Both the position numbers and the translations under genes were made by a program. Positions 1 through 64,000 of a stretch of 64,000 nt of DNA are shown piece by piece. A model generated the notes under the pieces. That model was not told where the DNA came from. It did not search any database and worked only from the letters and a program-made list of their open reading frames with translations. The DNA comes from Terebella lapidaria (Eukaryota; Annelida; Polychaeta; Terebellida; Terebellidae), in NCBI GenBank assembly GCA_949152475.1, contig OX424562.1:25544209-25608208 (forward strand). Reading direction: 5' to 3'. The first letter of the stretch is position 1. Each line of letters starts with the position of its first letter.

Positions 1-299
1 AAATATTAAAACGACAATGAATGTCCAATTGATACATGACATATATTATAAAACTGCATCAACATTGACGAAAACTAAAACTTTATCAATTAAGATAATA
101 GCGAAAAATTGAGGATTGCATGTCCAGGCTGTAAATTGTGTGTTCAAAGTACAACTGACGTACGTAGGCCAATCACTTGGTACTTGTTTGTCCTATTGTT
201 ATGTTTGAAACCGTTTCTACACGCAGTACTAAAACTAATAAAACTACAGGCAATCATACCAAACTATTACAACTATTTATCTAAAGAAAACAATGAATT

Positions 300-601
300 T
301 TAGAATTGTCCACCGTGTACTGATCTGTTGTCTATGCCACTGTTATCAACACCATTGAACGTCTCCGTCAAGGCTTGCCACTCCATGGCGTATGACGAGC
401 ACCTGCTCTGAGCGTCACTCATAACGTCATCAGGCGCGGGTGGGTCGCCATGACGGCGGCGCATGCAGTGGTCAGTCTTCCAATGATGGGAGCTGAGTAC
501 CATGACGATGATGATGCCCAGGGTCAGGTCCACCATCCATACAGTTGTAGCCTCGGACGTAGAAACTGTTGCACTGGCTGCCTTCACCTGACTGGAAGCA
601 C
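300..601 (-). pseudogene. decayed terminal (transmembrane/cytoplasmic) exon, copy of gene A
   Basis: The frame is still open and encodes a single hydrophobic segment followed by a basic stop-transfer stretch ([15 protein letters not shown]) and a tail containing [14 protein letters not shown]. These are nearly the same residues as the last exon of gene A. Where gene A has the acceptor TACAG, this copy has TTAT, so the original splice acceptor is gone. A nearby CCAG would enter in the wrong phase. The open frame hints at recent loss or at an undetected alternative use as a terminal exon. Confidence 0.6.
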
Positions 602-851
602 ATAACAAAAGCGTAGGGTATTGATTGATTTCATCCAAATATATTCTGCGTGGAACTCTTTGAAATCTGTGAAAAGAATGAAGGACTCTATGATACAGAA
701 ATCAACCTTTTTGATATTCACCTCTGTAGTTTTTTTTATATTCACCTCGTCACTATTATAATAAGTATAGTTTCATAATAATTATTAATTTTCCACAACG
801 ATGTGAAATAAGCGAGGCTCCAACATCTTTTCAGTCTCAAAATGAATGCAT

Positions 852-959
852 TTGGGTTTAGGAACTGAAACTCCAAGTTAAAACACTGGTATTTGCCTTG
901 TGTATTTATACAGACGTGTTGTCTACAATCATAGCGTGCCATCCTCGCACTCATTTTTT
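852..959 (-). pseudogene. decayed EGF-like exon, copy of gene A exon 7
   Basis: It aligns with the third EGF exon of gene A (CINTQGKYQC against [10 protein letters not shown], then the shared NLEFQFLNP). One base is lost near the start and seven are gained about 20 bases later, so the first half, which should give the N-E-C calcium-binding signature, is out of frame. The donor GTGAGT of gene A is ATGCAT here. Both lesions make it non-functional as an exon. Confidence 0.65.
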
Positions 960-1252
960 CTGGACAGGAGGGGAATAATTCGTATGAACAAAATGTGCTC
1001 AAAAATATATTTCGTTTACAGAATCTTCAAGATCAAGAATTACTGGATCATGTTACTGATTCTGCAATGCGAAGTTCAACTTATACACACCGCCATATCA
1101 ACTTATACACACCGCCATATCACCTAGCACAAAAACGATCAGTTGCGAATATGATCATGGCTTTAATGGTTTATATTTATTTTTTTTTGTGAAATAACTA
1201 TTCCTTTAAGTTTTCATGTAAGTACTTTGATGGATGTGGTTATAGTGTTGTA

Positions 1253-1825
1253 TATTTTGATGCGATTATAGTGTTGTGTCCCAAAAAATGTCGCAATCGA
1301 AATTTCACTGCTTAATCCTAGCATTCGACATGAATGTAGTAACCGACACTCCTGTCGACAGTCTATTGTTGATCAGAACAAGAACTTTTGTTGGGTAGTA
1401 TCATTTTTTCAGTAATTTGTGAACATATTACCATATTTTATTTACTCGTTTTAATCTAATTCATTTAAAATATATACATACAAAAATCGATCCCACATAA
1501 AATAGCACAAGGGCGAAAATATCTTCTATATAAACACCGGAGTGAATGGAATTAATAACTGTTTTTCAGGGATATGATGAGACTATAATAATGTTGTATG
1601 CCACACAAAAAAATTGCAATGGACCTAGAAATTTCAATGCTAGATTGTAGCATATTATATGCAAGTGGGAACCGATACTGTTGTTGATCACAAAAACTTT
1701 TGTTGAGAAACATGATTCTTCAGTAGGTTGTGAACATTGTATTTAGTCGTTTTTACATCTAATTCATTTAAAATATATACATAAAACGAAGCATGAAATA
1801 GCTTAGGGGCGAAAATACGCTTCAA
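1253..1825. repeat. tandem direct duplication, two units of about 250-280 bp
   Basis: 1253-1535 and 1582-1825 share many words in the same order: tatagtgttgt/taatgttgta, aatttcaatgct-like, gttgatca, acaaaaacttttgttg, ttcagtaggttgtgaacat, catctaattcatttaaaat and gggcgaaaata. There is no coding potential. It lies between the two copies of the gene A tail, so this corner of the window has duplicated more than once. Confidence 0.6.
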
Positions 1826-2579
1826 CGATACAGTTCAATTTGTTACAGTAACCACGAGCGAAATATACATATTCCTGATAAGTAACAAAGTGCCGTGTAT
1901 TTTGTTTCTTCCAGTTATTAGTGAAATAAACACACATATCAAAATACTAAGTAAAGGTACCACGTTATGATTCCATTCATGCGAAACTACGCTTCACAAA
2001 GTTAACGCTACAATACAAGTCAAAAACATTAAATGTACATCAGTCTTTGGTTCTTCCTACTCAAAAGTGAATTGTACACAGTAACATTTTATCCACGTTT
2101 CAATACATCGATTTTTATGAAGCTGATATTATCATTTCAAAATTCATTTTCTGCAAAACACAAAACGATATATACAAGCACACCTTACTTGTTATGCTGA
2201 ACTCACATTTGCTAATGTACAGAGGTAGTGAGCGGTCAGCATTGTACAAAATTTGAAGAAAAAAAATATGTTATAACTTTTTCATTTATATGTGTATAAT
2301 CTCAGACTGGTATTAGTGAGAGGTCGGTGAGTTTTGTGTCAAATATAAAACAACAAACCGACAAAATTAATGCTACACCATACCAACCTATCACTGTAAG
2401 CAAAAAAAATATATTCAAATTCTAATGATTGTATGACCGTATAAAAAAACAATGGCTGCTATTTAATACGTGTTCGAATAGGAATACAATACGCTAACAC
2501 GAGAGAACATTGAAAACTTATGTGGACTATGAAGTTTCCAAATAACATACGTCACTGTTAATATAGCGAATGTGTAAAT
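1826..2579. other. AT-rich spacer, no gene seen
   Basis: Neither strand shows a coding signature, RNA gene or strong repeat. It is the spacer between the decayed tail copy and the 3' flank of gene A. Confidence 0.6.
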
Positions 2580-2867
2580 AAGGACAATGAGTGTGCAATT
2601 GATAAACTGTATCAACTACATACATGACGCTCTATGCACACGACAATGGCGAATTAGCTGATTGCATGTCCAAGCTGTAATAGTGCGTGTTGTAATCCTC
2701 TATTACACAGCTGACGAACGTAGGCCTATCACAGACTTTTAATGGTACTTGCTTGTCGTATTGTTGATTTGTTTGACATCGTTTCTACATGTAATACACA
2801 AACTAACGAAACTACAGTCATTCTTATAAAAATAGTATTATTGTATGTCTAAATAGAACAATGAGTT

Positions 2868-3175
2868 TTAGCATTGTCCACTGTGTACTGATATGTTGTC
2901 TAAATCTACGCCGGTATTATCAACGCCATTTGACGTCTCAACCGCCGCTTGGCTCTCCATGACGTATGACGAGCACCTGCTCTGAGCGTCACTCATAACG
3001 TCATCATGCACGGGTGGGTCGCTATGACGGCGGCGCATGCAGTGGTCAGTTTTCCAGCGACGGAAGCTGATTGCCATGACGACGAGGATGCCCAGGGTCA
3101 GGCCCACCATCCAAACAGTTGTACCGACGGACGTGGTAACTGTCGCACTGGCCGCCTGCACCTGACCGGAGGCAC
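2868..3175 (-). CDS. gene A exon 8: transmembrane helix and cytoplasmic tail, stop
   Basis: The acceptor ATACAG enters in phase 1. A Thr/Ser-rich juxtamembrane piece is followed by a helix of about 19 residues ([19 protein letters not shown]), then a basic stop-transfer group ([13 protein letters not shown]). The 64-residue tail has [16 protein letters not shown] and ends SVHSGQC. The tail shows no recognised kinase or adaptor domain; Ser/Tyr residues could be phosphorylated (inference). Confidence 0.8.
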
Positions 3176-5951
3176 CTGTATCCAAGGAAAGTGTATAGAT
3201 TGATTTTTTTTCGATATACTGTGTGGAATGCTTTAAAATCGGTAACGAATGATGCTATTGTAACTCAATGATACTGGTATCAATTTTTTACCCTGTAATT
3301 TATTCACTATGATAATAGTTATAGTTCCATAATAACTATTTATTTCCGTAAACGGTGTGAAAAATAAACGAGGTTCCAGGAAATATGGAGATGAACTCAC
3401 GTGGATTGAGAAACTGGAACTCCAAGTTGACACATTGGTATCCTCCGTGCAGGTTTATACAGACGTGTCTACATAGCGTGCCATCCTCGCACTCATTCAC
3501 GTCTGGACAGGATGGAAACAATTCATTTAGGCATAACGTACTTCAAAATTATATTCAGTATAGGGTTAATGACGTTGATGAGGTTTTAGAATTTTATTTG
3601 AAAACGAGTCTTCAATGCAAAGATTTAATGGTCATAACTTTTCACAATCGATTGCCGGCCATAAGATACAAAACGTGTTGACCATTTCAGAAACACAAAT
3701 GCTAATATTGGTATGGCAAATCTAGTGGAAGCCACCATATCAATCCCGGACCTACCGATACAATCGACGTTGTTGGGTCCGAGCACGTACCCCTCCCCAC
3801 ACGAGCACAGGAACGACCCAGCCGTGTTGGTGCAGGTGTCAAAACAGCCACCGTTATTGGAAGAACATTCGTCAAAATCTGGTCAAATCAAAGTATGATT
3901 AAGTGTAACATAATGCATGCAATCATATCAATAAAATTTGTTGTCTGGTCTTTCACTTTCACCACGTGTGATGACGTACACGTAACTATCTCTGACTAAA
4001 TGTGCTTGATGTCTAAACCCTACAACTTCCGTGGATTTATAATGCCTGGTACATATAGGGCATGAAACGTTTATTCTCGTTTAATATCTGATTTCATCCC
4101 TACATTGATTCATGCCTCCCACACACCAATCCCACGTATTGGCACAATTTAGACTTATAAGCCACTGGCATCATGCGTACATTATTGAAGGTGACACGAG
4201 TGAGGTTCCATACCGCTGCAGGTGCGCTGATCCGGGTTGAGCATGAAGCCGTTAGGACACGTGCACTGGTAGCTCCCGAATGTATTCTCACACGTCTCTG
4301 CACAGTTATGCTGTCCCGTGGAGCACTCGTCTACGTCTAGGGGGAGGGGAGGGATAAATATATATGATATTATTAATTATCTAGTGGTGTGCATTGGAAC
4401 TCCTCGTCTTTGATGAGCCAGTGAACCTGCACGTGTTGAATTCAATGCAAGACGACGACGGACGCAACACTATGCCAATAGGTTATCGGACATTTGATCC
4501 GGTAACCTAAAAATAGCAATATATATATAACTACCTGTAACGCCGCCTGGAAGGGCTATGCCGGGGTCGCCCTTGGCACCGGGGGGTCCCGGAGGGCCTG
4601 GTGGCCCAGGGGGCCCGGCCACACCCTGGGAGCCCGGTTGTCCATCTGATCCGTCTCTGCCCGGCGTCCCATTAGCCCCGTCCCTCCCGGGGGGACCTGC
4701 TGGGCCTGCCGGGCCTGCGGGTCCTTGAGGGCCAGTTGCTCCAGGCACTCCTGTAACCAAAGCACAGGAATGATAGCTACTGGCAGTTGTTTCCTGCCGG
4801 ATTAAAAGCCTCCAATTCCAAACACTATTGCACTTAATAATTTGAAATGATAATCACGGTTTTCTGTGTAGTTTAACTGATTGTGCTAACGCCCAATGAC
4901 ACCGATGTTTCCCAAATCACCCCCACAATCTGACAGATCCTGGTAGTTTCAAGTAACAACTTGACGCGATCCCTTACGTGTGTCAATGTCGACCGACATG
5001 GAGTAGATGGCAGGGTAGGGCAGGTTGAAGAAGTCGTACGTATCTCCCACGACTGGGTAGTCGGCTGTTGTTTCAATGGTACGGAAATACTGCTTGTAGT
5101 TCTGCAGGAAGTCGAAGCTGATTGGGTTGGAGCCTTGGCCCTCGATCGTGAAGCCCAGACGGCTATGGCGAGGCAGGTCTATCACTCTGTTAGGGTTAAT
5201 CTACGTGGAAATGAAACACCAGTGGACTTTCTCATCATGTAATTGCTCCTGAAATATGGCCTTTTATATTCATTAAGTTAGGCTTTAGATTAGACGATTT
5301 TGATCAGATCGCATGACTGACTGTTTTCAAGGTTCGAGACTGCCATTGAGCATTTGATGTAAGCTTAGCAACATAAAATATACGAATAGACAGGCTGCCA
5401 TGTCATAATAACTCTTACCGACACAATTCCCTCGACCTGTGTACTGATCATAAAGACCTCCGTCTCAGCCAGCAGTCGGAAGGTCACTCGATCTGAACTC
5501 ATCAGGATCTCATCCCAAAACTGGAACCGGATGGGCAGCTGCAGCACGACTTCTGTCGATGACTGGACGACATACAGCTGGAAGCCTTGCACACGCCCGG
5601 CGGGCAGTGCCACCTGGTAATCAAGCCAGGAACGAGGCTTAGCCGAGACGCCCGTGTGGTTTCGTTTCTTGACCTCATGTCCCCACGTCTCTACCGTACC
5701 TTGGACATCCAACAAATACTGGTCGCCTGTTTGAATATACCGGATCGACGAAAGCAGAAAACATGAACGCCACCCGCCATCGAAAATGGAGTATATCAAG
5801 GTATCAGCAAATATCAATATTTCGCTTTGATTTCAGTACGCTGATAAGACTGATGAGTGTGTTCACCAAGTTGTACGTGGTCATTACCTTGTCCATACAC
5901 AGTCGTCACTGCACACAACACTAACAGCGCTTGTACCACCAACCAATGCAT
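2868..5951 (-). CDS. gene A: collagen/EGF-like type I membrane protein, 8 exons, 488 aa
   Basis: Exons joined on the minus strand: 5951-5888, 5726-5419, 5200-4978, 4750-4535, 4336-4214, 3878-3756, 3502-3401, 3175-2868. Every intron has GT/AG borders and the exons sum to 1467 nt, an exact 489 codons with stop. Domain order: signal peptide 1-19, unnamed ectodomain about 22-198, collagen 199-270, two full EGF-like modules 271-352, a shortened EGF-like module 353-386, transmembrane helix about 406-424, cytoplasmic tail 425-488. Module exons are phase 1-1, typical of shuffled extracellular modules. It is inferred to be a surface protein whose collagen part trimerises and presents the N-terminal domain. 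Ligand and partners are unknown. Gene B at the right end of the window is a paralog. I recognise no named family for the whole protein. Confidence 0.85.
3401..3502 (-). CDS. gene A exon 7: truncated EGF-like module 3
   Basis: This 102-nt phase 1-1 exon encodes [23 protein letters not shown] and then [10 protein letters not shown]. Only four of the six EGF cysteines are present; the C5-C6 loop is replaced by an NLEFQFLNP stretch. The acceptor GTCCAG and donor GTGAGT are good, and the NLEFQFLNP stretch is kept in the decayed copy at 852-959, so the short form is a family trait and not an error here. Confidence 0.75.
3756..3878 (-). CDS. gene A exon 6: calcium-binding EGF-like module 2
   Basis: This 123-nt phase 1-1 exon encodes [30 protein letters not shown]......DC. 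The six cysteines and the D-x-D-E-C signature are intact. Donor GTAGGT, acceptor ACCAG. Confidence 0.85.
4214..4336 (-). CDS. gene A exon 5: calcium-binding EGF-like module 1
   Basis: This 123-nt phase 1-1 exon encodes [20 protein letters not shown]....RTC, with all six cysteines and the D-x-D-E-C plus aromatic (Y) calcium-binding signature. Donor GTATGG, acceptor CCTAG. Confidence 0.85.
4535..4750 (-). CDS. gene A exon 4: collagen triple-helix segment
   Basis: It holds about 21 uninterrupted Gly-X-Y triplets rich in Pro at X and Y, including [13 protein letters not shown] and a run of GPP, ending at GAKGDPG followed by a non-collagenous linker ALPGGVT. The exon is 216 nt, phase 1-1, which equals four 54-bp units as in fibrillar collagen genes, although such a short collagen part points to a non-fibrillar, collagen-stalk protein. 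It is strikingly GC-rich against its introns. Confidence 0.85.
4978..5200 (-). CDS. gene A exon 3: ectodomain, second half
   Basis: The acceptor ACGTAG is chosen over a nearer AACAG because only it keeps phase 0 and the downstream frame. The donor is GTAAGG in phase 1. The residues NPISFDF...YFRTIET...[10 protein letters not shown]...IYSMSVDI align with gene B exon 4 (GPISFDY...YFTKTLP...LLIGENYEF...FSVAVEI). This confirms the exon and marks the family's most conserved core. Confidence 0.8.
5419..5726 (-). CDS. gene A exon 2: ectodomain, first half
   Basis: The acceptor AAACAG enters in phase 1 and the donor GTAAGA leaves in phase 0. Alternating hydrophobic strands ([36 protein letters not shown]) suggest a beta-sandwich. 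Length, phases and pattern match gene B exon 3 (60294-60586). One N-glycosylation sequon, NHT, is present. Confidence 0.8.
5888..5951 (-). CDS. gene A exon 1: signal peptide
   Basis: It encodes Met, His, Trp and then a hydrophobic run rich in Leu, Val and Ala, ending VYGQ, a good signal-peptidase context. The donor is GTAATG and the exon ends in phase 1. The ATG directly follows a TTTCCAG acceptor-like sequence, so a non-coding 5' exon may be spliced on just before it. Confidence 0.8.
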
Positions 5952-6008
5952 CTGGAAACATACATTCAGAACTCTTTGTGTGAAACATGCCCCTATATTC
6001 CCATCCAT

Positions 6009-9000
6009 GAAAGACTAAAGTTATGGGAAATGAAACACTGCCAAATTATGAAGCTACTCATCTTTTGAATACCAACACAGATTACAAATATGCATCATTC
6101 ATATAGCGCTACCTGCGGATACTATAAACATTACGTGATACTACCAGTGTATCACATGGTAGGCCTACAGGCTCTCACCTCGGTGCTGTCACTGCCTCGT
6201 GTCTCCACTCTCCTGGTGTCTGTCTTCCTGGACTCGAGCTATATTACATCCTCAGCTCTCACCAGAAACCTGCTCCATGTGAACCAAATGTAGGCATGTT
6301 TTATTCCAATTTTGCTTCAATACTTGTTGTTTCATGCGAACGTAATTCCGATTCCAGTGAGTGAAATGTAATTCTTGAATAATACAACAAATATATTCCT
6401 GACCGTGATTGCATTAATTTAGGGTCGTCCGTTTTGAATCGTATCATGAATTACGTCACAAGATAGAGTTATATATTCGTATCATGTAATCGCGTGTACA
6501 CTCGTTATGCGGTTTGGTGGCGGTCTCTCTGCAAGTTTTCTTGGTTATGTATGTAGGCGTAGAGTAGAAAAAAATGGAAAGAATGCCTTTGGTCCCATAA
6601 AACTATTGCCTTAATTTCGGGTGCACTAGAATAGTACGTGCAGACATTGTAGAATCAGTTTTGTCATCTTTTTATGACATATTTAGAACATATAATGTGT
6701 ACTTTTCGTGCGGCAAACCTACTTCAATTCAGAGGAATGCATCGGAAACTAGCAAGATACCGAGATTGTTCAAGCCAATTCAGACTTAATTTGGCTGAAA
6801 AAATAAAACTTGTTACGTGAAGAAGAGTTGCATTATATTTCGAAGGCAAGTGAGCCTGACGTTACCAGTTTGACAGGAACCAAACAAGGCGCTACAGTGT
6901 CGTTCGTCCAGACTTCTACTGGTTGCTCGTCTGTGTTTTTTATGCCCCTGAATGTAAAGGTCAATTCGTCCGCTTAAATTTCACACTGTTGTTCAAGATT
7001 TAATCACCTGATGAGGAGTGCTTGATACCTCACTATTAATCATTTCTTGGGTGTTTTGTTTTAAGGAAGGACTGCACTTAAGAAACATGAGATGGTAGTA
7101 AAACCACCTTTCCAAACAATATAAAGGTAACAAAATCACCAACACTACTCAGCTCCTCTTCCACAAGCTTACGTAAGATTCGTTGTGACTGACAAGATCT
7201 CTAAATCAGTTGTTTTATCTTATAATTTTCACCACGAAATCAAATTGAATTAAATCTAATTCAAATTATATGGAAAACATGAATCATAATGGAGCTCGTG
7301 CCAATTTATGCCATTATTATGCAGAATAAAAAAAACTCCAGTGTAGTTTTTCAACTTGCTGTTGGCTATTGTGAAATTTTTCGTGTAAAGTTTATGAACA
7401 CGAGTTGAACAGAATTATGTTTGTCGCTGTCTACATATTCGTAATCACTAAACCGTAAATCTTAGCATTGCTTTTTTCTGAATGCAGAAGATATATCTCG
7501 TTGTCAGTGTGCCAAAGTATACACTCTTGAACGTGGTTAGTAAATACTATATTAGTATGGTCGAAAAAAAAATAATTATATCACATGTAAAGAACTACAT
7601 TATGATAATATAATATATGAATTCCTTTTCGTGACTTTTCTGGCAAATCCGTCCAAGAAACCTTCACTGAACTCTTCGTTGACTTGTAAGAACCTGGAGA
7701 GATACCCTCATGTCTATGTGTTCATTGACAACGTCTTAGATTTACACTATGCTTGACTTCTCCGTGCAACTATAATCCATGTTTCTACATGCCTGGGAAG
7801 ACATTGTTATATTTAGAACACACCCATCGTGATTTCACTACACAATGAAGTGAGAAAAAAACATGAATAGTAATGAATTGCTGTGAGAAACCAAACGAGA
7901 TATGCAGCGCGATCGGTCCTTTGTCTGTCAAATTACATTTGAAATATATATTCAGTTTGTGTAACCCAGAGTGACAATTGGTCGTTAAATCATTGTGTCT
8001 TTCGTATGCGTTGGCACTTTTGGTGACTCGTTCCTGTCGTAAAGAATTTCCTCAAGCAACATGACTGAAAATGAACCCTAAAAAGTTGATATACAGCCTT
8101 TACATCATATCCTTTGCATTGCAGATATACTCAATATTTCCACCTGATCCCCGTGAGATTTCTAATCACAATGACAACCATGTGAGGAACATAATTTCTC
8201 TCCATCCACGGCTGGTTTAATTTCGGTTTGTAAGTCATTATCCTCCACAATGGACCGTGTCGTACATAAATATTGTGACACATGTGCACTTTCCATTCAC
8301 CCTTGTCTAAATATCGACCGATGCCTGCTGTTGCATGACGGGTAATTGAATACGGCACGGTTTTAAATGTGTACAAATATGATCGATGATTTTCACTTGC
8401 AGGACGTTGGAGCAGTTTAGAAGCGATCATTATAATTCTCCCAAATTTCTAATGTGAGGGGCAATTTTCAACGAAATGGTGATTCTATCGCACAGACAAA
8501 TAGATCGTTAAAATGGAAAGTGACATAACCTTGTATGCCTGAAAGTTTTGTCATTGCCTTGCAGATTAACCTATCTAATGTATACCGATTGCTCACCGAA
8601 AGTTGATCACTACAGGCTGTTCATTGGGAAACGATGTGTTCTTGTTATTCCTGTGTTCCACGGTAATCCAATATTTGTCGTTTTCATGGATATAGTAATG
8701 TCTTAGCTCTAGCCAAACTTCATCACTTGTTAAAAAACATATGAACTTTGAGGGATCCCATCTTTCAATCTCCAAAATTTAGATCGATTTGTATTTGCAG
8801 TTGTATTCAATACAACATTGTGTTACTAGTAGGTTGTTGGGATATGTTTCTTATGATTTTCACTGTGCATCTGCGATGTGTACGTGTTGTGTGTATGTTG
8901 CTGAATTCAAGTAAAGGCAATTCGATATTGTCTAAGTTTAGCACATACTGCTGGGTTTCATATGGAGATCAGTATCCCTTCGACTGCATGCTAACAAATA

Positions 9001-9689
9001 AAAATTCTATGGGTACGGCAAATTGTTCAAACATTCTTGACTTGAAGCAACCTTTTCTGGTAAATACGAGACAAATGCCAGTGGGGTATGTGAAACCACA
9101 TACACCAACAAACACACACTGTTGTCGATTTGTGGATTTCTTAGTGTTTCTGACAAAAGGCAAGAACTAATATCTAGTTTACTTACGGTTTGATGTCTGA
9201 AACCCTTCGTTGGCCAACCCTGTCCTATGGACGACGCCGTTCTGTCCAAATGGAAGCTCAACTATTTTATTCCAGTTAAATAATACTGTAAACAAAAAAT
9301 ACATCTATGTATGAATTGTGCTCGAACTGTCTCTATAAAGAACATCAAATAAAATACATGACTTTTGGCAATATTTCTCGTTCACTATGCACCAGCCAAG
9401 TACACAATCTTAGTGTGTTCATGAAACTTCCAGCATTGATAGATTGTGAATAAATGGGTGAGGGGGGGGTCTATTGGTTGTACCCAGGACGCTGCCAATA
9501 CATTAGTATATATGCCATACCTCAACCACGAGCCAAAACATCAGTGACTAAAGAAAAGTCTCGTTAATATCTTCACCTGCTGACCAATGACCCCGAATCT
9601 ATGACCTCGCTTGCATTCCACGGACGCTATATGGCATAAAAACTTGGCATTCTATTCTCTAAATTGTACCAACCAGTAGTAACTCACCC
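6009..9689. other. intergenic, no convincing gene
   Basis: AT-rich sequence upstream of gene A. The gene A promoter should lie near its left end, but I see no clear TATA box. Weak minus-strand exon-like pieces near 8131-8395, 8597-8769 and 9187-9262 are treated among the findings. No RNA gene or tandem array is seen. Confidence 0.5.
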
Positions 9690-10380
9690 ATGCTCACACC
9701 GACCGTGATATTTTCACCCCCGCTCTCTCGCCAACCAGTCCTTAAAACTACCCTGGCCCTCCGTAGAGAACCACCTACACCTAACCTCTCTAGACAAGTG
9801 TGTCTGAGTGATTGGTCTCAAGTCCGGCGGAGTCTTGCACGGATGACACCTACCTGGCACCAACGGAACGCCTAATCCAGTGTAAACTCTAGAAAAATCC
9901 ACAACGGACCTCTACAAGCTCCTCTCCCGAGACTATCGGCTAGCACAGGCACCTACTCCCATCTAAAGACGGTCTCCACCTCACCTAGCACTGGCAGAGT
10001 AGCGCCATGTTAGTCTAGAGAGAACCGTGGCTTTGGTCGGCGACAACAAACACAAGATGACGGCTGAGAGGAGGGGGGAAGGCTGAGAGAGCAAAGTCAG
10101 AGTAGTGAGACCAATACATGGTACCTTGAGGGGCCACGACCGACTGATAAGAACCATTTCACGAGTTTCATGATGTGTGACAACCCCCGGGCCACGACAC
10201 CTTTTGTCAGTGAGTGCCAGCGTATCGAGCCTGCCTCTGTGGAAGACAAGGTCGCAACTCGTAGAACGAACCCACGGGGGTTTACAGCGTACAAGTCCGC
10301 CATTCGATGTTCGTGTGGGCGAATTCTGGCGGTAAACCGGCTGGGAATTCAACCGAGCATGACGTGTCACCCCTTCTCGT
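9690..10380. other. GC-rich block of unknown origin
   Basis: About 690 bp with clearly higher GC and CpG than the flanks and fairly sharp edges. It contains tgtgacaacccccgggcc, the kind of start seen in some LTRs, but no matching end, TSD or protein motif could be found. Best guess is a relic or a non-autonomous fragment of a transposon; a CpG-rich regulatory block is the alternative. Confidence 0.3.
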
Positions 10381-11690
10381 AAATACCTACTGTCTGTCAG
10401 ATATATTTATATATCTATTCGGTTCGCTTTTGTTGTCTCTTGCATTCACTCATTAGCATCCTTTTGAGTGTTTCCTTTCCCACTGATTCATTATTGAATA
10501 CCTCTTTTTCTGTGCAACAAGTGCAGTGTCATTTATAGATTTTTTTTTGGACTCTTAAAGAAGAAAAAGAATACACTGATTACAGTACGTTTCACTGTTA
10601 CATGTATGTCATCATTCGTTATCCCATGCTCCAATTACATATGATGCTTGAATAACTTGGCATGTAAATCAGTGTTTTAACAGCACACGCCACAAGGAGA
10701 TCATAGCACTACGATATAAAGTGCTTGAAGACCCGAAACTCACCTTTCTGTAATACCGGTATCACGTCTAGAGAGACTTCTGAAGGTAACAATTAATTGA
10801 AGCTTCCACAAATCTCACCAAAATCTTAGTCCGTCACGTATGCCATGATGTCATTGCATAATGACTTTCCATAAGTACGTTACATACTAATCACGGGGTC
10901 AAGTTTTGCACCAAATACTCATATAAACTCAACGGATTAAGCCACATTGTTGCACAATTCACACATGGTTAAAATCCCCACCAACAAGCTTTGAATCTTT
11001 ACGCTCCAGCTGAAATTCTAGTGTCACATAGGGACACATGGTCTCGGCTGGTCACATATGACTGATACCGGGGGAATATCGATTGCTGCGACTCCGTTCT
11101 GATCTGAATACAGATGGGCTGTGGTTAGTTTCCCAGGTGTAGAAGATATCAGGCAACAGGGATGTGACATGTGCAGGTATTGACTAGTAAAAGGAAGAAA
11201 GGTTGACTGATCGCTCATGTAGTGGAATTATTCCTGATGAAAATAAATGTCAATGCGATGGAATTGCCTTGATACAGTCTATTGATATATTACTGGTACC
11301 ATAGCAAATATTCAACACTGAACAAGATTTTCAGACTCATCAATGACACATTTATTATGTATATATGTTCAGACCCTTTCTTTATTAAATATGTTTCAAT
11401 ATGTGATGAGCCTAACTTTTCTAAACGAAATTAGTAACAACAATTTGATTAGTGATGATTATATGATGACGAGTATGATAGGAACATGTGCTCTAAAAAA
11501 GCATTTTCTTTATCACCGGGTGACGTTATGATCCCTATATCAGTTAATTGAGCACGTCCCTACCTATGAATACTCATAGAAACGAATAGAATAGGGGTAT
11601 ATTTACACGTGGTGGCTCCTATTACCCTGAGGATCAACTTACCACAGTCTCCCTTATTGTGTGTTTATGTATGTGAGGAAGCGGATGTTA
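10381..11690. other. intergenic, no gene seen
   Basis: AT-rich spacer up to the insertion point of the gypsy element. No coding, RNA or repeat signal is supported. Confidence 0.55.
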
Positions 11691-11694
11691 ATTA

Positions 11695-12590
11695 TGTGAC
11701 GTTTGGTAATGACTTGTTTTCGGTGTGGCCCAAAAAACCTGGTTTCTCTGATCGTATAGACTTTATGTAACTCCCGCTCGTTGTGATTCGAGAGCCGTCA
11801 CTAAATTGGTGTCCCCCAACGCTGGTGTATCATCACTCCGTAGCTCACCGGCTTCACTTAGGCAAGAAGCAACTCAGATGTAAATAAATTGAAGATTTAT
11901 ATACATCAAATCAACTTACAATTGTATGGCTGGTCACCCACGTGACGTACAAATATGAAGTTCAGACATGGAGCACTGTATGATCACATTTCAAAAATAA
12001 ATAGTGCACGAGGGCACAACTAAAAAGAGTTCTTAGCCGGCGGCGTCTCTCTGTCCCTTCCCGTTGAAGTTTCCCGTCCCGCTTAGTCGAATGGTTTCTC
12101 CAGGTAGTCGGTCTAAATCCCGGTTGACTCTAAGGCCCTGAAGAAGGAGTCGTCCGCACGGAGTTCGTCGAGTCCCTTGGCTGTGGCGGTGACGATCTCC
12201 CCACGGTCGATGTCGCTGTTGCAGTGCTCTCAGAGCGGCCGTCCGCTCTCCCTTATATAGCCAGGGTGGCTGCGCGCGCATCTTCGTCCGCGAACGTATC
12301 TTCCGCACTCTTCTCCACGTGGTGAAGACTGCGTCCGCGAACGGTTCTTCCGCGAAGGCTCCTCTTCCGCGAACGGTGCTTCCGCGACTGATGCTTCCGC
12401 TGATGATGCTTCCGCAATCGTGCTTCCGCGAACGGTTCTTCCGCGAACGATGCTTCCGCTGATGATGCTTCCGCAATCGTGCTTCCGCGAACGGTTCTTC
12501 CGCGAACGGTGTCTTCGCAAGTGGACTTTGTAGATCACGTGACCGTTCCTAACGAACGTTTCAGCGCGGCAGTTGCATGGTTTTGTTACA
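11695..12590 (-). repeat. 3' LTR of the gypsy element
   Basis: 896 bp, same sequence as 21758-22653 wherever compared. In element orientation: TGTAAC start, a block of TTCGCGGAA-type repeats (about 12,270-12,520), TATATAAG at 12252-12259, then the R/U5 part ending GTCACA. No AATAAA is seen on the element strand; a TATAAA near the end of the LTR may serve for polyadenylation. Confidence 0.95.
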
Positions 12591-12604
12591 ACTCCACCCT
12601 TTCT
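12591..12604 (-). other. polypurine tract next to the 3' LTR
   Basis: The element strand reads AGAAAGGGTGGAGT directly before the 3' LTR (TGTAAC). It is mostly purine and in the correct place to prime plus-strand DNA. A second, longer purine-rich run lies at about 12,633-12,675. Confidence 0.6.
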
Positions 12605-12607
12605 GGA

Positions 12608-12627
12608 GATCAACGTCCCCGTTGATC
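12608..12627. other. perfect 8-bp stem with 4-nt loop between two purine tracts
   Basis: GATCAACG tccc CGTTGATC forms a perfect inverted repeat, flanked on one side by the LTR-proximal polypurine tract and on the other by the longer purine run. It could shape plus-strand priming or RNA 3' structure; this is inference. Confidence 0.55.
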
Positions 12628-12710
12628 CTTTCTCTCTCTTCTTTTCTCTTCTTCCTCCTTCTTCGTCTTTTCCTGCCTGTCTGATGTTTACAGGGCTCTC
12701 TCCCTCCACT

Positions 12711-13799
12711 TCACTGGCGATCCACCTCGCTTTCGGACGTCTCCGCCAGCCTGTCTCGAGTGTCTGTATATGCTCGGAGCTGTTCCCGGAGCAGCTTGGT
12801 CTCTCGGACGTGGGCTCGCAGCTCCTTCCGGTGGCTCTTCTCTCGTTGAGAGGCCTCCCCTCGCAGCTGCAGCACCTCGGCCTCGAGCTGTCTCTGCTCC
12901 TCCTTGGCTTGGAGCCGAGCCTCCGCTTGGGTGAGGTGGCGTCGTCCCATGGCTATCGTGGACGCCAGGTCCTCCAGGGCCTTCTCTCCGGCAGTGACCG
13001 CTCTGCCCAGGCCCTCCACATACGGTCGCAGTTGGTCCTCCTCCTCCGGAACGGGCTTGAGGTACCAACTCAGGTCTAGGGGCTTGTAGGTAGGGGCCGA
13101 GTCTCTGGGAACGGGGGGTCCGTCGTCCTCGGGGGTGGGGGCCTCCGGGGATTCCGCCTCTCTCCGCTCCTGCTGAGACTCCGGTTCCTCTTCGCTATTC
13201 GGGGGGTCGTCCTCGGGGTCTGGGGCGTCCTCTGACCTGGGGGCGTCCTCCCGGGGGCTTGACGGCGTGGAGCTGGTCGTCCCGCTGGCCGCAAAGCTGA
13301 CAGTCTTCAGCTCAGGGGCAGACACAGTAGTCGGACCATCTCGGGGGTCGGACACGGGCGTGTCGGTCGTCGTCCTCCTCCGTCCTGGCTTGAGGGTGTT
13401 GCCGCTGGCATGCGACGTCTCATGCCGGTCTCTGTCAGCTCGGCGGGCGAATCGCTGGCTGCACATCTTGCAGAGGTGCCGCCCCTCCTTCTGCGTGTGT
13501 TTGGTCGCCACGTGTCGGCTAAAGTTGGATGCCGTCACGTGGATCCGGCAGGGGCTGCACCAGCGTCGCCCTCTCTCGGTGGACAACTTCCGGGCAGGGG
13601 ACCGTCGACCTCCTCGGGGCTCCTCACGACGCTCCCGGCTCCTCGAGCGCTCCCGCTTTCGGTCAGGCTTGGTAGGTGGGTCGCTCATCTTGTCGACTTC
13701 AAGGGGCAGAAAGTCAGCCAAGTCGAAATCTGGAACGTCCCCGAAATCTTCGTCTGCAAATGCGGGTATCTCAATGATCTGCAGAGTTGGTGTGTTCAT
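12711..13799 (-). CDS. ORF3: C2H2 zinc-finger, coiled-coil protein, putative transactivator (362 aa)
   Basis: It sits between pol and the 3' LTR, in the position env occupies in errantiviruses, but has no signal peptide or membrane segment. Residues 1-37 are acidic and hydrophobic (FADEDFG, DFDLADFLPLEVD), like an activation domain. Residues 45-80 are Arg/Ser-rich and basic, possibly nuclear targeting. Finger 1 has C81, C84, H96, H101; finger 2 has C110, C113, H126, H130 (CKMCSQRFARRADRDRH), a classical C2H2. A Pro/Glu-rich acidic linker follows (about 165-240), and from about 265 a charged heptad-like region suggests a dimerising coiled coil. Met1 is followed by an alternative Met38 (MSDPP). 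Function is inferred: a DNA-binding regulator of the element, possibly acting on its repeat arrays. An RNA-binding or packaging role is the main alternative. Confidence 0.75.
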   Translation of the reverse strand: MNTPTLQIIEIPAFADEDFGDVPDFDLADFLPLEVDKMSDPPTKPDRKRERSRSRERREEPRGGRRSPARKLSTERGRRWCSPCRIHVTASNFSRHVATKHTQKEGRHLCKMCSQRFARRADRDRHETSHASGNTLKPGRRRTTTDTPVSDPRDGPTTVSAPELKTVSFAASGTTSSTPSSPREDAPRSEDAPDPEDDPPNSEEEPESQQERREAESPEAPTPEDDGPPVPRDSAPTYKPLDLSWYLKPVPEEEDQLRPYVEGLGRAVTAGEKALEDLASTIAMGRRHLTQAEARLQAKEEQRQLEAEVLQLRGEASQREKSHRKELRAHVRETKLLREQLRAYTDTRDRLAETSESEVDRQ

Positions 13800-13833
13800 G
13801 GTTGAAGTGATGACGGAATCGTAGGCCGGCCTG

Positions 13834-13841
13834 CTTATATA
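13834..13841 (-). promoter_or_regulatory. putative internal promoter TATA box for ORF3
   Basis: TATATAAG in context TTTTCTATATAAGCAGG, the same core as the LTR box and placed in the same order after a TTCCGCGAACG array. The distance to the ORF3 Met at 13799 is about 35 bases, which implies a very short leader or use of the second Met (residue 38). Read from sequence; promoter activity is inferred. Confidence 0.5.
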
Positions 13842-13904
13842 GAAAAGGCGCGGACCAGGGATCTGGGGGAAAAAGCATTGTCGTGGAACGAAATAACGTT
13901 TTTC

Positions 13905-14034
13905 GCTTGCTTCCGCGAACGGTTCTTCCGCGAACGCTGCTTCCGCGAACGTGCTTCCGCGAACGGTACTTCCGCGAACGCTGCTTCCGCGAACGCTGCT
14001 TCCGCGAACGGTTCTTCCGCGAACGCTCCCGTCA
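13905..14034. repeat. eight-copy TTCCGCGAACG array upstream of ORF3
   Basis: Eight near-perfect units CTTCCGCGAACGNTN of 14-15 bp lie just past the pol stop codon (14039) and 65-190 bp upstream of the TATATAAG box. It is the most homogeneous of the element's arrays and the same unit as in the LTR. Confidence 0.85.
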
Positions 14035-14038
14035 TCGT

Positions 14039-17000
14039 TTACATCGTTTGGACTGCATTCCCGCTGTTTTCCACTCGTCCCTCGTCATCACTGGGGGTCC
14101 GGACTGGGGTCACATCGTCCGGATTGGGTATCCAGGCGTCGGTTTCAGGGGTGAACCAGCACCTTTTTATATTGTCAATGTGGACATCTTTAATCTTGCC
14201 ACCGGGTCGATCTTGTATGGACACCATCCATCCGAGATGAGACTTCACAACGAGATAAGGTCCCGTCCACCCTAGTCCTAGTTTTGGTCTAGCCTTTGGA
14301 GGGTACCAATACATCACCCAGGTGCCCACCGGAAAATGTCGAGCGGCTGATTTTATGTCATGATGGCGCTTTTGTCGCACCGTAGCCGTCTTCAGGCACT
14401 CTCGGGCAGTCTCGTGAGCTTGTATGGTGGCTTCCTTCACCCATTCGACGTATTCGGACGCACACTCGGGGACTGGTCCTCCCAAATCGTCCGGTTTCGT
14501 CCGGTACCTCAGGTCCAATGGGGTGGTTGCCTCCCGTCCCATCATCATTCGAAATGGTGTACACCCGGTGCTTTCGTGTACTGATGTTCTATAAGTCGCC
14601 ATCACGTAGGGCAGATGGTCGTCCCAGTCGTCATGGTTCTCGTCCACGACCACGGCCAGAAGGTTCAGCAGGGTCCGGTTGAATCGCTCGACCATCCCGT
14701 CTGATTTGGCGTGATAAGGGGTCGTCCGAGTCTTCTCCCCTCCTAGGATCTTGATCATCTCAAGGAAAAGCTTACTCTCGAACTCTCGTCCCTGGTCGGT
14801 GTGTATCTTGGCTGGCATTCCCAGGCGGCACACGAACTCAGTCACAAAGACGTCCGCCACCGTCTGAGCCTCATGGTTGGGTAGAGCGTAGGCCTCAGTC
14901 CACTTGGTGAAATAATCACCCACGACCAGTATATACCGGTTCCCAGAATTGGTGATCGTTCCAGGCTCCAAAATGTCCATGGCCACCCTTTCTAGCCGAT
15001 CGCCTACCGGTAGATTTCCCATGGGGTGGTACTTGGGCCCCGGTCGCGGCTTTCTCCCACTACACTTCAGGCACTCCCGGCACCAACGCTCCACGTCCTT
15101 CGTCATACCCGGCCAGTACATTCTCGCTTTTAGTCGGTGGACTGTTTTGGTGATTCCCTGGTGGCTCATCAGCTTGCCGGTGTGGACCTCCTTCATGACG
15201 GCGCGTCTCAGGACCTGTGGAACGACCAGTTGATGGATTGGTGCGTTCTGGCAAGCCGCTTGGTACCGCCGGTACAGAAGCCCATCACGTAGCTCCAGCT
15301 GGTCCCACTGTTGCCACAGAGTCTTCATTTGCTGACTTTTTGTTCTGACTTCGGGCCATGCAGGTCTCTCAGTGAAAATATTCTTCCACCCGAGGATGCC
15401 TCCAACTTCAGGGTCGGCTCGTTGAAGGGTCACTAGGTCCTCCTGGGAATAACCATTCAGGACCTGGGCCTCCGGGGCTCCCTCCATCGGATTCCGGCGT
15501 CCTCCCGTAGCCATAGCCCGCGTGACAGCTAGCATTTGTTTGTCTGGATCTCGGAGCACAGGGTTGGGGCATGGGTCCAGGAAGGGCTCCTCTCGGCAGC
15601 GCATCCACACGTCGGCCGTCGCGCCGATCGCTGCTCCGGCCACAACCTCCGGTCCCAAACCATGCAGTGCGAGGAGCATCATCAGGAGAAACCAAACCCA
15701 GGCAGAGGGGCGGAGCTGATGCAGGGTTCTGCAGACGCTCCTGGCTCCTTCCTCCGTCTGTGGGGGGCTCCGGTCAGGCAGGCATTCCTCGGCCGGCTGG
15801 GTAGTCGTCCTCGGGTCCTCCTGGCAGCGCACCTCCCAGATCCGGAATATCCCGACTCCATCTCCGCAATAGTAGTCCTCCGTCCAGGGCTCCACAGGGA
15901 CCTCCCGCAAGATGTTAACTTGAGGTCCTCCGGGGCTCCATCCTTCTCCGCTGATCGGTGGAAGCAGATCCTCGTCAGAGAGGTCCTCCAGGGGTAGGGG
16001 ACACTCCTCCTGAGTCGGACAGGCCTCCTCTTCTCCTTCGGGTCTTGTGGTGTGGCGAGGGGCGGGACAATCCGGTCTCCGGCACTGTCGGCATCTGGAC
16101 ATCCCGTCTGCATTCCCGTGTTGTACTCCCGGTCGGACCTCACACCTGAAGGCGTAGCTGGCGATGCGAGCTGCCCATCTAGCGATCATTCCTTCCGCAT
16201 CCCGAAAGTTCAGTAGCCACTTGAGAGAGGCGTGGTCGGTTCGTAGTAAGAACGCTCTCCCCCACAAGAAATGTCTGAAATGGTGTATCATACTGACGAC
16301 GGCCAGGAGCTCCCGCTTGGTGGTGCAGTAATTCCGCTGGGTGTCCCTCAGGGTTCTGGAAGCATAGGCGATCACCCGCTCTCGTCCGTCCTGCACTTGG
16401 GATAAGACGCCTCCCACTCCGTAGCCGCTAGCATCAGTATCTAAAATAAATTCTTGGTCCATGTCAGGGTACACCAGCAGGGGGTGCTCGGTCAGGGGTT
16501 GACGCAGCGCCTCGAACGCCTGCTGATGAGCCTCGCTCCAATGGTAGTTGACTTCCTTCTTTAACAGGTGGTTGAGGGGTCCCGCTCGGGTGGCAAAGTC
16601 AGGGATGAATCTGCGGTAGTACCCCACGAACCCAAGGAAGCTCCTTAGTTCTGTCAAGGTGGTCGGAGGAACCATTTTTGTTACAGCTTCGACCTTGGCA
16701 GGGTCGCACTGGATGCCTCGGTCGGACACGACATGGCCCAGGAAGTTGACCTGTTGTCGAAACAGCTCACACTTGGCGGGTTTCAGCTTCAGCCCGGCAG
16801 CCTGCAGTCTCCGGAACACGTCCTCGAGGTTGTCCACGGCTTCTTGGAAAGTCTTTCCAAGACAGACGACATCGTCCAAATAAATTAGACAACGCTTCCA
16901 TTGGAGTCCCCTCAGTGCCAGCTCCATTAGACGTTCAAAAGTAGCCGGGGCCGTCGCCAATCCAAACGGCATCACTTTAAATTGATAGAGTCCACTACGG

Positions 17001-19111
17001 GTAGTGAACGCCGTCTTCTCCTTGTCCCTGTCGTCCATCTCGACCTGCCAGTAACCACTAGCCAAGTCTAGCGTCGAAAAATATCGTCCTCCTGACAAGG
17101 TATCAAAACTCTCGTCGACTCGAGGCAGGGGGTACGCATCCTTCCGGGTGACATCATTTAGACGGCGGTAGTCGACGCAAAATCTCAGTGCACCATCCTT
17201 CTTTTTCACTAGCACGATGGGAGACGACCATGGACTGTCGCTTGGCTCCACAACGTCAGCTTTCAACATCTTGTCGACCTCGTCCTCGATCAGCTCTTGT
17301 TGGTAGTACGGGGCTCTCCTCAGAGGCTGCTTGATCGGGGGGTGATCTCCCGTGTCGATGACGTGTTTCGCCAGGGACGTCCGGCCCAACCTCCCATCTG
17401 GTCCCATAAAGACCTGCTGGTGGCGTCGAAGGAGATCGCTGACGACCTCCACCTCCTTTTCCGTCAAGTTCGGATGCATTCCCTCCAGGAGCGGTTCTAA
17501 ATGCTCCGGGCACTCTGGTGTCTTCGTCGACGATTCTGCGTGCATGGCGTGCACTCTGGTTTCGGGCTGCTCAGGCGTCCGGTTCCGCCACTTGGTGGAG
17601 TTTGGTGTAAGGGGCTCATGCTCCCTCCCGCTCTCCTCCCGGTACCACTGTTCCCTTTTAGGTTCATTCTGGGTTGTTTTCCCTCCATCGGGACGAAATC
17701 CCAGGTCGATCACGGCCTCTATTCCGTGAAGCTCGGCTAGGATGGTCCCCATCAGCACAGTGCAAGCTCCAGCGCCGGCGTTCAGAAGTACCACCGGTAC
17801 CAGGCGTCCTCGGGGTCGTACCAGGGCTCGTCCCACTACGAGGGGGTCGTCCTCCAACGGCTCTCTTGCGGACTGCACGAGGCCGGCCTTCGGAACTCCT
17901 CCCTCACTTCCTGTCAGCTTGAGGTCCACCATCATCTCTGAAAAGGGTGGCAAGACGACCGTCTCCTCCGTCACCAGTGTGTAGACGGCGTCCTCGTGGC
18001 CCGAGCTCATCACTACGGTAGTGTCGCCCACCTGCCACTCGCCCTTACGCAGATCCAGCTGTCCCCCAATCTGTTGAAGTACATCAAGCCCCAACACTCC
18101 CGGGATCCCTAGTTTGGCTACCAGTACATCTGCCGACACGAGTCGTGTGCCCAGTAGAAGTTGAACTGTCATCTCTCCTTGAACCTGTAAGTAGTCTCCG
18201 GTTGCTGCCCGTAACCTTATTCTCGTCTGCCTTATCATTGCTTTATGTTCGTCATCCATTTGGTCGAAGAGACACTCGTCCAGAACGGTGGAAGAGGCAC
18301 CCGTGTCCACCAACATACGAGTCGCCTTCCCCATAACGTGGCACGCCGCATACCACGCCAATGTGCCTCGGGCACCGGCTGACAGCGACACCACCTGGCC
18401 ATTTCTGTCAATCTTAAGAGAGCTGCCACTCTCCTCAGGGACGCCGCCCTGGATAAGTACTGAGTCGTCCACCCACAGTGATGCACCACCCTGGTCCTCT
18501 CTGTCAGTCTTAAGGGAATCACTCCCCTCGGAACCGCCGCTCCGGATAAGTAATGAGTCGTCCACCAGCAATAGCTGCTGCGCTGGCCCCTTGGTCATTC
18601 CGCTCCACCGGCCCTCCGTCTCCTCTTTCACGGCCGCTTGTGGTTCAGTTGCATAGGGGGGTCCCTGCTGTTTCGCAGCCTCCAGCCTCAAGGTTGTAAC
18701 CTGTTGGTTCTCCTTGCTGCTAGCAGAAACCTCGTTGATGTCTCCGTGGGTCCCCAGACGCTCCACGGCTCCATCGGTCTGCATTTCGTCGACGTCTCCG
18801 CGGGTCATTAGACGCTCCACGGCTCCATCGGTCTGCATTTCCTTGACGTCTCCGCGGGGCATTAGACGCTCCACGGCTCCATCGGTTTGCTGTACATTGG
18901 CACTCCCGTCTGTGTTGACAGGCTTGCCCTCCAAATAGTCGAGAATTCGATCCTCGAGCTCCTCCTGCGCCCATCCAGTTACTTCGGATGCACACCGGAA
19001 AAACCTATTAAAAATCTGTGAAACTAAAAATTCCCCCCTGGCAATGTGTTCTTCACGTCTTCGTCGAGCTTCTCGCCTGTGAAGCCGTGCACACACCTGC
19101 CAATGGCCCAT
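14039..19111 (-). CDS. pol: pol polyprotein: protease, RT, RNase H, integrase (1690 aa from its first Met)
   Basis: Order of domains: N-terminal linker with short tandem repeats (about 70-250); aspartic protease with VDTGASS (about 267); reverse transcriptase with YLDD active site (about 742); RNase H with DTDASGYG (about 890); a long spacer with a Cys-rich piece and one hydrophobic stretch (about 1000-1160); integrase zinc-binding HHCC (about 1300-1355); integrase core D...D...E (MDILEPG about 1378, HTDQGREF about 1436, MVERFNR about 1473); and a GPY/F-type module (GWTGPYLVV about 1615). All catalytic residues I can check are present and there is no internal stop. It copies the RNA and integrates the cDNA. 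The order RT-RNase H-integrase places it in Ty3/gypsy (Metaviridae type). Confidence 0.95.
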   Translation of the reverse strand: MGHWQVCARLHRREARRRREEHIARGEFLVSQIFNRFFRCASEVTGWAQEELEDRILDYLEGKPVNTDGSANVQQTDGAVERLMPRGDVKEMQTDGAVERLMTRGDVDEMQTDGAVERLGTHGDINEVSASSKENQQVTTLRLEAAKQQGPPYATEPQAAVKEETEGRWSGMTKGPAQQLLLVDDSLLIRSGGSEGSDSLKTDREDQGGASLWVDDSVLIQGGVPEESGSSLKIDRNGQVVSLSAGARGTLAWYAACHVMGKATRMLVDTGASSTVLDECLFDQMDDEHKAMIRQTRIRLRAATGDYLQVQGEMTVQLLLGTRLVSADVLVAKLGIPGVLGLDVLQQIGGQLDLRKGEWQVGDTTVVMSSGHEDAVYTLVTEETVVLPPFSEMMVDLKLTGSEGGVPKAGLVQSAREPLEDDPLVVGRALVRPRGRLVPVVLLNAGAGACTVLMGTILAELHGIEAVIDLGFRPDGGKTTQNEPKREQWYREESGREHEPLTPNSTKWRNRTPEQPETRVHAMHAESSTKTPECPEHLEPLLEGMHPNLTEKEVEVVSDLLRRHQQVFMGPDGRLGRTSLAKHVIDTGDHPPIKQPLRRAPYYQQELIEDEVDKMLKADVVEPSDSPWSSPIVLVKKKDGALRFCVDYRRLNDVTRKDAYPLPRVDESFDTLSGGRYFSTLDLASGYWQVEMDDRDKEKTAFTTRSGLYQFKVMPFGLATAPATFERLMELALRGLQWKRCLIYLDDVVCLGKTFQEAVDNLEDVFRRLQAAGLKLKPAKCELFRQQVNFLGHVVSDRGIQCDPAKVEAVTKMVPPTTLTELRSFLGFVGYYRRFIPDFATRAGPLNHLLKKEVNYHWSEAHQQAFEALRQPLTEHPLLVYPDMDQEFILDTDASGYGVGGVLSQVQDGRERVIAYASRTLRDTQRNYCTTKRELLAVVSMIHHFRHFLWGRAFLLRTDHASLKWLLNFRDAEGMIARWAARIASYAFRCEVRPGVQHGNADGMSRCRQCRRPDCPAPRHTTRPEGEEEACPTQEECPLPLEDLSDEDLLPPISGEGWSPGGPQVNILREVPVEPWTEDYYCGDGVGIFRIWEVRCQEDPRTTTQPAEECLPDRSPPQTEEGARSVCRTLHQLRPSAWVWFLLMMLLALHGLGPEVVAGAAIGATADVWMRCREEPFLDPCPNPVLRDPDKQMLAVTRAMATGGRRNPMEGAPEAQVLNGYSQEDLVTLQRADPEVGGILGWKNIFTERPAWPEVRTKSQQMKTLWQQWDQLELRDGLLYRRYQAACQNAPIHQLVVPQVLRRAVMKEVHTGKLMSHQGITKTVHRLKARMYWPGMTKDVERWCRECLKCSGRKPRPGPKYHPMGNLPVGDRLERVAMDILEPGTITNSGNRYILVVGDYFTKWTEAYALPNHEAQTVADVFVTEFVCRLGMPAKIHTDQGREFESKLFLEMIKILGGEKTRTTPYHAKSDGMVERFNRTLLNLLAVVVDENHDDWDDHLPYVMATYRTSVHESTGCTPFRMMMGREATTPLDLRYRTKPDDLGGPVPECASEYVEWVKEATIQAHETARECLKTATVRQKRHHDIKSAARHFPVGTWVMYWYPPKARPKLGLGWTGPYLVVKSHLGWMVSIQDRPGGKIKDVHIDNIKRCWFTPETDAWIPNPDDVTPVRTPSDDEGRVENSGNAVQTM
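18733..18900 (-). repeat. three tandem 57-60 bp repeats in the pol N-terminus
   Basis: They encode QTDGAVERLMPRGDVKEM, QTDGAVERLMTRGDVDEM and QTDGAVERLGTHGDINEV in a row. A second, two-copy repeat follows at about 18,390-18,570 (LLLVDDSLLIRSGG... / LWVDDSVLIQGG...). These lie upstream of the protease in a linker that probably tolerates length change. Confidence 0.8.
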
Positions 19112-19134
19112 ACGGTTGGGGGCTGGTATGAGCC

Positions 19135-21693
19135 CTACTGGTTTTCCGACACCTCGTCTGTCAAACTGTTCCGCTCACCAATCTCCTCGATTAGTCGACT
19201 CAAGCGCTCCTCCTTGGTCCGAGGTGGCGGCCGATCTGGACACTGGTACTTCCGATGACCCGGCTTCCCACAGTACCAACAGTCATCTGGTCCCGGCCTA
19301 GCGCTTGGTCCCTTGTTCTCAGCAGTGGCGGCCCTCGGCTTGATGGATAGCACCTGCTCACACAGCTCGATTAGTCGATCCAGCTTCCTGTCTTGGCTCT
19401 CAAAGAGCCCCTTGAAGTAGGGAAGTCTGGGTAGACCCGCTACGTTCGGCTGGTTGCTCTGCTGCCCACTGGTGGTAATCTCGCCTCCCTGCTGGTTCTT
19501 CAACAGCTGTAGGACCCGTCCTAGAGCTGGCTCGGAGTCCTCCGACTCTATGGACATTACCGGCTTCCCAGGCTTGGGTTTGACACATTCGTACTGGGTC
19601 ACGAACGCTATGGCCTCCTCCATGGTCTTCATCTTCCTCATGAGCGCCATCACCTTCATGTCCCCATCTGGATGGCCCTTCCAGAAGTGGTCTAAGGCGA
19701 TAGCCTCCTGAGCTGCGGAGTTCAGATCCGGATAACCACGGCCGGCCAGTCGCTGCAACTCATAGCCGTACTGCTGGGGTGTCTCTGCCTTCCTGCGGGT
19801 TCTTTGTCCCAAGGTCGCCTTGTAGGACTCCTCCTGACAGTCAGGGTCGAATCGTAGGGTCAGCTTGTCGGTCAGAACGTCGATGTCCCTCCGGTCTGCA
19901 GGACTCAGGCTGGTCAGCATTCGTCGCGCCTCTCCTGTCAAGCTCCCGGCTAAGTAGACGCCCTGTTCCCGCTTGCTCCATCCGTTGACCTCTGCGATGA
20001 CGTCAAAGTGGGCCCGGTACACCGGCCACTCTATGGAAGTCCCATCGAACTTGTCAGGGGTCAGCATCTTCCGGTTCCTTCTGCCGTTCTGATTCCAGGC
20101 TGTGCTGTCCTCGGACGACGAGTCCTCCTGCCTCCGTCTCGGCCTAGGGCTTCGTCGGTGCAGCGGCGGTCCCCGCCTCGGTGGTCTCCTCCCCCGTCCT
20201 GGGTAACCATGGCTGCTGTCGGTCCCTCCATCAGATGAAGGCCCCTCATCGCCCGATGATGAGAAAGGGTGCTGTCTCCGGCCTCCCTGGGTGACTGAAA
20301 TAGAAGCTGGATTTCTCCAGGAGGCTGGCTGTCTCGGTTGTCGACTGGGTGAAGACCTCCCTCTTCCGCGAACGCTGTCTTCCGCGAACCCTCCGCGAAC
20401 ACTGTCTTCCGCGAACCTTCCGCGAACGGACTCCTCCGCCAACAGCTCCCGAAGAAGTTCTTCCGCGAACAGGCCTCTTCCGCGAACGCCGTCTTCCGCG
20501 AGTCTTCCGCGAACGGGCTCGTCCGCCAAGATGTCTCGGAGACGTCCCTCCACAAAAGATGTACGTCCGCGAACGCCATCTTCCGCGAGTCTTCCGCGAA
20601 CCGGCTCATCCGCGAATGGTCTTCCCCGTCTATTCTGAAAAACTGGAAAGGAAGATTGGTCGCCTGGATCACTCCTTTCGTCGAGCCGCCGTCTGGGTGA
20701 AGACTCCTCTCTTCCGCGAACACTCTCTTCCGCGAGTCGTCCTCGTCCGCGAACGTGGTCGTCCGCGAAGGGCCCTCCCCGGTCACAAGCGTCCTCGTCA
20801 CCAAAGACTCCCCCTCGCCCACGAGCCCGTTCATCCACGAAGGATCCCCGGTTGCAAGCGTCCCTGTCGCCGAAGAATGCCTCTCGTCCGCGAATGTTCT
20901 CTTCCGCGAAAAGTCCTCTCCCTCTCGAGCTGCTCTCTTGGGTCGGAGCCCAAGTAACCCGTCCTCCAGTCACTCCCGTTTGTCGACTCGTCACACCCGA
21001 CCGCTGCCCTGTTGCACCAGACTGCTGCTCTGTTGCACCAGACTGCTGCTGGGACTGGTCCCAAAGCCGTCTCAATGCTGCATTCTCTGGAGGTGCCACA
21101 CTTGGACTCTGCTCCGGTAGCTGTAGCCGATCCCTCCTCGCCCAGATTTCGCCGTCCTCCCCGTCCAGATTGACGTACTCCGGTCCCAGCACTCGTCGGA
21201 ACTCGGGGCCCCTCCTAACGCTCTCAAGGTAGGTTGACCTCTCCCTGTCTCGATCGTGCTGCCACCCAGAGTCGTGTCTGAAAAGAAAACGGTTGTCGGG
21301 TGTCTGGCTCCGGGGTCTCTGTTGACTAGTCGACTGGCCCATGGAAGGTCTCGACCTCCCTGGTTGCTCCTCACTCGTCGAAACGTCCCGTCTACCCCTG
21401 GCTGTGAAGCTGCTCTTCCGCGAACGGTCGTCTTCCGCGAACGTTGTCTTCCGCGAACGGTCGTCGGCCTCTTCCGCCAAGGTCGTCTTCCGCGAACGGT
21501 TGTCGTCCGCGAACGTCTTCCGCGAACGGTCGTCTTCCGCGAACGTCTTCCGCGAACGGTCGTCTCCCTCTTCCGCAAAGGTCGGCTTCCGCGAACCGCT
21601 GTCTTCCTCGTCCGCAAGTGAGGCCGTCCGCGAAGAGTCTTCCTCTTCACCTCCTGTCTTCCCTGGGGCAGTTTCGTCGTTTTCGCCGGACAT
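19135..21693 (-). CDS. gag: gag polyprotein, 852 aa, with long repeat-rich N-terminus
   Basis: The structural protein of the particle. The first 540 residues or so are low-complexity, charged and repetitive: R-S-R-K-T-F-A-E-D-D and S-V-R-G-R-F-A-E-D units are encoded by the same TTCGCGGAAGA DNA repeat found in the LTR. A capsid-like helical region follows (about 541-700: LTPDKFDGTSIEWPVYRAHF...GEARRML...YGYELQRL), the usual retrotransposon gag fold. A CCHC zinc knuckle CWYCGKPGHRKYQC at about 801-815 would bind RNA. It is unusually long for a gypsy gag, and the N-terminal extension accounts for that. The leader from the LTR is 64 nt. The stop overlaps the open upstream part of the pol frame. 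Confidence 0.9.
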   Translation of the reverse strand: MSGENDETAPGKTGGEEEDSSRTASLADEEDSGSRKPTFAEEGDDRSRKTFAEDDRSRKTFADDNRSRKTTLAEEADDRSRKTTFAEDDRSRKSSFTARGRRDVSTSEEQPGRSRPSMGQSTSQQRPRSQTPDNRFLFRHDSGWQHDRDRERSTYLESVRRGPEFRRVLGPEYVNLDGEDGEIWARRDRLQLPEQSPSVAPPENAALRRLWDQSQQQSGATEQQSGATGQRSGVTSRQTGVTGGRVTWAPTQESSSRGRGLFAEENIRGREAFFGDRDACNRGSFVDERARGRGGVFGDEDACDRGGPFADDHVRGRGRLAEESVRGREESSPRRRLDERSDPGDQSSFPVFQNRRGRPFADEPVRGRLAEDGVRGRTSFVEGRLRDILADEPVRGRLAEDGVRGRGLFAEELLRELLAEESVRGRFAEDSVRGGFAEDSVRGRGRSSPSRQPRQPASWRNPASISVTQGGRRQHPFSSSGDEGPSSDGGTDSSHGYPGRGRRPPRRGPPLHRRSPRPRRRQEDSSSEDSTAWNQNGRRNRKMLTPDKFDGTSIEWPVYRAHFDVIAEVNGWSKREQGVYLAGSLTGEARRMLTSLSPADRRDIDVLTDKLTLRFDPDCQEESYKATLGQRTRRKAETPQQYGYELQRLAGRGYPDLNSAAQEAIALDHFWKGHPDGDMKVMALMRKMKTMEEAIAFVTQYECVKPKPGKPVMSIESEDSEPALGRVLQLLKNQQGGEITTSGQQSNQPNVAGLPRLPYFKGLFESQDRKLDRLIELCEQVLSIKPRAATAENKGPSARPGPDDCWYCGKPGHRKYQCPDRPPPRTKEERLSRLIEEIGERNSLTDEVSENQ
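19141..19147 (-). promoter_or_regulatory. possible -1 ribosomal frameshift site at the gag-pol junction
   Basis: The element strand reads G GAA AAC CAG TAG in the gag frame, the heptamer GGAAAAC ending three bases before the gag stop (19135-19137). The pol frame is exactly -1 relative to gag and is open through this point (QFDRRGVGKPVGL...). The A-site part AAAAC is ideal, while the first triplet GGA is not a homopolymer, so it is a near-match to the X XXY YYZ rule. Internal initiation at the pol Met (19111) is the alternative. Confidence 0.4.
20361..20930 (-). repeat. TTCCGCGAACG repeats inside gag, block 2
   Basis: Many copies of the LTR-type unit (TTCCGCGAAC with spacers of 3-6 bases), kept in frame to encode repeated V-R-G-R-F/L-A-E-D/E modules. 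The unit is interspersed with GTCCGCGAA variants. Confidence 0.75.
21410..21640 (-). repeat. TTCCGCGAACG repeats inside gag, block 1
   Basis: About ten units with period 15-18, in frame, encoding D-D-R-S-R-K-T-F-A-E repeats near the Gag N-terminus. The nucleotide unit is the same as in the LTR and in the spacer upstream of ORF3. Confidence 0.75.
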
Positions 21694-21736
21694 GAGTGAT
21701 GCTGAGGTTCGTTCCCTGGCAGTAGACCCTCGGGGA

Positions 21737-21754
21737 TCCTGGTCACGTGCACCA
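21737..21754 (-). other. candidate tRNA primer-binding site
   Basis: Three bases after the end of the 5' LTR the element strand reads TGGTGCACGTGACCAGGA. It begins with the TGG expected to pair with a tRNA CCA end. I could not match the rest to a particular tRNA acceptor stem, so the primer is unassigned. Confidence 0.5.
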
Positions 21755-22314
21755 AGTTGTGACGTTTGGTAATGACTTGTTTTCGGTGTGGCCCAAAAAA
21801 CCTGGTTTCTCTGATCGTATAGACTTTATGTAACTCCCGCTCGTTGTGATTCGAGAGCCGTCACTAAATTGGTGTCCCCCAACGCTGGTGTATCATCACT
21901 CCGTAGCTCACCGGCTTCACTTAGGCAAGAAGCAACTCAGATGTAAATAAATTGAAGATTTATATACATCAAATCAACTTACAATTGTATGGCTGGTCAC
22001 CCACGTGACGTACAAATATGAAGTTCAGACATGGAGCACTGTATGATCACATTTCAAAAATAAATAGTGCACGAGGGCACAACTAAAAAGAGTTCTTAGC
22101 CGGCGGCGTCTCTCTGTCCCTTCCCGTTGAAGTTTCCCGTCCCGCTTAGTCGAATGGTTTCTCCAGGTAGTCGGTCTAAATCCCGGTTGACTCTAAGGCC
22201 CTGAAGAAGGAGTCGTCCGCACGGAGTTCGTCGAGTCCCTTGGCTGTGGCGGTGACGATCTCCCCACGGTCGATGTCGCTGTTGCAGTGCTCTCAGAGCG
22301 GCCGTCCGCTCTCC

Positions 22315-22322
22315 CTTATATA
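22315..22322 (-). promoter_or_regulatory. LTR TATA box
   Basis: TATATAAG on the minus strand, in context GGCTATATAAGGGAG, immediately downstream of the TTCCGCGAACG array. Transcription should start about 25-30 bases on, near 22285-22290. The identical box in the 3' LTR is at 12252-12259. Confidence 0.7.
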
Positions 22323-22334
22323 GCCAGGGTGGCT

Positions 22335-22585
22335 GCGCGCGCATCTTCGTCCGCGAACGTATCTTCCGCACTCTTCTCCACGTGGTGAAGACTGCGTCCG
22401 CGAACGGTTCTTCCGCGAAGGCTCCTCTTCCGCGAACGGTGCTTCCGCGACTGATGCTTCCGCTGATGATGCTTCCGCAATCGTGCTTCCGCGAACGGTT
22501 CTTCCGCGAACGATGCTTCCGCTGATGATGCTTCCGCAATCGTGCTTCCGCGAACGGTTCTTCCGCGAACGGTGTCTTCGCAAGT
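22335..22585. repeat. TTCCGCGAACG-type repeat array in the LTR U3
   Basis: About a dozen units of 11-16 bp built on CTTCCGCGAACGGT, with variants CTTCCGCTGATGATG and CTTCCGCAATCGTG that recur in a higher-order pattern. The core TTCCGCGAA is a near-palindrome of the form TTC-N3-GAA. The same array is in the 3' LTR at about 12,270-12,520. Its place just upstream of the TATA box makes it a likely enhancer (inference). Confidence 0.75.
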
Positions 22586-22657
22586 GGACTTTGTAGATCA
22601 CGTGACCGTTCCTAACGAACGTTTCAGCGCGGCAGTTGCATGGTTTTGTTACAATTA

Positions 22658-23150
22658 TAAGCGATGTTTATCAGGATAATTATAACATATCTGCCTCTTT
22701 ATGCAATCATTCACCACAATAGTCATAATTTTCATATTATATTCATGACATAATGACTTGTCTTCATGTGTCGACGTTGAAATTGCAAATCTGTAAAATA
22801 ACTACTAGTTCAATTCCATAATAAGCAACAAAACACATGCAAACTCAACCGGTGTTCAAAGCCTTCCCCAATATCTATGCGTGCATTCCTTTGTCATGGC
22901 CGTACTGCCGTTTATTCCGCTGTGTTCCCTTCTTGAATGGCTCGCGATGAAACTGAAAATAAGCTAACTGGAACCAATAAGATGTAATTCATATATTCAT
23001 ATTTTGGGGGGAAACGCTGATATATACTTTTCTCTGAATAAGGTCGACAAGTGTTAAGCGCGACATACAGTCTATACATCCATGTAATGTCTTGACGGAT
23101 AATGTCTTGCAGCCAGAAACCAAGAATGATCGTACAGGTATATGAGGTAT
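22658..23150. other. intergenic, no gene seen
   Basis: Right flank of the gypsy insertion. AT-rich, nothing supported. Confidence 0.5.
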
Positions 23151-23340
23151 ATTTCTATTATCACCAATACAACAAGATTTTGATGACGCCAAAACCGAAC
23201 ATAAAATACAACATTTTCGGAACAGAAACAATAGCGCTACTAAGTTTTTGCTGTCAAAGCGGCACTAGTGTCCTCGAGGGCAGACAGTGTGTTAAAGTTA
23301 GATGTTTCTACTTACTTTACACTTGGTGGAATTAGCATCC
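23151..23340 (+). repeat. dispersed repeat R1, copy 1
   Basis: It contains caccaatacaacaagatttt, tgatgacgccaaaac, an aaaatacaacattt word, gggcagacagtgtgttaaa and tggaattagcatcc. The same words recur in order at 43215-43520, and the first half recurs at 29630, 30073 (inverted) and 40455 (inverted). No ORF or TIR is recognised, so class is unknown (SINE- or MITE-like). Confidence 0.55.
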
Positions 23341-23512
23341 AACCGCCCATAGAAATGTGTGTCAACGATGGTCTTCATCGCGTGAACATTTTCATAAGGA
23401 TTTATACGGAATTTGTCACCATTTATTTTCCAAACAAAACAAAAACGATACAACTTGATTAGGAATATTCAAGACTGTATTATTGTTACTAGTCTCCTAT
23501 GGGTCTCCTATT

Positions 23513-23965
23513 CTATAGACATCAGCATGATCTGTGTCTAAAATAATTCTATGGACGTCATCATATCCATCTATAATAAATACCGCGTAGGTCATTATGA
23601 TCCTTATCTATAAAAATTGTGTGGACGTCTTAACGATCCCTGTCTGTAAGAAAATTATGTGGACGTCTTCATGATCAGTGTCTGAAAGAATTTCTGTTAA
23701 TGTCATCATGATTTCTGTTGAGAAATTTTGTCGAAGTAATCACAATCAATGTATTCAAGAATATATATATATGGACATCATCATGATCCGTGTCTATAAG
23801 AAATTCTGTAGACGTCATCATGGTCATCATGATCCTTTTCTATACATATGTAAGAAATTCTGAAAAAAAGTCGTAGTCCGTTTCTATAAGAAATTATGTG
23901 GAAGTTGTATGATCGTGTATATAAAAAATTATGTGGACGTCTTCACGATCCGTGTCTCATGAGAT
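23513..23965. repeat. degenerate minisatellite, unit about 39-41 bp, about 11 units
   Basis: The unit resembles gtgtctataagaaattatgt followed by ggacgtcttcatgatcc. The recurring words are tctataagaaatt, tgtggacgtc and atcatgatc. Single fragments of the unit also occur at about 38,030 and 42,390. Confidence 0.7.
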
Positions 23966-24214
23966 ATTCCATATATCACCTCATGCGAATTATCTACCAA
24001 TAGACTTTGTTGGCGTGCATGTGGCCAAAACGGAAAAATTATAATTTACATCATTTCATTGAATTTCTGTGTGGCCAAGTATTTTTGTGTTCTGTGGGTT
24101 GTTACAATTATTTAAAGGAAGAACAAAGCGCATCAATACATGTAAAAGTGTATTTCAATGAAATATTTTTATCTTTCACCACACCTGGTTATTCTGACGA
24201 TATATATTCCAAGT

Positions 24215-24398
24215 CTGTAAGCGTGGAAACAATATTACCCGGGTATGAGGAATTCCGATCGAACAAAACCGAGTCTGGCATCTATTAAATATCGACGTCC
24301 ATAGTAAGGCAAAATCGAGAAAATTTTATGGAACCTCATGAACGGCCATAAATAGTATATGACATAAGGAGGTGAAAGTAATAGATCCGGAGAGAGTG
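24215..24398 (-). repeat. dispersed repeat R2, copy 1
   Basis: On the minus strand it carries tttcacctccttatg, gttcatgaggttccataaaa, tttctcgattttgcc and ttttgttcgatcgga. The same words occur at 49048-49165 and more weakly at 38158-38330. Class unknown. Confidence 0.5.
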
Positions 24399-24419
24399 AG
24401 CATTTCTTGACCAGCACGT

Positions 24420-25284
24420 GGCACCCTCCATGAATTCCTGAATATTAATCTGCAAACGAGTCCTGCTCCATACATGTACTGGTCACATATTTGGTGTGCT
24501 TGTCAACCGGATCCTGATAACGTTCGTATAATTTCTCAATCGCAGCTATTAGTCATGGTAAAATACATCCTCGTCACAGCAGCATAGAGACCAGCTGGGA
24601 ACAATATTGAACATATTACTTATATCTGCAACTAGCTATGGAATAACGTAAAGTTGTGAGACAAACACACAATATGCTGTCGATATAGGAATGTTGATGC
24701 TTCGAAAAAGAAAATTGACTATGGAAAAATTGCAAACCCCACGTTTGTGAAATAATCTAATTCACATGTTAGAATCTCCTGATTAAAGGAAAATTGAGGA
24801 GTTTCAAGTTATTGACTGCCTGTGGCTGGTCAATATACATGTACTCTGATATCTTGCCCATAGGCACGAGAGCAATGGAGAACTCACCTTGCATCACAAA
24901 GTCATGTAAAAAAACATGTTTGTGGACTAAAATATACAAGTACAATATGTACCATAAATATGGAGAGGACTGTAGCAAACGTCATCATTGGAAAATCTAT
25001 GTAACTAAGGCCATGCAAAATAGATGGTGCTTTGACATGAAAATACATTGATTTTCTGATCCGTTATTCCACTGGTGCGACTTCTTTCCGGGGGGGGGGG
25101 GACATAAATTATGCCTTTTGGTACAGGAGTTTAATTGCCCTTAAACACATTCTCGTACTTATTATGATAGTTGTCTATCTGTTTGCCTTCTATTTCCTAC
25201 ATATCAAATAATACATTAGCTCATCCTTTGTCACACATTAATCCGTGGATTTTAGATGTTTGAAAACTGTTGGATACTGTTTAA
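24420..25284. other. intergenic, no gene seen
   Basis: AT-rich. Contains a G12 tract at 25090-25101; otherwise nothing supported. Confidence 0.5.
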
Positions 25285-25286
25285 TA

Positions 25287-25908
25287 CGGTGCCCCTAATA
25301 GGACACGAGAATTTTTTTTTTGAACATGTCTTATTTCGTCCCGACGAATTAGTATTTCGTCTGGACGAAATAGTATTTCGTCTGGACGAATTATTATTTC
25401 GTCCCGACGAATTATTATTTCGTTCCGACGAATTATCAAGCGTTATAGTCTTCTCGATTCATTGTATGAGTACATGAACGAAGTGAGCGTGCCCCAATCA
25501 AGAGGGAGGGGGTGCTGTCTGGGGCTCTTAGTGGGCAAAGTGGGTTCTATTCTGGGTTTAATTGCGGCCAATTGGCGCTATTTAGAGCACCGAATGTCTA
25601 ATTGAAGCGAGGGTAGGGACACAGTGCATGCAAAGGGAGAGGGAGCTGTTCTTCCCCTCAGACACACATATGGATAGCTGTATCTCATTTCATGAATCCG
25701 ACATAATATAGGCACGATAATTCGTCCAGACGAAACAATAATTCGTCCAGACGAAATATCAACTCGTCGAGACGAAATACTTATTCGTCCAGACGAAGTA
25801 ATATTTCGTCCAGACGAAATACTAATTCGTCCAGACGAAATATTAATTCGTCCAGATGAAATAAAGCCTGCTCTAAAATAAGTTTCTCATGTCCTATTAG
25901 GGGCACCG
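25287..25908. mobile_element. 622-bp TIR element with 21-bp palindromic subrepeats
   Basis: Terminal inverted repeats begin CGGTGCCCCTAATAGGACA and end in its near-perfect reverse complement, flanked by TA on both sides, as for Tc1/mariner-type MITEs. Inside the left end are five 21-bp units of the form TATTTCGTCCCGACGAATTAN (25330-25437). Inside the right end are seven units AATTCGTCCAGACGAAATANT (25719-25866). Each unit is itself a palindrome (TTCGTCnnGACGAA). The middle holds a short unique segment with no transposase ORF, so it is non-autonomous. Confidence 0.75.
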
Positions 25909-26200
25909 TAGTTTTATAACAAAGATACTTAGAATTTCTTTACGGGATATGACATGGCAAATGGTATGGTAGCATTGTCAATCATAATAAACATAGACGT
26001 ATAGTTCAATAGCATACCGTAAATAATCCATGTCATAAATCGATATCAATTTCAGAACATCAATAGTTTTATCGCAATCAACAGCATATCACAGTTATAG
26101 CATTACATGGAGACAACGGTAAGACAACAATCTATTCACCGACCACATGGGTAATTCATCAATATTTGTTATTATCCCATAATTTTATCAATTCTTCTTT

Positions 26201-27238
26201 TCATCGTTTCGATTGTTGTAGAGGGGGTGTTGCTCCCTGGGGAGTTTCTGTTCTCTGGAGGGACATGCGAACCATGTCCGCATGTGGGTTCATTCCGCTG
26301 TTGGAAATAACCGAGATCGACGTATCAGATCGTTGTTTGCTCTGGTTAATGGAGTGACGTGGCCTTACTCTGGGACTCTGATATGCATTACCACCTTTCG
26401 ACAATGAATCTAGTATGGGAAATCCCTTGGATAGCTTATCAGGGTTTTCTGCACTTTGATCGCACGGAGGGGATTGGTGGACGATGACGTCATAATCTAC
26501 TGGTGTCATGGCGCCGTTGCTGTGATCCGGACTTCCTGTCATTCCTGCAGTGAGCATGCTCGACCTTGAGTGTAAACTTATCCTGTCCAGACGTAGAGAT
26601 ACGTTGTCCACAGTTCTGACAGACAACAGTGCGTCGTTCTCGTTTGGAACCGTCAGGCCGGTCCTGTCATTCAAAATAGCGAATAGCTTGTCCTTATTTG
26701 ATATGTTTTCTACGGAAGCTCCGCTCTCGGTAGCTAGTATTTTCACACATTCGATGTGCCCTTTATCCAAAGCTTCTGATAACGCTGTACCTCCACATTT
26801 GTTGACGTCATCAATACGTATCGTGTCTTTGGTGTGAGAGTCATTCACGAGAATTCTCAGGGCTGAATGGTTATCATTGGATGCCGCATACCACAACGCA
26901 CTATTGCCCGCTTTGTCTTTCTTATTAGGATCGCAGACACCACTGGATATTAACCTACGTATGACGTCATCACGATTACCCAGAATGCACGCGTACATCA
27001 GTGGCGTACGGTAATCTCTGTCGGGAATGTTGACGTCACATTTGTGTTTAACCAAGAGACGTACAAAGTGCGCGCGCACATCTTCTTTCTCGACTTTTAT
27101 GGCGTGAATCAGCGGCGTGAGCCCGGTCTCGTCCGCGAAATTCAGATCATATCGTCTATCCAGGTACGTGCAGACCGCACGGACTTTCTCAGTCTGTATG
27201 GACCTTATGAAGGCAATCTTCTCTTCTCGACTTGACAT
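26201..27238 (-). CDS. ankyrin-repeat protein, intronless, 345 aa
   Basis: Start chosen at the ATG giving MSSREEKIAFIRSIQ; the frame stays open upstream, but no earlier ATG was seen. Ankyrin units are seen at about residues 35-75 (DETGLTPLIHAIKVEKEDVR), 72-110 (RDYRTPLMYACILGNRDDVI), 108-145 (KAGNSALWYAASNDNHSAL) and 145-185 (CGGTALSEALDKGHIECVK), each with the TPL/SAL turn. The remaining 160 residues are polar and Ser-rich with no recognised domain, likely disordered. No signal peptide or membrane segment, so cytosolic. The layout (N-terminal ankyrins, long disordered tail, single coding exon) is reminiscent of ANKRD34-like proteins, but that is a weak match by memory. It probably mediates protein-protein contacts. 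Confidence 0.8.
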   Translation of the reverse strand: MSSREEKIAFIRSIQTEKVRAVCTYLDRRYDLNFADETGLTPLIHAIKVEKEDVRAHFVRLLVKHKCDVNIPDRDYRTPLMYACILGNRDDVIRRLISSGVCDPNKKDKAGNSALWYAASNDNHSALRILVNDSHTKDTIRIDDVNKCGGTALSEALDKGHIECVKILATESGASVENISNKDKLFAILNDRTGLTVPNENDALLSVRTVDNVSLRLDRISLHSRSSMLTAGMTGSPDHSNGAMTPVDYDVIVHQSPPCDQSAENPDKLSKGFPILDSLSKGGNAYQSPRVRPRHSINQSKQRSDTSISVISNSGMNPHADMVRMSLQRTETPQGATPPLQQSKR

Positions 27239-27299
27239 CGCTGCTAATCTTCGTTGCAGTGTGACAATCTTCCGTTTGAACGAAGAGAAAACCACTAAG

Positions 27300-29629
27300 A
27301 GCCGTGTTCTCCTTTTCCTAAAGTCCTCTTGAAATCAGCTTACTATTCGATATCTACGTTGTAAAATGTTTTCGTTTATGATCAGTCTCGGTTGCAACGC
27401 AGTCAGACTAGCGCTACCTGTTGAACTGGCCGCATGGCCGGTGCTTTTTTTTCGGCTCGGTGGTCCCATGAAGCGCCTGACTGGAAGCCGATAATAAACC
27501 TGAGGTCATTAATCCGGTCACTCGGTCCTAGGATTGATTTCCCCTATCGTGCGTGACGTCGTGAGCTATTATCCCCGAGTCGAAATACCTCGTAGAGGAG
27601 ATTAACATGACAAGTGATACACGTCAGATGTCACCCAGTCACATTGACTTCTCTCCCAGTTCGTATTGTTCCTTTGGCCGGGTGTAATCCTCCTTAGACC
27701 CTGAGCAACCGAAATCAATCCCTGCCCCCACGCAGTACGGGTCCGGCCGGTCCGTCGTCATGGTCACGGGACACTCTCAGGATAGAACAGCTGCAAATGA
27801 ATTACACAGTTCCCTTCCAACTTTATATTTTACCCTGCAATCCTTACCATGGACAAACTGCTCAATAATTTATGTCACGAATGTTGCACGGGGGAGAAAT
27901 GAAATAGGCCTACTACCGTGTCCAGATATCCATTTTTTACAGTTCCGAGTCACAGTGCATATTCTGAACGCACTTATATGATGCGTGTACTGTTCAATGT
28001 ATTCACTTCCTTCCCTGGAAGGAATACGGTTTGGTGGAGTGGTTGTGATGTCTAATCAATCCAAGGATCCCAAGCTCGTGTAGTTTCCTCCAGTTATCAG
28101 GACGAGGGTGAGTGAATGGGTCTTCCGCCCGATAGCATACCTTGGTCGGATCAAACGGGGATAAATATCGATATCAGGTTATGTGAGCCACAGGAGCAAT
28201 GTCCACTAGAACACTGACTACTTCAGTATGAGCAAAGCAACTTATGAGTTGCATGAAAAATAGGATAATTGGAGATGCAGTCAGTATCAATAGCTAGAAC
28301 TGTTAACACTAGTAATAATAGACCACATGCTGCAACTTGATATGAAATAAATGACGTCTTTCTGATGCATGAGTTGACTTTTCGTGCATATTGCAAAAAA
28401 AAAAGCTTTATTGCTGCCCATTGTCAACGCGCAGTCACAAGAACAGAACCCACGCATGTCACAATGTGAAGATAGGACAAATCACATAGTACGGTTCGAC
28501 GAACCATTAATAAATCACAGACCATAAATTGCATGTAGTTCTCTATATCATCAGGAAGCAGAGATGGTCTTCGGTCATTGCTCATGGCACACCAGAATAT
28601 CAAGACAATTATTGTTTCGGCGACAAGTGTTAGTATATACCTATATATATATATATGTATTAAATACACCGGGTAGCATATAATATATGGCAGTAAAACC
28701 CTAATAAATACTTCCATAAACACTTCGTCAAATTACTCGGGGGTTTAAAAAAATCCTAACGCACTTGTATGTTTTACAACGTAATAGATTTCACTAATGC
28801 ACCGCATTGTATCAATATGGCTAATGTTCTTGCGATCAATAGATGGTTATTATATGTGAAGGACACTTAGTACAGTGTAATCCCGCATAATGATATCGTA
28901 CATTATAAATTTAAAACTGTTTCGTCGACATGTTTACACCGTCGAGGAGCGATTTTAATTTTGAAACCCACCTTACGGGAATCAATATCCACCCATTTAG
29001 TACCAGCAGATACGATACATCATTGTTGATGGCTTGATATGAAATATACGTGATATACGTACATTCCGTTTGAGATCACTTAGCAAAACCTAGACGCATT
29101 CAAGATGGTATGGGAGGTAAGAGGAGGAAATGCTGACCAGTCCATAAAATATGAAATAGAAACCGATGTGCGGTCATTTCGTTCATGCGAATAATCTGAA
29201 ATTCAATATTAGTCTTCGCATTACCAGCGAGATATCAGGATATCTCGAAGATAAGTTTTCGGACATTAATGTTTGGTTGGGCTTTGATATGATACCAGAA
29301 GGTGTTGATGTTGGGTTTTCTTGTACTGAAAGTTGATGGGTTGTAGCCAACACATTACTAGGAAGTTCGGTACGTGATTCTTTAAGAATCAGAGATATCT
29401 TTGTCCGGATAAATCTCTGTATAAGCATGTCCTATTTATCAATCCAAATTATATTGAATATTGTTTATATTACAGGCATGTGCGGGTTCTTGAGTCACAA
29501 AATGTGAACATATTCACAATAGAAAAATATACGCTATGAGTATGTGCATACTCGTACATATTTCATACACATGATCACATGTAAATGTCTCTTCTGATGG
29601 AATATGTATTAGACATTCATATATGTAGT
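27300..29629. other. upstream region of the ankyrin gene and intergenic DNA
   Basis: 27300-27800 is less AT-rich and has several TGACGTC/GTGACG words, a plausible promoter zone for the ankyrin gene. The rest is AT-rich with a short (TA)n run near 28,642-28,656. No further gene is seen. Confidence 0.45.
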
Positions 29630-29700
29630 TCAATGTAAGTTTCAATCTATTGCCACCAATACAGCTAGATTCTGATGATGATTTTGATTTGTTTGCAATA
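29630..29700 (+). repeat. dispersed repeat R1, copy 2 (partial)
   Basis: Contains tattgccaccaatacagcta and gattctgatgatga, matching the front half of copy 1. Confidence 0.5.
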
Positions 29701-29944
29701 CAAACAAAACCTGACAATACAGTTTATCCAAAGACACACTGGCGTCATCAGGGCACAACTCGTATCCGATCCGTATGATCCCAATACAATCCATATCCTA
29801 ACAGCATGCGGGGTTCTTCATTTAAAAACAAAATCAAAATTATGGCGAACAATTTCTTTAATCGCGAGGCAATCAAACTGTCCATGTTTTAGTCTTTAGT
29901 ATTATACTACTAGTATGTCTTTTTAACATCGAACATTTGCATAA

Positions 29945-30072
29945 TATAGTATAGTATAGTATAGTGTAGTATAGTATAGTATAGTATAGTATAGTATAGT
30001 ATAGTATAGTATAGTATAGTATAGTATAGTATAGTATAGTATAGTATAGTATAGTATAGTATAGTATAGTAT
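29945..30072. repeat. (ATAGT)n pentanucleotide array, about 25 units
   Basis: Almost perfect ATAGT repeats with one GTAGT-type interruption. Together with 30149-30222 it flanks an inverted R1 copy. Confidence 0.95.
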
Positions 30073-30148
30073 ACAAAATGTTGTTTTACATTTGTTATTG
30101 GAATCGTCAAAATTTGGCGGTATTGGTGGTTATAGATTGATACTTACA
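30073..30148 (-). repeat. dispersed repeat R1, copy 3 (inverted)
   Basis: Reverse-complement orientation: tgttgttttacatttgttat, cgtcaaaatttggcggtat and tggttatagattgata. It lies exactly between two (ATAGT)n blocks. Confidence 0.55.
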
Positions 30149-30222
30149 TAGTATAGTATAGTATAGTATAGTATAGTATAGTATAGTATAGTATAGTATA
30201 GTATAGTATAGTATAGTATAGT
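30149..30222. repeat. (ATAGT)n array at the LINE 3' end, about 15 units
   Basis: Perfect pentanucleotide run abutting the 3' UTR side of the LINE. Many CR1/L2-type LINEs end in short tandem repeats, so this is likely the element's own tail, expanded. Confidence 0.85.
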
Positions 30223-30304
30223 TCTGATTCAGGCTCCTATGGATCCTCTTCATCAGACTCTATATCATGTATATGGTGTCTTTTGGTTATCGCATCCAGT
30301 GTAT

Positions 30305-30428
30305 CTAGATGGTGGAGCTATTATCATCATATTTTAATTTTTTACTTTCCCAGTGGCGATCTAGTCGATTTTTGAAGCAACTGACTCTTTTTGCCGATGT
30401 GACCTTTTCTGGTAGGTTGTTCCAAGTT
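30305..30428 (-). pseudogene. LINE ORF2 C-terminus, separated by the TIR-element insertion
   Basis: Encodes RTWNNLPEKVTSAKRVSCF and then NRLDRHW, the usual WNSLP...FK..LD.HW ending of CR1/Jockey-type ORF2, followed by a stop at 30305. Confidence 0.75.
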
Positions 30429-31404
30429 CTGGGGCCTAGTGCACCAAACCGTCGGTGAAGCGTCGGTGACAACGTCCGTCGTAAAATCACCAACGTCCGT
30501 CGTGAATTCTGCGTCGGTGTGAAAGTTGGTGTGCACCAAGCTGTCGGTCGTTGAAAACAAACGTCCACTGGACGTAAAATCTGCGACTCCTACTGAGCAG
30601 TCGTAAATGGGTCGTACAGCTTTTGAAATCGTGTACCATGCAATTTAAGTGGAGTAAAATATTTCTTATCTGTGCGATATGTTCACATAACACTCTGATA
30701 GCGTTGGGAACGAGCTGTTATCAAGATTTTAATGATTGCAGAGTATCAGTATAATTATGCTAACAACTGCGCTGCTATGATGTTGCTTGAGCACGCGGAG
30801 AAGACTCAAATTATGAAAATGTACGATATCATTTACTGTAAATAGCCATATTTTTTTCCAAATACTTGGAATGACAGATTATATTATGACAGGGGACGAT
30901 AACACTGCTCATTATGTGCCAAAAGGCATTTTATGTTTGGTTATTTGCAATTATATGCATAATGTGGTAAACATTGTGCTGAAATACAATAATAGTAAAA
31001 TATTGAAATCGCAAAGGGGAAAATGTACATTCATTGTCAACAGATTTATTTTAGATTTCAATAGCTTTATGTTTGCAGCTGCAGTGCCTACAGGAGTGGT
31101 TACAGTAAATGTTCGTAAAATTTAATGTACACACAGTAGCTTTCCAGAGTTATACTGTACGTGTATTTCCAACATCAGCCATCCATGTACTATGCATTTA
31201 ACAGTTAAAACTGATAATCTTGACACTTAAAAGCTCATACAAGTATGCACCGATCCGTCAGTAGGCACGCCGACGCGTCGGACCAACGACCTACTTGCGA
31301 CTTCTTGGTGCACACCACACGGGCGGTGATTTCACGACGGACGCAGGTTCCACCGACACTCCACCGACGCTTGTTTTACGACGGTTTGGTGCACTAGGCC
31401 CCAG
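30429..31404. mobile_element. 976-bp TIR element inserted in the LINE
   Basis: The ends are inverted copies: CTGGGGCCTAGTGCACCAAA at the left and its perfect reverse complement at the right, continuing as an imperfect inverted repeat of roughly 100-150 bp rich in CGTCGGTG and CGTCCGTCG words. The core is AT-rich with no transposase ORF, so it is non-autonomous. I see no clear target duplication, so the superfamily is open. Confidence 0.7.
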
Positions 31405-31856
31405 CTGGTCACCCGAAGCACGAAAGAGTTGCTCCGTAATTTGGAGTTTGCTGGCTTGGGGTATATTTTCAGTGGATTTACTCTGAGGCCTGATCTGGGT
31501 GCTATGTCCTTCCATAGGTGTAAAACATGTGTTGCATCTGTATCATAGACCAATGTTAAGATTTTGTACACTTCAATCATATCCCCTCTAGTGCGCCTAT
31601 ATCCAGGGATTGGCAGTTTTAGTTTTCTAAGTCGCTCTGGATAGGACAGGCTTTTCAAGCCAGGAGTTTGCTTTGTTGCTCTACGTTGTACCCCTTCGAT
31701 CGTGTCTATTTGCTTCAATGACGTCGGTGTCCATGTCGAACTTGCACAGTCCAGGTGAGATCTTACTATCGCCTTGTACAATGGCAGGAAGGTTTTTTGA
31801 TTCAGGTACTGGAATGATCTTCGTGTCACTGCAAACATTTGGTTTGCCTTTTTCAC
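31405..31856 (-). pseudogene. LINE reverse transcriptase C-terminal fragment
   Basis: An open fragment of about 150 codons, from KANQMFAVTRRSF to the insertion point of the TIR element. The conserved HLDCASSTWTP, QRRATK and YRRTRGDMIEVYKIL positions match CR1/Jockey-clade RT thumb/connection regions. It continues beyond the insertion at 30305-30428 in a different frame. Confidence 0.75.
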
Positions 31857-34800
31857 CTTTTCTCCAATGTGTTGCTCAAAGTTAGGAGCTTTATCCAGGG
31901 TTACTCCGATATCTTTTTCTTGTTTAACTTGTTCAAGAGTTGTGTTGCCGAGTCTATATTCATGATTTCTGAGATCTTTTTTCCATGCTAATTTCCATGT
32001 GTTTGCATTTTTCTAGATGAAATCTTAATAACCATATCTCACACCATTCCATTATCTCGTTCAGGTTATCTTGGAGCTGTATGCTTCTTCCTTAGTTATC
32101 GTGTTAAATAGCTAAGGAATCCTATTATGTCCGGTAGATCATTGATGAATATTACGAAGAGGAGAGATGCGAGTACTGACCCCTGGGGTATGCCGGATGT
32201 TACAGTATGCCAATTGGATTTCCCCCTTTACCTCGACTTGTTGGGTTCTTTTTCTCAGAAGTTACAATATCCCAACAAGGTGATTGGCGATACGGGACAT
32301 ACTATGTGTTATATCAAGATTGATATCAGTTAATGCATACATTATGACTGGAGTGGTCATGATGTGTGATATTGACGCTTTGGCATAAATGAGAAATTAA
32401 CACGGCAATTCAATCCAGGTTAAAAATTAAAATCTTTGAAAATGTTATTAGATGTATTATTGGCATAATAATCATATCAATCCATTCATCAATTCGCACT
32501 GCATTGTGATAGGAATTGACGAAGGTCATCGAGGTGTAAATTGCTGAAAAGGAGTGTGGAATCTGAGGAATATTACTATTATAAAACTTTCGCAAATCAT
32601 GAAAATTCATATGTCAAATTTATGAAATATATTGCGTAGGTAGAACAAAGGATTTTTATGAATTTAACCATTACATTTGCATGAATACTGCATGTATGAC
32701 ATATATAGTTTCTAACTATTATAAAAAAAAAGTATGGAAAAAAAGTTAGAATGAAAAGATGAATTAGAAAGCTTACCACGAAGTGGTCGTTGGAGTTTGG
32801 TCAATTTGGTGCATAAGACTTGTGCCCTTATATAGATTACTTGTTGATATAGAGAGCTATCGTATTCGATATTGTTTCGTATAAACTAAGGCCTAAATAC
32901 ATCGTGAATAAGTTTAACTCATTTTATTTGTTCAATATATGTAAACCATGTTTGGCATAATAAAAATAGACATGCAAATTAACCATCGACAATTGAATGC
33001 ACTACGATGAGTCGGTGATTGCCCTACGGGTGCAATAAGTGGGACAATAACCCCTCATTTCTTACCCAGCACGTGATGCCAGGGTAACCTTAAATTAATC
33101 GAGGGCGAACAATTGTTTGGGCAGTCACGGATCCTACAAACATGTAAATATGTACGGCCAAATTTCTAAAGGTTGAAAAATGCAACCACGAACAGCTTGT
33201 TGGGTAGGAGTGGGTGTCAACAATCGCCCCTGGGTTGGGGACCCAAGGGGTGCGGGTCGCCCCCCCCCCCCTCCCCCATACGTCACATTCTACTGAGCAC
33301 TGACCTTAGCCTGACCTCTGACATGGCCGAGATAAGGAGCTATTATATATTGACCGTCATCCAACAATGAACAACGAATGTATCATAAATTGTGAGCTCT
33401 TACTCTCTCTGCAAAACCAATATTTTTTTTTCAAAAAGCATAGTAATAAAACCGACACAAAAGCATGAGAATAAAATGCCTCACACAATTTTAGTTACAA
33501 TAGTAAACAAACTTAGACCAAATACGGCTAACAAATACAATATTTGCAACATATATCGTAGACTCTTCATGTTTGGAACTCTCATTAGAATGGCAATGGT
33601 CAACACGCGTGACGAAGCATTCGATCAGTGACAGTAAACACGTACAAATTCCAGAGGGTCCAGTGATAATTCATCAACTCTGACTGCACCATCATCACAC
33701 ACACTCGGCTTCAAGGTCACGGGTATTTATCAGTGAAAAAAAGGGCTCGGACACCACAAAAGAAAAGGAATAAAAACACCCACTGATTTCAACAGGCCCA
33801 TAATCAGAAGGTGTCCAGGCGAAGGGCAGAGACAAGCTTTATAATAAACACAACCCCGTGGCTGAATAGTTGATGTTCAACTCATCACAATACCGGACAA
33901 TATATCTTACTGACTTTGGGACATTGCCTTCTAGCCTGACATATTATGTTCGGGTGAGGTTCAATCAAGATAAATGGCAATTGTCATTTCCAATGACACT
34001 CAATTTGGTGGATAATGGGATCTATTGATATATGCAAATACTATTAATTTAATGTGACATTATTTGCCCCAAAACGTCTTTGATATCAACACATGTATGT
34101 TGGACGCATGTCAAAAATCATATCGATTCAAGGTCGCCTAATTTGCAACGCACACGTAATGATTTACTGCAGTAAATATGTTCCGAATACATTGCATTCA
34201 CCTCGTGTCTTGTGAATGTATGTTATTCTCATGGAAAATGTCATGTTTATGAAGAATAACATTCTTGTCTGACCCACGACCCTAAGGGTAGAGGAAACCC
34301 ATGCCGTAATTTGTATGACATACCCCACGCACCCGTGAAACGTAATCTATAATTTGTATGACTTCTGGCGAAGGGTATGTCATTATTGTGGCCCCTACTG
34401 CCTCTAGATAACACAGACGGCACTGTTTAGACACAGCCTACAAATAGACACGGGTTCTATTCACAATTCAAGACGAACCAGTTTCTAGAGCCGACATGAT
34501 TTGTCGTAACATTTGAAGGAGAAAAACACATACATGTACATGTACGACCGGCCTTCACACCCATCGTGAGAAACATCCTACGTCTCCTATTCTGCTAGAC
34601 TTGAGATAAAACTTTGATTTACTGTACTGCCACGAAGTCATGATAATGTCAACAACAAATCATTAGTAAACATAATTTTTCAATACTAATCATAAACATT
34701 TATTAATGATATGTATTGAAAATACCCTGGTATATAAATATATAATATCAGCACTCTCGAGGAATCAAATGAGGAGTCAGTTGACGACAGGTGCCTGTAC

Positions 34801-37569
34801 TAAATCAACCAGACGAGTCTTAACTGTCCATGATATTGCTTCGTATCACGATATACGCACCACATTTCAGACACATACACATACACTTTCTGAATTTGGG
34901 GATTATTTATTCATGCTGAATTTCTTTTGGAGAATGTTCCATAGTTGCTCATCTTCTGTAGAAACCCGTTATTTATGGCATCCTGCGTGATGTTCAGGTT
35001 AAAACATCTAATTATTTCGTATGCTGCAAGCAATCTATATGTATGTACAAATGAACAATATTCTAATTGGTCATCCATATACTTCACAGATGTTTCTGAA
35101 TACGCGATTGCATTCATGTGAACCACACACAGGTGCCGTACGTTATGTACCTGGGCGATTTTACTAGAATGTATAGAACAGGTAGCACATAGATTTCTTA
35201 TTTGGGCTATTGTCCAAATTGTTGAACTCGATGTATTCGCGCGACACTGTCGTTCATAAATACTTTTCACATGACCCTGCACTAAAATGTTGATTTAGGT
35301 TACTGGGTCGAATTAGTCATGTCCATCACATCCAACCTTTTGTATAACTTGACATTTACATCACTCGTCAAAGACATTTGCTTAAATATGCAATTTTTGC
35401 CAAACACTAAACCGTACAATTCAAATAGTTGGTGACTCTGTTTCAAAAGTCGAACGAGACATCGCACCTGTACCTAAACGACCAGACTGACTGGCATTCT
35501 GCATGTGGTTGTAACATTACGTATATTCCCATTGTGTGAATGTTGTTTCATCATGCTGTGTTTATGTCATAAGTTCATTTACTTGGCACAAAAAGCAACA
35601 ACTACACTCACCACACTATGTACATGTATGCAATCGGCCATTGTGATTGTGGAACAAAGAAACCAGTATTATCATTTGCATAAATATTCGCTGATCATTG
35701 AGTAGAAAGAGTACTGGCGTGCCACTGGTGGGGCAAGAAGTGCTGTCTTTTTCGACATTCACGTGAATCTTCTGCGATTCGTTTGTTTGACACGCCATAT
35801 ACTAAACTTTAGTAATATCGAAGTCCATTTTGTTTTCGGAAGATTTGCAATCACTGAGTGCTATGCCAGGCCCTACGTCGGGTCAATAAACAACAAATAT
35901 GTGACTTTTTGCAAGAAGTGGCAAAAACATGGTGCATACAAATTTCGTTTAAATATGTTCCAGGTTTTATTTTCAGTGTGCCATAAAATGACACTCCATT
36001 TATTTGTTTCAAACTTCTCTGTTTTATTTTCTACGTATCAGCTGAGTGAACTGCTGCGGGGACATGACGACAGAGAGAGTGTCATTTCTCCACTCTCACT
36101 CGTGAGGTGAGAGACACCACTCTTTGTTCACCCACTGAATAGAATCGCCTGCTGTTTAACCCTCGAAAAACATCGTTATTGTCCAAAACCCTGGACGAAC
36201 ATACTGGCGGAGATAAAACCACCTACGTAACTTGGTCGACAAGAACAGATAAATAGCCAGACAACACAAAACCACCTACATGACCTGATTTCCGAGATTT
36301 TAAAAAATATTTATAAGTATTATTTGACACTGCTAATACATTTTAACACATAGCAATACAAGCATGGCTGGCTGTGGACGCCCAAGACACACATAGCCAA
36401 AGGTGTGTAATTGAAACATTCGTCTACATGACACACTATGTATAACTCTTGCTCTGTTCGCAAGTAATATTTTTTTCTGTAAATTTGATGAAAGCAACCA
36501 CTGTCAGTGTTCACATTAGAAACAGACACTTTTGAATAACAGCATAGCAATCCTATGTCGTGGATTATGTAGGCGAATGCTCACTCACCACCTATCATCG
36601 CCTAAGAACTCCAGTCATTTATTCTGTTTTCTCATTAAACCATTTTCCTCTTTGTGTATTCAGACCGGTATCAACAGAACAGAGACGTGCAATGCATTAA
36701 TTGCTTCTGGTCTGCTCGTACAGCCAAACTAGTTTCGCAATATGACAGCTCTACAGCTCTACTCATACCTCAACAGACAACCGCATTCCAAAGAAGTTCG
36801 ATACATATATTTGTGTCAGAAGAATATAAAATGTGTTTTTCATCAATCAGAATTTAATTAATTAGCCATACATCACGAAGACAACTTGTTATTCATATAT
36901 TCAATAGGGGAAGGTATACTCAGCGATATTATACGATACAGCTTGAATTGTTTTGGAAGCAAAAATCGTGGTGTTTTTCAAATCACGTACCTGACATTCC
37001 ATACTTGATTAGTTTTTAGTCCTTTTCTCAATCATTTTTCCATTTTCCACATGGACATCTCAGGTACACATGTGCTACACATTGCTTTGTCCTACACAGT
37101 TTTCATTCTTGTCAATGACTCGGCTGCAAATTAGCACTGATACATGTAACTACCGCGCGGTTTCCCTCGTAGTTCTATGCCAGTATATGAAATATATGAC
37201 ACAGTGTACTTTATTTCATTTCACGACCCCCCCCCCCCCCCACAACACCAATATGTGTACAATTAGCTGTGGAAAGTTAAAGCAGCAATTACATGAAATC
37301 GGCCAATTATTACCTCTGGGTTATCACGTGACTTCTCTATCGTCCCAGGTGTGTTTGTCACTGTCAAAAAAATCACAGCCGTTTATGTTTCAAATTTCCA
37401 TATTTGAGCAATTAAATTGAGAAGTTTGAGAGAGGAAATTACAAATGAAGAGCGCATGCTTTCTTGGTAGTAGAACGTGCAGTTTGTCAAAAACCGTTAT
37501 ACTGTGTGGATTCAACAAACCGTGATTGCATGAAACGGATTTGTTCTGTCACGATGTTCACTTTACGGA

Positions 37570-37577
37570 TATATAAG
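37570..37577 (+). promoter_or_regulatory. weak candidate promoter followed by a splice donor
   Basis: TATATAAG, then about 50 bases on ATGACTACATTTACAG followed by GTAAGA. A transcript starting near 37,600 would give a tiny first exon ending in phase 1 at 37627. It could be a distal 5' exon of gene B, whose coding exon 1 is preceded by an acceptor, but this may be chance. Confidence 0.2.
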
Positions 37578-38157
37578 CGTGTGTTCGGATAACGGCGAAC
37601 AAAGCTACCAGATGACTACATTTACAGGTAAGACACAGAAACAATATACCTGAATATCTACATACATGTATGAAACAAAATCAATATGATGGAAAAAGTA
37701 CGTGCGAGTGTTAATAAAGTTATGTAATTTTTGAAGTGTTGGTGTCAGAACTCATCCACATCATTGCACCATTACGGTATCAACGAAAATCAGAAACGAA
37801 AGTTAAGCTGAAAATATATTGCAGAAGAAAAGTAATGCTCAAATGAACAGGAAGTTAGTGTATAGTTTCTTCACAACAGCATTAATGTGTGTGTTGCAAT
37901 GTACTGAAGGTTATAACTGAACTGTTCGAGCACTTTCAAGTATCATTCAGATATAGGTTTCGCTCAAGTGGGATAAACCCTTGATCACTCAATGAATGTG
38001 TATCCTTGAACTTATAGCTGCCTTTAAGAAATTCTATGGACGTCATCGTGATCTGGTTAATATATACACCAAATCTATGACTGCCATGCAACTGGATCTA
38101 TTTTCATGTTAATTTCGGGGAATTCATGACGGATGCCGCTAGTGCCGGAACACATGA

Positions 38158-38330
38158 TTTCACCCCCGAATGGCCATTTTGAGGGGTTCATGAGTTTCTC
38201 TGTCATTTTTGTTTTCTCTCACTTCGTGTGCCTGATATGACTTCCTGTCCACGGACTATGAGATTGGATAACGGACCCTGTATTGTTCGCTCGGAGTACT
38301 TAATACTGGGTATTGATTCCACGTCTATTA
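38158..38330 (+). repeat. dispersed repeat R2, copy 2 (diverged)
   Basis: Shares tttcaccc, atggccat, ggttcatga, ttgttcgctcggagtactt and actgggtattgattcca with the 49-kb copy. Confidence 0.45.
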
Positions 38331-40454
38331 TTATATGACCATCATGAGCACGGTATCGTGCTAACGCCTATTATTATTTCGCAATTCGCGACATCTTAGA
38401 TTGCAGTAAACATGTCTCGCAAAAGTTTCGTCAAGAATTTGTCTGAAAATGTTTTACAATTTAGTTGATATCGCCCAGATTCATATTGCGTGAACTGAAA
38501 TGGGGTTATGTAGTTACAGGTATGTCAGTTCTGCACTAGTGTACAGAGGAGGTAAATTAATGCTAGCAAATCGTCAGTGGTGTGACACGTCCGTGTAGTT
38601 TAATTGGAAATCTCAGCATGGTATTAATTAATTAAAAATCACCACCCGTGCGACATTTTTGGAGAAATCAATATCCGTGCAGGAAATGTGCACGAATAAA
38701 TGCTCCACTCATTTGTCGTGCATGTCCCATAGTGATGGTGCAGCTTTGAAGTGCGGCATGGTACCAAATACGCAAGAGTGCACGTGCTTTCATCTCCCGT
38801 TATTCTTGACTGGGGGACACCCCACCTTCTGGTCCAAATCTAAGGGCAATCTCCTGAATATTAATACCTGCATCATAAAAAGCGCGAAGTGGACAGAATT
38901 CTGCGACATGTTTCCAAATCTACCGCTCCATTTCGGGCATTCAATAACAGCAATCTGATAGCTGTTTCACCTGTCCTCTGAATCGAGTTTCCCCCTTTTC
39001 CTTATCAGCTCCATATCAATTCTCTGTGTCCCTTGTTATCGATGCCATACTCTCCATGCTTCGCTGGTTTGACTGTGATCGGCCCGCGACCAGTCAACCG
39101 TGACCAATTTTGCTAGAAATGGTGTTGCGCGGTTTCAATGGAGCGTGAAGTGAGCACATTGCCAGTCATCAGGGGTGGTCCAGACCGGCGCATGTAGATA
39201 CAAGAGGACCTATCTACTGATGTATCATGTGGGGGGGGGGGGGGGTATAACATGTGAAATAGAGGAAGTTATTCACCAGGAAACGATGCATTCTTCCCAG
39301 CAGGCTAAAAATTGTCTTTTTGTTACACGTAAAAATTATGATAGCCACGTTGAGTTATTCGTTGTTAGATGTGTGAAGACTGTGCGACGAAAGGCCGGAA
39401 TAAGTTCTATATAAATCTTTTCTTGGATTATACAATGCAAGCAATTGAAGAGCTGTTGAGGATAACCTAATGTGTCAATCAGCAGGAATTAGCTGAACAA
39501 AGTCGTTGGATTATGCTCATTAAAATAGTATGCAACAGACTGGATAAATTAACGATGCATCCATAATGGTGTCATCCTACATGTCAGGTGAGATTGCTGC
39601 ATGCACATCATAAGATTAGTAAAGAAAATAATTCAATTAAATTCCATATTAATAGTTCGAGGCGGGTAGGTCCACTACAAGCATGACAAGAAAGGAAATC
39701 GAGCAACAAAAATACCAAATTTTCAGCCATATAATATTTTAGATTCAACCAGATCATATTGCCGACTATAAAAACACAAAACCGACCCTAGCAAAAGCAT
39801 GAGGTTTGTTTGAACAAGCATATCATATATTCACTTTTCTCAAATAAATGTGGTCTGATTAGGATCTGGTGGCAAGATGAACATTCTCTTGCCTGAAGTG
39901 CTAATGTTGAGTTTTAATGCAAGGTTTATCGGTACTGCTAATCCATACCATAAACACTTTGAATGATTTGAATGAGCATGTTGACTCCTGTGATGTTAGT
40001 GTTCCAGCATATGTAAAAATATACAGGGGAAGTGTTTAAGAAGGCATAACCTGGGTTATTGTAACTCTAACCATGAATTACCATAACCACGTCAAATTAT
40101 ACTCCCAAACCCTAAAAAATGATTAAATCTTAACACCCTGCATGTCTGTCAAAAGTAACTGTCAGTTTACCAATAGTGTTATTATCTATTACAACCTTGA
40201 GTTAACACTAACACTTAGTTCTGACGTCACCTATTGAATACTTCCTCATACTATATCTAGCTATGAGCCCCCAGAGCATGGACCAGTCCCCAAAAATGAG
40301 GCACAGTCACAACTTCGGTTGTACAAATACTCAGCAAAATGCATTAGCATATTCAAAATAATTTAAGCTCGGATAAAAATGGGTGAATATGTCTGCCCTT
40401 GATGATGCCAGTGTGTCTATGAAATAAGCTTATTGGTCGGGCTTTGTTACCATT

Positions 40455-40525
40455 GCAAATGTTGTATTTTACGTTTGCTATCGGCATCATCAAAATCTAG
40501 TTATATTGGTGTTTACAGATTGATT
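40455..40525 (-). repeat. dispersed repeat R1, copy 4 (inverted)
   Basis: Contains atgttgtattttacgtttgc, ggcatcatcaaaatctagtt and tattggtgtttacagattga, the reverse complement of the R1 front half. Confidence 0.5.
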
Positions 40526-40529
40526 ATAT

Positions 40530-42678
40530 GCCTATGGTATTATCGGACAATCAAAGACGGGAGAACGATTTGTGTTTGTATTTGAAAATGTAATGCTGCA
40601 AAGAAGATGTATTTGTTAATCTCGATGAAAAAGACATGAATGTACAAATAATCACGCTTTAAAAATATTTGACTCATTAATGTTTTTAACCAGGCACAGT
40701 TTCAGTAATGATCAAACGCATGGGAATTCTATTCATACCAGAATCACAATTTCAAATGATAGTACTACTAGTGATTAATGATTTAGAAAATCATCGTCTT
40801 GGCAAAGTCACCACACGCATATTCCACAGTCATTGATACCACTTCTATGTAATTATATACTGGAACTGTTTGACCTTGTTGCACAAAAGAGGACATGCAA
40901 GAATTCGTCCTGGCGGAAAATGTACTGTTACTGCAAGTGCACACGAAAGATGTTGTTAAATATTACAATGGATAAATGAGTTGTCTACAAGCGAGTTGTC
41001 TGGTTCATGCCGTCATGTCATGCCTCATTCGTGGTATATGTAGATATAGTCTTCACCATTGTAATCCAATTAAGACGATAATGTATCTCACATAAATTTC
41101 ACACTGTCTGCCCCTGATAACACCAGTATATATTTTTGGATAAACGCTTATCATCAACACATCTGCAGCAACAACTTGGACACTTTCATAGAACAAACAT
41201 CAGAAGTGATATAACGTAGAAATTGAAAAGGTTAGCATCCTCAATATTGCCAAGTATTATGGTAATGTATAGTGTGGAGCTCCCACGTCACCCTGAATCT
41301 CCTTTTCGAATCTCGTGACACTGCCATCAAACAGACCGTGTTTCATTATGCAACATGAACGCATGTGTACATCTTGCGCTGGTCACCAGTATGACCACTA
41401 CGAACAGCCAATATGTACGTTAGGCTACAGCGGAACATTGTACAATGATTTTTAGTTACATTATTTAAATGTAAGGATAGTCGCGGATCGACACGAAGCA
41501 ATGTTTAGACAGTGAGTCGGACCAGAGTCTGAGAGTGAATCTGGAAGTTTTCACATTCTTTGGTCGTGATACTCTACAGGGCAGGCCCATTCCTTACACG
41601 CAGCAAGTAGTAACATAATTTCCATGACAGTTCCAAGTTACCAGACTAATTACTCAATCATGCATGTGCATGTCTATGTCATGATAGCATTGCTTAAAGT
41701 TGGAGCCAATCAGCCAGATTTAGCATTTTTGTTTATCACACAATCTTGAGAGTACATCTCGAGATAGTCAGGAATATATAGGAAATATGCGCAGTTCGAC
41801 AACAGATACTCAGAAAATTGCCGGTAAATTTGCATGAAAACACTGGATAGAGAATGATCGGCCTGCCTACATTGCCGGTTGCCACAGTATCTGAACAACT
41901 ACCATGACGTCATGAGACTGTGTGTAGAACTCGCTCGCAAGGCGGGCCGCTTTGAAGAAAAAAATGATGCGCGATTGATTGGCCTGAGTTTAATCTTGAT
42001 TTGTCAACTCAATTTACCCACGTAATATAATTTTCAGATCAAAATTGGGTGATTTCTCATTCTATGGACAAAATGAAAAATGAATTGGAGAATGACAATT
42101 TGAGTATTTGTCAGTTCTAAAAGTGTTTATAGGTTTAATATGACACATGTATATGACACATTCTTCGTTACCAGCCCATTACATGTACATATCTTCAAGT
42201 ATTGGACTGAGCGATAATTCTGATAATATAGCCTCAGATTCAAGAAGTGGATACGTATGAGAGCAAATTGGTCAATCCAAAGAGAACAGAGCAAGTCATA
42301 TATATAGTATTGAAATATTGGATGATTAATATTCCAAATCTAGTTCAAATATGATGACTACAACATGTATCTGAGACTACAGGTCACTTTTTGTATGGAC
42401 ATCATCGTGATTTGCTCGATAGAGAGCAAATCATGTTTAGCATTTTAATTTCATTGCGAATGCTTTCAAAACAAGTGTCACGTGTGCGACAGGAATTATT
42501 CACCCTTTACCTAACACCTGGTTTCAATCCATGCGGGGCTATCAAATCCATTTCAAATTCAAAGATTATAACCCTAAACTTCACATCGACACATCGCATC
42601 TACAACAATCGTTATTACAGCTAACAACATTCTCCATTGGTGAACTGAACTGTGTAATTCAGACTATATCGTATGCCC
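40530..42678. other. intergenic, no gene seen
   Basis: AT-rich spacer with no supported feature apart from a short piece of the 23.5-kb minisatellite unit near 42,390. Confidence 0.5.
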
Positions 42679-42679
42679 A

Positions 42680-43038
42680 CGGTGCCCGTGATAGTACACA
42701 CTTTGTTCGCACGAAGTACTAAGTCGTTCGCACGAAGTACTACTTCATTTGCACGAAGTACTAAGTCGTTTGCAGGAAGTACTATTTCGTTTGCACGAAG
42801 TACTAAGTCGTTCACACAAAGTACCAAGTCGTTTGTAGGGTTAATTGGTAACATTAGGATCAATCATCATAGGCTTATTACAATGTTCAAATACCATGTA
42901 TGGATATGTAAATGACTTAGTACTTCGTGCGGACGAAGTAGTACTTCGTGCAAACGAAGTAGTACTTCGTGCGAACGACTTAGTACTTCGTGCGAACGAA
43001 GTAGTTTTTTTTTTCATCATGTCCTATCAGGGGCACCG
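42680..43038. mobile_element. second TIR element with 21-bp palindromic arrays (about 360 bp)
   Basis: The ends CGGTGCCCGTGATAG and CTATCAGGGGCACCG match the TIR of the 25.3-kb element. The left array has about six units TTCGCACGAAGTACTAAGTCG (42703-42837) and the right array about four and a half units in inverted orientation (42909-43010). The period is again 21 bp, but the unit sequence differs from the 25-kb element. Only about 70 bp separates the arrays, so the whole can fold back. No ORF. Confidence 0.7.
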
Positions 43039-43214
43039 TATATGCCAGAAGACAGTCAAGGGGAATAACGTCGTTGGTGTTATTTTATCCAGTAATTTAA
43101 ATTGCTTCCAACAAACTCACCACGCCTATAATGATGGTTACATGTATTACACATGTATATTTACATCACACCACATTTATAATGATCGTTATTACATCTG
43201 CAACAATGTGAGTA

Positions 43215-43520
43215 GCTATAGTTCACCCCCGATACAACCAGATTTTAATGATGCCAATCAAAAACACAACATTTCAGAAGAGGCCGCCCATTGGTTTATT
43301 CAAAAACACTCTGAGGTCTTCAGGGGCGGACAGTGTGTAAAATGTGGCTGTTGCTGCTAATAATCTAATAATAATCGTTATTTCAACAGCAGTAATACAA
43401 AGGAATCAAATGACACATATATAGTTACATAAAAGCTGTTGAGAACAGCACGTAGTAGGGCTGTCTTCCCTTGCTGACCATGTAGACCTGATGGAATTAG
43501 CATAGAACTGCCCAACAACC
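43215..43520 (+). repeat. dispersed repeat R1, copy 5 (long)
   Basis: Contains cgatacaaccagattttaat, gatgccaatcaaaaacacaa, ggggcggacagtgtgtaaaa and gatggaattagcatagaact in the same order as copy 1, so the full repeat may exceed 250 bp. Confidence 0.5.
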
Positions 43521-46500
43521 GATCAAAACAATTTAGAACTCTGAAACAAATCCCATGAAATAGATGTATGACAAGTATATAATAAGTACCCAATCACTAG
43601 CCCAAAGACTATTGAGTTTACGGTATCCTCGTGAACAGATTTAACGTTCACCGACAGTGACACCGGAACCTTTTTTATTAGTATTAAACATAGTCAGCGG
43701 AGGTTGTTGCAACTGAATCGTGCAATTCAGACTTGTATCACTACGACTATGTTTATCTGGTACTGTAAATTAATTAGCTTGTAAAAATTATTGTGATACC
43801 TGATCGTCTTGTCTCAATTATAACAACTGATCCCAAGGGACGTACATAATACAATAACCTCTTTGGGAAATTCAGTTTCATGATATATTTGTACTGCCAC
43901 GTGTTTGACCCTGCAGAAAGGCAACTTAAAACTTGTTGTTTCGATCAAACCCTGACACAAAACTCGCTTGTTTGAAAATATGGGTAATTTCGATCAACAC
44001 ATACATTATAGAATAATAGAAGACAAGTAAAAGGCACGTAAACGAAAGACATTCTTGGATGGCTTGAGTACCCCGTCTAGAGGCCCGCTCTGACCTAGCA
44101 GGGCCGACCAATTTGGGACGTTTGATCGTTGACGTCAATGTCAAGTTTTTTGTTTGTGTTTTCTTTTACCGGAAGTTTCGTTGTGCAAGAGGCGAGAGTG
44201 ACATTCCAATCTTGTCACGATTCACTTCACACGAAATAATATAGTGTGGGATCCTTTGAGAGTCTAGTCGATTACCTTGTACGAGACTAGACAACAAAAC
44301 AAACACACCGCCGTGAAACGGTAGAAAAATTGACTGTGTGAAGGATGCGTTCACTTTCGCTGCCGACATAAGAGACATCGGTAATGATCGGCAGTGTTCG
44401 GAAGGGTGGTGCTTTAATCACAGACTACACCCCAGTGCATCTAAGGAAATCAGTTATTCACTGAAGTTTTGTTTCATCATATGAATTTAAAACATTTTTC
44501 AGCTTCACACTTACGTTACAGTTTTTTAAAACGACCCATGAACTCATTAATTAAAATATTAATTAATTATTTAAGTGATCCAGTAATTAGCGAAAGGTTT
44601 CACTATATCCGCGTGATTAAACCAGCCTCTGTCATCTTGATGTTGTTGGCTAAAGAGCAGAAAATATACATATTTGAATAATACAGGATATGAACTGTAT
44701 CGTTCATGTGGCTCCAAGACATGAACAAACTTCGTAGGCGGTGGCTAATTGCCCTCCGTGCTATAAAATGAACGCAAACATCGTACAAATCCGTATTCAT
44801 AAAATTTACAGAGACCGCCATTAATTCTGTGACGAATGACCTCAGAGGTCCATGTTTTACGGTGTGTGTCGGAGGAAAAATAGGCGCTGGTATACAGTAT
44901 AATAATATCCTTTGGAGCATAGTCGACGTTATATTATTGGGGGGGAGGGGTGTTTTGCTTTTAATTTGAGGATAACTTTACCTATCTAGCTGGGACGAAT
45001 GGTTGAGACCGGTGAATTCATCCCACTCGGGATCCAAATAGAGGTGTTTTTCTAGAGAGTGCACACAGGTGTCGATGCCAAGTTACACCCACGTCTTGTC
45101 TAGATTTCTTTCAATTTAAAGCAGCTGTCGGTGAAAGAAAATACTTTGGAAATTATATCTAGGTATCAGATTAACATAAAGAAAAATATATCCCGATAAC
45201 TGTTGTATGATACCTGTTTGTGTGGTAACTCTGGTAACTTTGTTCAATTCCCATTTAAACAATCGAGTTTTACTGACTTCGTACGTTAAAAAACGAACTC
45301 CTATATGGATGGAGGCTTCGATCGTTGTGACAGCTTAAGACCAAATATATGTTTTATTGATATTCATCCTTGATTATTGTACTTTGAATCATGATATTTA
45401 TAGCTTTGTCAAGCCCGTGTTTGGTTGATATAACTTTTGTGTTTTCAAGACTCTTGAAAACGGAATTGATAGAAGTATATCAGTTTTTGCCAACGATGTG
45501 TTTTTTGCAGGGGCATATATTTTCACATTGAGCAGCTTTAACATGATTTTTTAAAAAACACTACTTAAGCAGGAGACGAACGAGATGGCCTCGCTCAGAC
45601 ATACTTTCCGTCAACCTATCAACAACCCTAGTCAAACAACAAATATGTAATTATATCTCAATGTTCTTCTTTGATACCCTATGCGCTATAAATAGATCCA
45701 GGTCTTTTTGCACGATATGACACGAATGGTATGAATAATATCCATATCTATGAATAAATAGTTGTATGTCATTTATGATATCTTCGAATGTGTCAATGTA
45801 CCTTTCTATTGATCAACCTGGCATCTGAATAACAGTAGACACAATTTTGAAAAATCTTCGCCATTGTTGTGATAGGCTACTAAACGACTTCAGTTAGCAA
45901 TCAACAGTTGATTGATTTAGCTTCATATCTACCATCGAAAGTAAAAAATAGATTGTTCAGGCAATGAACGATTTTATCATGGCGTTTCTTTTCGATCGGG
46001 TTGCATGGACATTTACTTGTATGTTGAATGGGACAAAACGTGGACATTGACAACAACTCAATTATTTTATGGATATAATGACAAAATAGTATATTTGAAG
46101 ATTTCAGTGTAGAATATGTAGAACATATATTATAGACATGGAATCGAATTAAGCAAGACTTATGTTTATTTAATTAAAATATTTGCGCCCACTCATTATA
46201 GTCCCTGCTTCAATTGGATTCACTTGCCTACCTCCCACCGTATGTACGGTCCTTAATGTCAAACACCTGACATATTTCAGAGATTCAAAGTGATTAAACC
46301 GTGTTTTTTTTTCACTGACACAATTGAACATGCTTTTACAATAGCTCACGCCACAGCGTTCTGTACCCCCACATACAACACACTCTCACGACACGACTCT
46401 ATCCGTCATGAAGTACATATCTGGAGGAAGCGGTCCATAAGAAGCAAACAATGACTGACCTAGCCCACGAAAACCACAAAGTTCCTTCAAATAGCACCAC

Positions 46501-49047
46501 TTGGCGTGACGATTGACGTCAATCTAATTCCTTCGGATGCACCGACATTAGCCAAGGCTGGTCATCACAGCGAGATACCGCGCTACACGGAAGTCTTTGA
46601 CTATGTCCTCGTGTGACGATGTCCTGAAAAATGTAATATTGACGATCGGTCCAACATGCATGACATGATTGATACGTATGGTAATGTTTCAAAATAACAT
46701 TTTTTTTCTATTACAATAAGATGACACGTGGAAATGTCAGCTTATTACTTCACAGTGTATACTTCCGAAAAATATGCTCTAAATATAGTTGGGAGTCGTC
46801 TTGTTTGGGCAAACCAAGTACATTTCTTCTGAGATGCAAGGAAAGCCTTTGACGCGATTTTTACCAAAATAAGTAGGCAGAAGAACAATGCATATCAATT
46901 TACGAAATGGACAAATTGGCAAAATTGGGACTATATTTCACAATGAGTGGTTTAAATTATACAAGATGTTTTATATATAAGTCTGCATTAAACGTCTGTA
47001 ATTTACCTTGCAAACAGAATACATTGCCTATAGCAATGAAACGACAAATGAATACGTGATGTGGTCTTTTGTTTTTCTGAGTGACATCGTGTTTCAAGTT
47101 TTCTATTTTTTTCGATGCTCATTTTGGCATGTATCCAGTTCGGACTGTAAATACATGGTTTTATGAAGGACTAGATTAGTGTCTTTTACGCAGTAGGAAA
47201 TGGCGAGTATTCCAGGATACCATATTCATGATGTAATCAAAAATCAACTAAATTATATCATGACCAGATAGATTTATTTGATTTTTATTTCTAAAAAGAT
47301 AAATAAGATAAATATTAAACACTTTCTCGAATTGTTAGAATCTTCTCCCCTGCTTGATTCTTCGATTCACAAAAATTATATATTTTTATGATGTAACACA
47401 TGTCATTTTACGCAGCCAGTTTCAATATACGGTGGAGGCACATCACGATTACTCACGGTTATGACAGCTAACATGGTCAAGTACTTAGTTATGCTCAAGG
47501 CACGATTTCGATGACAGTCGTGTGTTTAGGTTCTGTCAGTTGGAACATTGAAGATGTTTCTTATGCAGAAAAAAGACATGTTATGATAAGTGACTAGGTT
47601 TAGTAATTTGAAGTCTGTAAAGTCAGTTTTATGGAATCAAATTACACTTGGATGCGCTTGGAGAGCGTTATTCAATTTCGTGAGCTTCCGTATTCCACTG
47701 AACACATCTCTTAAACTTTTATTTTTCAGCCTGCTTGAACGGCACAATAAAGCAGAGGTCCCACAATCACGAATAATTACGAACGTGATGAAAAAATCAT
47801 AAAGGTCGTTGTGTATTTACTTGCTGCTTGGCGTCACTTTCGTCCATGAATGTTTTGAAATCTTCTGTGTATTGAATCCTCTCGCGACAACGAAATATAA
47901 CGGAAATTGATGCGACGTACAACGATGCGCAACACGAATTCAGGAAAACAATGAAGTAACAAAACGGTAGAAGTACGAATCATAAGTAATACAAAACGAC
48001 AGTGCCAATGTGCAATGATCAAGCACGATGCCTGTGGACGCAGTACACCGTTGTGATTCGTACTAATGCTGGTACATCCGTTGCTAGTCGTTGTCCCATC
48101 GAAGAAGTAAACCCTCTGACTCTAGCTCCTATCGCAGTAATTCGCCGCCCAATTCACAGCTCCACGTTTCTGTTGAATTGTACATCATGACAGTGGTACC
48201 GTGTTTTTTGTTAATAAACTTTCCTGGATAAAAATCGTTTGAAAAGACACACATTTCCCACCTCAAATGTACACACCTGGCATACTAATATCTTCTCTAA
48301 GCTTCGTCATCTATTTATATTGTGGCGGCGTATGATATACTTTTAATTCTACGGTACAAAACAGGACTGAGTTTTGTTTGCATCCCGAGAAGTTATATCT
48401 ATATAGAGTGTTTTTAATGCATGCTGGAAAACATACAATAAGGTGTGCATGTTTGCAGCAATTCAGACAAGGGTACAATCGAAATCATTTTTAGTTGGTT
48501 TTTGTTTTCGCTGGATGTCTGGAAACAAAAGAAAATTCAGTCATAACTCATATGTGAACACTTCCTTCGCTGTTTCTGGAAGGTCCAATGTCTCAGTTTT
48601 CGCACAATTGACTCCACCGATATACAAAGCCAAGTTGATGTTACGTCTTAAGAAAGTTTTGTAGGATCGTGTTCAGATATGTTTGGAATGGGTCTGACTG
48701 TTACCAACCTCTCCACATGAAAATGTTTATCTCCACAGAAAAAGTCGCTGAGACTCGACGAACAAAATCCTATTTCATATACTTAGTGCAGGTATACATA
48801 ATATAATCCCATGACAAGTGCATAATATAACCATATATATCTATAAGTACATGTACAAATGGAATGGAATGCATCAGACCATGACTTAGGTTCATGTGAA
48901 TATTATAATAATATTGTTCATAGTTGGGTACTTCAGAATATGTACATTTACTCTGCACATTTATGATCATAGTTATAGACAATGAAACACCAGTATAATA
49001 ATTTTCAATACCCAATCAAACAGCATGACAGAATGAATATCTGATTT
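43521..49047. other. intergenic, no gene seen
   Basis: AT-rich, no supported coding or RNA gene on either strand. Confidence 0.5.
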
Positions 49048-49165
49048 CACCTCCTTATGGCCATGCAATGGAGGTTCATGAAGTTCCATATAATTTTATC
49101 GATTTTGCCCTGCATGGTTTTGTTCGCTCGGAATACTTTGTACTTGGGTATTGGTTCCATGTTTA
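49048..49165 (+). repeat. dispersed repeat R2, copy 3
   Basis: Contains tttcacctccttatggccat, ggttcatgaagttccatata, ttatcgattttgccc, ttgttcgctcggaatacttt and gtacttgggtattggttcca, best matched by the inverted copy at 24215-24398. Confidence 0.55.
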
Positions 49166-49169
49166 TGTT

Positions 49170-52100
49170 TTATTTCACAATATTTTATTTCACAATATGA
49201 TTTCAAAAATGCAATCAAGTTGTCAAATTGTCCAAGTGTTGTTTTGAAGTTTCGCTCTCAATGAAGTTTCTTTCCAAGCAAAACTACATGTAAAGTAAAT
49301 TATGTCTGTTCTTCTCCATGTTGTAAGTAAACGTTCATTGAAACCGTTCGTCCATGATTTCAATTACTGCGGCAGTAAACATTGTCGACTACATTGTATA
49401 TACAAATTAAAAGGCCGGAAAACTGAAGTTTTTATATTTAGCTTTTCGCTTGCTAATGATGCCACAATCATTTTGTTCATGGCGGGTCGTTATGAATCTA
49501 GCAGGTTTCACGCGCGGGGCAGGAAATTCTCACTATCTCCAATAGGGTTGAGTTGCCTGTTGAGAGGAATTATACATTACGTGTGATTATATTAACTTCA
49601 ATTTTGAGGTTAATCATACGCCGGTGGGATTTATAAGTGATAAAAGTGCATTTGAATGATGCTGTTCCAAGACTTTTTTCCCGCATTCTTTTAGAAAGAT
49701 TCGTTAATACCTGACACCTCTATGGACAGGATCCCACCTGCTACCCTGCTATAAAGGGGTCAACTGATGACTCCCTAACGCTAAATATTTATGGCATCTT
49801 CTGAACTCTATTTTTCATTGCTTCTACATCGAACTCAATAATTGTAAAGTACATCCTGTAATGAGGTTTGGTTACGAAAATGTGCAGAATTCAATAGCGT
49901 CACTTTCTGGTATTCGATATTATGTTGTGTCGTCAGAAAGAGTGTATTCGTTTTAACCCCTTTCACTGTCATTCTTCAGACGACAGTTAAAATCGGTTAC
50001 ACACACATGATTGTCCACACGCCACGATTTATAACACTTAGCTTGTTTACCCATCAGCTTTTTTGGATGCTTTCGATCGCATATAATTCTCGTATTGTTG
50101 TCGTGACCACATAAATTTCAAATCAAAAGAGCACATTATATGATTTTACTAGTCTCGTGATGAGCATGGTACTATATTGTTGATATTGTCTACACTTGTC
50201 TGCTATTAAATGTCTGAAAAAATCCAAGTGCACTCATATTTGGAACAAATCACGCCTTTCATTCCGCCGCAAACCGTGAAAACATAAAAAAAAAAACTTT
50301 CGGAATTCGCTGGGCGAGTCCCGTCATTGATTTAGAGTCATTTAGGTGCAACATGACAAGAAAACGAAGTGACAAAAAAATGGAAAATTTTAAAATAGAA
50401 AAATTAGGTGTACTATGTACAAATATTTCAGGCATAGTCGCTTATTTTGTTTTATTTCACTCTAGCCGTCTGGAACATTGTTCTTACTTGGGCCTGGAGA
50501 GTTGGCAGGTGAATGGCCAAACTACAAAAGAATGCCAACTCACACACAATCTGATTATAATTACTTGTGTACATGTATGTAGAAGACCGCTCGCTAGGCA
50601 GTCGGTCAGTGCGACTTCATAACTGTCCAGTACTTAGGTAATAACGATAATTGTCACTTTTGTTGTGCATAACAGACAACATTGTGCCTAGCTAGTAACT
50701 TACTGACATCCATAACTGTGGTAACAATAGAGTTTATAACGAGCTTACATTCACGTGAATGGTGTATATCGCAGACGAAATAGATGCCATTTTCTTTTGT
50801 TGTTCTTCTTGGAATAATGGATGAATAAAGGGTTTATCGATGTGCGACATTTTTTTATCAATGGCTGTCCATTTCGTATAGAACAAAAACACAAAGAGTC
50901 AGTTCCCCCTTATTTTATAACAATTTGGTACACTTTGTTGCGTGATGTTTAAAAACATACATATCTCGGTTAAGTGTTCGAATGCTTTTGCTGGGAAGTA
51001 CATGCATAATAGAATTTCGATAGTCAAATTGGTACGATGTCATATAATAGTGCAATGTCATTTCAATTTCCAGCAACTTCTTTTACTTGATTCGTTATTT
51101 TAGCATGAGAAGAAAAAACATGTTTCTTATCACAAATGAAATGACCTATATTTACAACTAAATACCACGGTGTATATCAAGGTGAACAATATTCAGGGAT
51201 AAATATACAGTGAAAAAACACAACACAAACGTGTCATAATAACACACATGTCATAAAATAGACAAGTCCCAACCAACCGGTTTTGGAGTGGGGGCGGTCG
51301 GACACCGACGAGAAGTGAGCATTGAAATCGCCAGCGATCGATATGTCGGAGCCTGGTGGACAAGCTCTCGCCTAGCACTTGACGTCTTTAGAAGGGACGC
51401 CTACACTCGGTCGAAGACTCGTTGACTTGGTCCCTGTATACACCAGTACGCTAAATCGCCGCGGGGCGATCGATCTGGATGCCAAGTCAAGCGTGAAGGC
51501 ACTTTCACATCGTCTTCATTTTGGCCCCTCTTGCTCTCAAATTCTTCTTAAGATTACTAACCCACTTGTAAACTTGTACGCATGTATATATCGGCTATGT
51601 GTAATCAGACGGGGTTATTTCATCGGATTTTACGATATGCCAACAACCTTAACATGCACAACCAAAATTCGACCCTTAAGCTCCCCCAAAATTGAACCTA
51701 TATGCTTAAGCCATCTTAAGCTTATATACCGACATGAGATTAGTTGGAACCTGGTCGTCTGGTCACTACATGCCACACACATTTATACATTTGCAGCATA
51801 AATCTATCACGATCCTTGTATAATACATTTCTATGTTAAACGTTGGCGACATATTACCTATGTCGCAAGCACTACATTACATAAAATATTTCTCAACTTA
51901 AGTTTCTTTCTGTATTGTCGCAAATATCAGAAAATCCAGAATAACAGAAATGGTTTCGCCCAGTTTGCATGGTGTAAAAGGAATAAAATTGTCCCATACT
52001 GAAATAAGGGTCGGTAGATTTTGAGGGCACGCTTTATTAATTAAGAGCAAGATATCAGCGTTCTGTGGCTTGCTGAATTAAAAGATCCAGATCACGTGTT

Positions 52101-54554
52101 CGTGTTTGGTTCTGTGGTTTTACTATTTACATCACGTCCGATACAAAACCAAACGTACTGACATATCGACAAGAGGCCGACAGCTAGAGAGAGAAGAGAG
52201 AGAGAGAAATATCATTAAACCAGTTGTGGAGAGGTGCTGAGTTCCAAGAGTTCGCTCATGTGTATCGAACGAACGCCTTGTTGTGGTCTGGCCTGCCGCA
52301 GACAAGAACCGACCAAGACAGAAGGCAATCTTTACTGGGTCGGTGTAAACTGTCTCTCGTAAAGCTTTTTCATTCATCAAGAAAATACGGAGACCGTCCA
52401 TATATATATATAACATAGACACGACGAGGGCCTCCAGGTTTTTTCCATCTGACTGCACATGGCATCTTGTTGAGTTTCTTGTCGAGCCTTAAGGTACCGA
52501 GACCCCCCGATGTATGTGGTTGGGTGTTGGTGCGGCGCTCGATGTCTCCGCCAACACGGCCTCGCTTCGCTACCCGCTCACCTCTCCTCTCTTGTCTTCT
52601 GTCACCAGCGCCGACTGTCGTCAGCTCTGCCAGCCATCTTGTGTGTGTGTGATTCAGGGCCCGAACCCAGGTCTTTGCTGCCAGGCTTTTTTGCTCATGT
52701 CAGGTTTTTTCCCGTTAGCAAAAAAAAAGCTCCAGAAAAGGCATCTGCAACTCCATAGTTGGAGAGTTTTCGGGACCGCACAAGAGCCTTGTGGACTAAG
52801 ACTCTATCTTCTGTCTGGATACACCGGAGCTGGAAAAAACCTCGACTGAAGGGCAATAGGCACACAAATTTTACATATACCCTTTTGTGATAAGGAGGCC
52901 TGTCGTCATGACATAGAGGCTAAGGTGGATAGATCTCCTGAAGCTTGTTGCAGCACCAAGGATATTGGTTGCAGAAATATGCGGAGTCCTGTTTCGAAGT
53001 GCAGGATATAGAGCGAGGCGACAGTAAGTGGAGCTTTTTATGCATGAAATTGAAGTCTCTCTCTCTCTCTCTTTATGGCAAATCGACGAAAAGTTCTAGC
53101 CGGCAGAAATAGTCGTAAATCTATATAAACTGTAAAGAATGTTGAAACTTTCTCAGGGGTCTTAACAAATGTGTAAGGCGTGTAGCAACTTGTTCCTCTG
53201 CTAATTGCATTTACATTATTTGCCATGAACAGCAGAGGTTTGGGTGTATTACGTAACAGTGTTGTATAAGTGTCCGAGAGGGGGGGGGGGGCATTAGCAC
53301 GGGCAAATATCAACGAGACCTAATGAATGAATTTTGATAAAAGGTACTCTGCTACAAAACGCTATATATATATTAAAGGGAAACATATGGTATACTTGAT
53401 TAATCCAAAACAGTGAAGGCATATACGCACATTCAATGAAGCCCATTTATCGTCATGCTATTTAATTTGAAGGTGTGTATCAGTAATTTCATGCCAGCAA
53501 AAAGTTTCATGTGATGTCTGGTTATGTAATATCTCTCCAACTACGTTCCCGTCGCGTCTGCTGAGTGCAACTCCATTCTGTCTCTATCAGTTTTACATGC
53601 ATATTTCATATACAAGAGGGGGAGATGTATATCTATAGAGAGATAGGCAGGTGTATGTGTGAAGCCTTCAAGCGTGGTTGCCTGTCCCGGCCGAACTCTT
53701 TAATGGCGCGCGGGAGATCGCTAATAAAATATTGACTCTTCTCTGAATAACGTTACTCCTCCTAGCACCAACTCCCATCACAGCCAAATTGTATTTAGAA
53801 CGACGATATTTGGAAACTCGTCATACTTTTACATGGTGATTGGCCAATGAGAAATTGCATTTGTTTCCGAGCAGAGATACATCTTCCTAGCAGAGCGCAT
53901 CTCTTTCCGCTCGGGATGCGCATCACTGACTTTACACACGAAATACACCTCCACAAGAGAAAATAGTTCCCGAGAACAACAATCGTTCCATTCGTCGTGC
54001 CCCCAACAATCATGATTTCCTGTGACTCCCACACGCCAAACCACAAATAACCGAGTAAATATTGTCATACATGAATGAATGTCCGTTGTTTGTCACGCGT
54101 GAAGACATGTTCGCATCCCAAACAGACACGAAATATAAACTGATATCTTAAAAGTGCAACAGTCAGTTTTCGTTGTGATCTCCTGCTGTTAACATCAAGT
54201 GCCATAACTTTACAGACACCGTTATAGTATTATAACAATAACCCGTGCAATCAACAGTTGTATTGAAGACATTCTAGTCACGAAAATCAGGGGTTTTTGT
54301 TCTTTTACATGTACATTTCGCTCTCATAGTGCACGACATGGATGAAGATGCCAAGGAATGCATTTCGCGCGTGGATTAACAACCATTCATTATAAATCAG
54401 ATCTCCGTTACGCTTCATCTACGTAACAGCAGACATTCCTTCGTCGCGCTCCCCTCTCCGGGGGATAATGTTTGATCGATAGATCGAAGGAGCTGCATTT
54501 CGATACACTGATAGTTACTGCATGCACTAAGACTTGTCTCTGGATACTTTGCAG
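49170..54554. other. intergenic region upstream of gene B
   Basis: No gene is convincing. 52,450-53,040 is richer in GC and C/T runs and may be an old transposon piece. A G12 tract lies at 53280-53291. Confidence 0.45.
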
Positions 54555-54557
54555 GTC

Positions 54558-54624
54558 ATGAAGCCGCTTTGGATAGGGGCAACCATAGCCCTGTTACTAT
54601 GGGTGGACCAGGTCCTCACACAAG
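54558..54624 (+). CDS. gene B exon 1: signal peptide
   Basis: Encodes [20 protein letters not shown] then TQ; a short basic start, a hydrophobic core, and donor GTCAGT in phase 1. The acceptor-like CTTTGCAG just before suggests an upstream non-coding exon. The start was chosen because it gives the only signal peptide in frame with the later exons. Confidence 0.75.
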
Positions 54625-57600
54625 GTCAGTATCATTTAATTATAAAGTATCATACGTGTAAACTGTAATATTCTCAAATACATTAATATGTCTTGTATAT
54701 GTAAATATTGGGTACAATTGACATTGCAATGCTGTGTTCATCTGAAATATAAACTTTTGGCCCAAACTTAAAGTTAATAATGTATATATGAGGAAATTGT
54801 GTACCAGGTATACATTTCATTAGGTAAATAGGAGATTCACTATATATATTTCGCATTTATATCTTAGTGTGCAATAATGTTCCAATTATCCAAAGTTTAA
54901 TTGTTCTTAGATTTATGTAAGTCATTCGAAGACGGACAACCGCTGAGTGACCCTATGCCCGCATGAATATTCATAAGCACATATGACGTCATATTCATGA
55001 ATCCGCAACTGGAGTCATTGCCCCATTAGACAAAGACACTAAGTCACGATTTCTTTAGTTAGTTAGTTAGTTGACGAAACTGACCAACAAGTCTATGTTT
55101 AATTTACACGCCACAAACCAATACTACTGTTATGTTAATGAGATATGTAAAGAACACTTTACATTGCATACTTTGGCATGCCCTGCCTATTAGGCCTCAC
55201 CTCATGACCCTAGGCAGTTTGAGGGGTAGGGGGTGAGGGGATAAAGGGTGGGCAATCACAAAGATACAGGAAATTGAACCCTTAACGTGGGCTATTTTAG
55301 GGGAGGTGATAGTTCGTTACACCCACTGAAAAATACATATGTAATTACAATGTAGGAGATTTTTTAAGTTTCTATTTTTATACAAAAAATTATATATGAG
55401 CTTATATGCATGATTATGGGGTTTGCAAATTTGCAGTATGCAACCTAACGAACTTAGACTGGTTTTCATCTTATTTTAGACGTAGATTTGGCGCGTTTTT
55501 CAAGTATAATTATATAACCTGTGTTGGCAATCACTTGTCAGATAAACTCGTAAAATGTTTATCGTATTATTGGTAATTCTTGAAGTTAATATAACACATT
55601 GATCAATGTGATACCCCCAAGTATTGCCCAAACTCGATGCTATAATAAGTACCGCATGACTGAACAATTGATTGTTAACGGTGTACTTACTGGTGTGGGC
55701 GTACCTGCCATATCCAGTCACGTGGTATAACGCACGTCATGTGAATACATAATGCCATTGTAAATTATAAGAGTATTATAGTCTTTTAGTTATACAATTT
55801 ATTACAAATATTATAGTAATATTAGTATCCGTGTTCTGGTTCAAATACAAGTTACAACGAGTATGCATGCTTCCACCCGCCCCTTAATTGTCAGGTATTT
55901 CTTTATAACAATTGATGTCAGTTTCTGGCCAGCGGCTACTCTTCAAGACAGTTTTGTAAACATGATCAATTATTCCGCGTGACCGTGCCTAAATTATATT
56001 TCATGGTCCCACGTTTTGCTATGGCGGTATATCTTACCGAGATAGACCCGGGCCTATTGATCCTCTGAATATACTAAAGTTATCTCAATATTTAACATGT
56101 GCCATTCACAGTGACCCAAGGACAGCCATTCTTAGGGGAAAGTTTACTTTCTCTGCGAACCGAAACAACCTTCGAAAACATCGATCACATATTCGGATTC
56201 CTGCCTTGTACAACCTTGTCAAAGACACTTCAAGTTCTCCTGATGGTCCACCCTGATTTGACTTATCAACAATTGAACGAATTATTTGGCACCAACTTGT
56301 TTTAGAATTATCTGAGAGGGTATAACGAAACAATAGGACAATGTGTTAAACCAAAGTGTTGAACAGAGTTTGGATACTCGGTTTTCACATTGAACATGGA
56401 ATAATATGAATTGCTGCTTATCGTTGGTAGTAATGTAACTCACATTGGCCCAGTGGCGTTTAGACGAACAGATATGCATCCTTATACATCGCAACTCGAG
56501 AATCATACCCCCGTGATAATGTGCTACCACAAATGTTATAAAATACGAACGACAAAAACTGTTGAACTTTTGTGAAACAGAGTTCAGGCACATCTTAAGT
56601 ATATATTAAAAGCGTAACGGTACATATATTAGTATGCACAATATACACGACTGTAATCTTACTTAGAGTTTTGTTGAACTTTGGAGGTGTCATTCAATCA
56701 AGCTAAAAGCAAACACATCAAGTGCTTTATGGATATCGCCTGAGCTCAGATCGTATATTGAAGTCTCCCCACACAAGTGTATACACTCTGCAAATAGTCT
56801 TGGAAGGAGTCAGGGTGGAATTACTGGACAAATCAGAAAGAATGGTCAGAGATATCTAAATTTCAATTTAGAGAATCGTCAGAGAAATCTAAGAAAAACA
56901 CTAAATTAATTGTGTCGTGCAATCCAATGAGATTCCAAAGAAACGTAAAAAAGGTGATAAAAAGAAAATGGAACTGTGGTGCTAAGCCTCTCGCTGGTGT
57001 TAAGGACGGGCCGGGAACTCACGTGACCTGGTCACGTGACCAAATATGGTCTACGTATCTTCATATCCCAAGAAAATCTGGGTAATAAATTTTCGTCTCG
57101 CGAATTAAAACTCAAGTTCAGTCTCACCCAGCACTCTTGATAGGAGTTTGTAAAGTTATATTTGTTAGCAAAAGCAAAATAGTGGCAATAGAGGTGGTGA
57201 ATGGGGGGGGGGGGGGGCGGGGGAGTGGCCTGGGGTCAGTATTGACATAGAGATATCAGAGAAAGTGATACGCTCTTCAAGTTTGTTCGAATATTGTCTC
57301 TCAAGCGCCTAAGTGCCTTTTTCCATACCAGGATGGCCATGCTTGGCTAAACTCCACCAAATAAACATGGAATGAGATCTATACTCTTTCCGTACTGCCG
57401 TATTCCTTCGCGCGAAATAGCGACGAGATTGGAAGGTCAAATGAGGCAAATGCCACTGAATATATATATTCCATGTTTCTTTGAGGAAGAAAGTCGTCGT
57501 TTCGGAGACCTAATATTTCAGTACACACCACATATCGCTGGGAAAGTCGAGATGCTACGACTTTCCCACAGTAGCGGTTCTTTGACAGTGTTGACACAAA

Positions 57601-60600
57601 TCGCGTGTATGAATATGTAAAAGGCCATAATGAAATATACGTGTGCATAGATCTTCAGAACCGAGCGCATGGGTAACTACAAATACCCAATGACACATTA
57701 CTATGGTATGGCGATATTGGCAAAACGCTACACAAACTTGCATCGGAACAGCTAATATATATTACGATGTTATCAACTGCCCGAGGCGTGAACTCGTACT
57801 TTTCATACTTTCGAGCATATACATGTGTACCTATACTTTGATTTTTCTAACTCGTTTACACCGTTTTTTGCCGATATTTTTGCAATGCTAAATCGTATCG
57901 TTTTATAACTTAGCATAGCTCACCTTGGGACCAAACGGCAATTTTCTGCAAACGTTCAGACTTCTACCCATGAAACTGATAAAGTTAGTAATCTACTGCA
58001 ATGATAAATTCCTCCTGAAAACTTTTCGTCTGCATGTCAACAGACATTGTTTATTTTGAGCGCGTAACGGAAGAGTCTATTTGGATGGTTTATGCAGGGA
58101 GCGCGGGTTAGGAATGGGACCGTCCCAGCATGTAATTGGTAAAATAAACTGCAGCGCACGCCCCCATAGTACCTAACTTGAACTTGTCCCCTTGGATGAC
58201 GTAATGAACAGGGCAATATGGCAGCGCCCTACAACAGCGAAAATCCTCGCTTAAATTGAAATTTTGTGTTTTGAAAGAAACATGTAGCGTTTCGGAAGCC
58301 AGGTTTGTGAAAATCTATTGCCGTTTGCATCATAGACATGTAATATTCAGTTAAATAGTTCGCTTAAAGTAACTTGACTGAAACAAAGGCAAAAAACAGT
58401 GTAAACGAGTTAGAAAAATCAGAGTATATTCACACAATTCAATGCTGGATATTTTACTCCAAACCAAATAGAATGTCAGAACGAGGGTAGCTCAGATTTT
58501 CAGCATATGAAAATTCACATATTCAAGCACAGAAAATTGATGTCATTTGTAATTATCAGCTAAATTACTTACATTAGAGATGTTGTAGCTACAGATTGCT
58601 AATTAATGATACTTGTAGGTAGATATAGCTGGGACTTTTAAGCGCATGTGTACAGATTGATGTAAAAATGCAAACCCTATATTTCTCTCTATTGTATCTA
58701 AGTTATTTATCACATGAAAGGCAAGAGAGATTTGATTCTCATCGTGTTAAAGCAACCGCCTCATATACCCCCTATAAATTACATTATATGATCCATCGTG
58801 CAAAGTTACCATGTCTGTGACATTCGCATGACATAATGAGTCTCCCTGATATTCAGTCGCAATCCGTCTGGCAATGGCACCGCATCCTCATAAATACCTA
58901 AAGGTAGCTTTATCTCTCCCATTGAATAACCTGAATTTCTACGTTTAAATGCATTAAAATCCACTTCGATCCTACTGCGCTAGAGTGTACTCTAACGTGT
59001 AATGTAGCACGTTGAATAACCAACAGAACGTCACTGGATGTGTACAATACAGACAATAGAATGCTATAAAATGACAACAGAGGGGGAACTATGACAAAAG
59101 TTAGACCTTGGAGCTGCCTCGGCTCGTAATTATGCATAAAAAGCGGTTCAAACGCCCGGCACCGTAACGCCATTATGATAAAAAAAAGAGTACCAAATGC
59201 TTGAGACGTTGCTGGAAAGTTCAAAATGCATTTCCAAAGGGTTTACAAACACTTTTTGTGGTTCGTTCCGCGATATCACGGTTTTAGACTCGCCAGAATA
59301 GTTGACTCAGTACTTCTACAACCGGTTTGACAACATGCTTTTTTACCACCTGCCATTTCATAGTAGGCCTATTTCGTCGTTAACTGTTATGTCATCCATT
59401 TCTTTTGTTACATTCAAGCGGCAATCATTAAAACTCAATCACACCTCCAACCTGTAGATACACATGGACTTGCTAAATACATTTCCGAGAAAATTGGCCC
59501 CAAAACCTATGTTAATTGTGAACTATTTGCCACTGTTTGTAGAAACTGGTGGGGTTGGCGTCCCTCCGGAAACGCGTAAAGAACCACATTTCTATGTGTT
59601 TTGTGGTTATTTCCTTGTGTGTTATATTCGACTTATACCCAGCTATAGACCACACTCGACACGGTTGGCGCCCCGTGCGTCAATCCAGCGCGCGTGAACG
59701 GAATAATTCATACAGTAACAATACAAGGGTACACCTTAAAGATATACCTTTTTAACTCTTCAACTTTTTTGGGGGGGGGGGGGGGGATGACAGAGTTGAA
59801 CTTTCAGTGAATGAAAGGTAGAGATAGATTTGTTGTGATATATGGTCTTCAGTGGGTTTACTCGATAACATATGTTACCGACTTGCTTTACTTTGAACAT
59901 ATGGGGCAAATATTTTGTCCTTCACAAAGATATAGGTTACTATCAGGTTTCATGTTAGCAATATGTTCGCCGTTTGCCCAACTCATGTCCACAAATTGAA
60001 TTCAATAAAAGTGAATTTTAATATGTAGAGCACGCAGCATTGCAAATGTCAAAAAAAAATGTTTCACCTCTCACTTTGTTTTACATCATAACGTGTTGTC
60101 TTCCTACTGTTCTATAATCTTATATTTGATTTCTGTTCCAGCAATAGTCCCCATAATAGAGCAAGGTCAGTATAATTCATTATTTATACATGTTATATTT
60201 CAAGTCAGTTAAAAAGAAAGCTATGGTGTTGGCACGAAATATTGTGATTTTGTTCAAAATTTTTACATGTTTTTTTTTCCTTCTTATCTACAGGGGGCAT
60301 GCAACTAGCTGGACAATCTTTGAATAATATCTATGGCAATAATGTAACCCGACGGAACGCTTATCTACCTTCGGGTGCGAGAAAGTCGTGGGTAGATTCG
60401 GAACAGATTCTACCATCAGGAACACTGGAAAAGTTTTTCTTCTATACACACAATTTTACATCGCAAGGGACAACACAAATCCGGCCACAGATTTGGCGGC
60501 CCACTACGATAGAAAACTTGTACCAACTTGTGTGGCAAAGAACAGTAGACGTTAGCTTAAATCATTCGAGTGGAGCTTTATATACGGTGAGTATTCGACG

Positions 60601-63600
60601 TGGAATGATCACATGAATTCAAGGATCCAGATGTAAAGTTGATGTCGTTGATTGATGGAAATGATATACATGTATATTTGATCACCATGCATGTTTAACA
60701 TATATATTTGTGCAACGATAACATTCGCAAAACACACGAAATCACCATATACATTTGATGAAGAAAACAAGAAGGGCATGTAGGACAAATTTTCATAGTT
60801 TTATAAAGTAGTGCAAGTATGGCATGTAACCTATTTTCAAAAAAAAAAAAGAGGTTGGTGTGAATATAAGATTAGGAAAACTCGTCTAGGAACCGAGCAA
60901 GATGTGAAGTTATCTGTAAATATAGTGAAATGGAAGAACCAGACGGTATACGACTTCAATTTACACTGTACTTAGCATACAATCAAGATTTCACTTTTTA
61001 ATCGTCAATTTTTAGCCCTCCAAAATCCCCGCGTTTTGTCGGACCTGCTGAAAGTGACTTGCGCGTCTGTGGATACGTTTTGGCCGGGTGTCCTCTGTAG
61101 TTACACGCACCGCCAAAAGAGCGTGTGGTTAGTCGTGTTAAAACCGAGGCTAGGTCAGTGAAAATATCGATAGACGTGGCCATTGCAGCCTCTAGAGAAA
61201 ACTTTCCGAGCAAACATCGATATTTGTTTAGAGGATTCCTCACAGACGTAGGTGTGCCTCAAATTAGCCTGTCGTCTCCAGAAAAAGGTCATGAGACCTG
61301 GCAAATTCCGTCCCAAGACAAAGTGTGAACGCATCATGTTTTATCGCGGAATAGGTTCTGTTGCAAAAAAATTGCTTTGTTCTGAATTTTTTATTAATAT
61401 TCTTCAAGGTTTTAGATAATACAGCGATTTGCTGAGTAGACTTGAAAGTAGCGCCTCTTCGGTCGTATGTTAAATATATGTTGAAAATGTAAGCTAAGGG
61501 TGATCCTGAGTCTGGAGATACTGGTCTAAGCAGTGTTTGTAAAGTGAACGCAGCGTACTGCCGAAGTTTGTAGTGCCTTCAGGGTCACCAAATTATATAC
61601 AAATGTTGGACAATGGTCGTAAACTAGTCAACGTCTATCAATTCAGCACGTATTGGAGTCACCCAACCAAAACTCTACATTCGCTCTTGGTAGTGTTGCC
61701 TTGCTCTGCAAGTCTTGAGAGAGTAAAAAACACCGAACAGCGATATTCCTGCCATGGTCCAGTTGGGTGTAGCTGGATGTGCTGATGATACATAAAGGGT
61801 TATCTCTATCAATTTAATCGGTGTCATTAACTCCACACAAACATGCTTGACCTTCACAACAATTGACCTTTGGCATTCGCCTTTTAAATCGTATATATAG
61901 TACATCGGTTGACAAACGGTTGAAAAAAGCAGAAGAATGTATTCATTCTGGCCCTTATCTGTAAGTTATAATACATATATGATGACGGGTAAACGTTAGA
62001 TTTTATGAATATTGTTATTACATGAAAATTATTTCCGCAATCAATGACACTGTAGCCTCAAATTCAATGATATATGAACTTTAAACGTGTTATGATTAGG
62101 CCCTATAACATTTTATTTTGTTCAAATGGAGTTATTCATGGACATACTTTGATACTCTATGGGACGCGTACGTGAAGTCGTACACATATGTGTAGGCCGC
62201 CCTGGAGAACGCACTCGTATCTCATATGAGGAGATTGTCGAACAGAATCGGTGAAAGAAAGTTCAAAAGCTTGATTGTTGTCAGTTTCAAGTTGTCTGCT
62301 CTAAGGCTCATCTCTGCCAAGATAGCAAAAATAAAATCATCGTCTGCCGTGCTGTGCGATAAAAAAAATCTGCCCCAGTGTCAAGCGCGGTGGCTAAAGG
62401 CGTTTCTGTGTCGATTGTACACGTTCCTAGTCTGGGTTCGTGCATTCAATAAAATATCTAGACTTTGAATAGAATAAAGCAACGAAACATTTTACTGTCG
62501 TTCTCATGGTTTGCAATACGCATAGGTACATGTACCAGTATCTATAGTGTGTTTAAGGAGACATTTATATCCCGAGTTGGGTATAGCATGATGTACATGT
62601 ATATGTAGGAGGTTTCACGTAGGTGATAACGGTTTTTAAACGACATTCCGAACGTTCTTGAGACCCCCATAGCGAGCTACGCTAAATACCGGGTATATGC
62701 CATCCACGAGGTGATTAATCTTAGATAGATAGGATAAGTGGTATCTACATTAGGGTGCTTGGCAGGTTGGGTGTGGGTGTGGGTGTGTGGGGGGGGGGGG
62801 GGGTGGCTATCAAAAAATAATTCTCAGTCCTAGTGGTGCCAGGTATTGATTTTATCGTGAAAATCTGGTCCCGGCATGATCATCAAAAGTACTCATTGCT
62901 ACTTGACTTCATGTGAAATCAATATCATAGAGAACGCAACTATGGAATAATTGAAATATATAAAACGTGCACCGAGAATCCCTCAATTGAACTCAAAAGC
63001 TATGGCTTGAACTTCGATAGCCACTGTATCTATAAAATATCAGTTCCACCTTCTTTCATTGTACAGTCATACATTCCTATGCCGTTTGCATCAGGTCTTT
63101 CACACTGCCATTGCGTTTTGTCTCTCTAGCTTGATCTGGCACCGGGAGACCAGTTCAAAGTTCAGCAAGGTGACCGGATAGGCTGGGCAAATACGGAGGA
63201 TCCTGGACCCATCTCTTTCGACTACGTTGAAGGCCACAAAACGTACTTCACGAAAACACTGCCCAACGGGAGACCTGCGGACAACCTACTGATCGGAGAG
63301 AATTACGAGTTCGACGACATTCACTTGCCGAGTAGATTCTCTGTGGCCGTGGAAATAAATCCAAGTGAGTATTATATGTTTATAAACAAACATTTTTCGA
63401 TGTATTGTTGTAAAATCATGAGTACTGGTTAAAAACCAAAAGATTTCACGTATTTTCGATGTTCAGTGACCTACGTCAAAACTATAATCATTATGTTCTC
63501 CACTAGGTGTACCAGGGGCAACAGGTGCAACAGGACCGGCTGGAACCCCGGGAACGCCAGGATCAGCTGGTGCAACAGGCGCTACTGGTAAAGTTAAAAT

Positions 63601-64000
63601 TCCTCTATATCAGTAAGCCCATACAGAGAAGGGCTTGTGTTTCTATGTTTAATAATTACATGTGATGAAGCATGCATGTATTTTCCATGACAGGACCAGT
63701 TGGACCACCTGGACCTCCAGGAAGTGGTACTGGAGGTGGTGGATCTGGCGCTACAGGAGCCACTGGGCCTATTGGTCCTACGGGGGCTACAGGCGATCCG
63801 GGCCAACCAGGTGGCTCTGGCTCGACGGGAGCGACTGGTTCCCCAGGAGGCACCGGAGGAACTGGAGGCCTTGGAGCCACTGGACCGATTGGACCACCTG
63901 GGCCACCTGGTAGTGGTGGACCAGGAACTGGTAATGGGGCAACTGGCGCGACAGGGACTCCAGGCCACACTGGTGCCACTGGATCGACAGGCCTGCCAGG
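54558..64000 (+). CDS. gene B: collagen-domain paralog of gene A, 5' part, runs off the window
   Basis: Exons on the plus strand: 54558-54624, 60142-60165, 60294-60586, 63130-63364, 63507-63587, 63694-beyond 64000. All borders are GT/AG and the phases are 1, 1, 0, 1, 1. Domains so far: signal peptide 1-22, a short linker from a 24-nt micro-exon, the same ectodomain as gene A (about 31-206), then Gly-X-Y collagen from about residue 208 onward. The second and third ectodomain exons align with gene A exons 2 and 3 with matching intron phases. Whether it ends in EGF modules and a membrane anchor like gene A cannot be seen. Likely a secreted or surface trimeric collagen-stalk protein (inference). 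Confidence 0.85.
54625..60141 (+). other. gene B intron 1 (about 5.5 kb)
   Basis: AT-rich. Carries a 597-bp TIR element (57832-58428), a G15 tract (57203-57217) and a G16 tract (59771-59786). An isolated open stretch at 56099-56305 has no recognised similarity and no good splice borders. Confidence 0.6.
57832..58428. mobile_element. 597-bp TIR element in gene B intron 1
   Basis: The left end TATACTTTGATTTTTCTAAC, continuing through CTCGTTTACACCGTTTTTTGCC, is the reverse complement of the right end with about two mismatches in 40 bp. The ends read TATA, consistent with a TA target. No ORF inside; non-autonomous. Confidence 0.65.
60142..60165 (+). CDS. gene B exon 2: 24-nt micro-exon
   Basis: Acceptor TTCCAG, donor GTCAGT, phase 1-1, adding AIVPIIEQ. 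It has no counterpart in gene A. Its donor side (CAAGGTCAGTAT) is almost the same as that of exon 1 (CAAGGTCAGTAT), as if it arose from an exon-end duplication. Skipping it would keep the frame, so it may be alternative. Confidence 0.55.
60294..60586 (+). CDS. gene B exon 3: ectodomain, first half
   Basis: Acceptor TCTACAG after a long T run, donor GTGAGT, phase 1 to 0. Contains [27 protein letters not shown] and [11 protein letters not shown], read as beta strands, and sequons NVT, NFT and NHS. Homologous to gene A exon 2. Confidence 0.85.
60587..63129 (+). other. gene B intron 3 (about 2.5 kb)
   Basis: No coding exon is recognised between the two ectodomain exons. 61,000-61,340 is less AT-rich but unassigned. 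A G15 tract is at 62789-62803. Confidence 0.55.
63130..63364 (+). CDS. gene B exon 4: ectodomain, second half
   Basis: Acceptor CTCTAG, donor GTGAGT, phase 0 to 1. Contains [19 protein letters not shown] and GPISFDY...KTYFTKTLP...YEF...FSVAVEINP. The GD-x-IGW and PISFDY positions define the shared core with gene A exon 3. Confidence 0.85.
63507..63587 (+). CDS. gene B exon 5: first collagen exon
   Basis: 81 nt, phase 1-1, about eight Gly-X-Y triplets ([18 protein letters not shown]...GATGATG). Rich in Thr and Ala at X and Y where gene A uses Pro. Confidence 0.85.
63694..64000 (+). CDS. gene B exon 6: collagen exon, cut by the window end
   Basis: Acceptor ATGACAG, phase 1. Mostly Gly-X-Y with GAT, GPI, GPP and GTP triplets and a few Gly-rich interruptions ([20 protein letters not shown]). 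Still open at the end of the window. Confidence 0.85.

Follow-up and report, generated by a model that had tools for sequence, protein, structure and literature searches.

A gypsy-type retrotransposon may regulate itself through zinc fingers that fit its own repeat

A retrotransposon that carries one short repeat in its LTRs, in its gag gene and in front of an extra gene raises the question of whether the product of the extra gene acts on the repeats, so that the element encodes its own regulator. The window (the whole 64-kb stretch of DNA analysed), which probably comes from an animal, contains an intact Ty3/gypsy element on the minus strand at 11695–22653. Its two 896-bp LTRs are identical and end in TG..CA, the target duplication is 4 bp (TAAT) and both a primer-binding site and a PPT were recognized by eye. 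The main features are as follows.

21758..22653, minus strand: 5' LTR, 896 bp, 0 mismatches against 11695–12590
21741..21754, minus strand: primer-binding-site-like stretch with first letters TGGTGCAC, judged by eye
19135..21693, minus strand: gag ORF, 852 aa, zinc knuckle close to the C terminus
14039..19111, minus strand: pol ORF, 1690 aa, protease, RT, RNase H and integrase
12711..13799, minus strand: ORF3, 362 aa
11695..12590, minus strand: 3' LTR, 896 bp; TAAT flanks both element ends

The Pfam domain order of Pol is that of Ty3/gypsy elements (Metaviridae); the gag zinc knuckle scored slightly under the Pfam cut-off. An RT search returned 7231 matches at E <= 1e-60, and the best 120 of these 7231 are gypsy-type Pol by domain content. 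The window RT and six relatives form one clade of 7 (tree of 106 rows; SH-aLRT 100), and RT identity of these six nearest relatives to the window element is 62–67%. Pfam scans of three ORFs detected no env domain, and ORF3 is the sole long sense ORF 3' of pol. We ruled out an errantivirus or a retrovirus with env, given that no envelope gene follows pol, and ruled out membership of the Spumaretrovirinae by the Ty3/gypsy-type Pol and the lack of env. The element resembles the Ty3/gypsy elements of animals in its protease–RT–RNase H–integrase order, LTRs and 4-bp target duplication, but differs from them in having an extra sense-strand C2H2 ORF after pol and arrays in U3, in gag and before ORF3.

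The full array motif, TTCCGCGAACG, occurs 29 times on the plus strand of the 64-kb window and 0 times on the minus strand. All 29 copies lie within the element, with none in pol, ORF3 or the host flanks. The arrays are located as follows.

22347..22571, minus strand: U3 array of the 5' LTR; GCGGAA core at ~15 bp spacing; 12 TTCCGC, 5 of them TTCCGCGAACG
21415..21636, minus strand: gag array A, translated as RSRK and FAED
20363..20912, minus strand: gag array B, translated as FAE and VRG
13911..14025, minus strand: array 5' of ORF3; eight exact TTCCGCGAACG copies directly past the pol stop
12284..12508, minus strand: U3 array of the 3' LTR; 12 TTCCGC, 5 of them TTCCGCGAACG

ORF3, the eight copies before it and the three TATATAAG sites of the original prediction were confirmed; the two gag blocks, which together hold 11 exact copies and 26 TTCGCGGA cores, had been overlooked. 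These cores fall in all three gag frames (9, 10 and 7 in frames 0, 1 and 2, respectively), and pol and ORF3 contain none. The exact 12-mer is present 11 times in gag compared with an average of 0.12 across 300 synonymous-codon shuffles, a test that overstates the case because the gag repeats form composite units of 27–30 nt, which makes the 26 cores non-independent. GCGGA occurs 35 times in sense and once in antisense in gag (6.5 expected) and 14 and 0 times, respectively, at 22323–22653 (1.0 expected), and is at chance level in pol (9 and 2 versus 8.1 expected). It also heads the 141 strand-collapsed 5-mers of the non-coding arrays (22 copies). Within the U3 array the left half of the motif (CGTTC) is often lost and the GCGGAAG half is retained; the left half is well retained before ORF3 and in gag (GTTCGCGGA, 21 copies), so the recognized site may exceed GCGGAN.

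Arrays of this kind could be neutral, satellite-like products of slippage, and Tandem Repeats Finder does report ordinary tandem periods of 15, 44 and 59 bp. We consider this origin highly improbable, however, given that one core recurs at separate places, flanked and spaced differently, uses three gag frames, keeps to a single strand and is missing in its full form from pol and ORF3. Hairpins acting at the RNA level were rejected: stretches of the pre-ORF3, gag A and U3 arrays, three of the four blocks, folded no better than shuffles (z = -0.92, 0.72 and 1.71), which favours a role for the arrays at the DNA level.

ORF3 has three parts of interest.

13695..13754, minus strand: acidic, Phe/Leu-rich N-terminal stretch, residues 16–35, from the sequence
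13410..13559, minus strand: two C2H2 fingers, residues 81–130, contacts T-S-N-R (finger 1) and R-A-D-R (finger 2)
12717..13040, minus strand: 108-residue helix, residues 254–361, from the AlphaFold2 model

The ligand pattern, the model folds and PDB finger matches all identify tandem Cys2His2 fingers, with Tramtrack as the nearest solved two-finger match; Pfam zinc-finger matches fall under the curated cut-off. Both fingers and the coiled coil named in the original prediction have counterparts in the model (no alignment input; mean pLDDT 64), which contains two finger folds and the 108-residue helix (block pLDDT 95–97 over residues 271–350, less at both ends). The helix is probably a dimerizing coiled coil, and residues 16–35 appear to be activation-domain-like.

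Finger 2 has R-A-D-R at positions -1, 2, 3 and 6, the same set as a Zif268 variant; this identity is a comparison of contact residues and not alignment output (the alignment of ORF3 to the RADR peptide 1a1i spans 1a1i fingers 2–3, and the RADR helix is 1a1i helix 1). The variant binds GCGT, GCAC and GACC with Kd values of 0.035, 0.068 and 9.3 nM, respectively, and the DSNR variant binds GACC at 0.019 nM (PMC3002361, Table 1, in part). Finger 1, with C-X11-H spacing, has S2-N3-R6 in common with DSNR and an SNFxRH stretch in common with finger 1 of Tramtrack (PDB 2drp). Comparison with known fingers leaves the third base of finger 1 free. Under the recognition code, applied after the array motif was already known, the fingers are predicted to target GCG-GAN, matching the GCGGA core of the arrays.

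A protein search with ORF3 matched only P0001, a 99% identical copy on a 1767-nt ENA contig; a two-row ORF3 profile gave zero matches, a weak result because even P0001 was missed. Among the RT relatives, P0038 (67% RT identity) encodes, after pol, an Ala-Glu repeat and then two fingers in a single open frame with Pol, followed by a coiled-coil-like end (by eye). Its repeat, which is known as amino acids only, is compatible with GCGGAA and contains 14 Ala-Glu or Ala-Asp in a stretch of 110 aa (mean of 4.5 in shuffles, none of 500 reaching 14). Six of the eight finger contacts are identical between P0038 and ORF3, compared with 2 of the 31 remaining non-ligand residues (Fisher P = 0.0002). P0038 has D at position -1 of finger 1, as does DSNR (GAC), whereas its repeat encodes GAR.

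We also compared tails with 200 shuffles each in the 23 of 121 proteins with at least 100 aa after the motif. Tails of 4 of the 6 clade members and 1 of the 17 others (P0094) were above all shuffles, that of P0084 was borderline (P = 0.015) and P0025 and P0050 lacked a tail repeat by this comparison; the repeat frame tests number 18 in six proteins, with uncorrected P values. In P0032 and P0052, parts of the repeat are inconsistent with GCGGA. That the tail repeats of 4 of the 6 close relatives look different from those of the window element, and that a tail outside the clade beats all shuffles, would suit slippage. Scans of IMG/VR with ORF3, the array pattern, the Pol alignment, P0038 and P0032 yielded no relative. 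A scan of genome contigs found 12 loci at 35–45% identity, except for one (L012) with 61% over 98 residues; none has an array or, in three forward frames, a C2H2 pattern, and they count neither for nor against the proposal because they are too distant.

Because the ORF3 contacts predict the array core and P0038 keeps these contacts, we infer with good support from sequence that the element encodes its own DNA-binding regulator, as the original prediction had proposed for the shared repeat. On balance, it is probable that ORF3 is a sequence-specific regulator that targets the GCGGAN arrays at the LTR, in gag and at its own gene. The arrays could alternatively be sites for host factors, for which LTRs commonly carry cis-element arrays, with ORF3 serving an unrelated role such as RNA export or integration targeting. 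ORF3–array binding is itself a prediction from sequence; this alternative is nevertheless rather improbable, as the contacts match the array core and are selectively conserved in P0038.

As a regulator of this type, ORF3, probably as a coiled-coil dimer, would bind GCGGAN with finger 2 on GCG and finger 1 on GAN. Dense same-strand arrays of this site occur at the LTR promoter, in the first half of gag and immediately ahead of ORF3, so one protein could act on both the LTR and its own gene. The direction of that action is a separate matter. Were ORF3 to restrict expression of the element as a repressor or boundary protein, for copy-number control or insulation, gag arrays that lie past the LTR start would be well suited to it, and Tramtrack is a repressor. 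Drosophila gypsy contains an insulator, an array of zinc-finger sites on which the host protein Su(Hw) insulates; ORF3, by contrast, is encoded by the window element. Repression is nonetheless unlikely in our judgement: the N-terminal DEDFGDVPDFDLADFLPLEV is, by eye, of the acidic-hydrophobic activation type and the Pfam matches include no repression domain. The acidic N terminus makes activation or anti-silencing likelier than repression, although activation is only suggested by it.

A motif scan placed TATATAAG, a TATA word, at three sites.

22315..22322, minus strand: TATATAAG in the 5' LTR
13834..13841, minus strand: TATATAAG upstream of ORF3
12252..12259, minus strand: TATATAAG in the 3' LTR

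The order of array and then TATA, in one strand sense, recurs in both LTR U3 regions and upstream of ORF3, as originally described. In the 111-nt gap between the array and the ORF3 ATG, TATATAAG is expected 0.0001 (element composition) to 0.0006 (gap composition) times and the looser TATAWAW 0.001 to 0.02 times. An internal promoter driving ORF3 is a plausible candidate with a well-placed TATA box; transcription from ~30 nt past this box would give a leader as short as ~11 nt. The LTR also contains TATATAAA at 21966/11903, overlooked previously, which makes the LTR start site uncertain. The claim that the internal promoter copies the LTR promoter was too strong, as the two have in common the array and the TATA word only. 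Beyond the array they have only 8–9-bp words in common, such as CTATATAAG (blastn-short, E 1.1 or worse), and we therefore rejected a duplicated LTR as the source.

ORF3 could also be expressed by other routes. Splice sites on the sense strand of the element (944 AG, 529 GT) were scored with an approximate position weight matrix.

21912, minus strand: candidate donor in the 5' LTR, CCG/GTGAGC, second best of 529 GT, tied with the 3' LTR copy
13830..13862, minus strand: candidate acceptors ahead of ORF3, for an exon that starts at 13862 or 13830, fifth and sixth best of 944 AG

A spliced LTR transcript could therefore yield an array-binding ORF3, with the TATATAAG before ORF3 not being a start site; no ATG lies between these acceptors and that of ORF3. 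The scores are modest (3.9 bits at 13862, 3.6 at 13830), however, the element has 4 donors above 4 bits versus 8.3 expected and 6 acceptors above 3.5 versus 5.05, and the internal arrangement of array and TATATAAG would become a coincidence, so we regard splicing as unlikely. Still less probable is that ORF3 is made as the C-terminal portion of a fusion with Pol, by frameshift or read-through, perhaps released by the protease. The in-frame fingers of P0038 suit a fusion, as does the window ORF3 frame, which is open back to 14084 and overlaps the end of pol, weak evidence because the array is stop-free in that frame. Against it, the pol of the window terminates at a separate stop (14039), ORF3 starts at an ATG of its own, with A at -3, and the overlap contains no canonical slippery heptamer by eye. 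Both routes touch expression only and are compatible with ORF3 as a self-encoded regulator, and the probabilities of these readings need not sum to 1.

Foamy virus Tas is a 3' accessory DNA-binding protein that acts on the LTR and its own promoter (PMC4929722 and PMC8670036, in part). By analogy, ORF3 would be such a protein; however, the window element has no env ORF and is not a retrovirus, ORF3 has C2H2 fingers and its internal promoter is a candidate. VANDAL elements of Arabidopsis encode an anti-silencing protein, VANC, and carry a short motif in tandem same-orientation arrays that, in the excerpted account, are mainly non-coding (PMC5735166, in part). The window element likewise pairs an encoded protein with such arrays, but many of its motifs are in gag coding sequence and ORF3 differs from VANC. 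VANDAL elements are DNA transposons, not LTR elements; membership was ruled out, as the window element is an LTR element with RT and no VANC-type domain is among the Pfam matches. The plant Retand and Grande elements have an extra ORF and tandem repeats between pol and the 3' LTR, with predicted DNA binding (PMC11963269, in part), and Grande gene23 has its own promoter and encodes a nuclear protein (PMC7264820, in part). The window element shares the extra ORF past pol and the arrays there. In the excerpted accounts, however, the Retand and Grande ORFs (TRP28 domain, gene23) are mainly antisense and no protein-contact match to the repeat is described, whereas one is predicted for ORF3. An antisense ORF of this type was ruled out by the sense orientation of ORF3.

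Our broadest proposal is a tentative one, to which we give somewhat less than even odds: an animal Ty3/gypsy lineage that encodes its own zinc-finger activator or anti-silencer, with this protein and its binding-site arrays (LTR, gag and internal promoter) coevolving in a closed positive-feedback loop that arose independently of foamy viruses. If true, an env-less LTR retrotransposon would hold a full feedback circuit of regulator, promoter sites and regulator gene, with the target of the regulator predictable from its own sequence, and its gag coding sequence would have been shaped by an array of DNA-level sites. The element would then be a parallel, reached along a separate path, to Tas of foamy viruses and VANC of plants, and the pairings of array and fingers in its relatives would form a natural series in which to follow how zinc fingers coevolve with the sites they bind.

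The element under study is an intact Ty3/gypsy LTR retrotransposon with three sense open reading frames (ORFs):

11695–22653, minus strand: intact LTR retrotransposon
gag, sense: 852 aa
pol, sense: 1690 aa, with Pfam protease, RT, RNase H and integrase
ORF3, sense: 362 aa

Its paired LTRs (896 bp each, ends TG..CA) are identical; both flanks carry TAAT, and a primer-site-like stretch, TGGTGCAC, follows the 5′ LTR. Because the LTRs are identical and the ORFs open, the insertion is probably recent. Two tracts in N-terminal pol, upstream of the protease (18427–18566 and 18732–18893), are tandemly repeated, with units of 93 and 54 nt, and neither has a GCGGA array. A degenerate tandem array of 36–38-bp units (23510–23822) lies about 0.9 kb past the 5′ end of the element.

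The original prediction had ORF3 driven by an internal promoter resembling that of the LTR, and the features it was built on are present: eight exact copies of TTCCGCGAACG upstream of ORF3 (13911–14025), then TATATAAG (13834–13841, minus strand), an order found likewise in U3, the array-carrying part of the LTR. All 29 copies of the full motif, TTCCGCGAACG, are on the plus strand and the minus strand has none; 5 copies lie in each LTR, 8 before ORF3 and 11 in gag, the last having been missed in that prediction. By chance, the 111 nt that separate the array from the ORF3 ATG would contain TATATAAG 0.0001–0.0006 times, and the looser TATAWAW 0.001–0.02 times. Initiation about 30 nt past the TATA box would give a short leader, near 11 nt. 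We regard the case for expression of ORF3 from the internal TATA box as about evenly balanced; expression through splicing is less probable, and expression as a Pol fusion unlikely. The LTR has an additional box, TATATAAA, at 21966, so its start site is not certain.

The word TTCGCGGA is found 26 times in gag (9, 10 and 7 copies in frames 0, 1 and 2), where it translates as RSRK, FAE or VRG, and has no copies in pol or ORF3. Because all three frames are used, in two different unit types, the recurring item in gag appears to be a nucleotide word and not a peptide. The exact 12-mer CGTTCGCGGAAG has 11 copies in gag, where 300 synonymous-codon shuffles average 0.12; this excess is inflated by the spread of 27–30-nt composite units through duplication. 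RNA folds of three array stretches were no better than shuffles; a DNA-level site is therefore the simpler reading of the array.

Within U3, the GCGGAAG half of the unit is conserved and the CGTTC half often replaced (1.0–2.0 bits per column on the right and 0.4–1.2 on the left, in 18 units accepted at up to 7 mismatches, a few of them spurious). Each LTR has 12 TTCCGC, only 5 of them within the full TTCCGCGAACG. The other arrays give the right half no such prominence, since both halves are well kept before ORF3 (1.1–2.0 and 1.5–2.0 bits, 10 units) and the contrast is weaker in gag (79 loosely accepted units). The non-coding arrays contain 141 different 5-mers once the strands are collapsed, and GCGGA is the commonest (22 copies), followed by CGGAA and CTTCC (20 each).

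GCGGA copies by region, sense/antisense (expected per strand)
U3: 14/0 (1.0)
gag: 35/1 (6.5)
pol–ORF3 gap: 8/1 (0.7)
pol: 9/2 (8.1)
ORF3: 4/0 (2.5)

A single-sequence AlphaFold2 model of ORF3 (mean pLDDT 64, pTM 0.31) has two finger folds at residues 78–130 (block pLDDT 72–79 over 81–120 and 54 over 121–130) and a single helix at 254–361 (95–97 over 271–350); the protein starts with an acidic region rich in Phe and Leu, and Arg-rich sequence comes next. Finger helix positions are conventionally numbered back from the first His; positions −1, 2, 3 and 6, assigned in this way, are T-S-N-R in finger 1 and R-A-D-R in finger 2. Zinc fingers read DNA antiparallel, and ORF3 is thus predicted to read 5′-GC(G/A)-GAN-3′, beside which stands the array core GCGGAA. 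A fixed 5-mer would be among the eight words with at least 15 copies by chance in about 1.6% of cases (512 strand-collapsed possibilities). The agreement between code and motif is supportive but not blind, because the motif was known before the code was applied. Among Zif268 variants in Table 1 of PMC3002361, RADR has a Kd of 0.035 nM for GCGT, 0.068 for GCAC and 9.3 for GACC, and DSNR 0.019 for GACC. When the finger region was searched against PDB sequences, ZNF524 came first (E 5e-5), then Tramtrack (2drp; E 0.0014, both fingers aligned, SNF-RH shared in finger 1). The RADR Zif268 peptide (1a1i/1a1j/1a1k) also matched (E 0.0048) through its fingers 2–3 and not the RADR helix, so the R-A-D-R identity comes from our direct contact-residue comparison.

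Searching with ORF3 returned a single match, P0001 (99% identical, 3-residue insertion). Six pol relatives (62–67% RT identity), compared as proteins only, form one clade with the element (SH-aLRT 100; quick tree, 106 rows). Most of the close pol matches come from named animal hosts, so the element probably sits in an animal genome. After pol, the relative P0038 has an Ala-Glu-Gly-Pro type repeat, two fingers with weak Pfam zinc-finger matches and a coiled-coil-like end. Its fingers align with those of ORF3 (17/57 identical, E = 5e-5, single BLASTP comparison); 6/8 contact positions are identical, including all of R-A-D-R, against 2/31 other non-ligand finger positions (Fisher p = 0.0002). GCG GAA encodes Ala-Glu, the pair in the P0038 repeat, itself known as amino acids; the 110 aa of this repeat include 14 A[E/D], where shuffles average 4.5 and none of 500 is as high. 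Repeats near the Pol C-terminus of P0052, P0032 and P0037 are short-period, differ from one another (ENKEP, SALRQ and SARSG types) and are of other types than that of P0038; possibly they are sites for differently tuned regulators. Ser-Gly repeats of P0037 are compatible with AGCGGA (8 in 110 aa, uncorrected p 0.002), P0032 has a weaker third-frame signal (uncorrected p 0.012), and the P0052 tail repeat has a signal in none of the frames. P0025 and P0050 have no tail repeat above shuffles.

Elsewhere in the window, 21-bp units of two related types, TTATTTCGTCCCGACGAATTA and ATAATTCGTCCAGACGAAATA, form arrays at 25331–25436 and 25717–25864 that look by eye mutually inverted, much as the repetitive termini of a small DNA transposon would. 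A second pair (42705–42835 and 42918–43005; 21-bp units GTTCGCACGAAGTACTAAGTC and TAGTACTTCGTGCGAACGAAG) also looks mutually inverted and shares this layout with a different unit. An ATAGT pentamer array (56 copies) spans 29941–30222, and a 377-aa open frame with Pfam ankyrin repeats (26204–27334, minus strand) is probably a host gene or exon.

Published accounts describe a foamy virus activator acting with the LTR plus an internal promoter (PMC4929722), a Grande gene23 with its own promoter (PMC7264820) and, between pol and the 3′ LTR of plant Retand, repeats and DNA-binding-like ORFs (PMC11963269). The Retand ORFs are mainly antisense in that account, whereas the C2H2 ORF3 is sense. In the open-access literature covered, we found no gypsy element described as pairing arrays with a matching sense C2H2 ORF; we regard the arrangement as a variation on known systems. 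We propose that ORF3, once produced, would dimerise through its long helix, enter the nucleus and bind the dense arrays, and that at U3 and its own upstream region it would modulate transcription both of the whole element and of its own gene. Activation is the likelier effect in view of the acidic N-terminus; anti-silencing may also be allowed, given the precedent of VANC, whose motifs are reported to be same-orientation and of high density (PMC5735166).
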